Source: a virus
Length of the DNA stretch: 41,077 bases
Direction: 5' to 3' (one strand)
IMG/VR virus record: IMGVR_UViG_3300031576_000140
Coordinates: 1 to 41,077 of that record
The notes under the pieces are model-generated. The model was not told where the DNA came from. It ran no database searches and saw only the letters and a program-made list of their open reading frames with translations. Of the stretch, positions 1 to 41,077 are shown piece by piece. A program made the translations under genes and the position numbers. Position 1 is the first letter of the stretch. Every line of letters begins with the position of its first letter.

Positions 1-127
1 TTGATGGAACCGCGAAGGGCGTGTGGTTGAGAAACACCGGAACGAACATCGAGTCGTATATCAACTCGAACGCCTACAACTTCGCTTTCGTTCCGATCCC
101 GAACACTTGGTATCACCTTGCATTGAG
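1..127. repeat. Terminal direct repeat, copy 1 (circular assembly overlap)
   Basis: These 127 bases are identical to the last 127 bases of the window (40951-41077), seen by direct comparison. The open reading frame of the LamG gene continues in phase across the join, so the molecule is circular or circularly permuted. A 127-base overlap equals a common maximum assembler k-mer, so I read it as an assembly overlap and not a biological packaging repeat. This is inference; coverage over these bases would settle it. Confidence 0.93.
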
Positions 128-383
128 TCGAAGCGGAACCGGATCCAATTTGTATAAAGGGTTCGCGAACGGAACTCTTTTAGCGTCCAACACCGCCGCG
201 GACAATATCACCGGCTCGACCGAAGGCGTCACAATCGGCAAGGCGTCGACGTTCGCGTCCGGCGAGTTCAACGGGTACATGGACAATATGAAGGTTTCAA
301 ACGTCGCACGTTATACCGCGACGTTCGATCCGCCGACTTCTGAACTCACGTCCGGGCGTAAACGTTCTTCAATCACGTTCTAA
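1..383 (+). CDS. 3' end of triple LamG-domain exported protein (continues from 39327)
   Basis: This is the C-terminal part of the gene that starts at 39327 and crosses the circular join. The codon phase fits exactly: position 21 here is position 40971 at the other end. It encodes the last part of the third LamG/concanavalin-A-like domain, with the recurrent sequence NTWYHLALSRSG and a final KVSNVARYTATFDPP segment that is echoed at the ends of the other two domains. The stop is at 381-383. Fifteen bases later the holin gene starts, with its own strong ribosome binding site. See the entry at 39327 for the whole protein (668 residues). Confidence 0.9.
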   Translation, partial: DGTAKGVWLRNTGTNIESYINSNAYNFAFVPIPNTWYHLALSRSGTGSNLYKGFANGTLLASNTAADNITGSTEGVTIGKASTFASGEFNGYMDNMKVSNVARYTATFDPPTSELTSGRKRSSITF

Positions 384-398
384 AAAAAGGGGGAGAGA

Positions 399-905
399 AT
401 GAAAAAGCAGTTCTATATTTTGTTCGGGATCATGTTCGCGGTCGCCATGTGCGCGGCCTACGGGTGGGCGGACGCCGTGTCGACGTTCTCCGGCGCGACG
501 GTCGTTCCGGCTGAAACCGCCACGGATCCGTTTCACCAGATCTTGAACGCGATCGTTCCGCTGATCTTGACCGGCTTGGCCGCTCTCGTTGCTTGGGCAA
601 CGAGCAATATCCAAACGTGGATCAAGCAAACGGCTTCGAAGGCAAACACCACGGAGTCCGCCGCGTGGTACGCGACGGCGTTGAGTCTTGCCGGGATCGC
701 GGTCAAGGCCGCGGAAACGAAGTTCGGCGCGGAAACGGGCAAGGGTCAGGAGAAGGTCGAGGACGCGACTCAATGGCTCAAGGCGCGGCTCTTGACGATC
801 GACCCGAAGATGAAGATCCGCGATGAGGACTTGAAAGGTTTCGTTGACGCCGCGTATCACGATATCTTCAAGGCCGTTTCCCCTTTAGCGAAGCACCCGG
901 CGTAG
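399..905 (+). CDS. Phage holin, LL-H type
   Basis: A 168-residue membrane protein, likely the holin that permeabilises the inner membrane at lysis. Residues 5-24 form a hydrophobic N-terminal segment that could be a signal peptide or first helix. Residues 47-66 (ILNAIVPLILTGLAALVAWA) are a clear transmembrane helix. The soluble tail (AVKAAETKFG, then GKGQEKVEDATQWLKARL) matches the pattern of the LL-H holin family: an alpha-helical tail with AAE, G.GK and V..WL. The ATG follows a strong AAAGGGGGAGAGA site. The gene directly follows the LamG gene. A slippery heptamer CCCTTTA (881-887) and a hairpin (899-919) overlap its stop codon, so a longer -1 frame product is possible. Family assignment is by pattern only. 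Confidence 0.75.
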   Translation: MKKQFYILFGIMFAVAMCAAYGWADAVSTFSGATVVPAETATDPFHQILNAIVPLILTGLAALVAWATSNIQTWIKQTASKANTTESAAWYATALSLAGIAVKAAETKFGAETGKGQEKVEDATQWLKARLLTIDPKMKIRDEDLKGFVDAAYHDIFKAVSPLAKHPA

Positions 906-919
906 AACGCCTCTACGCC
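881..919 (+). promoter_or_regulatory. Candidate -1 frameshift signal in the holin gene
   Basis: In the holin frame, bases 881-887 read C CCT TTA, which fits the X XXY YYZ slippery pattern. Eleven bases downstream an 8-bp perfect hairpin, GGCGTAGA (899-906), loop ACGCC, TCTACGCC (912-919), contains the holin stop codon. A -1 slip would enter a frame that stays open to 1153 with codon use like the neighbouring genes. This is a sequence-based candidate; the heptamer is not one of the strongest known in bacteria. Confidence 0.4.
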
Positions 920-1153
920 CTGATCGGCCTCGCGAACTTTTTTATCCCTCGCGAGATCTCTTTCGGAGTGGTCGAGTCGTGGACGGGTGACGCGATCACG
1001 GGTTTCAAGGCGGGCTTTGGCCGGACGTTCAATCCGGCGGACTGTAAACTTACGGGCAACGCGATCGAGAAGTCAGATCCGGACAAGATCAAGACCGTGG
1101 AAACGAAACGGTTCGACGGCGGCTTCGGTTCGTATTCAGGTTCAACGAATTAG
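887..1153 (+). CDS. Open frame after the holin: -1 frameshift extension or small separate gene
   Basis: This frame has no ATG, GTG or TTG between the stop at 845 and the GTG at 968, yet it looks coding well before 968. It gives VERLYALIGLANFFIPREISFG and then VESWTGDAITGFKAGFGRTF, with third-position C/G and the ATC/GAC preferences of the rest of the genome. If read by -1 slippage at 881-887 the fused product is 251 residues: the holin plus 88 residues containing a short hydrophobic stretch. If it starts independently at GTG 968 it is a 61-residue protein with no good ribosome binding site. I do not recognise the sequence. It ends at 1153, just before the terminator at 1198. Confidence 0.4.
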   Translation, partial: SEAPGVERLYALIGLANFFIPREISFGVVESWTGDAITGFKAGFGRTFNPADCKLTGNAIEKSDPDKIKTVETKRFDGGFGSYSGSTN

Positions 1154-1197
1154 ATCGCGGCATAAAAAACACGACGTCCCGGCGTGGCGTGCGATCG

Positions 1198-1245
1198 GCG
1201 GCGGATAAGGTGGCTCTCTCCAACCTGTCCGCCGCTTCTTTTTGT
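1198..1245 (+). terminator. Rho-independent terminator after the lysis/LamG operon
   Basis: GCGGCGGA (1198-1205) pairs with TCCGCCGC (1228-1235), with further AGGT/ACCT pairing inside. It is followed by TTCTTTTTG. It separates the late genes (fibres and holin) from the promoter of the next operon. Confidence 0.8.
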
Positions 1246-1271
1246 CCTAACCCTACCGACTACAATACCCC

Positions 1272-1291
1272 TATAATATGCGTAAACGCAT
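1272..1291 (+). promoter_or_regulatory. TATAAT element with adjacent perfect palindrome (possible operator)
   Basis: A perfect TATAAT (1272-1277) is followed directly by the palindrome ATGCGT-AA-ACGCAT (1278-1291). No good -35 lies 17 bases upstream (AACCCT). The palindrome would sit at the transcription start, a usual place for a repressor operator. The phage's own XRE-type HTH (gene at 2034) or the HTH at 7317 could bind here, but that is inference. Confidence 0.5.
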
Positions 1292-1316
1292 TTCTAACGA
1301 ACGAAGGGGGGACTCC

Positions 1317-1478
1317 GTGAAAGGTGACAAGGTGGTGTGCGGTTGCGGGTGTGGTCGGGAGTTCGTTCCGGCGCGGAAGTGGAACCGTTTCTACTCGCCG
1401 AAGTGCCGGTTCGAGGGGTGGGTTTTGAAGAAGGCCGCGGAGATCCGGGCGGAGCGGGAGGGCAAAACCGCGTCATAA
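1317..1478 (+). CDS. Small zinc-ribbon-like protein
   Basis: A 53-residue protein. An ATG lies in frame at 1278, but it is inside the palindrome next to the TATAAT box. The GTG at 1317 has an AAGGGGGG ribosome binding site at proper spacing, so I choose 1317. CGCGCGREF near the N-terminus and the later SPKC give cysteines arranged like a treble-clef or zinc-ribbon finger (compare zinc ribbons with a RFYSPKC motif). The C-terminus is basic and helical. It is probably a nucleic-acid-binding accessory protein; its function is unknown. It is the first gene of the early-type cluster after the terminator at 1198. Confidence 0.6.
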   Translation: MKGDKVVCGCGCGREFVPARKWNRFYSPKCRFEGWVLKKAAEIRAEREGKTAS

Positions 1479-1496
1479 ATTATTTTATGAAAGAAC

Positions 1497-1525
1497 TTGA
1501 CAACTGATTGTTGCGGGATTATACT
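1497..1525 (+). promoter_or_regulatory. Sigma-70-type promoter
   Basis: A perfect TTGACA (1497-1502), a 17-base spacer and TATACT (1520-1525). It is the best match to the bacterial housekeeping consensus that I see in the window. Transcription would begin near 1532 and run into the genes at 1592, 1801, 2034, 2696 and 2944, which are linked by start-stop overlaps. Confidence 0.85.
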
Positions 1526-1540
1526 TTCAGGGTAGTCAAA

Positions 1541-1570
1541 AGCAACGGTCGCCGGGACGCTTCCGTTGCT
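1541..1570 (+). promoter_or_regulatory. 5' leader hairpin upstream of the gene at 1592
   Basis: AGCAACGG (1541-1548) and CCGTTGCT (1563-1570) form an 8-bp perfect stem with a 14-base loop, about 10 bases after the expected transcription start and just before the AAGGAGAGAG ribosome binding site. There is no T-run, so it is not a terminator. It could stabilise the leader or tune translation. Confidence 0.5.
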
Positions 1571-1591
1571 CTTAAAAAAGGAGAGAGAAAA

Positions 1592-1801
1592 ATGCAGGTT
1601 CCGCTCAAGTCTATCCTCGTATCGACTTCTCGTTATGAACAAGCAGTAGGATTGCACCCAAGAAAAGCCGGGTATCGTCGTTGGGTATTCCGGATCGGTG
1701 AACTCAAGGTCGAGTTCAACGGCCTGTATTCTTTCGCAGAAAAGCACGCCCGCAAGTTCGCGCGGGACAATGGTGCTTGGGCGATAGAGTTGGTGGTGTG
1801 A
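1592..1801 (+). CDS. Small hypothetical protein, first gene behind the strongest promoter
   Basis: A 69-residue protein starting MQVPLKSILV. The ATG at 1592 follows the perfect AAGGAGAGAG site at 1578-1587, which decides the start over in-frame positions farther upstream. It is mixed alpha/beta and basic (RRWVFRIGELKVEFNG, then KHARKFARDNGAW). I recognise no family. As first gene behind the TTGACA/TATACT promoter it is likely made early and in quantity. It overlaps the next gene by one base (TGATG). Confidence 0.7.
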   Translation: MQVPLKSILVSTSRYEQAVGLHPRKAGYRRWVFRIGELKVEFNGLYSFAEKHARKFARDNGAWAIELVV

Positions 1802-2037
1802 TGACAAAGATCAAGTTCCGTGAGCGTCCGATATGGCGCGAGTCCGAGTCGTCCTTCATGCACAAGACGATTTGTGTCGCGCTCGAACCGAACGCGATCC
1901 TGTTCAGGCGTTTCAGGTCGAAGTCCGTATACCGGCTCCCGATCGCCGAAGGTTTCTTCCGGGCGGCGGCGTTGGAGGCGGCGGCTCTTAAAGCAGAAAA
2001 ACAAAATGCGCGTAAAGCGCGAAAGGCGGTCAAGTGA
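1801..2037 (+). CDS. Small basic hypothetical protein
   Basis: A 78-residue protein starting MTKIKFRERPIW. The start overlaps the stop of the previous gene (TGATG), which suggests translational coupling. The C-terminal third is an Ala/Lys/Arg-rich helix (AAALEAAALKAEKQNARKAR). No family recognised. The stop overlaps the GTG start of the HTH-transglycosylase gene (GTGA), so the two are probably co-translated. Confidence 0.65.
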   Translation: MTKIKFRERPIWRESESSFMHKTICVALEPNAILFRRFRSKSVYRLPIAEGFFRAAALEAAALKAEKQNARKARKAVK

Positions 2038-2699
2038 AGAAGTTCGATCCGAAGAAGTTCAAGAAGGCGCGCGCGGCCTCTCACCTTTCCTATGAGTCGG
2101 TCGCAACCCGGCTCCGTATCGCCGGACTGACCGTTTCATACGGAACCGTCCGGAATTGGGAAGCCGGGAAAGCCGTACCGGACGCCAACGAGATCGGCAT
2201 GATTGCTTCGCTCTTGATGACCGCGCCGGACGATCTGTTCTCGGACGTCAAGCAACGGCGGCGCGGCGGGGATCGCCCGGTCGTGATCCCGATCGTGTTG
2301 GCCTTGCTATTGGTCGGCGGCGCGGCGCACGCGGCGGTCGATATGCGGGCGATCGCCTGTATCGAGTCCTCCAACAACCCGAAAGCGGTGGCGAAGGACG
2401 GCGGGGTCGGCCTGTATCAGATCTCCCCGATATGCCTCAAGCACTTCAATCAAGTCAACGGCACGCGGCTCACCCGCAAGGATCTGTTCGATCCGAACGT
2501 GAACGGCAACGTTGCGGCGTGGTATTTCGATTGGCTCCAAAGCACCTACGGGTTCGACGACGTGGAGGCGATCATCGCTTACAACGCGGGCGCGCGGCGG
2601 GCGTTGGCTTACCGCGCCGGGTCGGGCGATATCCCGGACGTGACGGTGCGCTATCTGACCAAGTATCAGTTGTTCGCGACGACCGGGGTGTGCCAATGA
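2034..2699 (+). CDS. XRE-type HTH fused to signal anchor and lytic transglycosylase (SLT) domain
   Basis: A 221-residue protein with three parts. Residues 9-70 are a XRE/Cro-type helix-turn-helix (SYESVATRLRIAG, then TVRNWEAGKAVPD). Residues 83-98 are hydrophobic, ending GGAAHA|AVD, which reads like a signal peptide or signal-arrest-release segment. Residues 101-221 are an SLT-type domain with the catalytic Glu111 in CIESSNNP, then GLYQI and AIIAYNAGARRA. Apart from the NlpC-like tail protein at 33924 it is the only peptidoglycan hydrolase here, so it is the endolysin candidate. An in-frame GTG at 2283, exactly before the hydrophobic segment and behind a GGCGGGG stretch, could give a separate exported SLT protein. 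Known: RodZ has an HTH-membrane-periplasm layout, but I know of no standard HTH-SLT family. Confidence 0.8.
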   Translation: MKKFDPKKFKKARAASHLSYESVATRLRIAGLTVSYGTVRNWEAGKAVPDANEIGMIASLLMTAPDDLFSDVKQRRRGGDRPVVIPIVLALLLVGGAAHAAVDMRAIACIESSNNPKAVAKDGGVGLYQISPICLKHFNQVNGTRLTRKDLFDPNVNGNVAAWYFDWLQSTYGFDDVEAIIAYNAGARRALAYRAGSGDIPDVTVRYLTKYQLFATTGVCQ

Positions 2700-2947
2700 C
2701 GAAGGTCTACATTTTCGACCTCAAGATACAGGGCGAGATCGTCGGCACGTACGGCGCGTTCGACGACAACTCGGTCACGGCACAGAGCCGGGTCGAGGGG
2801 TTCTTCAAGGGGATCAGTCCGGCGTATCACGTCGAAGCGTCCTTGCGGGACGTCCTGTCGACGGAGGACGCGAAGGACTCGGTTCTCTTTAAGATCCCGG
2901 TATTCGACCGGCGCAAAACAACAAGGGCGGAGGTTAGCAACCGATGA
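2696..2947 (+). CDS. Hypothetical protein
   Basis: An 83-residue protein starting MTKVYIFDLKI. It overlaps the stop of the HTH-SLT gene by four bases (ATGA) and overlaps the next gene by four bases, so it is part of the same translationally coupled string. Predicted alpha/beta, mixed charge, no cysteines. I recognise no family. Confidence 0.65.
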   Translation: MTKVYIFDLKIQGEIVGTYGAFDDNSVTAQSRVEGFFKGISPAYHVEASLRDVLSTEDAKDSVLFKIPVFDRRKTTRAEVSNR

Positions 2948-3234
2948 TGGACACGACGTTCAAGAAACTGTCCGGCGGCTTGGCGGAAATGATGACGAAT
3001 AACCCGTTCTACGGGTCGGTCAAGGAGTCAGACAAAGACCGGGCGATCGGCTACGCTCTCGCGATCGAGGACGCGCTTGTCCTGATCTCGTCGACGTCGT
3101 TTCAAGAAATCCTTGAACACGACCCGACGCTGAAAACGAAGGTCGAAACTTACATCAAGGAACTGAACGAACAACGCACGCTCCGGAAATTATTGGGACT
3201 TCCGTTGCGGGCGGGCGCGGTGCTTGTCGGGTAG
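2944..3234 (+). CDS. Hypothetical protein
   Basis: A 96-residue, mostly helical protein (MMDTTFKKLSGGLAEMM). It begins at ATGATG overlapping the previous stop. The second Met, three bases on, is an equally possible start. No recognised domain. It is the last gene before the promoter of the recombination operon, and that promoter's -35 lies inside its 3' end. Confidence 0.65.
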   Translation: MMDTTFKKLSGGLAEMMTNNPFYGSVKESDKDRAIGYALAIEDALVLISSTSFQEILEHDPTLKTKVETYIKELNEQRTLRKLLGLPLRAGAVLVG

Positions 3235-3252
3235 TCCGGCAAGCGGTACAAT
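3224..3252 (+). promoter_or_regulatory. Sigma-70-type promoter of the recT operon
   Basis: TTGTCG (3224-3229), a 17-base spacer and TACAAT (3247-3252), just upstream of recT. The same TTGTCG-17-TACAA layout recurs at 5578, so the two operons may be co-regulated. Confidence 0.7.
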
Positions 3253-3299
3253 TCGCGCGGGGACACGGGACACCTACCAAAACAAGGAGAGAGAAATCA

Positions 3300-4253
3300 A
3301 TGACCACACCTAACGGGCAAACTACGTCTATCGTCGAGTCGCCGGACACGATCTTTCGGAAAATGGTCTTGTCGTACAAGGATCAATTCCGCAAGGCGTT
3401 GCCGAAACACCTGACCGCGGATCGGTTCATTCGGATCGTGCTGACCGCACTCACCAAGACGCCGAAGTTGACACAATGCTCGGACACGTCCTTTATGACG
3501 TGCCTCTTGGATCTGTCACAACTCGGCCTCGAACCGGACGGGCGGAAGGCGCACTTGATCCCGTACGGCGGCGAGTGCAAATTGGTCATCGACTATAAAG
3601 GTTATGTCGACCTCGCTTATCGCTCGTCGATGGTGACGGGGATCCACGCCGACGTCGTTGGAGCGAACGACGTTTTCGAGTACCAACACGGAACGGAAAG
3701 TTTCCTTCGGCATATCCCGGCGTTGGGCGAACGAGGCGAGATCGTCGCCGTCTACGCGATCGCCAAACTCAAGGACGGCGGATCCGTTTTTGAGGTCATG
3801 GGCGTCAAGGAAGTCGAGGGGATCCGGGATCGTTCGGAAGGTTGGAAGGCGTACAAGTCGGGCAAAATCAAGTCCTCGACGTGGGGAACCGACGAAAACG
3901 AAATGCGGAAAAAGACAGCGTTCCGCCGCCTGTCGAAGTGGATCCCGATGACGCCGGAGTTCATGGAAGCGCAAGACAAGGACTTCGACTCCCCCGACTT
4001 CACGCCCGCCGCCGCGCCGGATCCCGCCTCGCTCATGCCGCGGGAACTCCCGGCTCCCGCCGCGGACGCGCCGCCCGCCGCGCCGCGGATCAGCGAAACG
4101 CAAGCCGCCGACTTCCGCGCCTACGTCACCGGCAACGGGTACACCGAGGCCGAGGCGGTGGCGAAGATCGGCAAGCCGATCGCCGAACTGACGCCGGACG
4201 AACACCACGCCGCGATCGCGCAGTTCCCCGAAAAGCCGAAGGCGCGCCGGTAA
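3300..4253 (+). CDS. recT: RecT-family single-strand annealing protein
   Basis: A 317-residue RecT-like recombinase. It anneals complementary single strands during phage recombination and replication restart, together with the exonuclease encoded next. Seen: an N-terminal helical part, the typical CLLDLSQLGLEPDGRKAHLIPYG segment, LVIDYKGYVDLAYRS, and the later WGTDENEMRKKTAFRRLSKWIP helix; these are hallmark RecT segments. After about residue 240 there is a Pro/Ala-rich linker and then a small C-terminal helical domain (TEAEAVAKIGKPIAELTPDE), making it longer than the usual roughly 270 residues. The start has an exact AAGGAGAGAG site. The stop overlaps the next start (TAATG). Confidence 0.95.
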   Translation: MTTPNGQTTSIVESPDTIFRKMVLSYKDQFRKALPKHLTADRFIRIVLTALTKTPKLTQCSDTSFMTCLLDLSQLGLEPDGRKAHLIPYGGECKLVIDYKGYVDLAYRSSMVTGIHADVVGANDVFEYQHGTESFLRHIPALGERGEIVAVYAIAKLKDGGSVFEVMGVKEVEGIRDRSEGWKAYKSGKIKSSTWGTDENEMRKKTAFRRLSKWIPMTPEFMEAQDKDFDSPDFTPAAAPDPASLMPRELPAPAADAPPAAPRISETQAADFRAYVTGNGYTEAEAVAKIGKPIAELTPDEHHAAIAQFPEKPKARR

Positions 4254-4855
4254 TGTTCGCCTACGACCCCGCCTCGCACACGTACACCCTCGAAGCGAAG
4301 AAGATCATCGGCCTGACCGAAACGCTTCACCTGAACGGGTTGTACCGCTATCTCGACAACGTGAAGGACGACGTTGCGGAGTGGGCGCGGGAGCGGGGTC
4401 AGGGCGCGCACGCCGCGACGCACTACCACGACAAGGGAACGCTCGACCCGGCCTCGGTTCACCCGGAGGTCGCGCCGTTCCTCGGAGCGTGGAAGGAGTT
4501 CCTCAAGATCAACCGCTTCAAGATCCTCCATATCGAACAACCGATCTACTCGAAAAAGTGGCGGTTCGGTTGCACGCCGGATCGGATCGTCGATTGCGGG
4601 ATCGGTCAGTTCGGAACGATCGAGGTCAAGACGTCCGAATACAAGTCGCCGACGTACCGATATCAGACGTCCGGACAGGCGTTGGCGGCGAGTGAGTTCT
4701 ACGGGCTGAACGTCCGACGCCGGTTCGTGATCCGGCTTCTCAAAAACGGCAAATATAAATTAGAGAAATACAAACAAACGGAGTATAATTCCGACCGCGA
4801 TATTTTCTTGTGTCTTTTACGGGTCGCACAAATGAAAAAGGAGAGAGGGCTATGA
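4253..4855 (+). CDS. PD-(D/E)XK exonuclease, RecT partner
   Basis: A 200-residue RecB/YqaJ-type nuclease that would resect double-strand ends to give RecT its single-strand substrate. Motifs seen: His53 in GQGAHAA, Asp110 in CTPDRIVD, Glu124-x-Lys126 in GTIEVKTSEY, then the YRYQTSGQAL helix with Gln138. This is the complete PD-(D/E)XK set of the phage two-component (Exo/annealase) systems. It is translationally coupled to recT by a TAATG overlap, and its stop overlaps the next start. Its 3' end is AT-rich compared with the rest. Confidence 0.85.
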   Translation: MFAYDPASHTYTLEAKKIIGLTETLHLNGLYRYLDNVKDDVAEWARERGQGAHAATHYHDKGTLDPASVHPEVAPFLGAWKEFLKINRFKILHIEQPIYSKKWRFGCTPDRIVDCGIGQFGTIEVKTSEYKSPTYRYQTSGQALAASEFYGLNVRRRFVIRLLKNGKYKLEKYKQTEYNSDRDIFLCLLRVAQMKKERGL

Positions 4856-5571
4856 CAACCGAGGTAGTTAAAAACAGGGCAGAGGCAGAGAAGGCGCGGC
4901 TTGAAGGGGAGATCGCTCCGCTTGAGGCGCAGTTCACCGGGATCTCGATCAAGTCGGACGCCGACTTCGAGCGCGTGGACTCCGACGTCAAGATGGTCAA
5001 ACGGCTGATGAAGGACGCCGACACGATCTTCGATCCGGCGATCGAGGGTTATTTCAGGCCGTACAAGTTTTGGCTTGGCGCAAAGAAGGCGATCACCGAC
5101 CGCCTCGGCGCGCTCGAAAAACTCGGCAAGAAGGCGTTGACCGACCATATCGAAGCGAAGAACCGGGAGCGCGAGGACGCGGAGCGCAAGGCCGCGGCGG
5201 AGGCGGCGGAGAAGGAACGCAAGGAGCGCGAGAAGTTGGACAAGCGCGCAGAGAAGGCCGAGGCGTCCGGCAACGTCGAGAAGGCGCAAGAACTCCGGGA
5301 TCAGGCCGCGACGGTTCACGTCCCGGCGGCTCCCGTGGCCGCTCAAGGCGCGCCGGAGATCAAAGGCACGACGCTCCGGTATCGTTGGACGGGCGAGTGC
5401 GTCGACCTCTTGAAGTTGGCGAAGGCCGTCGCGGAAGGCCGCGCGCCGCTCAACCTCTTGATGGCGAACGCTCCGGCGATCAACGCACAGGCGCGCGCCA
5501 CGCGGGACACCTTCCCGATCGACGGGATCAAGTTCGTCGCAGTACCGGACTTGGCAACGTCGACGCGCTGA
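4852..5571 (+). CDS. Coiled-coil protein of the recombination module
   Basis: A 239-residue protein. Residues 1-95 contain an amphipathic helical domain (AQFTGISIKSDADFERVDSD, then DPAIEGYFRPYKFW). Residues 95-155 are a highly charged coiled coil (EAKNREREDAERKAAAEAAE). The C-terminal 70 residues form a small globular domain beginning LRYRWTGECVDLLKLAKAV. Such proteins often sit beside RecT in phages; their role is not established. The start has an exact AAGGAGAGAG site at 4838-4847 and overlaps the exonuclease stop. A T8 run follows the stop. Confidence 0.75.
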   Translation: MTTEVVKNRAEAEKARLEGEIAPLEAQFTGISIKSDADFERVDSDVKMVKRLMKDADTIFDPAIEGYFRPYKFWLGAKKAITDRLGALEKLGKKALTDHIEAKNREREDAERKAAAEAAEKERKEREKLDKRAEKAEASGNVEKAQELRDQAATVHVPAAPVAAQGAPEIKGTTLRYRWTGECVDLLKLAKAVAEGRAPLNLLMANAPAINAQARATRDTFPIDGIKFVAVPDLATSTR

Positions 5572-5577
5572 TTTTTT

Positions 5578-5606
5578 TTGTCGTAGTCGTATAAACGAAT
5601 TACAAA
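5578..5606 (+). promoter_or_regulatory. Sigma-70-type promoter of the replication operon
   Basis: TTGTCG (5578-5583), a 17-base spacer and TACAAA (5601-5606), directly before the replication-type gene at 5624. It has the same box pair and spacing as the recT promoter at 3224. Confidence 0.65.
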
Positions 5607-5623
5607 GAGATAACGGGGGACGA

Positions 5624-6097
5624 ATGGCAAAGCGGTTCGTTGATACAGCGAGGTTTTTCGACCCGTGGTATCGGTCGCTTCCTCCGACCTTGAAGGTGTT
5701 TTGGGAGTTCATCATATCGAGTTGTGACTTGGCCGGGGCGTGGAAGAAGGACTACGACCTCGCCAAGTTCATTCTCGGAGAGGGCGCGCCGGAGTTGGAT
5801 CCGGCGGACGCTCTCTTGAAGTTGAACGCGGGCAAGGAACGGATCATCGAGTTCGGCGATTATTGGTTCGTCGTCGACTTCATTCCGTTTCAGTACGGCA
5901 CTTTGAGCGCGGACTGTCGCCCGCACCGGGCGGTGGTCACTTGCCTCGAAGCGCACGTCAACCGCGGACTCCCAAAGAAATACGTCAAGGCGGCGAAGTT
6001 GAACGAAATGGACGAACGGGGGGTCAAGCGGTGGAACCCTCCGCCCGGTGGCTTCAAACGGCTGATGAAGAAAATAGACAAGGGGGCGGCGCGATGA
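5624..6097 (+). CDS. Replisome-organiser-like N-terminal domain protein
   Basis: A 157-residue protein. The opening (KRFVDTARFFDPWYRSLPPTLKVFWEFIISSCDLAGAWKKD...) resembles the N-terminal winged-helix domain common to phage replication initiation proteins, where a tryptophan-rich start and CD.AG.W recur. It then continues through ILGEGAPELD and PFQYGTL. It lacks a long C-terminal DnaD or helicase-loading domain, so it is a short version. It is the first gene of the operon behind the promoter at 5578. The phage encodes no polymerase or helicase that I can see, so this protein may recruit the host replisome. Function is inferred from pattern and position. Confidence 0.65.
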   Translation: MAKRFVDTARFFDPWYRSLPPTLKVFWEFIISSCDLAGAWKKDYDLAKFILGEGAPELDPADALLKLNAGKERIIEFGDYWFVVDFIPFQYGTLSADCRPHRAVVTCLEAHVNRGLPKKYVKAAKLNEMDERGVKRWNPPPGGFKRLMKKIDKGAAR

Positions 6098-6270
6098 ACG
6101 GCAATATTCGGAAGTTCAAGATCGGTCGGTTCTTTCTCTCGATCTTTTGGTTCGATCGTCCGAAGAAGCCGAAGCCGCCGCGCCCTAATTGGGATATGGG
6201 CGGGTGGTGCGAAACCGCGCGGCTCCGGTTCGGCGGGGATTTTAACTACACGAACCGCGGTGTCCGGTGA
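6094..6270 (+). CDS. Small basic hypothetical protein
   Basis: A 58-residue protein starting MNGNIRKFKIGRFF, with a Pro/Lys-rich middle (DRPKKPKPPRPNWD). The start overlaps the previous stop (ATGA) and its stop overlaps the GTG of ninG (GTGA). No family recognised. Coupling on both sides supports that it is real. Confidence 0.6.
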   Translation: MNGNIRKFKIGRFFLSIFWFDRPKKPKPPRPNWDMGGWCETARLRFGGDFNYTNRGVR

Positions 6271-6704
6271 AGCAAAAGAAAATCAAGGCGATCAACGAAT
6301 TGAAGAAGGACGCTTGGGATCTTCTCTCGAAGATCGTCCGGCTCCGGCAATCGAACGATTGGGGGTTCGGCTTTTGCGTGACGTGTTTCATCGACAAGGG
6401 CGAGAAAACTCAAGTCAGTTGGAAAACGCTTCAAGCCGGACACTACCAAAGCGGTCGCGGCAACTCGATCCTTTTCGACGAGCGCGGGATCCGGCCTCAA
6501 TGCTTCGGTTGCAATATGCGGAAGCAAGGCAATACCAACGCTTTCCTGATCTACCTCGAACGGGAGATCGGCAAGGAAGCGGCGCACCGGCTCAAGGACG
6601 AGTTGCACGTCTTGTCCCGCAAGCCGCGGCAGTTCGCCCGGTACGAATTGGAAGGCATGATCGAAAACTACACGCTCCAATTAAAGCGCATGGGGGGAAT
6701 ATGA
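6267..6704 (+). CDS. ninG: NinG-like recombination protein
   Basis: A 145-residue protein matching lambda NinG (Rap, recombination adaptase), a structure-specific nuclease acting on branched DNA in the phage recombination pathway. Seen: FGFCVTCF, then the signature LQAGHYQSGRGNSILFDERGI, then RPQCFGCNMRKQGN with paired cysteines typical of a zinc-binding HNH-like core. GTG start overlaps the preceding stop, and the stop overlaps the next ATG. Its place near RecT and a replication gene is usual. Confidence rests on the combined GHY/FDER/CFGCN motif string. Confidence 0.85.
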   Translation: MKQKKIKAINELKKDAWDLLSKIVRLRQSNDWGFGFCVTCFIDKGEKTQVSWKTLQAGHYQSGRGNSILFDERGIRPQCFGCNMRKQGNTNAFLIYLEREIGKEAAHRLKDELHVLSRKPRQFARYELEGMIENYTLQLKRMGGI

Positions 6705-6904
6705 AGCGATACCGGCTCCGCGTCCGAAAGGAAGTCGAAGGTCTTGGCGAGGTCACGGCTTCGGTCGAGGTCAAAGCAATCTCGAAGTCCGAGGCGAAGC
6801 GTCAGTTGAAGGCGTTGGTTCATACCTCTTGGCGTTGGCTTGAGTTCATCGAGATCAAGATTTGCGAGTGCGGCGCGATTTGTGAATGTAAGGTGTCGGC
6901 GTGA
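6701..6904 (+). CDS. Small hypothetical protein with C-terminal cysteine cluster
   Basis: A 67-residue protein starting MKRYRLRVRKEVEG. A beta-rich N-terminal half is followed by WRWLEFIEIKICECGAICECK, with four cysteines (CxC and CxC) close to the C-terminus that could bind a metal. The start has GGGGGGAAT directly upstream and overlaps the ninG stop. No family recognised. Confidence 0.6.
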   Translation: MKRYRLRVRKEVEGLGEVTASVEVKAISKSEAKRQLKALVHTSWRWLEFIEIKICECGAICECKVSA

Positions 6905-7305
6905 GCCGGGGTCAGGAGCGCACGTCCCGGATCGCTTGGCAAGAACTCAAGGCGTCCGGAGAAATCGGCCGCGCGCAAGCGATGTACGTCGAAGTGATCG
7001 CCATGTCCGAGGACGGGTTGACGCACCGGCAAGCAACCGAGGCGATCTTCATCGCTTACGGGAAGCGGTACTCGGCGCGCAACGGCGGACTTGGCGGCTT
7101 GGTCGACGCCGGGTTCCTCAAGGTGGTCGGCGAACGCACGTGCGATGTGACGGGGAAACTCGTCAGCGTCTACGATTGGACGGGGCGCGTGACGCCGCGG
7201 CCTTCGAAGGACGAGTTCGTTCAATGCGACTCTTGCGAAGGCAAGGGCGGTCACGTGAAGAAGGTCTATTACGACGAGCCGGTTCAGACGGATTTATTCC
7301 AATGA
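6901..7305 (+). CDS. Winged-helix-like phage protein with zinc knuckle and C-terminal clamp-binding motif
   Basis: A 134-residue protein. Residues 25-85 look like a small winged helix (LTHRQATEAIF, then GGLGGLVDAGFLKVVGER). Residues 105-120 hold CDSCEGKGGHVKK, half of a zinc-knuckle or DnaJ-type CxxCxGxG motif. The C-terminus ends QTDLFQ; Q129-T-D-L-F133 fits the bacterial sliding-clamp-binding consensus (QLSLF/QLDLF). A recruited replication or repair accessory role is plausible, but the family is unknown to me. GTG start overlapping the previous stop. Confidence 0.65.
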   Translation: MSRGQERTSRIAWQELKASGEIGRAQAMYVEVIAMSEDGLTHRQATEAIFIAYGKRYSARNGGLGGLVDAGFLKVVGERTCDVTGKLVSVYDWTGRVTPRPSKDEFVQCDSCEGKGGHVKKVYYDEPVQTDLFQ

Positions 7306-7316
7306 AAGGGGACACG

Positions 7317-7499
7317 ATGGCGGAGCAGTTGTTCACGGTGGGCGAGTTGGCGGCTTATCTCCGAATGAAGCCGATCACGATCTACAAGCACGCCGCGGCG
7401 GGGAAGTTGCCGGGGTTCAAGATCGGAAGCGCGTGGCGTTTCAGCAAGGCGACGATTGACGCTTGGATCGCGCAACAGGAGCGGAGGGGACGCCGATGA
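7317..7499 (+). CDS. Excisionase-type (MerR-like) helix-turn-helix protein
   Basis: A 60-residue HTH protein: FTVGELAAYLRMKPITIYKHAAAGKLPGFKIGSAWRFSKATIDAWI, the standard fold of the DNA-binding domain, excisionase family. An upstream in-frame ATG exists at 7302, but AAAGGGG precedes the ATG at 7317 at good spacing, so I choose 7317. Despite the family name it need not be an excisionase: I see no integrase. It could be a transcription regulator or a packaging or replication accessory factor. Its stop overlaps the next start. Confidence 0.85.
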   Translation: MAEQLFTVGELAAYLRMKPITIYKHAAAGKLPGFKIGSAWRFSKATIDAWIAQQERRGRR

Positions 7500-7990
7500 C
7501 CGCGGTCGTGACGTGTCATTGTGGCGCGGAAGCGACGCTCCGGGAGAACTCGCTTCTCTACAACGGGCGGTCATACGGCAACGGCAAGGCGTGGATCTGT
7601 ACGCGCTTCCCGGTGTGCCGCGGATCCGTCGGCACTCACCCGGACGGGCGTCCGCTCGGAACGATCCCGGACGATGAAACGAAAAAACTCCGAATGAAGG
7701 TTCACGCTTTGGTGGATCCGAATTGGAAGCGGGAGCCGATCAACCGGATCCGGAAGCGCAAGCGGAACTCCGTGTACGGGTGGCTCCGCCGGATTATGGA
7801 AATGGACAAGGAGCGGTGTCACGTCGGAATGTTCACGAAGGCCGATTGTTTGAAGGCGTTGGATCTGATCCCGAAGAACCCGTTTAGGTCACACGCGCCG
7901 GAGTGTAAGCGGAGTCAGTATTTCAACGGTGAGCGCGGGACGGCTTGCACGTGCGGCGTGCGTCCGACGCTTTACGAAAACAGGGGGTAG
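7496..7990 (+). CDS. DUF3268-like zinc-finger protein
   Basis: A 164-residue protein. The N-terminal zinc ribbon has CHCG, then ICTRFPVCRGSVGTHPDG, followed by RPLGTI, KKLRMKVHALVDPNWK, YGWLRRIM and CHVGMF. This order matches the phage/bacterial zinc-finger-containing DUF3268 proteins I know. An extra C-terminal cysteine group (APECKRSQYFNGERGTACTCG) resembles a second small zinc site. Function is unknown; nucleic acid binding is likely. ATG overlaps the stop of the HTH gene. Confidence 0.75.
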   Translation: MTAVVTCHCGAEATLRENSLLYNGRSYGNGKAWICTRFPVCRGSVGTHPDGRPLGTIPDDETKKLRMKVHALVDPNWKREPINRIRKRKRNSVYGWLRRIMEMDKERCHVGMFTKADCLKALDLIPKNPFRSHAPECKRSQYFNGERGTACTCGVRPTLYENRG

Positions 7991-7991
7991 C

Positions 7992-8690
7992 ATGAACGAG
8001 TACGCTTTAATCGGTTGGTCAGTCCTGAACATCGCGGTCGTGGCGGTTGTCGCCACGCTCTACGCGCTCGGCGGGCGTGCGAACAAGTGGATCCGCCGGT
8101 TCGCGGCTCCGGCGGTCTTGGTCGGATATTGCGCTTGGCTTGCGGCGCAGACCGGCGCGCCGTATTGGTGGGCGGCGTTCCTGTCGTTCCCGCTCTACGT
8201 CGCGGCCTACTCCGTGGGGTACGGCGAGTCATCGAAGTTGGCCGGGATCCTCCGGTCGAAACTTCTCGTCCGTACGGTCACGGCCTCGGCCTACGTGTTC
8301 GCCTCCGCGGGGATCATATTCGCGTTCAGCGCGTTCCGGATCCCGACGTTCGTGTTTTGCGGCGGCATGGTCGTCCTCGCGGTCTATCTGACCCGCACGA
8401 ACCCGTTCCCGGCGGCGATGGAGGAATACTTGGTCGCGATCCTGACGACCGTGTTCGTCCCGTTCTTCCGGAACCTCTTGGTCTTGGTGGTGGCGGTGGG
8501 GTTGTTTTCGGGTACGGCGTGGGCGGCGCGCCCGGTGTCGGAGTGCAAGACCTTCGACGAGTGTATGAAAGCCGGGGACGATTGGGGACTCCCGCCGGAC
8601 GTCAACAATACGGCCTTGCTCAAGGCGATCGCTTTTAAGTTGGACGAGATCTCAAAACAGGAAAGGGAGAGTCATGCAGACGAGCAATAG
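7992..8690 (+). CDS. Polytopic membrane protein
   Basis: A 232-residue protein with about six or seven hydrophobic segments (for example residues 6-26, 38-55, 58-78, 92-115, 120-137 and 146-180). The last one, LVLVVAVGLFSGTAWA|ARPV, looks like a signal-peptidase site followed by a soluble tail with CKTFDECMKAGDDWG and a helical end. I recognise no family. In an early or middle operon such proteins may alter the host envelope or exclude other phages, but nothing here proves that. The start has AGGGGGTAGC upstream. Confidence 0.7.
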   Translation: MNEYALIGWSVLNIAVVAVVATLYALGGRANKWIRRFAAPAVLVGYCAWLAAQTGAPYWWAAFLSFPLYVAAYSVGYGESSKLAGILRSKLLVRTVTASAYVFASAGIIFAFSAFRIPTFVFCGGMVVLAVYLTRTNPFPAAMEEYLVAILTTVFVPFFRNLLVLVVAVGLFSGTAWAARPVSECKTFDECMKAGDDWGLPPDVNNTALLKAIAFKLDEISKQERESHADEQ

Positions 8691-9021
8691 AATAGAACGG
8701 ATCGAGGCCAAGTACGAGTTTAACGACGACGAGAAAAAGGAGATCGCGACGCACCTTGCCCAATGTCAGATCGAACTCCAAGAGGCCGACGAGCAACGCC
8801 GTTCGATCCTCGCCGGAGTCAGCGACAAGATCAAGCGGACGAAACTCGATATCACCCGGCTCTCGCGTCAATACCGCGACGGCTACGAGTTCCGCGAGGT
8901 CGAGTGTAATGTCTTTTACGACTACGAGAAGAAGGAAAAGACCTACCGCTCGAAGGACGAAGGCACGATCATCGACCGCCGTCCGTTCGCTCCGGGGGAC
9001 GAGCAACGTCGCTTCGCTTGA
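8674..9021 (+). CDS. Coiled-coil hypothetical protein
   Basis: A 115-residue protein starting MQTSNRIERIEAKYEF. It is helical and charged in residues 15-70 (ATHLAQCQIELQEADEQRR), with a beta-type C-terminal half (CNVFYDYEKKEKTYRSKDEG). It overlaps the membrane protein gene by 17 bases and has an AGGAAAGGGAGAG ribosome binding site. Similar small proteins are common in phage middle operons, without known function. Confidence 0.7.
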   Translation: MQTSNRIERIEAKYEFNDDEKKEIATHLAQCQIELQEADEQRRSILAGVSDKIKRTKLDITRLSRQYRDGYEFREVECNVFYDYEKKEKTYRSKDEGTIIDRRPFAPGDEQRRFA

Positions 9022-9047
9022 CAACGCCGTCAAAGAGTGCCTAAGAT
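9018..9047 (+). promoter_or_regulatory. Possible promoter overlapping the end of the gene at 8674
   Basis: TTGACA (9018-9023), an 18-base spacer and TAAGAT (9042-9047). A start near 9054 would be only about 35 bases before the terminator stem at 9086, so the product would be a very short RNA or a read-through transcript into 9136. Confidence 0.4.
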
Positions 9048-9068
9048 TGTTCGTGAAAACGAGCAATC
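9045..9068 (+). ncRNA. Strong GNRA-tetraloop hairpin in the 9022-9135 gap
   Basis: GATTGTTCGT (9045-9054), loop GAAA, ACGAGCAATC (9059-9068): a 10-bp stem with one G.U pair capped by a GNRA tetraloop. It lies 17 bases upstream of the terminator hairpin. It could be a transcript-stabilising or processing element or part of a small RNA. Listed as a structured RNA element, not a proven gene. Confidence 0.4.
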
Positions 9069-9085
9069 GTCAACTCAACCGTAAG

Positions 9086-9120
9086 AACCCGTCGGGCAAA
9101 CCGTCCGGCGGGTTTTTATT
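9086..9120 (+). terminator. Rho-independent terminator
   Basis: AACCCGTCGG (9086-9095) pairs with CCGGCGGGTT (9105-9114), with one G.U pair, followed by a run of T. It ends the replication and accessory operon before the small genes ahead of the terminase. Confidence 0.85.
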
Positions 9121-9135
9121 TGTCGGGGGTGTTCA

Positions 9136-9375
9136 ATGCGATATGAAGTCGAGATAAAGTTCACTCGTCGTAATTACAAGCACGCCGAAACCTTCGGCGG
9201 CGAAGCACCCGTCCAAGAGTCCGCTCGGTGGAACGACAACGTTCAGGCCGACACCCCGGAAGAAGCGGGCAAGGCGTACGAGGCCAATGTTCGCGAGTTG
9301 GAACCGGGACTCGTCGAGATCTTGGACGTCAAGGTCAAGGAGTACGAGGACGGCTTCAAACGGAGCGAGTCTTGA
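9136..9375 (+). CDS. Small acidic hypothetical protein
   Basis: A 79-residue acidic protein starting MRYEVEIKFTRRNYKH. Beta-rich and then helical (DTPEEAGKAYEANVRELEP). No family recognised. It is the first gene after the terminator at 9086, with CGGGGGTGTT upstream of the ATG. Its TGA overlaps the TTG start of the next small gene. Confidence 0.65.
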   Translation: MRYEVEIKFTRRNYKHAETFGGEAPVQESARWNDNVQADTPEEAGKAYEANVRELEPGLVEILDVKVKEYEDGFKRSES

Positions 9376-9458
9376 AGTTGATCGTCATCGCCCTAATCTT
9401 GGTCGGGGTGTTGGTGGTGGCGGGTGTGGTGTGGCGTCGAATGTTCAGGTGGAAGTAA
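9372..9458 (+). CDS. 28-residue single-helix membrane peptide
   Basis: TTG start overlapping the previous stop (TTGA), giving MKLIVIALILVGVLVVAGVVW followed by RRMFRWK: one transmembrane helix with a basic end. The same TTGA coupling is used at 16654 and 17821. It is too short for family assignment. The taut coupling on both sides (TAATG to the next gene) supports expression. Confidence 0.5.
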   Translation: MKLIVIALILVGVLVVAGVVWRRMFRWK

Positions 9459-9640
9459 TGGACGCCGAGGACTTGAAGTTGGTCATCGACGCGAAGAAGA
9501 AGAACGTCGTCATCGCTCCGGCGTCGGGAAATATGTTTACGGTGTATTATAAGGGCGGCTTCGCCATGATGACGCGGGAGAATATCCGGAAGTCTTTGGA
9601 CAAATTGCCGGACAAGCCGTGGTGGAAGTTTTGGGCGTAA
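9458..9640 (+). CDS. Small hypothetical protein
   Basis: A 60-residue protein starting MDAEDLKLVIDAKKKN and ending in a tryptophan-rich DKPWWKFWA. The start overlaps the previous stop (TAATG). No family recognised. It lies immediately before the packaging genes. Confidence 0.6.
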   Translation: MDAEDLKLVIDAKKKNVVIAPASGNMFTVYYKGGFAMMTRENIRKSLDKLPDKPWWKFWA

Positions 9641-9643
9641 GGG

Positions 9644-9649
9644 TATAAT
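9644..9649 (+). promoter_or_regulatory. Perfect TATAAT before the terminase genes
   Basis: TATAAT 19 bases upstream of the TerS start. No recognisable -35 box stands at 16-18 bases, so if it is a promoter it needs an activator or an altered polymerase. Low confidence. Confidence 0.35.
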
Positions 9650-9667
9650 CAAAAGAGAGGTTCGGTT

Positions 9668-10147
9668 ATGGCAACACTTGTCCCCGGAGCCGGAGAAGCG
9701 GGCAACACTCCGCCGCCTTCCGACGAAACACTTGAAACACCTATAAAGCCGAAAGACCGGAAGGTCGTTAAGGCGATCCTCAACAGTCTAAAGCGTGGAT
9801 CGGATATCTCGCACGCTTGCGCGGCGGCGGGGATCGGGCGCGTGACCCTTTGGCGGTGGCGGCGGAAGTTCCCCCGGCTTCACAGTCTTATCGAAGCAAT
9901 CCAAGAGTCGGCGGTCGACGAGGTTGAGGACGCGATGTTCAAGGCCGCGAAGGAAGGGAACACGACGGCGGGAATGTTTATTCTTACGCGGCGGCGGGCG
10001 GAGAAGTGGCCGGATCGCTCCCTGATCGTCAACAACGTGATTAACAACATGACGAAGGCCGCCAAGAATGACGATAAAGATTTCACCGGATCCGACGCCG
10101 CCGATCACAATCGACTCGTCGAGTATCTTAGAAACACCGTTAAATAG
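9668..10147 (+). CDS. terS: Terminase small subunit
   Basis: A 159-residue protein that would recognise the packaging site and load the large subunit. Residues 28-65 form a helix-turn-helix (RKVVKAILNSLKRGSDISHACAAAGIGRVTLWRWRRKFP). It is followed by the typical small-terminase segment DAMFKAAKEGNTTAGMFILTRRRAEKWPDRS. Position directly before TerL supports this. It overlaps the TerL start by 80 bases, which is unusually long but both frames look coding there. Confidence 0.88.
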   Translation: MATLVPGAGEAGNTPPPSDETLETPIKPKDRKVVKAILNSLKRGSDISHACAAAGIGRVTLWRWRRKFPRLHSLIEAIQESAVDEVEDAMFKAAKEGNTTAGMFILTRRRAEKWPDRSLIVNNVINNMTKAAKNDDKDFTGSDAADHNRLVEYLRNTVK

Positions 10148-11483
10148 TTTCCGCGTTTTCTTCCTGACCAAGTTCGGGATAGCGATCAAGCGGGTCGAGG
10201 GCAAGTTCGAACCCGGACAACACCTTCTCCGGTGGTGCGCGATCCTTCAATGCTATCCGTATTCCTCGATCAAGTCCGCCCGCCTTCACCTCAAGTCAAC
10301 CGTCGCGATCGGATATCTTGCGTGGCGAATGTACCGCATGAAGTTCGGCCTCGAACGCAAATACAACGAGTGGCTTTACCTCTCCTATGTCCCGGAGGGG
10401 TCGGAGTATCAGATCAAGCGGCTCAAGCGGTACGTCACGGAACTCCCGGAAGTGTTCGGCGACTTCATCGAACAGACCGACGCCGAAACGAAGGTGAACT
10501 ACCGATACCGGAACCGTCAGTTCATCATTGAACCCGGCGGTATGCTCTCGTTCAAACGCGGTCAACACCCCGACGGGATCGTCGCCGACGATATCCTCCG
10601 TGACCCGGAAAAGAAGTTGGATATTTCATCGCTTGAGAAGTTGGAGAAGATCTTCCTCGAACAAGTTATGCAAATGCCGAAGTCCGAACTTCACGTGTTC
10701 GGCACGCCGCAAGACGAGCAAGATCTTTTCGCCAAGTTGGAAACTATGGCGGAGTTCTTTTGCGGTGAGTACCCGGCTCTCGATGAAGCGTCGAAGAAGG
10801 TTCTTTGGCCGGAGGAATGGCCGCTCGAAAAATTACTTCAACGCCGGAACTCGATCGGGGAGAAGGCGTTTCAAAAAGAGTTTCAATGCCGCGCGGTGCG
10901 TTCGCTTGAAGGTTTCATCATGCCTTCCAAGTATGACGACTTGACTTGGCCGCGCCTTGCGAACCGTCAACACACCTTCCCGCTTCGGCTCAATGAGTGG
11001 ACTTACGCCGGGTTCGATATCGGAAAGAAGCAACACCCGTCACACCTTTTCGTCTTGGCCGTCGACCGGAAAAAGCGGCTCGTTCAGGTTCATTCGAAGT
11101 TTATGGACGGGTGGGACTACGTGGATCAGGTCGAATATCTCCGAGAGGCAATCAAGAACTTCAAGATCGCGAAGATGGTATACGACGACACGCGCGCGGA
11201 GTTCGAAGGGTTCAGAGAAGCCGGAACTTTGCCCGCAGAAATGGACGGTCTTGCCTTCACCGCAAAAAATAAATACTCAATGTCGACTGAACTTGATAGC
11301 ATAATCACATCGAAGTCAATAAGATTTTTAAGCGATAAGCGACAGAGGCGTCAGATTTTAAGCGTCGACAACGATCTCAAAGCAGTTGCGACGGAAGAAG
11401 GACACGGGGATTGCTTCTTTTCGCTATGCCTTGCGATCAGGGCGTATCGTGAAGGACAAGGATTGGGGGTTTTGGTTATATGA
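10068..11483 (+). CDS. terL: Terminase large subunit
   Basis: A 471-residue packaging ATPase and nuclease. Seen: a deviant Walker A around residues 71-78 (ARLHLKST, keeping Lys76-Ser-Thr), Walker B at GIVADDI (Asp174-Asp175), and the coupling region VFGTPQDE. The nuclease domain has Asp317 in YAGFDIG, Asp373 in VYDDTRAEF and Asp448 in GHGDCFFSL. The C-terminus (SLCLAIRAYREG) is typical. The loss of the glycine-rich Walker A loop is common in terminases of this class. It overlaps the portal gene by four bases. The first 25 residues lie in the overlap with TerS, so a later start is possible. Confidence 0.93.
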   Translation: MTIKISPDPTPPITIDSSSILETPLNSFRVFFLTKFGIAIKRVEGKFEPGQHLLRWCAILQCYPYSSIKSARLHLKSTVAIGYLAWRMYRMKFGLERKYNEWLYLSYVPEGSEYQIKRLKRYVTELPEVFGDFIEQTDAETKVNYRYRNRQFIIEPGGMLSFKRGQHPDGIVADDILRDPEKKLDISSLEKLEKIFLEQVMQMPKSELHVFGTPQDEQDLFAKLETMAEFFCGEYPALDEASKKVLWPEEWPLEKLLQRRNSIGEKAFQKEFQCRAVRSLEGFIMPSKYDDLTWPRLANRQHTFPLRLNEWTYAGFDIGKKQHPSHLFVLAVDRKKRLVQVHSKFMDGWDYVDQVEYLREAIKNFKIAKMVYDDTRAEFEGFREAGTLPAEMDGLAFTAKNKYSMSTELDSIITSKSIRFLSDKRQRRQILSVDNDLKAVATEEGHGDCFFSLCLAIRAYREGQGLGVLVI

Positions 11484-13525
11484 AAATCGGATCACTCACA
11501 ATCGAGTTCGGAACAAAGAAGCGTCCGGCGGCTCCGGAGTCAAAGGAGATCGACGCGGGCGCGGTGGAACAGAAGTCCGGGAGTTGGTCGTCCCTTTGGC
11601 CGATGGCGATGGAGTGGTTGATCTTCAAGAACAAGCGGTTGACGAAGCCGTTCCTTGAAAGTTCCAACGTCTACAAGGCGATCAGCGCGATCGCTTCGAA
11701 TATCCCTCAAGCCGAAATCGCATTTTACAAAGAAGGCACGAACGAGGAAGTCGAGGATAAAGCACTCTCCGATCTTTTCTATCGCCCGAACCCTTACGAG
11801 TCTTGGCACGACTTCATCGAGTCAGTCGCAGGTCACTTCGCCGCTTCCGGCGAGGCGTTCATCATCAAAGAACAATCGCTCGGTCAGGCGGTCGGCACGC
11901 GGCGGCTTCCGGGGCAGTTGTGGACTGACGCGGCCACGAAGTTCGAAACGATCATCGACAAGCGCACCGGACTTCTGACGGGTTGGAAATACAACAACCG
12001 AACTCTGAAGCCGGAAGAAGTGATCCATATCAAGACGTTCAATCTTTATGATCGCTTCCGCGGCGCGTGTCCGCTCGACGTCATGGACGGAGAAATCCAA
12101 CTCGACTACAAGTCCCTCCAATACAACGCCCGCTTCCTCGACAACGACGCAACCCCGTCCTTCATTCTCTCGACCGACAAGAACCTCACCGATGATCAGC
12201 GCAAGCGGTTGACCGAGTGGGCGGAGAAGCGGAACAAGGGGATCGAGAACGCCGGGAAGATGACGATCTTCGACAACGGCATGAAGCCGGAGGTCTTGGC
12301 GAAGTCGCACAAGGATATGGAGTTCTCCGAGCAACGGAACTTCGCCCGTGAAGAAATCCTCGGCGCGTGGAAAACCCCGAAGGCATTGTTCAACATCACC
12401 GAGGCGTTGAACTACGCGACTTTCACCGGACAGATGAAGATCTTTTGGCTTTACACGCTCGTCCCGATCATGCGGAAGATCGAGGAAGGTATCAACTACG
12501 GCCTCGTCGAAGCGTACAACCCGAATATTTACTTCGCCTTCAAACTCGACAATATCCCGGCGTTCCAAGAGGACTTCGCTTCGAAGGTCACGACCGCCAA
12601 GACGTTGTTCGATATGGGCTTCACCGGCAACGAGATCAATCAGAAGTTGAACCTCGGCTTCGAGGAAGCGGATTGGCGCGAATATTGGTGGATCGGCTTC
12701 GGTCAAGTCCCGGCGGACGCGGCGGCGGCAACGGCCACGCCGGACGCAACGGTCGACCCGAACGCGGATCCGGCGGCGAAGGGCGCGCCGCCCGTGGCGG
12801 ACAAGCGCGACGGGTTGTTCGCTCTCAAGACGTGGCGGTCTTTCGTGGCGAAGCAAGCACCGATCGAAACGCGCTTCCATGCGAAGGTGAAGCGGTACTT
12901 CCTTGATCTCCGCAAGACAACGCTCTCGGCGGTATATCAAGGCGGCAAGTCCGTCGACGCGATGGTGAATTGGGGCGGCAAGGACGAAGAACTTAAAAAG
13001 TTGACGCTCCCGATGTACCGCAAGGCGATCCAAGACGGCGTTGAAGTCGGCAAGGAACTCGTCGGGAAGAAGTCCGTCATCGACGACGTTCTCAATCAGA
13101 AGGTCGAGTCGATGGTTTCCGTTGCCGCCGACAAGATCAAGGGGATCAACAACACGATCAAGAAGCAACTCGGATCGACTCTCGACCTCGGTATCACGGC
13201 GGGCGAGTCGATCGAACAGTTGGCCGACCGCGTGCGCGAAGTTTTCAACGTCGCCGAACGCCGGTCGTTCGTCATCGCCCGGACTGAAACGGCGGGCGCG
13301 GTGAACGCCGGGACGAACCTCTACTACACCGAGGTCGGGATCGAGAAAAAGCGTTGGGTCACGGCGGGCGACGAGTTGGTGCGTGAGTCGCACCGGAAGA
13401 TCGACGGCGAAACTCAATACCCGGAGGATAGGTTTAGCAACGGGTTAGCATACCCCGGCGATCAGGAGTCCGGCGACGCGGGCGAAGTGGTGAATTGCCG
13501 TTGTACGATAAGTCCGGTTTTGTAA
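11480..13525 (+). CDS. Portal protein fused to MuF/SPP1-gp7-type head protein
   Basis: A 681-residue fusion. Residues 1-420 are an HK97-type portal: NVYKAISAIASNIPQ, LFYRPNPYESWHDFIESV, PEEVIHIKTFN, then EEILGAWKTPKALFNI and a C-terminal crown. Residues 425-460 are an Ala/Pro/Asp-rich linker. Residues 460-681 are a minor head protein of the MuF/gp7 kind, ending with the diagnostic RSFVIARTETAGAVNAG, KRWVTAGDELVRESHRKIDGE, AYPGD and VNCRCTISPVL. The portal forms the dodecameric DNA channel; MuF-type proteins are usually separate and sit in the capsid next to the portal. The fusion would put about twelve copies of MuF at the vertex. Confidence 0.92.
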   Translation: MKIGSLTIEFGTKKRPAAPESKEIDAGAVEQKSGSWSSLWPMAMEWLIFKNKRLTKPFLESSNVYKAISAIASNIPQAEIAFYKEGTNEEVEDKALSDLFYRPNPYESWHDFIESVAGHFAASGEAFIIKEQSLGQAVGTRRLPGQLWTDAATKFETIIDKRTGLLTGWKYNNRTLKPEEVIHIKTFNLYDRFRGACPLDVMDGEIQLDYKSLQYNARFLDNDATPSFILSTDKNLTDDQRKRLTEWAEKRNKGIENAGKMTIFDNGMKPEVLAKSHKDMEFSEQRNFAREEILGAWKTPKALFNITEALNYATFTGQMKIFWLYTLVPIMRKIEEGINYGLVEAYNPNIYFAFKLDNIPAFQEDFASKVTTAKTLFDMGFTGNEINQKLNLGFEEADWREYWWIGFGQVPADAAAATATPDATVDPNADPAAKGAPPVADKRDGLFALKTWRSFVAKQAPIETRFHAKVKRYFLDLRKTTLSAVYQGGKSVDAMVNWGGKDEELKKLTLPMYRKAIQDGVEVGKELVGKKSVIDDVLNQKVESMVSVAADKIKGINNTIKKQLGSTLDLGITAGESIEQLADRVREVFNVAERRSFVIARTETAGAVNAGTNLYYTEVGIEKKRWVTAGDELVRESHRKIDGETQYPEDRFSNGLAYPGDQESGDAGEVVNCRCTISPVL

Positions 13526-13529
13526 AAGG

Positions 13530-13558
13530 TTGCAAAGAATTAACCGTTCACGTATGAT
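13530..13558 (+). promoter_or_regulatory. Sigma-70-type promoter for protease and capsid genes
   Basis: TTGCAA (13530-13535), a 17-base spacer and TATGAT (13553-13558), in the 51-base gap before the protease gene. It could boost capsid synthesis over the upstream packaging genes. Confidence 0.65.
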
Positions 13559-13576
13559 TTACACAAGGCGGTCATA

Positions 13577-14401
13577 ATGGAACCTACTAAAAAACTCACC
13601 AAGTTTTATTCGTGCGAGATCAAAGCGGTCAACGAGAACGAGAAAACCGTCGTTGCCGTGGTTTCCACGAAGAAGGTTGACCGCGACGGCGACGTCATTC
13701 TCCCGGACGCTTTTAAGGCGCGCCTCAAGACCTACAAAGATCACCCCGTTTTCCTTTCCTCGCACAAGTACGGCTCCCTTCTCTCGCAGATCGGCGAGGC
13801 CGTGAAGGTTTCGATCACCGACGCCGGACTCGAAGCGACGTTCAAATACTACGTCGGTCAGGGAAACCCGGAGGCGGATTGGGCTTGGACTCTCGCCAAG
13901 AACGGGATCGCGGCGTTCTCCGTCGGCTTCATCGGCCACGAATGGGAGCCGATCACCGACAAGGACTCGCAGTTCATCACCGGACGCACGTTCACCGACG
14001 TCGAACTCTTGGAGATCTCACAAGTGACCGTCCCTTCGAACCGTGGCGCGTTGCAGTTGAGCCGCGCCGCCGCCGAAGTGGAAACCGGGATCATGGAAGC
14101 CGTGTCAAAGGCGTTCGAGGAAAAGAAGTTCGAGGAACAGGAACAGGTCGTCGAGTTGTGCAAGTGCGGCGTCGACAAGATCCGCCCGATCCTCAAGGAA
14201 CGGAACCTTTGTACCGAGTGCAAGAAGTCGGTCAGCGACGACGACCTCAAAACTATTTTAGAAAAAGCAAAAGCCGCCGAGCATGGAGCGGTTGAACACT
14301 ATTCGGAAACGATCTTGGGAGCCGGAGGCAAATCCTCCAATCCAACTCCCGACGAGATCCTTTCCGCGATCCGTCAAGGTTTTGCGCCCGTTAAAAATTA
14401 A
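13577..14401 (+). CDS. HK97-family prohead protease with C-terminal zinc-ribbon
   Basis: A 274-residue S78-type prohead protease that cleaves the scaffold part of the capsid protein. Seen: VVSTKKVDRDGDVILPDAF, His63 in SSHKYG, QIGEAV, Ser115 in AAFSVGF and LLEISQVTVPSN: the catalytic His/Ser and the usual closing motif. Unlike the usual roughly 200-residue enzyme it has a C-terminal extension with Cys195-x-Cys197 and Cys212-x-x-Cys215, a likely zinc ribbon, then a helical tail. This tail could serve as scaffold or docking arm. It begins behind the promoter at 13530 and is followed by the capsid gene. Confidence 0.9.
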   Translation: MEPTKKLTKFYSCEIKAVNENEKTVVAVVSTKKVDRDGDVILPDAFKARLKTYKDHPVFLSSHKYGSLLSQIGEAVKVSITDAGLEATFKYYVGQGNPEADWAWTLAKNGIAAFSVGFIGHEWEPITDKDSQFITGRTFTDVELLEISQVTVPSNRGALQLSRAAAEVETGIMEAVSKAFEEKKFEEQEQVVELCKCGVDKIRPILKERNLCTECKKSVSDDDLKTILEKAKAAEHGAVEHYSETILGAGGKSSNPTPDEILSAIRQGFAPVKN

Positions 14402-14417
14402 ACAAGGAGTCAACACA

Positions 14418-15671
14418 ATGGAAGTTTTGGAACAGATCAAAGGAGCCGTCAAGGAAGGCGTCGCTCCCCTTGAAGCCGATATCAAGTCGCTCAAGGAAGG
14501 CGTCGACAAGATCAACGCGGTTGAAAACCGCCTCGAAGCGATCGAGAAGTCCCCGCTTATGACCCGCGGTCATGGCGGAGTGGTGCGTTCAGTAATGCAC
14601 CGCGGCTTCAACGTTTCCCGTCAGTTGATCAAGGGTCGTCATGCCGCTTCGAAGAACCCGCATTTATTCGAAGCGATGGCCGACGAGGAAGCGACGGACG
14701 AGTTCGTCAAAGGTCTTTTGGACTTCGTGGCCGCGACGGTCAAGAAGGATCCGAAGGCGATGGCGGATATCTACGAGCGCAATCAGAAGTCAATCCAGCA
14801 GAAGGCGGCTTATGCCGAAGGCGCGAACGCCACGGGCGGCTATCTCGTCGCTCCGGAGTACCTTTGGGATATGATCATGCTTGCGAAGTCGAATACCTTC
14901 ATGCTCGACGCCTGTACCGTGATCCCGATGGGAAGCAATCAAATGCTGATCCCGTCAGAGTTGACGCGCCCCGCGGTCACTTGGGACAACGAAGGTACGG
15001 TGACGGAAGGTGAAGGAACGTTCGCGCAGGTGTCCTTGACCGCGCAACGGTTGTCCGCGTACTCGGTCGCCTCCAACGAAATGTTGATGGACGGCAACCT
15101 TGATATCGCGACGATCCTCGCCGAGCAGTTCGGCTACGCGATCAACCTCGAAATCGACAATCAGGTTCTTAACGGAAACGGATCGCCCGTTTCGGGTCAG
15201 ACGACCGCCGCCGCCGGAAACTCCGTCGTTCTTGCGTCCGCCTCGACCAACTTCTCGGCGCAGACCGCCTTGAACTATGCCGACGCGATCTATCGCCTGA
15301 ACGAAGCAGACGCCGCGCAAGCGATGTTCGTGATCAACCGGATCTCGAAGTTCTATCTTCGTTCCCTCCGCGACGCGAACGGTCAGCATATCTTCGCGCA
15401 ACCCGCGGGTCAGACCCCCGGCACAATCTTCGAAGTGCCGTACAAAGTCAGCGAAACGATTTCGAATACCTCGGCGGTTTCGAAGGCGTTCGCCGTCCTC
15501 GGTGCGTGGAAGAAGTATTACATCGGACGCCGGTTGGCGTTCGGTTCGCTCGACGTCGATCCTTACGGTGCTTTCACGTCCTACCAGACGCGCTTCCGTG
15601 TTGCGTCCCGGTGGGCGTTCAAGCCGTCCCGTACGGACGCCTTCGTGCGCTTGATGACCGCGGCCTCCTAG
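14418..15671 (+). CDS. Major capsid protein, HK97 fold
   Basis: A 417-residue major capsid protein. Residues 1-45 form a coiled-coil delta-domain start (MEVLEQIKGAVKEGVAPLEA). The scaffold-like part reaches to about residue 130, and the mature shell protein follows (GANATGGYLVAPEYLWDMI, then VIPMGSNQMLIPSE, TRPAVTWDNEG, SAYSVASNEML). The C-terminal FGSLDVDPYGAFTSYQTRFRVASRWAF is typical of HK97-type capsids. The start is fixed by AAGGAG 8 bases upstream of the ATG. It is followed by the strongest terminator in the window (15698). Confidence 0.95.
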   Translation: MEVLEQIKGAVKEGVAPLEADIKSLKEGVDKINAVENRLEAIEKSPLMTRGHGGVVRSVMHRGFNVSRQLIKGRHAASKNPHLFEAMADEEATDEFVKGLLDFVAATVKKDPKAMADIYERNQKSIQQKAAYAEGANATGGYLVAPEYLWDMIMLAKSNTFMLDACTVIPMGSNQMLIPSELTRPAVTWDNEGTVTEGEGTFAQVSLTAQRLSAYSVASNEMLMDGNLDIATILAEQFGYAINLEIDNQVLNGNGSPVSGQTTAAAGNSVVLASASTNFSAQTALNYADAIYRLNEADAAQAMFVINRISKFYLRSLRDANGQHIFAQPAGQTPGTIFEVPYKVSETISNTSAVSKAFAVLGAWKKYYIGRRLAFGSLDVDPYGAFTSYQTRFRVASRWAFKPSRTDAFVRLMTAAS

Positions 15672-15697
15672 TTCGAGGTCTTGGGGAATTAAAACTG

Positions 15698-15732
15698 AAC
15701 CCGGAAGGCGCAAACCTTCCGGGTTCTTTTTC
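15698..15732 (+). terminator. Strong rho-independent terminator after the capsid gene
   Basis: AACCCGGAAGG (15698-15708), loop CGCAAA, CCTTCCGGGTT (15715-15725), then CTTTTTCT: an 11-bp perfect stem with a T-run. It isolates the head genes from the sugar island, for which I see no promoter of its own, so some read-through is likely. Confidence 0.92.
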
Positions 15733-15751
15733 TAAATAGAAAGGGAAAACG

Positions 15752-16657
15752 ATGGAGAGAGTCGTTTTCGTGTGCGACAACTTCGCCGAAAAGTTTATCG
15801 GTGGAGCAGAGTTATCGGTTCAGGTTCATATTGATACGTGTCCCTTCCCGAAAGTCCTCGTCAAATCCTCCGAGTTCAATCCCAAAAAGTTCAATCCGAA
15901 GAAGGACTTCCTCGTTTTCGGCAACTTCGCGAACCTCAACCGTGAAGCGTTCGCGCCGGTCATGGAGAAGTTCAAGTACGTCATCGAGGAATGTGATTAC
16001 AAATATTGCCTTTACCGCTCGTCCCATAAGCACAAGGCGGTGACGGGGAAGGATTGCGATTGCCACGTCCAAGAGGTCGGGAAGTTGGTGTTCGAGTTCA
16101 TGCAACGGGCGGAGTGGGTGTTTTGGAAGTCCGAGCGTCAGCGGTACGAATACGTCCGGCTCTTTGGGGATCCGATCGACACTTGGCCGATCAAGTTCAT
16201 CGGGTCGATCATGGGCGGGGTGTTCTCCGACGCCGACCTTGACTTGCTCGTCCATTGGCGCGACGGCTTCCGCGCGGGAACGGCCTTCCGGTCGAACGAG
16301 TGGTTCGTCCTTTACTCCGGCTCTTGGATCAAGGGGTATTCCAACGCCGCCGCCTATTGTCGGGAAAACGGCCTCAAGATGAAGGCCGTCGGGAATATCC
16401 CTTACCGGGATTGCCTTGTCGCGATGGCCGGTTGCGAGGGGATCGTCTACCTTCCAAACGGCTTCGACGTGTCGTGCCGCATGATCACAGAGGCGAAGGT
16501 TCTCGGCCTCAAGATCATCACGAACGATAAGGTTCAGCACGTCACGGAGCCGTGGTTCAAGGGGACGGACGAGGAACGGTTGGCGTTCCTCCGGAGCCGC
16601 AACCCGGAGTTTTGGAAGATCGTTTCAAATCTTATTCTCGCGGTGAAGTTGTCTTGA
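15752..16657 (+). CDS. GT-B-type glycosyltransferase-like protein
   Basis: A 301-residue protein starting MERVVFVCDNFAEKFIGGAELS; the GGAE early motif is typical of GT-B (GT4-like) glycosyltransferases. Then SRVFW-like KSERQRYEYVRLFG, GSWIKGYSNAAAYC and a C-terminal nucleotide-sugar region (ACEGIVYLPNGFD-like, VSCRMITEAKVLGLKIITN) with the conserved E in MITEAK. It is shorter than most GT4 enzymes. First gene of the sugar island, 20 bases after the terminator. Donor and acceptor are unknown. Its TGA overlaps the TTG start of the next gene. Confidence 0.7.
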   Translation: MERVVFVCDNFAEKFIGGAELSVQVHIDTCPFPKVLVKSSEFNPKKFNPKKDFLVFGNFANLNREAFAPVMEKFKYVIEECDYKYCLYRSSHKHKAVTGKDCDCHVQEVGKLVFEFMQRAEWVFWKSERQRYEYVRLFGDPIDTWPIKFIGSIMGGVFSDADLDLLVHWRDGFRAGTAFRSNEWFVLYSGSWIKGYSNAAAYCRENGLKMKAVGNIPYRDCLVAMAGCEGIVYLPNGFDVSCRMITEAKVLGLKIITNDKVQHVTEPWFKGTDEERLAFLRSRNPEFWKIVSNLILAVKLS

Positions 16658-17184
16658 AGTTATTCCTCGCGCCCCACAACGACGACGAGGCATTGTACGG
16701 TTCGTTTACGATCATGCGCGAGAGGCCGTTGATTGTGGTCGTGACGGACGCGGCGCGCCACGCAAAGCGGGGTTTACCTATCGGCGTCCGGCGGGCGGAG
16801 TCCGTGGCCGCGGCGACGATCCTTCAAGCGGATGTGACCTTCCTCGATATCCCGGACGACGAGTTGACCATTGACCGGGCGGAGGACGCCTTCATTCGGC
16901 TCAAATACGTCGTCGAAACCGTCTACGCGCCCACGTGGTACGGCCACGGCAACGCCGATCACAACGCCGTCGGTCAGGCCGCGCGCCGTGTGTGGGGGGC
17001 GAAAGTGGTCGGATATTCGACTTACACGAAACAATGTCCGAAGGTCGAGGGGTTGCATGAGATCGTTCCCACGGAGTCCGAACTTCTACGGAAGCGCAAG
17101 GCGTTGGCGTGCTACACGTCGCAGTTGCAAATGAACAAGATCTACTTCGACCACGCTTGGAACGGGAGCGAATACCTTGACTAA
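16654..17184 (+). CDS. PIG-L (LmbE-like) deacetylase
   Basis: A 176-residue zinc-dependent N-deacetylase-like protein, which would remove acetyl groups from N-acetyl sugars. Seen: APHNDDEAL near the N-terminus (equivalent of the family's AHPDDE, with His8, Asp10, Asp11), VVVTDAARHA, RRAESVAAATIL and GHGNADHNAVGQA, the second metal-ligand motif. The only start at the beginning of the domain is TTG at 16654, overlapping the preceding stop (TTGA). In a cluster of glycosyltransferases it could deacetylate a transferred GlcNAc-type residue or a sugar nucleotide. Confidence 0.8.
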   Translation: MKLFLAPHNDDEALYGSFTIMRERPLIVVVTDAARHAKRGLPIGVRRAESVAAATILQADVTFLDIPDDELTIDRAEDAFIRLKYVVETVYAPTWYGHGNADHNAVGQAARRVWGAKVVGYSTYTKQCPKVEGLHEIVPTESELLRKRKALACYTSQLQMNKIYFDHAWNGSEYLD

Positions 17185-17824
17185 AAAACTCCTGATATGT
17201 CCCTTCTTCGGAGATCTCCCGGCCTTTTATCCTCAATGGCGCGAGAGTGTCCGGACGCTTGAGCGGTTCGGCTACGACGTCCTCGTCACTCAAGACCTCG
17301 ACGACTTCAATGCCCGGTGTCAGCGGGTTCTCGACTTCCCCTCGGTCATCGTGCCGGGAACGGGTAAGTTGTGGGACTACCGTTGCGCCTTCGGAGAGTT
17401 GTTCGCGCCGGAGTTAGAGGCGTACGACTTTTGGGGTCACACCGATTTTGACGTCGTGTTCGGGCGGGTTGACCGCTTCCTGACCGAAGAAATGCTCGAA
17501 GAAAAGGACTTCCTCGATATCTACTCCGACGAGAAGGACTACATCGGCGGGCATTGGACGATCTACCGCAACGCACCGCACGTCAATTCGTTCTTCCGGG
17601 AGTGCGAGGGGTGGGCGGCTTTTATGAAAGATCCGAAGCCGAACGGTTGGGTCGAGTTCGGGTTCTCGGTCGCCGCCAAGAAGAAGTTGAACGTCACCCT
17701 CTCTTGCAATCAGGCGACGCGGGACAACCGCGGCCTTGTCTTGGACGAGAACGGCTATCTCCGGCAGAACGGCAAAGAGGTCATGCTTGCACACTTCAAA
17801 GATCAAAAGCGGTGGCCTCTTTGA
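17177..17824 (+). CDS. DUF6625-like GT-A glycosyltransferase
   Basis: A 215-residue protein starting (TTG) MTKKLLICPFFGDLPAFYPQ. The core WGHTDFDVVFGRVDRFL carries a D-x-D motif for metal and sugar nucleotide. Then GHWTIYRNAP and a closing EVMLAHF.DQKRW. These features match what I know of the DUF6625 glycosyltransferase-like family. It overlaps the deacetylase gene by 8 bases and the next gene by four. It probably transfers a hexose to the glycan built by this island; substrate unknown. Confidence 0.65.
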   Translation: MTKKLLICPFFGDLPAFYPQWRESVRTLERFGYDVLVTQDLDDFNARCQRVLDFPSVIVPGTGKLWDYRCAFGELFAPELEAYDFWGHTDFDVVFGRVDRFLTEEMLEEKDFLDIYSDEKDYIGGHWTIYRNAPHVNSFFRECEGWAAFMKDPKPNGWVEFGFSVAAKKKLNVTLSCNQATRDNRGLVLDENGYLRQNGKEVMLAHFKDQKRWPL

Positions 17825-18519
17825 AGGTTATCCTCACCGGACACGAAGGATCGAAGCGGATCCTCGCGGCGTCGGCGTGCCTCGCTGACAAGTTTCTCCC
17901 TTCGGGCTTCCAAGTCCAATACCTGAACTTCGGGGAGTGTCCGGCCTTCCTTCACGGTTGCGACTACGTGTCCCTCGACGACACTCAAAAGGGCGGCGTC
18001 GGCGCGTGGTCGAAGTACCTCCGGCGGCACTTGAAGGTGATCCGGGACGAGTTCGTCGTGTTCGGCTTGGACGACTACCTTCTCGACGCGCCGATGGATC
18101 GGAAGGTCTTTGACACGTTGTTCCGGGCGGTCGTGGACGACGCCGAGGTCGTATGCGCCCGCCTTTGTCAGTCCGACTTTTACACCGACCGGGAGAAGCG
18201 GATCCGTCCGGACGGCCTGATTGAACTGACGCCGGAGGCCGCTTACTCGGTCACGACGCAATATTGCCTTTGGCGGCGCGACGCGCTCTTGGACGTCCTC
18301 GCTCAAGTCGAAGATCCGTGGCAATTCGAAATGACCGGGAGCGTGTATCTCAACTCGACCGGGTGGAAGGTCATCGGATCGCCGACACCGGCGTTGCGCT
18401 ATCCGGACGAGTCTTGCCTGTCGACCAAGTGGACGGGCGTGCGCGTGCGTGGGAACAACCGGGAGAACGTCGACTTCCTTTTGGGAATGGGACACTTACA
18501 ACAGGGGGACTTATGCTAG
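17821..18519 (+). CDS. Glycosyltransferase-like protein
   Basis: A 232-residue protein starting (TTG, coupled by TTGA) MKVILTGHEGSKRILAASAC. VVFGLDDYLLDAP supplies a D-D-Y variant of the DxD motif. VTTQYCLWRRDALLDVLAQ and DPWQFEMTGS are features of bacterial glycosyltransferases of capsule and lipopolysaccharide clusters. It has the GT-A layout. Its 3' end overlaps the dehydratase start by 7 bases. Donor and acceptor unknown. Confidence 0.65.
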   Translation: MKVILTGHEGSKRILAASACLADKFLPSGFQVQYLNFGECPAFLHGCDYVSLDDTQKGGVGAWSKYLRRHLKVIRDEFVVFGLDDYLLDAPMDRKVFDTLFRAVVDDAEVVCARLCQSDFYTDREKRIRPDGLIELTPEAAYSVTTQYCLWRRDALLDVLAQVEDPWQFEMTGSVYLNSTGWKVIGSPTPALRYPDESCLSTKWTGVRVRGNNRENVDFLLGMGHLQQGDLC

Positions 18520-18899
18520 AGAGAAACGGGCGGTACTTGATCACGGGCGGATCCGGGTTCTTGGGGCGCGAGATCGTCGCCACGCTGATCGCCTACGGCT
18601 ACAAGAACCTCGTCGTCATGGCGAGGAACGAAGGCAAATTGATCGAGTTGAAGAACGAACACCCGGAGATCGAGATCCTTCCGGGCGACGTGGCCGACCC
18701 GGTGGTGGTTCGCAAGGCGTGTCAGGGGGTCGACGGGATCCTTCACCTTGCCGCCTTCAAGCACGTCACGATGGCCGAAACGAACGCTTGGGAGTGCGTA
18801 CAGTCCAACGTCATCGGCACGAACAACCTCTTGGTCGAGTCAATCCACGTGAAGCCGAAGTTCTTCGTCTACATTTCAACGACAAGGCCGCGCAAGTGA
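18513..18899 (+). CDS. NAD(P)-dependent UDP-sugar 4,6-dehydratase (PseB/FlaA1/CapD-like), N-terminal part, frameshifted
   Basis: This frame gives LITGGSGFLGREIVATLI (Rossmann GxxGxxG), GDVADP, GILHLAAFKHVTMAE and QSNVIGTNNL, then stops at 18899 soon after FVYIST. The family's next motif, S-T-D-K-A, is split: ST is in this frame and DKAAQVNGVYGATKF in the -1 frame, starting at base 18881. Joining the two at 18881 restores a normal 288-residue enzyme. No slippery heptamer is present, so I favour a one-base deletion (a missing G in ACGGAC) or a sequencing error over programmed frameshifting. If intact, the enzyme would convert UDP-GlcNAc to a 4-keto-6-deoxy intermediate for the aminotransferase at 19363. 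Confidence 0.85.
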   Translation: MLERNGRYLITGGSGFLGREIVATLIAYGYKNLVVMARNEGKLIELKNEHPEIEILPGDVADPVVVRKACQGVDGILHLAAFKHVTMAETNAWECVQSNVIGTNNLLVESIHVKPKFFVYISTTRPRK

Positions 18900-19378
18900 A
18901 CGGCGTTTACGGCGCGACGAAGTTCATCGGGGAGAAGGCCGTCGTTGAGTTCTCGAAAATGAACCCGCTCACGAAGTACCTCACGGTGCGGTATGGCAAC
19001 GTTTTCCGTAGTACCGGGTCGTTTATCTTCAAGTGGGAGAAGGCGGTCGAAGAAGGCCGGGAGATCGTCCTGACTGATCCGGACGCAACGCGCTTCTTCT
19101 TCCCGGTGGAAGGTGCGGTCGATCTAGTCCTCGCCGCCGTGAGCCGCGGAGCCGAAGGACTTCTGATCCCTAAGATCAAGGCCGTCAGCATGGGGACGGT
19201 GGCGGAAGCGTTCGACGAGGTTCACGGCAAGGACGGGCGGACTATCGCTTGGAAAACGATCGGCCTTCAACCCGGCGAGAACAAGCACGAAACGATGGAC
19301 GGCGAACAATTCTCGAACGAGGTCGCTCAATACACGAAGGACGAGTTCAAGGAGATCTTCTTATGCCCTACCAAGTAG
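18896..19378 (+). CDS. UDP-sugar 4,6-dehydratase, C-terminal part (after the frameshift)
   Basis: The second half of the dehydratase. The frame is open from well before 18881; the only nearby start is GTG 18896. It contains the catalytic YGATK (Tyr/Lys pair of short-chain dehydrogenase-type enzymes), VRYGNVFRSTGSFIFKW and DATRFFFPVEGAVDLVLAA, then a C-terminal region with the substrate-binding PGENKHETM, as in PseB/FlaA1/CapD-type dehydratases. On its own this half lacks the NAD-binding N-terminus and cannot be active. It overlaps the aminotransferase start by 16 bases. Confidence 0.8.
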   Translation: MNGVYGATKFIGEKAVVEFSKMNPLTKYLTVRYGNVFRSTGSFIFKWEKAVEEGREIVLTDPDATRFFFPVEGAVDLVLAAVSRGAEGLLIPKIKAVSMGTVAEAFDEVHGKDGRTIAWKTIGLQPGENKHETMDGEQFSNEVAQYTKDEFKEIFLCPTK

Positions 19379-19998
19379 TTCGGAACTTCGAGTCGCGCGT
19401 AGCGGCGTACGCGGGCGCGCGGTACGGCGTCGCGGTGGAGAGTGGATCCGCGGCGATCTTCCTGTCCCTTATGTACGCAAAACAAAAGATGAAGGAGGCG
19501 GACGACAGCCGTTGGAACAACCTCGTCGTCGACGTGCCTTCGCGGACTTACCCCTCCGTCCCTTGCTCCGTCATTCACGCCGGTTGGAAGGTTCGTTTTA
19601 TTCAAGACCCGTGGGAGGGGATCTACCAACTGAACCCGCTCCTGATCCACGACGGCGCGCTTCGGTTCCGGCGAGGAATGTACGCGGGCGGGCTTCATTG
19701 TCTTTCGTTCCACGTCAAGAAACACCTCGCGATCGGCCGCGGCGGAATGATCCTCTTGAACGATCCGAAGGGTTATGAGTGGTTGAAGCGCGCGCGGTTC
19801 GACGGGCGGAAGGAGTGCGACTTGGATCAGGACGACCTCTCAATGCTCGGTTGGAATATGTATATGACTCCGGATCAGGCGGCGCGCGGCCTCATGGCGT
19901 TTTCGATCATCAACAACCGCAAGGAGGATCCCGCGGATCTCGACGCCGCCGCACAGGGATATCCCGACCTTTCGAAATACGAGGTCTACAAGCGATGA
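19363..19998 (+). CDS. DegT/DnrJ/EryC1/StrS-type aminotransferase, short form
   Basis: A 211-residue PLP enzyme of the sugar aminotransferase family (PseC/PglE-like), which would aminate a 4-keto sugar nucleotide. Seen: YGVAVESGSAAIFLSL (cofactor-phosphate region), Asp97 in LIHDGALRF (pyridine-nitrogen contact) and the PLP lysine Lys120 in LSFHVKKHLAIGRGGMI. Family members are usually 350-400 residues; this one ends after about the large domain, so the C-terminal small domain is missing or reduced. It follows the dehydratase and precedes an acetyltransferase, the classic order for diacetamido-trideoxy sugars. Confidence 0.75.
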   Translation: MPYQVVRNFESRVAAYAGARYGVAVESGSAAIFLSLMYAKQKMKEADDSRWNNLVVDVPSRTYPSVPCSVIHAGWKVRFIQDPWEGIYQLNPLLIHDGALRFRRGMYAGGLHCLSFHVKKHLAIGRGGMILLNDPKGYEWLKRARFDGRKECDLDQDDLSMLGWNMYMTPDQAARGLMAFSIINNRKEDPADLDAAAQGYPDLSKYEVYKR

Positions 19999-20477
19999 CG
20001 CTTTTCGCGAAGATGATCCGTCCGGCGCGCATGAAGGACGCCGACGCACTCTTGGATATCAAGAACGACTACGACGTCCGGCAGTTCTCGATTGTGACAA
20101 AAGACGAGATCCGGCGCGAGGATCACCTTCGTTGGCTTGAACGTGCGCTCAACAACCCGGACGTGCGGCTTTTCTGTATCTGTCACGGCGGCGGGTATGT
20201 GGTCGGCGACGTCCGGCTTGACGTTCTCGCGAAGGACTCAATCGAGTTGAGCGTCCGGATCCGGCCTTCCTTCCGGCGGATCGGGATCGGGATCGGGACG
20301 TTCGCTCTTGCCTTCGCGATTACCGAGGCGAAGAAGATCGCCGGGGACAAGGTGAAGTTGATGGCGAAGATCGTCGACGGCAACGCCGCGTCGATGGCGT
20401 TGTTCAAGTCGGTCGGGTTTCGCGTCGCCTACCACGACAACGTGGTTTCGTATTTGAGGTTCAACCTTGAAGAATAA
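19995..20477 (+). CDS. GNAT acetyltransferase (PseH-like)
   Basis: A 160-residue GNAT protein: MIRPARMKDADALLDIKND at the start, HLRWLERALNNPDVRLF, VGDVRLD, and the acetyl-CoA loop region IRPSFRRIGIGIGTFALAF followed by KIVDGNAASMALFKSVGF. The RRIGIGIG segment stands for the R/Q-x-x-G-x-G/A motif. In this context it would N-acetylate the 4-amino sugar made by the upstream aminotransferase, like PseH. The start overlaps the aminotransferase stop and the end overlaps the next gene by 11 bases. Confidence 0.82.
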   Translation: MTLFAKMIRPARMKDADALLDIKNDYDVRQFSIVTKDEIRREDHLRWLERALNNPDVRLFCICHGGGYVVGDVRLDVLAKDSIELSVRIRPSFRRIGIGIGTFALAFAITEAKKIAGDKVKLMAKIVDGNAASMALFKSVGFRVAYHDNVVSYLRFNLEE

Positions 20478-21060
20478 AGTCACCGCCGTCCTTCTTCGGT
20501 GGAAGCGTCACGACGAGTTGCGCGAGATCGAGGCGCACCTTCGGACGTTTCCGTTCATCGGCGAGGTCATAATTTGGGACAACACGCGCGGCGAGAACTT
20601 CATCAACTTCGGTCGATACCTTGCCGCGGCGGAAGCCGAGAACGAAACGATCTACACGCAAGACGACGATTGCATAATCGAAAACGTGGAAGAACTTTTC
20701 AACGTCTACGAGTCCCACAACCGGACGAAGTTAGTCAACGGCATGAAGCGCGAACGAATGGCGTTCTACCGCGGGCGCGACTCAATGATGGGGTGGGGTG
20801 GATTTTTCGAGCGTTCTTGGGTATCGTGCCTCACCGGGTACGTCCACAAGTACGGGCGGGATCAGGTGTTCTATCGGGAAACGGATCGGATCTTCACGTC
20901 GCTTCTTCGGGTGGAGCGCGTGACAATGGTGGCGGACGTTCGGGACTTTCCGTCGGCGATGGCGGGTCACTCGCTTTCGCTTCAAGGGGATCACGAAAAC
21001 ATGAAGTCGATTGCGCTTCATCGGTGCTTAATAATAGGGAGAGAGAACCATGACGGATAA
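20467..21060 (+). CDS. GT-A glycosyltransferase-like protein
   Basis: A 197-residue protein starting (TTG) MKNKVTAVLLRWKRHDELRE. VTAVLLRWKR and GEVIIWDNT are typical first strands of GT-A enzymes, and YTQDDDCIIEN is a clear acidic DxD metal site. GWGGFFERSWV and FYRETDRIFTSLL follow. Resembles exostosin-type (GT64-like) or similar glycosyltransferases. Overlaps the GNAT gene by 11 bases. Fourth transferase of the island. Confidence 0.7.
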   Translation: MKNKVTAVLLRWKRHDELREIEAHLRTFPFIGEVIIWDNTRGENFINFGRYLAAAEAENETIYTQDDDCIIENVEELFNVYESHNRTKLVNGMKRERMAFYRGRDSMMGWGGFFERSWVSCLTGYVHKYGRDQVFYRETDRIFTSLLRVERVTMVADVRDFPSAMAGHSLSLQGDHENMKSIALHRCLIIGRENHDG

Positions 21061-21190
21061 AAAATCTGAGTACGTGTGTCCGGAGTGCGGCGACACCGAG
21101 CGGGATAAGCCGGGGAAGGTGAAGTATTGTCAGTCCCACGGCAAAAAAGTCGTGATGATCGAGAAGAAGAAGGGGGTCATTACAAAATGA
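21050..21190 (+). CDS. Small zinc-ribbon protein inside the sugar island
   Basis: A 46-residue protein: MTDKKSEYVCPECGDTERDK, then KVKYCQSHGKKVVMIEK. CPEC plus C..H gives a likely zinc ribbon. The ATG follows a strong ATAGGGAGAGAG site. The gene overlaps the preceding stop by 11 bases and the next start by four (ATGA). Function unknown; small zinc ribbons are frequent in phage operons. Confidence 0.65.
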   Translation: MTDKKSEYVCPECGDTERDKPGKVKYCQSHGKKVVMIEKKKGVITK

Positions 21191-22350
21191 CGTCCTCGAA
21201 AATGCCGCTCTATTGGGCGACGCCCGAACACGATCTCGTCGCGAACGCGCTCGGCTACAACACCCACAACAAAAATATGAAGAAGCACTCGGAGCCGTAC
21301 TTCGACTTCACTCCGGACGCCAAGATCGCTTTGTCTATCGCGCCGGGGGACACGTACCGCCCGGTTCCTGGGAAGTTCAACGTCCTGTTTACAATGTGGG
21401 AACTCTTGGACGTTCCGCCTCCGTACATCGAAGCGTTCGCCAACGCGGACGCGATCATCGTGCCTTGCCGGTTTTGCAAGGATCTTTTCTCGAAATACTA
21501 CCCGCGCGAAAAAATATGGGTGTGCTTCGAGGGCGTGGATCCGGACGTCTACACCTTCAAGGAGCGGAAGTTCCCGAACATGAACGCGGGCGAGAAGTTC
21601 CGGTTCCTTTGGGTCGGCGCGCCGAACGAGCGCAAGGGTTATAGGTTTATGATGGAAATGGTCAAGGTGTTCGAAAAGGTTCCAACGGTCGAGATCTACA
21701 TCAAAACCACAATGCCGAAACTCGATTGGAAAACCACGCTCAAAAAAACTTGGGAGAACCGGAAGGAGATCTTCACCGACGGGCGGAAGTTGCGCGCGCT
21801 TGGGAATATGGTGAACCGGATCCCGACGCCGTACCACAACGAGCGCGTCCTGATCATGGGCAAGCACAAGAACGTGATCTTCGACACGCGAAAACTTCCG
21901 ACGGCGGATCTCGTTTCGCTCTATCACTCCGCTCACGGCTTCGTTCTTCCGCACTTGGGGGAAGGGTGGGGCTTGACTTTATGCGAGGCGATGGCGACGG
22001 GTTGTCCCTCGGTGTCGGTGGCCGAAACAGGGTGTAAAGATTTTTTCGACGAGTCCGTCGGTTATTGCTTAAAGACGGATATCATTGAACAAAATCTCAA
22101 ATCAAACTATCATTTAGAGAAGGCAAGGGCGCACGTGCCGCGCGCTCAAGACGTTTTGAACAAGATGACCGAGTTGATGATGAAGTACCCGGCCTCGTTG
22201 GACAAGGGGCGCGCGGCGTCGCGGCGGATCCGAGAGAGGTTCACTTGGGAGATCGCGGGACGGCGATTGCGTCAAATAATGGACGAGATCCAACAGGGGG
22301 CGGTTAAATGCAAAACTTCGAAGGGGTCACAGGCGACGATTTCAATCTGA
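21187..22350 (+). CDS. GT4-family glycosyltransferase
   Basis: A 387-residue GT-B enzyme. The N-terminal domain includes LFTMWELLDVPPPYIEAFANAD and IIVPCRFCKDLF; the C-terminal domain has FLWVGAPNERKGYRFMMEMV, then FVLPHLGEGWGLTLCEAMATGCPSVSV, which is the GT4 E-x7-E nucleotide-sugar site (GEGWGLTLCEA). Last and largest transferase of the island. It overlaps the next gene by 43 bases; the codons near the end (KCKTSKGSQATISI) look less like the rest, so the tail may be incidental. Confidence 0.88.
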   Translation: MTSSKMPLYWATPEHDLVANALGYNTHNKNMKKHSEPYFDFTPDAKIALSIAPGDTYRPVPGKFNVLFTMWELLDVPPPYIEAFANADAIIVPCRFCKDLFSKYYPREKIWVCFEGVDPDVYTFKERKFPNMNAGEKFRFLWVGAPNERKGYRFMMEMVKVFEKVPTVEIYIKTTMPKLDWKTTLKKTWENRKEIFTDGRKLRALGNMVNRIPTPYHNERVLIMGKHKNVIFDTRKLPTADLVSLYHSAHGFVLPHLGEGWGLTLCEAMATGCPSVSVAETGCKDFFDESVGYCLKTDIIEQNLKSNYHLEKARAHVPRAQDVLNKMTELMMKYPASLDKGRAASRRIRERFTWEIAGRRLRQIMDEIQQGAVKCKTSKGSQATISI

Positions 22351-22652
22351 ACCTCGCGTTCACGGACGCGAACGGCGCGGCGGTCAATATCTCCGGTTGG
22401 GGGACGATCAAGGCGACGTTCAAACTTCGCAAATCCTTGCTTGACGCGGCGACGGGCGTCGTTCAAAAAACCGCGACGGTCACTTCGGGCGCGGGCGGAA
22501 CTGCTACGGTGACACTCTCCAAAACCGACACGGCTTCGATGGTCGGATCCTACTACTACGACGTTCAGTATATCGACGGAAGCGGAAACATCAAAACGGC
22601 CATGTCCGGAGTGATCACCTTCACCCGCGACGTGACGCGGGCGACGTCTTAA
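22308..22652 (+). CDS. Baseplate/fibre-associated beta-sandwich protein (BppU-N-like)
   Basis: A 114-residue beta-rich protein: MQNFEGVTGDDFNLNLAFTDANGAAVNISGW, then TATVTLSKTDTASMVGSYYYDV. The GD.F.L...FTD..G..V..SGW pattern is common in the N-terminal domain of phage upper baseplate and fibre-connector proteins. ATG follows AGGGGGCGGTTAA. It begins inside the 3' end of the GT4 gene and its stop is coupled to the next start (TAATG). A virion role is inferred from the sequence and from the fibre genes downstream. Confidence 0.6.
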   Translation: MQNFEGVTGDDFNLNLAFTDANGAAVNISGWGTIKATFKLRKSLLDAATGVVQKTATVTSGAGGTATVTLSKTDTASMVGSYYYDVQYIDGSGNIKTAMSGVITFTRDVTRATS

Positions 22653-23101
22653 TGCCCGACGTTTCCGTCACCATAACGACGGGGACTCCGGTCACGGTCA
22701 GGGCTTCGGCTCCGACGACCGTCGAATTGGGGATCGAAAGCGCGCCGGACGTGACTATCATGCAAGCCGCGCCCGCCGCGGCGAACGTGGCGATCGGCAC
22801 GCGGGACGTGAACGCGACGGTTTCGAACCCGGACGCCGAGGCGGTACAGACTTACGCAATCACGAAGTATTGCGGGACGGCGGGGGCGGGGTATACGACC
22901 CTCACCGCCAATCAGTTATCCGGCGCGGCGGCGGTGGTGTTCGCAACGAACTTCAAGGCGAACACCCTGTCGCTTTTCAAGAACGGGATCTTGATGGAGA
23001 AGGACGTCGAATACTCCGAAGCGGTCGCCCGGACGGGGTTTACTCTTTTGGTCGCAGTTGACGCAACCGACAAGATCGAGGCGCGGTATGTTCAGATCTA
23101 A
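22652..23101 (+). CDS. Fibre-associated hypothetical protein
   Basis: A 149-residue protein. The first 60 residues are a low-complexity Ala/Val/Thr/Pro segment ([20 protein letters not shown]). The rest includes [19 protein letters not shown] and then [20 protein letters not shown], a pattern (NG..l..g.DY....g..i.L......D.i...Y) that recurs in phage tail-fibre and fibre-tip proteins. It overlaps the next fibre gene by 14 bases. Confidence 0.6.
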
Positions 23102-26100
23102 AATTAAACCCTCTAAAATGCGTTTAACCATTGTTGCGGGGCTTCTATCCGCACTTGTCGGCGTCCAAGACTTCGCTTTGGCCTATGATCCGAAGGCGTC
23201 ACAGATCAAGGTCACTTCCTCCGGCTTCAACGGCAACCTCGCCACGACCGACGACGATCTCCAAAAGGTTTCCCAAAAGGTTGACGATTTATCATTCCCG
23301 CCGGGGTACACGAACGCCGACGCGCGCGCGGCAATCTCGGAAACCGTCACCGGCCTCGATTACAACAACACGACCGGGGTGTTCTCGACGACCTCCGGGT
23401 ACGCGATCCCGACAACCGCCGCGGCCTCCGGGTGGGACGCCAAGATCGGCGGGTCGACCGGATCCACGGACAACGCGATCCTCCGCGCGGACGGGACGGG
23501 CGGGGCAACCCTCCAATCCTCCGGCGCGTCGATCTCCGACGCCGGTGGCATAACCGGCGACTCCCTGACCGCCTCGCACAACGGGGCGGGGACGAAGTTC
23601 TACGTCTACAACACGGCCTCCGGCGGGGCGTCTTGGGGCGGCGGCGCGGGGAACTCCGTGTCCTATATCGTTTACCCGTCCTCGAAGGTGTTCCTTCTCG
23701 CCCCGGTTTCGGATATCACCGGCGGCGCGAGTTCGTCCGATGGCCTGTTCGCGATCGACTCGTCGACGATCTATCTCGGCGCATACGCGACGCTGAACTC
23801 CGAGAAGGTCATCGCTTGGGGCAACCTCGCCCTCGGCGACAACGGGACGAACTCCGCGTCCCAACTCCGGTTCTATGAGCCGTCCGGATCCGGGTCGAAC
23901 TACACCGCGATCCGCGCGCAAGCGCAATCCGGCAACGTCACCCTCACCCTTCCCGCCGCGGACGCCGCCGGTGCGCTGACCAACAACGGATCCGGTGTGC
24001 TGACGTGGGGATCGTATCAGGCGACGGACGCCACGATCACCGCCCTCGCCGCCTACAACACGAACGGCCTTTTGACGCAGACCGCCGCGGACACCTTCAC
24101 CGGGCGCACGCTGACCGCCGCCGACACGACGCTCACGGTCACGAACGGGAACGGGGTGTCCGGCAACCCGACCGTCGGCCTCACCCTTTCGAACGCGAAC
24201 ACGTGGACGGGTCAACAGACCTTCAACACGTCCGCGCCGGTGTTCGGCACGATGACCGTCGGGTCGAACCTATTCGCCGGAACCTCCGGGCTTCTCACAC
24301 AGGACAACCAAAACAACTATTGGGACGACACCGCCAACTCGCTTCAAATTGGTTCGACCCTTAGTTCCGAACTCCTGACGAACGGCACGTTCACGGGAAG
24401 CGCGTCGTCTTGGACGGTTCCGAGCGGCTACGCTTACAGTTCGAATACAGTCGTTCACTCGTCCAATGGAACCGGATCATTAAGTCAATCGGTCGCGGTC
24501 TATGACGGCAACTTGGTTGAACTCACGTATACGATCTCCGCGCTGACCGTTGGAACGGTCACGCCCACAGTTTCCGGGACAGCGGGAACAACTCGGAGCG
24601 CGAACGGCACGTACACCGAGCGGATCCAATGCGGCAACGTGTCGAGTCCCACGCTCTCGTTCGCGCCCTCCAATACCGCGCGGTTCACGATCGACACGAT
24701 CTCGCTCAAGAAGCACACAGGCGGAAGTCTTTTTGTTGGAGGAACTTCGAGTTTTGGCGATCGTCAGATAATCGGCAAGACGAACAATACCTTCGCGTTC
24801 GGAGCGACAGATCACCAAGACTTCGTGAACCCGACGGGTTCTTATACAAATATCGGTTTTAAGTTCGGAGCAACGACGGCCTATAAGTCCGGGTTCATGG
24901 CTGACAGTTCGGGCAATATGTTCGCCGTCACGACGTCGGCGTTTTACTTTTACACGAACCCCAACTCCCCTTCCTCGTACGCCTACAACACGCCGTCCGG
25001 ATCCTACCAACAGGGCTACGTTCTCGCCTCCGGGTACGGCGCGTTCGGGACGAGCGTCACCGCCGGATCCACTTCCGCCGCAACTTCAACCTTCCAAAAC
25101 TACGGCACGACAGGATTTCAAGCAACCCGGATCACAACCTCCGGAACTTTGAACGGAAATTATACGGAAGTTCTCGGCGACGCCACGAACGCGGCGGCCT
25201 GTACGGGAACGGCTTCGACCGCTTGCTCGTCTTACAACAACTCGACGGATTGCGGACTTCGCGCAAGTCACGGCGGGGGGTGTTCTTGGTTCGCGGGGAA
25301 TAGTTGCTCAAACTTTAACGGCGAATACAACATGGGAAGTTGCGGCGGAACGAGCGGTTGTTCCGCCGATACGTCCAACTGCTCCGGCGGCGATCAAACA
25401 ACTTGCGAAGCGAATGACGACTCGTACGGCGGCTCTTGCTCATGGCAAAACGACTCTCCGACTTGCGTCGGACTTGACGAGGCGACTTGCGGCGCACACT
25501 CCGGCGACGGTTGTACCTCCAACACCTTCGATTGTTCGACGCTGAACGGCAACGAAAGCGGTTGCGGTGGTCACGCCGGTTGCTCCGTTTCGAGTGCAAG
25601 CACTTGCAGTTCGTACACGGACACCGCAACGTGCAACGGGAACTCGCCTTGCTCGGCGGTCGTGGACGGGGATTGCACAGCATTTTCAGACGGCGGCGGC
25701 GACGGGACAGCGTGCGCGACGAAGCCGGAGTGTTCCTACGACAGCGGATCCGGCGCGTGTACGGGCAATTACTTCACGTCTTGCGCGGGCGATAACTCGA
25801 CTTGCTCCGGTACTCCGTTCGACAACTGCTCCGGAAATTACACTTCCTATTCGTGTCACGGAACCTACTACACCGGGAATTGTTCCGGGACGTACGGCGC
25901 GAACTGCTCCGGGACGGCCTCTTGCACCGGGATCGGCAATTCAACCGATTGCGGGAACGAAACGGGTTGCTCATGGTCGAGCGTTCTCAACCTGACGCTC
26001 CCGCCGAGTCCTCCGGACGGTCGGGTTCTTTGGATCAAAAACGATACCTCGAACGGCAACGACGTCGTTCTCTACGCGAACACAAGTCAGGACTTTGAAA

Positions 26101-27224
26101 GCGGCGTGACGTCGATGAACTTGGCGAACTACAAAGACGCCACGAAGTTGATGTATTACGCCACGACCGCCGACTGTTCTTCGCTCTCGGAGTCGCCTTG
26201 CGGATCCACGACGGGTTGCACCCAAAATTACTACGATTGCGCGAACCACGGAGGCAATCAAGGAGAGTGCGAAGCCGACGCGCATTGTTCTTGGAACGGA
26301 TCCACTTGCGACACGAACGTTTATTTCACGACTTGCTCCGGCACTTATATCGTCAACCGCAGATGGCACGAAATGAGCGATCGGAAGTTGGGCGTCAGTT
26401 CGATCACGAACTCCGACGGGACGCTGACGATCTCTCCGACGACCGGCGCGGCGGTGGCCTCGATCAACTTGGGTCACGCGAACACGTGGTCGGCTCTCCA
26501 ATCGTTCACCGGAAAAATACAAATCCCCTCGGCTTCTCTCGGATCCGCGACATCGGGGTATCTTGAGAATAATTCCGGGACGCTCTATTGGAACGACGCA
26601 ACGCCGACGCGACAGACCGTCGCCATGCTCGGCGTGCAAAACACTTGGACGGCAACGCAGATCTTCAAACACTCGTCCGGATCGAGCGTGCCGCTCCGGA
26701 TCCAAGAAGCGACGACCTCTCCGAACGTGGATCTTCTCCGTATCGAGAAGGCGGGCGGCTCGACCCCGTATTGGGCTTCAATCGACAAGGCCGGATTGTT
26801 CGACTACTACGGCGGGATACAAACGGTCGACAACGGAGTGCCGTCGGAGTTGGCGGCGGTTGATCTCACCGCGCAGAGTGCGGCGAAGTCCGCGACGACG
26901 ATGTACGCCGTCCCGTCGACGGGGCTTGGCCTTTACCGGATCTCATGGGTCGCGACGATTACCACAGCGGCCACTACTTCGTCAATTCTCGGTGGGACGA
27001 ACGGGTTCCAGATAATATATACTGATGGAAACGACTCGGTTGTAAAGACTTCGATTGCCGGGAACACGGTGACGAGTGCGGCTAACACGACCGGGACGAG
27101 CATAAGCGGAACGCTCGTCGCCTACTGCAAGGCGTCGACGAACCTTCAATATAGTTTCGGCTACACAAGCGTTGGCGGGACAGCCATGCAATACAACCTT
27201 CATGTGAAGGTTGAGGCGTTATAA
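23088..27224 (+). CDS. Large exported tail-fibre-like protein with cysteine-rich insertions
   Basis: A 1378-residue protein. ATG 23088 has GAGG upstream; ATG 23118 is an alternative. The N-terminus ([20 protein letters not shown], then FALA|YDPK) reads as a signal peptide. Residues 30-690 are Thr/Ser/Gly-rich beta-repeats typical of fibres. Residues about 703-965 hold some 32 cysteines, and 1027-1088 another 8, in repeats such as C.....C.....GCSW. Between them [19 protein letters not shown] and the YANTSQDF region look like a normal fibre fold, so the cysteine blocks appear inserted in its loops. A thioredoxin-fold gene follows. Likely an adhesin or receptor-binding protein. Confidence 0.8.
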
Positions 27225-27243
27225 ACAAGGAGAGAGGGAGAAA

Positions 27244-27837
27244 ATGAAAAAGGTCATCATCGTTCTTGCGTTCGTTCTTTCGCTTACGACTTCGGCCTCG
27301 GCTTATACCGAGATCAAGCACGAAGCGTTCAAGCAATCCGTCGCGAAGGGATTGTCGGTCGTGGAGTTCTATTCGCCGAACTGTCCGCATTGTAAAAAGA
27401 TGGAAGGCGTCATCGCCAAGTTCGAAAAGGAGAATGATCACAAGAAGTTCTTCCGGATCAACATTCTCGACGAAGTGGTCGACAACAAGCCGTCCGAGTG
27501 GATCCAATCGACCGGCGTCACGTCTTGGCCGTACTTTATCCTTTACAAGGACGGCGTTGAGATCTACCGCTTTAAAGGCGAAATGGCCTACGAGAAGTTC
27601 GAACGCTTCGCCTCGCTCACCGATAAACCCACTCAAGACCAACTGATCGACTTTCGCACCGAAGAACTCAAAGCCGAGTACGATTTCCTCGGTCAGCGGG
27701 GTCAACAGATCTCGGAAGAACTGACCAAGATAAATACTCGTATGCAACAAATCCCCGCCGCCGTTGAAGAACTCTTGAAGATGAAGTCAACGGTTGCGCT
27801 CTCGGCGGATTGTCCGTCGGGGAATTGCGGATCTTAA
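27244..27837 (+). CDS. Exported thioredoxin-fold oxidoreductase with CPHC active site
   Basis: A 197-residue protein. Residues 1-20 are a signal peptide (MKKVIIVLAFVLSLTTSASA). The thioredoxin fold follows: VVEFYSPNCPHCKKMEGV with Cys47-Pro-His-Cys50, the same dipeptide as in E. coli DsbA, and the cis-proline loop VTSWP (Pro96). Residues 130-175 form a coiled coil (EELKAEYDFLGQRGQQISEE). The C-terminal tail has a second cysteine pair, Cys190-PSGN-Cys195. DsbA-type CPHC proteins introduce disulfides outside the cytoplasm. The gene is 19 bases after the fibre protein with about 40 cysteines, behind an AAGGAGAGAG site, so a dedicated folding partner is a strong inference. Confidence 0.88.
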   Translation: MKKVIIVLAFVLSLTTSASAYTEIKHEAFKQSVAKGLSVVEFYSPNCPHCKKMEGVIAKFEKENDHKKFFRINILDEVVDNKPSEWIQSTGVTSWPYFILYKDGVEIYRFKGEMAYEKFERFASLTDKPTQDQLIDFRTEELKAEYDFLGQRGQQISEELTKINTRMQQIPAAVEELLKMKSTVALSADCPSGNCGS

Positions 27838-27859
27838 ACAACACCGGAGAATGACTACC

Positions 27860-28105
27860 ATGACTTTTCAGATCGTCGTTGCTTGCGTTGCCGTCGCGAC
27901 TTTGTTTCTCGGACTGATCCTTCACTCTATCGCGACGGCTTGGTGGGCTTCGAAACTGACGACGATCGTTGAAGGAATTGGCGAGTCGATGAAGGCGTTC
28001 AACAAAGAGTTGGAAAAACGCGACGGTCAAATCGCTTCACAATGGTCGAAGATCGACGACCTGAAAAGCCGGATCATTACTTTGGAGGCGCAGAATGATA
28101 ACTAA
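27860..28105 (+). CDS. Small membrane protein with coiled-coil tail
   Basis: An 81-residue protein: one N-terminal transmembrane helix (VVACVAVATLFLGLILHSIA) and then a helical coiled-coil tail (NKELEKRDGQIASQWSKIDD). ATG 27860 is chosen for its GGAG at 10 bases; ATG 27851 is only 1 base from it. Such TM-plus-coil proteins occur as antiholins, spanin-like or tail-anchoring proteins. The function is unknown. It overlaps the next gene by 11 bases. Confidence 0.6.
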   Translation: MTFQIVVACVAVATLFLGLILHSIATAWWASKLTTIVEGIGESMKAFNKELEKRDGQIASQWSKIDDLKSRIITLEAQNDN

Positions 28106-28628
28106 TTGCTCCGAGGTTCGCAATCAGTTCAATGTCACGATCAACGACGACGACGGGGTTCTCTTGCCGTTGATCCACGCGGCGCAGAAGTACGCCGAGA
28201 ATTATTGCGACACGATCATCGAAGCCGCAGACGTCACGGAATACCAAGACGGCGACGGAACCGATACGGTGCTTCTCCGGAACTTCCCGGTGAACTCGAT
28301 CACTTCGGTCTACGATGACGTCGGGCGCGACTACGCGGCGGCTTCGCTGATCCCGGCGGCGTCCTATATGTTCGAGTCGTCCGGTCGGCTGATCCTCGAA
28401 AATGCGCTTTTCAGTTTCGGGCGTCAGAACGTCAAAGTCGTTTATAACGCCGGGTACGCCGACGTGCCGGACGATATCAAGGTCGCTGTCGCGAACATCA
28501 CCTTCGCGAACTACCTTGAGGCGAACGGCTCGATCAACATGGTCGAAGGTCAGGAGATCGTTTACCGTCCGGCGAAGTTGCGCTCGGAGGCGTTGCGGAT
28601 CCTCGACCTTTACAAGAAGATGGGATAG
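28095..28628 (+). CDS. Head-tail connector protein, HK97 gp6-like
   Basis: A 177-residue protein that would form the ring below the portal. Typical gp6/YqbG layout: helical start (MITNCSEVRNQFN, LLPLIHAAQKYAENYC), then a beta part VLLRNFPVNSITSVYDD, NVKVVYNAGYADVPDDIKVAVANI, and a C-terminal helix. GYAD.P..I..A is a diagnostic string. It starts the connector block that comes, unusually, after the sugar island and fibre genes instead of directly after the capsid. Confidence 0.85.
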   Translation: MITNCSEVRNQFNVTINDDDGVLLPLIHAAQKYAENYCDTIIEAADVTEYQDGDGTDTVLLRNFPVNSITSVYDDVGRDYAAASLIPAASYMFESSGRLILENALFSFGRQNVKVVYNAGYADVPDDIKVAVANITFANYLEANGSINMVEGQEIVYRPAKLRSEALRILDLYKKMG

Positions 28629-29203
28629 TGTCCACGTACGCGAACGGGCAAGTCGTATTTTCGTTCGACGACGGTCAAATGGCGTGGGTTAAAAACGCCA
28701 TGAAGAAGTTGTCGCCGAAGCAACAGGATAGCGCGGCGGAGCGCGGCTTCATCAAGGTCGTGGCGGCGGTCGAGGGAGAGTTGAAGAACCGGACGTTGAG
28801 GGGTCAGATCCTTCACGTCCGGTCAGGTCGTTTAAGGAACTCGATCGGATCTTTGGTCAAGCGGCTCCGCGGGGACTTTTACGGGATTGTCGGATCCGGC
28901 GTTCGGTCGGGCAAGCGCGTCGTCTACGCGAACATTCACGAAACCGGCGGCGTGATCCGGCCTCGACCGGAGAACAAGTCCGGGTTCTTGTGGATCCCGG
29001 TGCGCGCCGGAAGCGGTTTTGCGATCGAGCAAGGGTTGTCCTCGAAGCGGATTTCGTTCTCGTCGAAGGTGTTGGGGCGGTTTCCGGTGCGCTCCGTGAC
29101 GATCCCTGAACGCCGATACATGACCAAGACCGCCGCCCGGATCGACAAACAGGCGGTCGGGATCATGCTCAAGGAAATTGACGCGACGTTAAATAAGGCA
29201 TAA
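28628..29203 (+). CDS. HK97 gp10-like head-tail/neck protein
   Basis: A 191-residue protein, GTG start. Seen: VEGELKNRTLRG, VRSGRLRNSIGS (the family's TG.LR.SI motif), YANIHETGGVIRPR, SGFLWIP and PERRYM. This is the pattern of HK97-gp10/tail-completion (neck) proteins. Its place between gp6-like and the tail terminator candidate is the expected order. Confidence 0.78.
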   Translation: MSTYANGQVVFSFDDGQMAWVKNAMKKLSPKQQDSAAERGFIKVVAAVEGELKNRTLRGQILHVRSGRLRNSIGSLVKRLRGDFYGIVGSGVRSGKRVVYANIHETGGVIRPRPENKSGFLWIPVRAGSGFAIEQGLSSKRISFSSKVLGRFPVRSVTIPERRYMTKTAARIDKQAVGIMLKEIDATLNKA

Positions 29204-29214
29204 ATTGTTAGCAA

Positions 29215-29661
29215 ATGAGTAAACCCGCTGATGTTTTAGTCGCACTTCAAGAGCAACTTCAAGGGAGTGCGAACTTGTCCTACGTCAAGGACGAGCAGAT
29301 TTTTTTAGGCGCGCGGGACGGGATCACCTTCTTCCCCGCAATCTGTATCGAGCGGGAGGAAATGATCGAAGAAGAATACGCCTATCCCGTGGCGCGGATC
29401 AAGATGGTCGTTCAGTTGATTATTTTGATCAAGACCGAGCAGAAGCAATATCAGTTAGTCGGCGACGGCGCGGACGTAAAAGGAACTTTGGATATCGAGA
29501 ACGACGTGAAGTTGGCTATCGACTCGTCCCGGACTCTCGGCGGCGCGGCGATCCACGTCGAAGTGCAAGACTCCGTTGACGGGATTGTGGAATACCCGGT
29601 CAGGTCGGTCAACTTACGGTTGTCAATTCTATTTCAACAAACGCGATCGGTGCGTACTTAA
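29215..29661 (+). CDS. Probable tail terminator-like protein
   Basis: A 148-residue protein with the layout of phage tail terminator/completion proteins: helical start (DVLVALQEQLQGS), then beta strands (FFPAICIEREEMIEEEYAYP, IKMVVQLIILIKTEQKQ) and a strand-rich end. No diagnostic motif is visible; the call rests on size, fold pattern and position between the gp10-like and tail tube genes. Confidence 0.55.
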   Translation: MSKPADVLVALQEQLQGSANLSYVKDEQIFLGARDGITFFPAICIEREEMIEEEYAYPVARIKMVVQLIILIKTEQKQYQLVGDGADVKGTLDIENDVKLAIDSSRTLGGAAIHVEVQDSVDGIVEYPVRSVNLRLSILFQQTRSVRT

Positions 29662-29676
29662 CAAGGAGAAAAAGCG

Positions 29677-30624
29677 ATGTTCTTAACAGGCAAAAGGATC
29701 CTTTTGGCGAAAGAGGAAGCGACGTACGGATTGGATCCTACGCCGACCGTCGGATCGAACGCGATCGACGCGGAGAAGATTTCGCTATCGTACGAGGGCG
29801 ACGTCCTCGAAAGAAACCCGGTGCGCGGCTATCTCTCCCCGGTTGAACCGGCGGGGATCGGCAAGCGTTCCGTCAAGTTGTCCTTCGACGTGGAGATCAA
29901 GGGATCCGGCTCGGTTGGAACCGCGGCCAAGATCGGCGATCTTCTCGAAGCGTGCGGCTTTGCGGAAACGGTGTCAGCGGGTTCGGCGGTGTCGTACGCT
30001 CCGGCGTCCGGCGCGGTCAAGTCCGTGACGATGTATCTTTACGATCTCCAAGACTCCGGGTCTTGCGTCCTTCACAAGATCAAGGGCGCACGCGGCACGT
30101 TCCAACTGAACGCCGCCGCCGGTCAGATCGCGAAACTGTCGTTCACCTTCAACGGCCTTTATGAACTGCCGACCGACGCCGCCGCGCCTTCCGCGCCGAC
30201 GTACGGATCCACGAAGCCCGCGGTCGTGGAAAGCGCACAGTTGACGCTCAACGGCGTCACGTCGCTCGTCGTTCAAGAAGTGTCGGTCGACGTTCAGAAC
30301 AACATCGTCGCCGCCGACGACGTGAACGCCGCGACGGGTATCTCGAAGTTCGCTCTCACCGGGCGCAAGCCGACCGGGAAGATCACTCCCGAAGCCGTTC
30401 TCTTGGCGACGTATGACTTCTGGACGGATTGGGTCAACGCCACGGCACGCGCCGCGTCGATGGTTATCGGAGCAACCGCCGGGAATATAGTGACGATCTC
30501 CATGCCGAAGTTGAATATCGACTCGGTTTCACTTGGGGACAAGTCCGGGATCCTGACGCGCGAGTTGCCGTTCCGAGCCGCGGCGAACGCCGGAAACGAC
30601 GAACTCTCGTTCATTTTCACTTAA
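29677..30624 (+). CDS. Major tail tube protein
   Basis: A 315-residue protein. RILLAKEEATYGLDPTPTVG at the start, then EPAGIGKRSVKLSFDVEIKGSG, TAAKIGDLLEACG, and FQLNAAAGQIAKLSFTFNGL match phage tail tube proteins of siphophages with two related halves. AAGGAGAAAAAGCG before the ATG is a strong site, as expected for a highly made virion protein. Followed by the noncoding region at 30625. Confidence 0.85.
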   Translation: MFLTGKRILLAKEEATYGLDPTPTVGSNAIDAEKISLSYEGDVLERNPVRGYLSPVEPAGIGKRSVKLSFDVEIKGSGSVGTAAKIGDLLEACGFAETVSAGSAVSYAPASGAVKSVTMYLYDLQDSGSCVLHKIKGARGTFQLNAAAGQIAKLSFTFNGLYELPTDAAAPSAPTYGSTKPAVVESAQLTLNGVTSLVVQEVSVDVQNNIVAADDVNAATGISKFALTGRKPTGKITPEAVLLATYDFWTDWVNATARAASMVIGATAGNIVTISMPKLNIDSVSLGDKSGILTRELPFRAAANAGNDELSFIFT

Positions 30625-30783
30625 AGTAAATAGGGTATGCCATACCCTTTCGTTAGGGTTGCCATACACCGAAGGACAATACAAAGACAAGGACAAAGAC
30701 CAAGACAAGGATCAAGATTAAGATAAGGATCAGGACAAAGACCGGGACACGGGGTTGTGGATAACTAAAAAGGAGAGAGGACG
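30625..30783. promoter_or_regulatory. Noncoding region with palindrome, hexamer repeats and DnaA box
   Basis: In 159 bases: a palindrome AGGGTATG-C-CATACCCT (30632-30648), a near-copy of its half (AGGGTTGCCATAC, 30655-30667), eleven tandem purine-rich hexamers of the type GAYMAR (30686-30751), and TGTGGATAA (30756-30764), which is the reverse complement of the strong DnaA box TTATCCACA. It then ends in AAGGAGAGAG for the next gene. The palindrome followed by CCCTTT could also act as a weak terminator. An origin or replication/transcription control site is an inference. Confidence 0.5.
30686..30751 (+). repeat. Eleven tandem degenerate hexamers (GACAAG type)
   Basis: Contiguous units: GACAAG GACAAA GACCAA, then GACAAG GATCAA GATTAA, GATAAG GATCAG GACAAA, GACCGG GACACG. 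The strand is almost free of T and strongly purine-rich, unlike the flanking genes. No open reading frame of value covers it. Confidence 0.8.
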
Positions 30784-31134
30784 ATGATCACAGGAATTGA
30801 TCGGAACGAACGGAAGCCGTTCAGCGTTGTCGGGGACGCGGGTACTCCAAAGACGGTGTTTTGGATTGGGAACCTGACGCAACGGGACAAGATCTCGATC
30901 TTCGGAGATACGGTCAACAAAGAAGGCAAGGTTGACCCTATGGTCATTCAAGCCAAGTCGATCGAGATCTTCACGAAGGGCGTCAAGAAGATCGACAACC
31001 TGACCTCCGAGGGATCCGTGATCGAAAAGATTGACGAGGAGGTTATTGAGTCGATCCCTTTTGACGTCCTGATGGAAGTTGTCGCGAAGGTCATGGAAAT
31101 CAACTTCACGTCGGAGATCGAAAGAAAAAACTGA
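30784..31134 (+). CDS. Tail assembly chaperone, short form (lambda G-like)
   Basis: A 116-residue protein made from the zero frame; in lambda the G protein coats the tape measure during tail assembly. Located between the tail tube and tape measure, which is diagnostic of position. Its final codons are AGA AAA AAC TGA, so the stop follows directly on a perfect A AAA AAC slippery heptamer. Start set by AAGGAGAGAG at 30770-30779. Sequence similarity to lambda G is not visible by eye, which is normal for this fast-evolving family. Confidence 0.85.
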   Translation: MITGIDRNERKPFSVVGDAGTPKTVFWIGNLTQRDKISIFGDTVNKEGKVDPMVIQAKSIEIFTKGVKKIDNLTSEGSVIEKIDEEVIESIPFDVLMEVVAKVMEINFTSEIERKN

Positions 31135-31173
31135 TCTTGGCGGTTTTCTCGGACTTGAACGGGATTAACTGCC
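31125..31173 (+). promoter_or_regulatory. Programmed -1 frameshift signal (G/GT type)
   Basis: A AAA AAC (31125-31131) is in phase with the G frame, followed by a 7-base spacer and a stem GGCGGTT (31139-31145) / AACTGCC (31167-31173) with one G.U pair and a 21-base loop. The -1 frame is open into the next gene. Heptamer, spacing and stem all fit known bacterial -1 sites. Confidence 0.88.
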
Positions 31174-31454
31174 ACAGTTGCCCAACGGCTTACAAGGTTC
31201 CTCGTGGTTGCTTGAGCGAGATCCCGGCTCACCGGATCCCCGGTATCGGGATTGATGACGTCCTGATCAATCGTTGCCCGCGGTGGTATTCGGGCGGCGC
31301 GGAAATGTTGATGATGGCGGCGTTCGGTCAGTACCGGAACGGCTTCCTTCCGAACGAGGGCGGTTGGCTTGATCAACCGATGAAGTTCGGTGCGGCTATG
31401 GAAATTATCGAAGCGGCTTCGGCCAAAGTGAGTGAAAAAAATGGCAATCAATGA
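31131..31454 (+). CDS. T part of the tail assembly chaperone fusion (GT-like)
   Basis: Read by -1 frameshifting at 31125-31131, so that the join 30784..31131 plus 31131..31454 gives a 223-residue GT-type protein. The T part has a cysteine pair (NCHSCPTAYKVPRGC) and a helical end. An internal TTG at 31137 exists but has no ribosome binding site. In lambda the T part recruits the tube protein to the tape measure. The end overlaps the tape measure start by 14 bases. Confidence 0.82.
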   Translation: MILAVFSDLNGINCHSCPTAYKVPRGCLSEIPAHRIPGIGIDDVLINRCPRWYSGGAEMLMMAAFGQYRNGFLPNEGGWLDQPMKFGAAMEIIEAASAKVSEKNGNQ

Positions 31455-32985
31455 CCGCGATATCAACATTCACTTACGGCTATTCGATAACTTCTCAAGC
31501 GCGGCGGCTCGGATCCAAAACCAAACAATCTCCCTCGCTCAAAACATGGAACACGCCGGGAAGCAGATCCAGCAGTTCGGATCCAAGTTGGCTATCATCG
31601 GCGGCGCGACGACCGGCGCGTTCCTGATCGCGATGAAGAACATCGAGGGGGCTTCCCCCGCGGTGACTCGCACCTTCCGAGAACTCGACAACGTAATGCG
31701 GAACCTCCAACTCTCCGTCGCGGAGTCCGCGCAACCCGCCCTTCAAAAGATCGTCGACCTATTCGCCGGGATCGTGGACGCTTGGAACGAACTCGATCCC
31801 GTCATGCGGGACGCGATCGTTCAATTCACCTTTGTCGCGGGCGCGACGCTCTTGGCCGCGGGCGCGTTCCTCAAGTTGTCCGGCGTCGTGATGTCGATCG
31901 TCGGCAAGATCATCGGCCTCGTCGGTATGCTAACCAAAACGAACCTCGCGATCGCTCTCGTCGTGGGCGCGATTGCCCTGATGATCACTCATTGGGAGAA
32001 GGTCAAGGTCTTTGTTCTCCCGATCGTGACCGCCTTACAGGTCGCCGGGGACGCCGTGGCGATCGCCTATCTTGAATATGGGCGCGCCTTAATTTGGATC
32101 ACCGAAAAAGCGTTGAGGCCGTTTATCAGCGCGGCGTTGGCGATCGTTCCAATCCTCGAACACACCAAAGTTATTTCAAAGGAAACCGCCGACAAGTGGC
32201 GCACGTCGCTCTCCGGGATCTCGGATCACTTCGAGGGCGCGCGCGAGAAGATGGCCGCGCAAGTCGAACTTCTCAAAAAGGATATGGACGACGCGATCAA
32301 GGGCAACGGTCAGACGTGGGCGAAAACTGTTGACCAAGTTGTCACCAACACGAACAAGGTGACGACCGCCTTCACTTCATTTTGGGACAAGATCGTCGAA
32401 AACTCGAAACGCGGCGGGTCGCGCGCGAAGCAAGAAGTTTTGAATTGGGCGTCCTACTCCGAAGGCATTGTCCGGAAACTCGCCGCTTCGATGGAGTCGA
32501 GTCTTGGGAACTTCTTCAACAACGTCCTCAAAGGTCAGGTCAATTCCGCGAAGCAGTTCTTCGTCGAGTTCGGGAACTCCGTCCTGAATATCCTGACGCA
32601 AGCGTTGGCGAAGTTGGTTTTGTTCTACACGATCGGCAAGGCGTTGCAATCCTCGATCGGCTTCAACCCGTTCTCTTTTCACTCCGGCGGCGTCGTGAAG
32701 CGCGCCCACTCCGGCACGTTGGCACAGGACGAGATCCCGATCGTCGCTCAAGAGGGCGAAGGCGTCCTCTCCCGTCAAGGTGTTTCGGCTTTGGGTCGGG
32801 GCAACCTGAACAAACTGAACCGCGGCGAGTCGGTAGGCGGTGGCGGCGGGCAAGCCCCGGTCGTCATTATTCAGGCGTGGGACACAACCGATATTATGCG
32901 GAACTCCAAGACGATCCAAAAGATCATCGCGGACGCTATGAAACAAAACTCGCCCTTGCGTGGAGTGATGAAACAATATGGCTGA
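31441..32985 (+). CDS. Tape measure protein
   Basis: A 514-residue protein that sets tail length. It is long-helical at the start (FSSAAARIQNQTISLAQNM), with hydrophobic segments in the middle (residues about 125-200: FTFVAGATLLAAGAFLKLSG, LAIALVVGAIALMI) and the typical C-terminal FHSGGVVKRAHSG, DEIPIVAQEGEGVLS and RQGVSALG. ATG 31441 chosen; GTG 31432 is an alternative. At about 1.5 angstrom per residue the tail would be short, near 75-80 nm. That estimate uses the general rule for tape measures. Confidence 0.92.
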   Translation: MAINDRDINIHLRLFDNFSSAAARIQNQTISLAQNMEHAGKQIQQFGSKLAIIGGATTGAFLIAMKNIEGASPAVTRTFRELDNVMRNLQLSVAESAQPALQKIVDLFAGIVDAWNELDPVMRDAIVQFTFVAGATLLAAGAFLKLSGVVMSIVGKIIGLVGMLTKTNLAIALVVGAIALMITHWEKVKVFVLPIVTALQVAGDAVAIAYLEYGRALIWITEKALRPFISAALAIVPILEHTKVISKETADKWRTSLSGISDHFEGAREKMAAQVELLKKDMDDAIKGNGQTWAKTVDQVVTNTNKVTTAFTSFWDKIVENSKRGGSRAKQEVLNWASYSEGIVRKLAASMESSLGNFFNNVLKGQVNSAKQFFVEFGNSVLNILTQALAKLVLFYTIGKALQSSIGFNPFSFHSGGVVKRAHSGTLAQDEIPIVAQEGEGVLSRQGVSALGRGNLNKLNRGESVGGGGGQAPVVIIQAWDTTDIMRNSKTIQKIIADAMKQNSPLRGVMKQYG

Positions 32986-33316
32986 TTTTAGTCTTGAACC
33001 CGACTTCTCCGTCATCAAGCGTTCCAACTACGCGACGATCGTGTCCGAGTACGAGAACGGGATCGAGCAACGCCGCCCGCGCCGGACTAACAATATCCGG
33101 GAGTGGACGCTTCAATTCCGCAACCGTCCGGCTTCCGAAGTCGCTACGGTGCAAACTCTTTTCGACACCAACAAAGGCGCGTATTCGTTCTTCACTTGGC
33201 TGAACCCCGTCGACGCCGTGACCTATAACGTCCGGTTCAAAGACGACGTTTTCGAATACCGGAACCACGCTTACGGATTTTATGACTTCGACCTGACGCT
33301 CGTTGAGGTGCTTTAA
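32978..33316 (+). CDS. Minor tail protein, lambda M-like
   Basis: A 112-residue protein. Features such as ATIVSEYENGIEQRRPRRTNNIREWTLQF, FFTWLNP and VRFKDDVFEYRNHAYGFYDFDLTLVEVL match the phage minor tail protein (gpM-type) family: a small beta-sandwich at the tail tip. Order tape measure, M, L, K, J is kept. Overlaps the tape measure gene by 8 bases and the next gene by one. Confidence 0.8.
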   Translation: MADFSLEPDFSVIKRSNYATIVSEYENGIEQRRPRRTNNIREWTLQFRNRPASEVATVQTLFDTNKGAYSFFTWLNPVDAVTYNVRFKDDVFEYRNHAYGFYDFDLTLVEVL

Positions 33317-33927
33317 TGCCTCTCGAAACGGGCGCGGGGTTCATCACAGAAAAAAATAAGCAAGAAAACCGCCCCGTCTTTTTGTACCGGGTGTTCGAAT
33401 ACAACGACTCGGACGATCTTTTTTTAACCTCCCACGACGCCGACGTCACCTTCGACGGTCAGGTCTACACCAAGTTCCCGATCACGCACGAAGCGATCTC
33501 CGACAACACGCAAGGCGAGATTGATCAAGTCAACCTCCGGATCTCGAACGTGTCCCGCGCAATTCAGGCATATCTCGAAGCGAACGATTGGCGCGGCAAG
33601 AAGGTCACGATCACGGCGGTTTTTCTTGACGCTCTCGCGGACGCGGACGACGCGATCGTTCATACCTTCTTCATCGACAACTACACGTCCGACGAAAAGG
33701 ACGTGAACGTCGTTCTCACCACGAAGTTCGACGTCTTGGATATCCAACTCCCGCTCGGCGCGTACAACCGGAATTATTGCCGGTGGAAGTTCAAGTCCTC
33801 GGAGTGCGGGTACGCCGGATCCGAGTCGGTATGCAATAAGACGAAACAGGACTGTCGGGACAACAAGAACAACGTCGTACGGTTCGGCGGCTTCCCTTCG
33901 ATCCCTCAACGGCGGTTATTTACATGA
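33316..33927 (+). CDS. Minor tail protein, lambda L-like, possible iron-sulfur site
   Basis: A 203-residue tail-tip protein. Four cysteines (155, 164, 173, 180) lie in NYCRWKFKSSECGYAG and ESVCNKTKQDC, followed by VVRFGGFPSIP. Lambda gpL binds a [4Fe-4S] cluster through four cysteines in its C-terminal region followed by the same RFGGFP ending, so this is a conservative match in arrangement. The protein links the M ring to the J hub. Confidence 0.82.
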   Translation: MPLETGAGFITEKNKQENRPVFLYRVFEYNDSDDLFLTSHDADVTFDGQVYTKFPITHEAISDNTQGEIDQVNLRISNVSRAIQAYLEANDWRGKKVTITAVFLDALADADDAIVHTFFIDNYTSDEKDVNVVLTTKFDVLDIQLPLGAYNRNYCRWKFKSSECGYAGSESVCNKTKQDCRDNKNNVVRFGGFPSIPQRRLFT

Positions 33928-34334
33928 CGAAGGAAATGATCGTCCGGAAGTATCTCGGCACGCCTTTCAAGAACCACGGGCGCACGATCGAGGAAGGATT
34001 GGATTGCTACGGCCTCGTCGTGGCGATCTACGCCGACCTCGGCGTCCGGCTTTACGACACCGCCGAAACCTACGACTCCAAGTGGGCGTTCAAGAACAAG
34101 AACCTTCTTCTCGAAAACTGTTGGCGGGATTGGAAGGAAGTCAAGGATCCGAAGTTCCTCGACGTTATTTGTTTCGACAACCGCGAAGGAGTTGGCTATC
34201 ACTTGGGCGTGTTGCTCGACGCGCACAACTTCATTCACACGTCGAAGGCCGGGACGGTGGTGGGGCGGTTGAGCGCGTGGAAGGAAAAGACCCGCGGCTT
34301 CTATCGGTATCGGTACGGGGTGAAGCATGATTAG
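33924..34334 (+). CDS. NlpC/P60-like tail-tip peptidase, lambda K-like
   Basis: A 136-residue cysteine peptidase/amidase domain. Cys28 in EGLDCYGLV is the nucleophile; His93 in GYHLGVLL is the catalytic histidine, followed by HNFIHTSKAGTVV. It likely cuts peptidoglycan cross-links during DNA entry. The Mov34-type N-terminal domain found in many K proteins is absent. Overlaps the previous gene by four bases and the J gene by 8. Confidence 0.85.
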   Translation: MTKEMIVRKYLGTPFKNHGRTIEEGLDCYGLVVAIYADLGVRLYDTAETYDSKWAFKNKNLLLENCWRDWKEVKDPKFLDVICFDNREGVGYHLGVLLDAHNFIHTSKAGTVVGRLSAWKEKTRGFYRYRYGVKHD

Positions 34335-37300
34335 AGTCAAATACCTTCCGAGCATTGTCGACGAGCGCGGGCGGATCGAGCGGTACTACCCGTTCGACCG
34401 CCGGACTCGGCTCAAGGATTACCTTCGTTGGTTCAAGAACGACACCGGACTCTCGCTCAAGAATACGAAAATCATCGTTCAGGGCAAGGTCGTCGACGGA
34501 CGCCGCAACGTTGAGTTCCGGAAGCGCGACGAGATCATCATCGCCGCGGACGTAAAAGCACCGATCGCGGCGGCGGCGGTCGCCTTCTTTGCGTCGGCCA
34601 CGGTTCAGGCAATCGTCACGATCGCAACGATCGCGCTAACCGCCTATTCGATTTATCAGGCGGTCACGGCGTCCCGGCAAAAGCAACCGTCCTTCGGAAC
34701 CTTCGGCGTCGACGGGTCGCTCGATCAGTCCTCGCCGACCTACGGTTGGGACGGGATCCAATCGACGCAAGACGTCGGCGTCCCGATCCGGATCCTGTAC
34801 GGCAAGCACCGCGTCGGCGGCAACATCATCAATCAGTTCGTCCGCACCGACGGCGACAAGCAATATTTGAATATCCTTTACGGCATTTGCGAGGGCGAGA
34901 TCGAGTCGATATCAGACCTCGAACTCAATCAGAACCCGGCGGAGAACTTCGACGGGATCACGACCGAATACAAATACGGAACGAACGATCAGACTGTCGT
35001 CGGCGGTTTCGAGGATCAGCACGCGGTCTATCCGCTGAACGCTCACCTAACGCAAAACAACGCCTACGTCTACACGACCGTCGGGACGGATATCGAGGCG
35101 TTCGAGTTGACGCTGACCATGCCTCAAGGGATCTTCGCGATCGACTCAAACGGCGGGGTGAGTTCTTGGGCGGTCGACTACAAGGTCGAGTATCGCGTCC
35201 ACGGCGGCGGCGCGTACACGAACCTCGGCACGACCACGATCTCGGACAAGAGCCGGTCGACGATCAAACGGGTTTACCGGAAGGACGGCCTCACCGCCGG
35301 TCAGTACGATATCCGTGTGACGCGCACGTCCGACGACCCGACCTTGACGCCACAACGGGAAGGCGATCTCTATCTCACCGCCGTCGACGAGATTACGACC
35401 GAGGACTTGGCGTACCCGAACCTCGCGCTTGCGAAGGTCGGCGCGCTTGCGACGGATCAGTTGTCCGGATCCACGCCGAATGCGACGTTCTTGGTCGAGG
35501 GGTTGAAGGTCAGGGTTCCGGACGTCCGGTACTCCGGCGTTGCGATTCCGTGGGAGGATTACTATTGGGATCCGATCGCCGAGGCGTACAAGCGTTTAAT
35601 CGACGGCGCGGCTTGCACTTGGAACGGCTCGTCCTATATCACCGCTTACTCCGCGAACCCGGTGTGGTGTATGCGGGATCTACTGACGTCCTCGCGCTAT
35701 GGCCTCGGAGAATACATCGACTCGACCGTCTTGGACGACGATGAACTCTTGGAAATGGCGCAGTATTGCGACGAGAAGGTCACGGACGGCGCGGGCGGCT
35801 TCGAGAAGCGTTTCCGGCTCGACGTGTCGATTGACTCCCTGTCCTCCGCGATCGACGTCATCACGCAGTTGACGGCCACGTTCCGGGCGTTCGCGTTCTA
35901 CTCCGGCGGCGCGATTCGGCTCAAGATCGACCGGGCGGACACGCCGGTTCAGTTGTTCGGCATGGGCAATATCATCAAGTCGTCGTTCGTTCAGAATTGG
36001 AAGTCGAAGAAGGAGATCCCGAACGTCGTCGAGGTTTTGTTCAACGACGAAAATAAGAACTACGATCAGGAGATCGCGTCGGTCATTGACGAAGCCGCGC
36101 TGACCGCCGGTGAGCAAGTCCGAAAGAAATCCGTCCGGCTCTACTGCACCCGGATCAGTCAGGCGTTGCGCGAGGGCAAGTTCGCGATCAACGTTGCGAA
36201 GAACGTGAACCGGATTGTGACGCTCCGGGCGGGCATTGACGCCGTGACGTGCCGCGCCGGGGACTTGATCTCGGTGTCCCACGATATCCCGCAGATCGGA
36301 TTTTCCGGCCGCGTTGGATCCGGATCGACCACGACACACGTGATCTTGGATCGGGAAGTGACGCTGACCTCCGGACGGACGTACTACCTCCGCGTCCGGT
36401 TCGATGACGACACGATCGAAGAACGCTTGGTCACGACCGGCGACGGGACGTTCTCGGCCTTGACGGTCGGAACCGCCTTCTCGCAAGCACCCGCGGCGTT
36501 CGACGTTTACGCCTTCGGGGAAACGGATATCTTGGTGAAGGACTTCCGGGTCGTTCAGATCAAGCGCGAGAACAACTTCGAAGCCGAGATCACGGCGATT
36601 GAATACGCCGAGGCGATCTACGACACCGACGCGATCGTGCTTCCGGAAACGAACTACTCCGCGCTCTCGCTTGCCACGCCCTACGTGACGAACTTGATCT
36701 TGGCGGAGCGTGACACCCGGCTCTCGGACGGTCGGATCGAGATCGCGATCGACGTGGACTTCCGGAGGCCGGACTTGAACGGCTACTCCGTGAAGGCGTA
36801 CCGCCGCGCGCGGATCTACATTTCAGACGACAGCGGTGCGTCTTGGCAGTTCGCCGGGGACACGACCGGATCCGCCTTCTCGATCGCCAGAGGGTTGATT
36901 AAGGCCGGATCCTACAAGGTCGCGGTCACGGCGGTCGCGGTTGACGGATTGGAAACCCCGATCGCGCTCTCCCCGCAAGAGTCGATCATCGTCTACGGCA
37001 AGCAACTTCTCCCGTCCGACGTTGCCTCGTTCTTGGTCAATCAGGCGCGGGATCAAATCGTGTTCGGTTGGTCGGAGGTCAACGACGAGGACTTGTACGG
37101 CTACGAGATCAGGAAGGGATCGACGTGGGCGTCCGGCGCGGTCGTGGCGACGGGGATCCGGCACACCAACTCGTTCACGATTGAGTCGATCGAGGGCGTG
37201 GATCAATCCTATTGGATCAAGGCGATCGACACGTCCGGCAACTACTCGGAGAACGCCACGGAAGCGGTGCTGACGATCGAAACGATCCCCTTCCAAAACA

Positions 37301-38052
37301 TCATCAACTCGTACGAGGAAGCCCCGGATTGGGCGGGAACGCACGATCACACCGGGATCGAGGAAAGCGGCGGGATCCTGATCATCGACCCGGATCCGTC
37401 GGCGTCCTTCGATACGGTTGGCGGATCCTTCGACACCGACCCGACGCGCCGGTTCTCCGGCGTCCCCGGCTTGGCCGGAACGTACACGACGCCGGTCAGG
37501 GACGTCGGCTATCACGCGCCGCTCGGTATCACGATCGACGCGATCGCGATTGCGGTGGACACGACCGCGGCCTTTGACTCGGATCCGGACGCGACGTTCG
37601 ACTCGGATCCGCTCCGCCGTTTCTCCGGCTACGAGGTCGCGGGCGCGCTCTCGTTCGAGATCCGCACGTCCGACGACAACATCACTTGGTCGGATTGGCG
37701 CGGCTTCCAGACCGGGGATTATAATTGCCGATATTTTCAGTTGAGAATGTCGATCGTGAACTCCGACGTTTCGATCAACCTCGTCGTGCCTTACTTCAAT
37801 TACACGGTCGACCTTCCGGACGTCGACGAGTACGGGACGAGCGGGAACATCGCGGTCGCGGCCTCCGGAGAAACCGTCGTGTTCGATAAAACCTTTCACC
37901 AAACGCCGCATATTGCCGTCACGATCTTGTCGGGCGGCGGGATTTACTACGGCTTGACCGGCGTCGATACGACCGGGTTCACGGTTAAACTCTACAACGC
38001 CGCGGGCGTGGCGCAGACGGGGACTTACACTTTTCACGCCCACGGAATATAA
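34327..38052 (+). CDS. Tail tip host-specificity protein J with fused I-like N-terminus
   Basis: A 1241-residue central tail-tip protein. Residues 1-78 form a small beta-grasp domain (IRVKYLPSIVDERGRIERYY, KDYLRWF, FRKRDEIIIAADV). Residues 80-112 are hydrophobic (PIAAAAVAFFASATVQAIV), as in lambda gpI. From residue 125 it is J: GWDGIQSTQDVGVPIRILYG, KQYLNILYGICEGEIESISD, then PDVRYSG. Residues about 777-985 hold two fibronectin-like domains (NGYSVKAYRRARIYIS, DLYGYEIRKGS, YWIKAIDTSGNYSEN). Near 1029-1103 the motif FD(S/T)DP...RRFSG is repeated. The end is a small beta fibre tip with TYTFHAHGI. Confidence 0.9.
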   Translation: MIRVKYLPSIVDERGRIERYYPFDRRTRLKDYLRWFKNDTGLSLKNTKIIVQGKVVDGRRNVEFRKRDEIIIAADVKAPIAAAAVAFFASATVQAIVTIATIALTAYSIYQAVTASRQKQPSFGTFGVDGSLDQSSPTYGWDGIQSTQDVGVPIRILYGKHRVGGNIINQFVRTDGDKQYLNILYGICEGEIESISDLELNQNPAENFDGITTEYKYGTNDQTVVGGFEDQHAVYPLNAHLTQNNAYVYTTVGTDIEAFELTLTMPQGIFAIDSNGGVSSWAVDYKVEYRVHGGGAYTNLGTTTISDKSRSTIKRVYRKDGLTAGQYDIRVTRTSDDPTLTPQREGDLYLTAVDEITTEDLAYPNLALAKVGALATDQLSGSTPNATFLVEGLKVRVPDVRYSGVAIPWEDYYWDPIAEAYKRLIDGAACTWNGSSYITAYSANPVWCMRDLLTSSRYGLGEYIDSTVLDDDELLEMAQYCDEKVTDGAGGFEKRFRLDVSIDSLSSAIDVITQLTATFRAFAFYSGGAIRLKIDRADTPVQLFGMGNIIKSSFVQNWKSKKEIPNVVEVLFNDENKNYDQEIASVIDEAALTAGEQVRKKSVRLYCTRISQALREGKFAINVAKNVNRIVTLRAGIDAVTCRAGDLISVSHDIPQIGFSGRVGSGSTTTHVILDREVTLTSGRTYYLRVRFDDDTIEERLVTTGDGTFSALTVGTAFSQAPAAFDVYAFGETDILVKDFRVVQIKRENNFEAEITAIEYAEAIYDTDAIVLPETNYSALSLATPYVTNLILAERDTRLSDGRIEIAIDVDFRRPDLNGYSVKAYRRARIYISDDSGASWQFAGDTTGSAFSIARGLIKAGSYKVAVTAVAVDGLETPIALSPQESIIVYGKQLLPSDVASFLVNQARDQIVFGWSEVNDEDLYGYEIRKGSTWASGAVVATGIRHTNSFTIESIEGVDQSYWIKAIDTSGNYSENATEAVLTIETIPFQNIINSYEEAPDWAGTHDHTGIEESGGILIIDPDPSASFDTVGGSFDTDPTRRFSGVPGLAGTYTTPVRDVGYHAPLGITIDAIAIAVDTTAAFDSDPDATFDSDPLRRFSGYEVAGALSFEIRTSDDNITWSDWRGFQTGDYNCRYFQLRMSIVNSDVSINLVVPYFNYTVDLPDVDEYGTSGNIAVAASGETVVFDKTFHQTPHIAVTILSGGGIYYGLTGVDTTGFTVKLYNAAGVAQTGTYTFHAHGI

Positions 38053-38063
38053 AAGGGGGAGTC

Positions 38064-38378
38064 ATGGACGCGATTATCATACCGAGCAAAATTATCATCA
38101 CGATCGGGGAAGATGGCAAAGGGGCGGGCGTTGTGCTTCAATATAAAGCGCGGGTCGATGGCGTGATTGACGCGGGCTTCCGGACGATGGACGTCCGAGC
38201 CGGTATCGACGACGGCCTCTTGGAGAAGATCATCGGAGGCGCGATCGAGCGCGTGACCGCCGGAGAAGGAACCAATTTAGTCAAGCGTCGTGAAACTGAA
38301 ACAGAAGTCAAGGAACGGATCACAAAAAACCTTGAAGCACAAAGCGAAAAAGCGGAGGCGGTGAAAAGTGAAAAATAA
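38064..38378 (+). CDS. Hypothetical protein after J
   Basis: A 104-residue protein: beta-rich start (AIIIPSKIIITIGEDGKGAG), then a charged coiled-coil end (KRRETETEVKERITKNLEAQ). ATG behind AAAGGGGGAGTC. Its 3' end overlaps the next fibre gene by 11 bases. Possibly a fibre-attachment or chaperone protein, by position only. Confidence 0.65.
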   Translation: MDAIIIPSKIIITIGEDGKGAGVVLQYKARVDGVIDAGFRTMDVRAGIDDGLLEKIIGGAIERVTAGEGTNLVKRRETETEVKERITKNLEAQSEKAEAVKSEK

Positions 38379-39309
38379 AATACTCGCGGTCATGGCGATC
38401 GCGCTTTTGGCGTTTCAAGCGCAAGGTTTTTGCGCGTGGGACAAAACCAAACCCACGGACTCGAACCTCTTGTCGACCGCGCCGTCTTTGATCCGCACGA
38501 ATTGGCAAGCGATCGAGGACGGAACCGACTCCGCCCTACTGATTACCAACGCGAAGGTGAGCGCGTCGGCGGCAATCGTCGACACGAAACTCGCGACGAT
38601 CTCAACCGCGGGCAAGGTGTCCGGCGCGGCGTTGACGCTTCTCGGCAACACGCCTTCCGGCGGCGGTCTTTTGCCGATGGCGAACGGCGGCTTGGCTTAC
38701 GGCCTGACCGATCCGAACGCTGACCGGATCCTGTTTTGGGACGACTCCGCCGGTCATTACGACTATCTGACCGCCGGATCCGGCCTCACGATCACCACAA
38801 CCACGATCACGCCCGACACCGCCTCAACCTCACAACCCGGTATCGCCGAAGCCGCCACGGTAGCGGAAACCGAAACCGGAACGGACGCCGCGCGGTACGT
38901 GACGCCGGACTCTTTGGCCGGATCAAACTTGGGCGAGAGGGTCGTTCAATGCGTGGCCTTCGACTTCACGTCGGACGTCACGACCGGGGACGGCGCGTAC
39001 TACTTCGTGATCCCCTCGACCTTGAACGGAATGGATCTCGTCGAGGTCAACGCCCGCGTGATCACCGCCGGGACGACCAACACGACAGACGTTCAGATCG
39101 CCAACGTGACCGACTCCGTGGACATGCTCTCGACCAAGATCACCATCGACTCGACCGAAGTCAGCACGTCGACCGCGGCGACTCCGGCGGTCATCGACAC
39201 GTCAAAAGATGACGTCGTGACAAACGACTTAATCCGGATCGACGTTGACGCGACGAGTACCACGAAGGCGAAGGGACTGATCGTCACGTTGATTTTTAGA
39301 CTTCCGTAA
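38368..39309 (+). CDS. Exported tail-fibre-like protein
   Basis: A 313-residue protein, GTG start. MKNKILAVMAIALLAFQAQG, followed by FCAWDKTKP, reads as a signal peptide. WDKTKPTDSNLLSTAPSLIR followed by NWQAIEDG is a frequent opening of phage fibre proteins. The middle is Thr/Ser/Ala repeats, then a C-terminal beta domain from about residue 190 (VVQCVAFDFTSDVTTGDGAY) with NTTDVQIANVTDSVDML. A fibre or fibre-tip role follows from the sequence and from its place between J and the LamG protein. Confidence 0.75.
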   Translation: MKNKILAVMAIALLAFQAQGFCAWDKTKPTDSNLLSTAPSLIRTNWQAIEDGTDSALLITNAKVSASAAIVDTKLATISTAGKVSGAALTLLGNTPSGGGLLPMANGGLAYGLTDPNADRILFWDDSAGHYDYLTAGSGLTITTTTITPDTASTSQPGIAEAATVAETETGTDAARYVTPDSLAGSNLGERVVQCVAFDFTSDVTTGDGAYYFVIPSTLNGMDLVEVNARVITAGTTNTTDVQIANVTDSVDMLSTKITIDSTEVSTSTAATPAVIDTSKDDVVTNDLIRIDVDATSTTKAKGLIVTLIFRLP

Positions 39310-39326
39310 TTAACGAGGGGGAGAGA

Positions 39327-41077
39327 ATGAAAAAATTACTTTCAGCGGTTGCGATCCTCGCGGTTCTCGCGGGGGTCGCGCCCGCGTGGGCGGTGGCGAT
39401 AGACTCGAACGACAAGTTGGTCGTTCAGAACAACAACACCGGATCCCCGACGACGTTCGTCGATACCTCGTCCGGCGCAAAGACGATCACGACCGTCGGC
39501 GGCGCGAAGCAGATCCCGTACAAGTTCAACAACACGGCGATCCTTGCAACCGCCTCTCCCTCCGGCTACGTTCAGATCCCGGACTCCGCAAATTGGGATA
39601 TCGGAACCGGCGACTTCGCGATGGACTTCTTCATCATGTTCCGGACGAAAGGGAATGTTCACCTTTTCAGTTTTGACGACGGCCCCCTGACTCTCGACTA
39701 CATCAACACCGGCCCCACTCTCCGGCTACAACTTGCCGGATCCGTCATCAAGAACGAGAGTTGGAACCCGACCGTGAACGTGTGGTATCACGTCGCGGTC
39801 ACGCGCGACGGCACAAACGTTCGTATGTTCATCGACGGGACGCAGATCGGAACGCCGACCACGAACTCCGGAAGTATCGCGACGTCGACCGGCGCATACG
39901 TCGGTTGCGCTTCGGGCGGTACGGCGTGCGCGGACGCTTGGTTCAAAGAGGTTCGCTTCTCGAACGTGTCGCGCTTTACCGCCGACTTCACCCCGACCAC
40001 GATGCAATACGCCTCCGACGCGAACACGCTCTTACTTCTTCACGGCGACACGGTTGCGAGTTCTCCGATCGCTCCCGCGATGTATTTTGACGGGACGGGA
40101 GATTGGTCGAACTTCCCGGACTCGAACGATTGGAACTTCGGAACCGGGTCGTTCACGGTCGAAGCGTGGCTTTACATGAAGTCGGCGGGGTACTCCGTGA
40201 TCAGTATTCACGCTTCGAACGACTCGTCTTATATGGCCTTGACCGCGAACAACGCCGGGACTTTCGGGTTCAGCGAGTCGGGAACGGGCGTTTCGTTTAC
40301 AGGCGGCACTCAAACCGGGAACCGTTGGTATCACGTGGCGGTCGTGCGGAATGTGAACGCATGGAACCTCTACATTGACGGTCAATCGGTCGCTTCAACG
40401 ACGAACGCCGGAACCGTTTCGAACTACACCGGCACGTGGGATATCGGCGGCTCAACCTACAACGGAAGTCTTTCGCTTCAAGGCGCGACGAATGGGTATA
40501 TCAAAATGCTCCGCGTCAGCAACATCGCCCGTTATACCGCCGCGTTCACTCCGCCGACCACGCCGTTCACGTCGGACGGGAATACGCTTCTTTTGGTGAA
40601 GGCCGAAGAAACGAACGGTTCGACTTCGATCACGGACTCGTCGTCATACGCTCGTTCGATCACTTTGGTCGGCGACACGAAGATCGCCTACCATGAGGAT
40701 TATCGTTCCGAAATATTCACCGACTCCGGCAACACGGGTCACAAACCCTATTCACCCTCCGGAGCGATCGGCAAGGTGGACTTCATCGTTCCGTTCGGAC
40801 TTGGATCCGGCTTTTACGACGGATCCGGAGATCGGCTTACGCTTGCGGACTCCGCCGATTGGGACTTTGGGACGGGCAACTTCACGATCGAAACTTGGGC
40901 GTGGTTCACCGCCAACAGTTCGGTCGTGTTGGTTGACGTCGGATCCGCGGTTGATGGAACCGCGAAGGGCGTGTGGTTGAGAAACACCGGAACGAACATC
41001 GAGTCGTATATCAACTCGAACGCCTACAACTTCGCTTTCGTTCCGATCCCGAACACTTGGTATCACCTTGCATTGAG
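39327..41077 (+). CDS. Triple LamG-domain exported protein (continues at 1-383)
   Basis: With the part at 1-383 this is 668 residues. MKKLLSAVAILAVLAGVAPA then WAVAID is a signal peptide. Three LamG/concanavalin-A-like domains follow, at about 55-230, 245-430 and 490-655. Each has a PDS-x-x-W (or ADSADW) strand with a following (D/N)(F/I)GTG(N/S/D)F motif, a WYH.A..R segment, and a final ..(V)SN(V/I)(A/S)R(Y/F)T...P segment. LamG domains bind sugars or proteins, so an adhesin or receptor-binding role is likely. ATG follows GAGGGGGAGAGA. Adjacent to the holin. Confidence 0.85.
   Translation, partial: MKKLLSAVAILAVLAGVAPAWAVAIDSNDKLVVQNNNTGSPTTFVDTSSGAKTITTVGGAKQIPYKFNNTAILATASPSGYVQIPDSANWDIGTGDFAMDFFIMFRTKGNVHLFSFDDGPLTLDYINTGPTLRLQLAGSVIKNESWNPTVNVWYHVAVTRDGTNVRMFIDGTQIGTPTTNSGSIATSTGAYVGCASGGTACADAWFKEVRFSNVSRFTADFTPTTMQYASDANTLLLLHGDTVASSPIAPAMYFDGTGDWSNFPDSNDWNFGTGSFTVEAWLYMKSAGYSVISIHASNDSSYMALTANNAGTFGFSESGTGVSFTGGTQTGNRWYHVAVVRNVNAWNLYIDGQSVASTTNAGTVSNYTGTWDIGGSTYNGSLSLQGATNGYIKMLRVSNIARYTAAFTPPTTPFTSDGNTLLLVKAEETNGSTSITDSSSYARSITLVGDTKIAYHEDYRSEIFTDSGNTGHKPYSPSGAIGKVDFIVPFGLGSGFYDGSGDRLTLADSADWDFGTGNFTIETWAWFTANSSVVLVDVGSAVDGTAKGVWLRNTGTNIESYINSNAYNFAFVPIPNTWYHLAL
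40951..41077. repeat. Terminal direct repeat, copy 2 (circular assembly overlap)
   Basis: Identical to bases 1-127; see that entry. These bases lie inside the third LamG domain and should be counted once. Confidence 0.93.

Follow-up and report, generated by a model that had tools for sequence, protein, structure and literature searches.

Fibre and thioredoxin-fold genes of the window

The DNA analysed here (the window) is an IMG/VR virus record of 41,077 nucleotides. It bears an exact terminal repeat of 127 bases and therefore probably represents a complete genome. It is a siphophage with tail genes of the lambda-J type and head genes of the HK97 type. On the forward strand, a gene at 23088..27224 encodes a Cys-rich exported fibre protein of 1378 aa, the proposed client, whose C-terminal domain is homologous to those of 28 fibre loci. 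It is followed at 27244..27837 (forward strand) by the gene of an exported thioredoxin-fold protein of 197 aa, the proposed catalyst. Between the fibre stop codon, which ends at 27224, and the ATG at 27244 lie exactly 19 bases, which confirms the spacing given in the earlier note; the gap contains a purine-rich ribosome-binding stretch, AGGAGAGAGGGAG (27228..27240, forward). Two small forward genes, phrog_1084 and one for a small fibre-neighbour protein, lie 5' of the fibre gene (22308..23101). Locus L013 shows this gene order as well, including the exported fibre, whose N-terminus is similar.

The fibre protein starts with a Sec signal peptide of 32 aa (23088..23183, forward), which was recognized by inspection and hydropathy and is part of an exported N-terminus homologous to that of L013 (9897-10841). 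The protein has 42 Cys, 32 of them at aa 705-961 and eight at aa 1030-1083, with single residues at 515 and 1347; the signal peptide and the roughly 40 cysteines in two blocks that had been described before were thus recovered. Block 1 (25200..25970, forward; 32 Cys in 257 aa) is devoid of CC, CxC or CxxC and is inserted in a carrier beta-barrel. According to Foldseek, a barrel segment (25971..26174, forward; ...LMYYATT) separates it from block 2 (26175..26336, forward; 8 Cys, from sequence and alignment), after which the barrel is closed. At a Cys content of 1%, about 2.6 Cys would be expected in the 257-aa block, against 32 observed (P about 1e-24); the content in the other long window ORFs is 0-3.3%. 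The fibre domain is 39-57% identical to 20 homologous fibre domains and the invariant columns are mostly Cys, which indicates that the reading frame is real. Its structural model (mean pLDDT 82, pTM 0.45) shows repeated helix/strand modules, but how these are placed relative to each other is uncertain.

The downstream product belongs to the thioredoxin superfamily (PF00085, E=2.5e-13, 50.3 bits vs a cut-off of 23.5), and its model (pLDDT 84.6) aligns with thioredoxins in Foldseek with a TM score of about 0.8 by target length. As the earlier note had proposed, it is predicted to be secreted and carries both a CPHC motif and a C-terminal CPSGNC. The signal peptide, MKKVIIVLAFVLSLTTSASA (27244..27303, forward), was assigned by inspection and hydropathy and is absent in all homologues. 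The active site CPHC lies at 27382..27393 (forward), and both of its Cys are conserved without exception in the partner alignments, as is the Pro of 'SWPYF', which aligns at the cis-proline position. In the model, the fold is followed by a single 57-residue C-terminal helix (27634..27804, forward), related to an RGEL...IN arm of many partners, and by a flexible tail with the second Cys pair, CPSGNC (27811..27828, forward). The partner in L168 likewise has a terminal Cys pair (CDSCQ).

The CPHC motif had been called the DsbA active site, and together with the Sec signal peptide it is indeed a trait shared with DsbA. The motif stands, but the assignment to DsbA does not: the DsbA model gave only 27.1 bits vs a cut-off of 279, over region 1-57 only, and the modelled protein has a plain thioredoxin fold with a C-terminal helix, lacking the inserted helical domain of DsbA. 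The best NCBIfam match was pdi_dom, at 34.9 bits still below its cut-off of 107.2, the nearest PDB sequences included TXNDC5 and PDI domains, and TrbB was a weak match. As modelled, the enzyme combines CPHC with a plain fold of the thioredoxin/PDI-a kind, extended by a long helix at the C-terminus, and is no DsbA.

Portal scans retrieved relatives of the window, the nearest of them 38-49% identical. Several relatives (e.g. L004 and L010) encode signal-peptide-bearing fibre-like proteins past a conserved glycosyltransferase. A thioredoxin was found in none of 28 records of portal relatives, many of which are fragments, and no comparable Cys-rich fibre was seen in their loci. Since these relatives keep exported fibres without thioredoxin or Cys-rich fibre, an exported fibre seems to be an old trait of this lineage, to which the Cys domain and the enzyme seem to have been added. 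No match was obtained in a single-protein scan with the window fibre or in tblastn searches of window proteins against phages, and the strict pattern FY[ST]xxCPHCK was present in 0 viral contigs. Locus L002 was rejected as a homologue, its match being a chance VEELLKMK coil alone.

The host of the window phage is uncertain. Among genomes, its terminase was matched best, at 42% identity, by a contig in an Omnitrophota MAG (G029). DsbB was not found among 237 Omnitrophota genomes, which may be incomplete, and VKOR was present in 13 of the 237. A phage-supplied oxidase could therefore matter in Omnitrophota hosts, with the caveat that G029 is among the VKOR-bearing genomes. Matches to the window proteins in this phylum were discarded as homologues, those of the fibre covering generic fibre or barrel parts alone and those of the enzyme being ordinary thioredoxins.

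Cys-rich fibre domains and their partner genes

Searching with the CxGTYxxxCxGT repeat as a degenerate DNA pattern retrieved viral contigs whose fibres share the insertion, and the subsequent profile scan gave 28 IMG/VR loci with the same Cys-rich insertion domain. Together, the fibre and partner scans yielded 30 contigs from 25 metagenomes. With the single Cys of the barrel set aside, the number of Cys per block changes in steps of four, with 24, 28 or 32 in block 1 and 8 (4 in L172) in block 2. The Cys-rich fibres contain no CC, CxC or CxxC, and the spacing within blocks is 5-16. The insertions interrupt a beta-barrel (LTLP...DRDYW...WY) with a weak Foldseek likeness, over about 60 residues and at E values of 0.002 and above, to phage tailspike, baseplate and capsid-spike domains. 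For the Cys insert itself, no solved relative was found by sequence and no Pfam family scored above its cut-off; the best structural match of the Cys domain was an uncultured phage fragment, A0A6J5M4N0. The surface antigens of Paramecium and Tetrahymena (PF01508) resemble the fibre by their periodic Cys. These are ciliate surface proteins, however, and the family was rejected: it reached 12.3 bits vs a cut-off of 21.2 in L151 (E=0.24) and gave no match in the window. The L116/L152-type fibre and partner had no match among 50,697 phage records, and no cultured phage matching the fibre-enzyme pair was found.

A gene for a CxxC protein of thioredoxin or glutaredoxin fold lies downstream of the Cys-rich fibre gene in 26 of the 27 loci with downstream DNA (the contig of L170 ends at the fibre and was left out). 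The two genes are at most 20 bases apart in 21 of these 26, 244 bases apart in three (in L175, one of this group, a small gene lies between them) and 551 and 1168 bases apart in two. The reverse scan was run with the commonest partner type, an alignment of all types being too divergent as a query. All 22 loci retrieved adjoin a Cys-rich fibre, including two cut by the contig end in which the fibre C-terminus is still readable. The window conforms to this arrangement, its insertion domain adjoining a CxxC thioredoxin-superfamily gene, and the co-occurrence in metagenomic phages, which had been put forward as a check on the pairing, was borne out in both directions. A crude regex control over large ORFs in other phage loci, which misses 6 of the partners as extracted, matched in 2 of 162 cases, both in non-coding-looking frames. 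Since nearly all Cys-rich fibres keep such an enzyme adjoining, the two proteins give the impression of a folding pair exchanged among phages. L171 indicates that a fibre can do without the partner: no recognisable one adjoins its fibre gene, and PF00085 gave no match in the 25 kb of this record.

Many of the pairs are closely related: at 97% domain identity, 20 non-redundant pairs are left, which fall into about seven clusters, and fibre and partner distances are correlated (Mantel r 0.87). The phage backbones differ: one group has a phrog_12082 portal and another a Mu-like baseplate wedge, and besides the window siphophage there are others with other neighbours. Four cultured relatives of the L152 backbone (Mx8, BUCT555, ppBjS10J-1 and ctMlz233) run from portal through small genes to capsid, and a thioredoxin was found in none of the four. 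The active sites of the partners vary (CPYC, CPHC, CPKC, CPNC, CGNC and CSFC) around a catalytic Cys pair that is invariant in all aligned partners. The fibre domains of L152 and L168 are 62% identical, whereas their partners are only 20% identical. In L172 the partner is a true glutaredoxin (PF00462, 34.6 bits vs a cut-off of 22.9) with a short arm only. L168 and L172 thus have another thioredoxin-superfamily type at the same place beside a similar fibre. Because partner types differ even beside 62%-identical fibre domains, a thiol oxidoreductase seems to be needed by the fibre rather than carried along.

Inspection and hydropathy placed signal peptides on both proteins in the window pair only and on neither protein in the 26 other pairs. 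The suggestion in the earlier note that the pair works outside the cytoplasm fits the window, then, but does not extend to these other pairs. The match of signal peptides between fibre and partner is tested from the positive side by the window pair alone. The partnerless fibre of L171 is exported as well, and on one reading, a fibre exported to an oxidising compartment can dispense with the enzyme.

A candidate client-catalyst module

In view of the shared domain with its conserved Cys, the linkage in both directions, the replacement of partner types, the matching compartments and the absence of the enzyme from relatives without the domain, we consider it fairly probable that the two genes form a client-catalyst module that is mobile and serves a disulfide-stapled fibre domain. 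From the sequences we further infer the disulfides, the catalysis on the fibre, the direction of the reaction and the binding of a receptor. The client would be a fibre beta-barrel with two Cys-studded loop insertions (24-32 Cys plus usually 8), which would fold into small helix-strand modules tied by disulfides and probably form the receptor-facing surface. The catalyst, a thioredoxin-superfamily protein translated right after the fibre, would form or reshuffle the many fibre disulfides with its CxxC site, and its long C-terminal helix may serve for oligomerisation or for attachment to the fibre. For most phages, the model would place the action of both proteins in the cytoplasm or at the time of lysis. 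In the window phage both would go through Sec, so that the fibre would fold in the periplasm, where CPHC, the motif of DsbA, and the additional CPSGNC tail would fit an oxidising role. The usual redox state of the cytoplasm would keep the thioredoxins of the 26 other pairs reduced, and oxidation there would therefore need an electron acceptor or timing at lysis.

Disulfide chemistry is indicated by Cys numbers in steps of four and the absence of CxxC in the fibres, together with the invariant catalytic pair of the partner. Mostly-Cys invariant columns, the same steps of four and the lack of CC, CxC and CxxC also favour disulfides over metal sites. Multiples of four Cys per block would suit a fibre that binds zinc or iron-sulphur beside an unrelated redox gene. 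Nevertheless, we judge metal binding to be very unlikely, as the fibres have no CxxC or CxC and a Cys spacing of 5-16, no metal-site family was found in Pfam, and the linkage to the partner would be left without explanation. It is just as doubtful that the oxidoreductase is a host-takeover gene placed there by chance or shared ancestry. A large share of the pairs is one related cluster, and the correlation of distances is what common descent alone would give; against this stand the different phage backbones, the non-orthologous replacement at the same spot, the reverse linkage in every locus retrieved and the absence of the enzyme from relatives without the domain. The partner might instead be an assembly chaperone or a virion subunit held by its C-terminal helix, its redox chemistry being incidental. 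Assembly chaperone genes commonly sit directly after fibre genes, as the partner gene does, and the modelled 57-residue helix has a related arm in many partners. This appears improbable, because the two CxxC Cys never vary among the aligned partners and are kept even by the glutaredoxin of L172, whose arm is only short.

Forming or isomerising the fibre disulfides is, judging from these comparisons, the most likely role of the partner. The main rival is a protecting reductase that keeps the fibre Cys reduced and free of entanglement until release, with disulfides formed after lysis by air or host oxidants; the partner would still be dedicated to thiols, with the opposite chemistry. The absence of signal peptides from 26 pairs and the normally reducing cytoplasm are in its favour, as are the glutaredoxin-type motif CPYC, the glutaredoxin of L172 and the virion disulfides reported without an enzyme partner in phage Milano (PMC10811340, PMC10491603). 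However, the exported window pair would be without the usual electron source of a reductase, and the exported fibre of L171 manages without a partner, which looks as though an oxidising compartment had taken its place. We regard such a reductase as rather unlikely. The earlier description of a dedicated oxidative folding pair accordingly holds for the dedicated pairing, linked both ways; 'oxidative' goes further, since an oxidase, an isomerase and a protecting reductase look alike at the sequence level.

Related systems and significance

Thiol oxidoreductases dedicated to particular clients include BdbA/BdbB, encoded beside sublancin on the SPbeta prophage, DsbL/DsbI with arylsulfate sulfotransferase and TrbB of F-type conjugation. 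As in the phage pair, a thioredoxin-fold enzyme adjoins one disulfide-containing client, sometimes on mobile DNA. The phage pair differs from these systems in that its client is a fibre with about 40 Cys and that it turns up in different phage backbones, in most cases with neither protein bearing a signal peptide. In poxviruses, E10R is an Erv1-like FAD oxidase that feeds a thioredoxin-fold protein. It belongs with A2.5L and G4L to a cytoplasmic disulfide pathway (PMC1318495), through which the virus likewise equips its own virion proteins with thioredoxin-superfamily chemistry; the phage pair is instead a single enzyme beside a single client, in bacterial viruses. A more tentative proposal is that the module is widespread and mostly cytoplasmic, a bacterial-virus counterpart of the poxvirus pathway, and that client and enzyme were moved together to the periplasm in the window lineage.

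Phage fibres are generally regarded as folding in the reducing cytoplasm with few disulfides. Agrobacterium phage Milano has a disulfide-locked virion and resembles the present reading of the fibre in that phage structural proteins, receptor-binding proteins included, carry many disulfides. The Milano bonds, by contrast, are scattered and inter-subunit, and a thioredoxin or glutaredoxin appears in neither paper (PMC10811340, PMC10491603). A thioredoxin is annotated in Acinetobacter phage AJO2, whose paper does not mention Cys, and no description of a phage fibre-oxidoreductase module was found in the open-access literature.

The role of the enzyme in this two-gene system is testable by mutating two Cys, and the pair may serve as a compact client-catalyst system for producing disulfide-rich proteins. 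If the proposed module is real, phages would arrange thiol chemistry for a part of their own virion, and a Cys-rich domain that moves together with a dedicated oxidoreductase would open a new route to stable, variable fibre surfaces.

Sugar-modification and radical-SAM-like genes near the capsid gene

Between its capsid and fibre genes, the window carries a sugar-modification cassette (16552-20477), including PIG-L deacetylase, PseB-like, PseC-like and PseH-like genes together with glycosyltransferases. The profile match of the PseB-like reading frame, as listed, begins only at residue 144, and this frame may therefore be broken or frame-shifted. Six related phages share with the window a further, conserved glycosyltransferase (window 21127-22350; 44-54% identity), encoded downstream of the capsid gene. 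In five relatives of the window, radical-SAM-like proteins sit between the capsid gene and the glycosyltransferase (L010 15489-16292, L011 11302-12159, L013 6683-7474, L014 14184-15014 and L015 7611-8474); N-terminal motifs among these proteins are CNHCNYC, CTNWCPYC and CSFKCPYC.

Cysteine-rich proteins in other phages with the fibre domain

The partner enzyme of the L168 contig (8081-8557), which is the thioredoxin/glutaredoxin-fold product encoded downstream of the cysteine-rich fibre gene, carries its own cysteine pair at its C-terminal end (MQCDSCQ), resembling the CPSGNC tail of the window's thioredoxin-fold protein. Contig L171 encodes a cysteine-rich fibre with a signal peptide (1734-3781) and no thioredoxin partner; a small exported protein with six cysteines is found downstream in its stead. 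In L128, a phage that also has the cysteine-rich fibre, an exported protein with 13 cysteines (8161-8979) is encoded close to lysis-type genes.

Exported fibre-like proteins

Fibre-like proteins with signal peptides are encoded by three window relatives (L004 16341-19230, L010 17632-18897 and L013 9897-10841), in the genome segment matching that of the window. The window itself encodes two additional fibre-like or LamG proteins, at 38368-39309 and at 39327-41077 running on into 1-383. Since both start with an apparent signal peptide (VKNKILAVMAIALLAFQAQGFCA and MKKLLSAVAILAVLAGVAPAWA, respectively), export of virion-like proteins seems to be a general trait of this phage.
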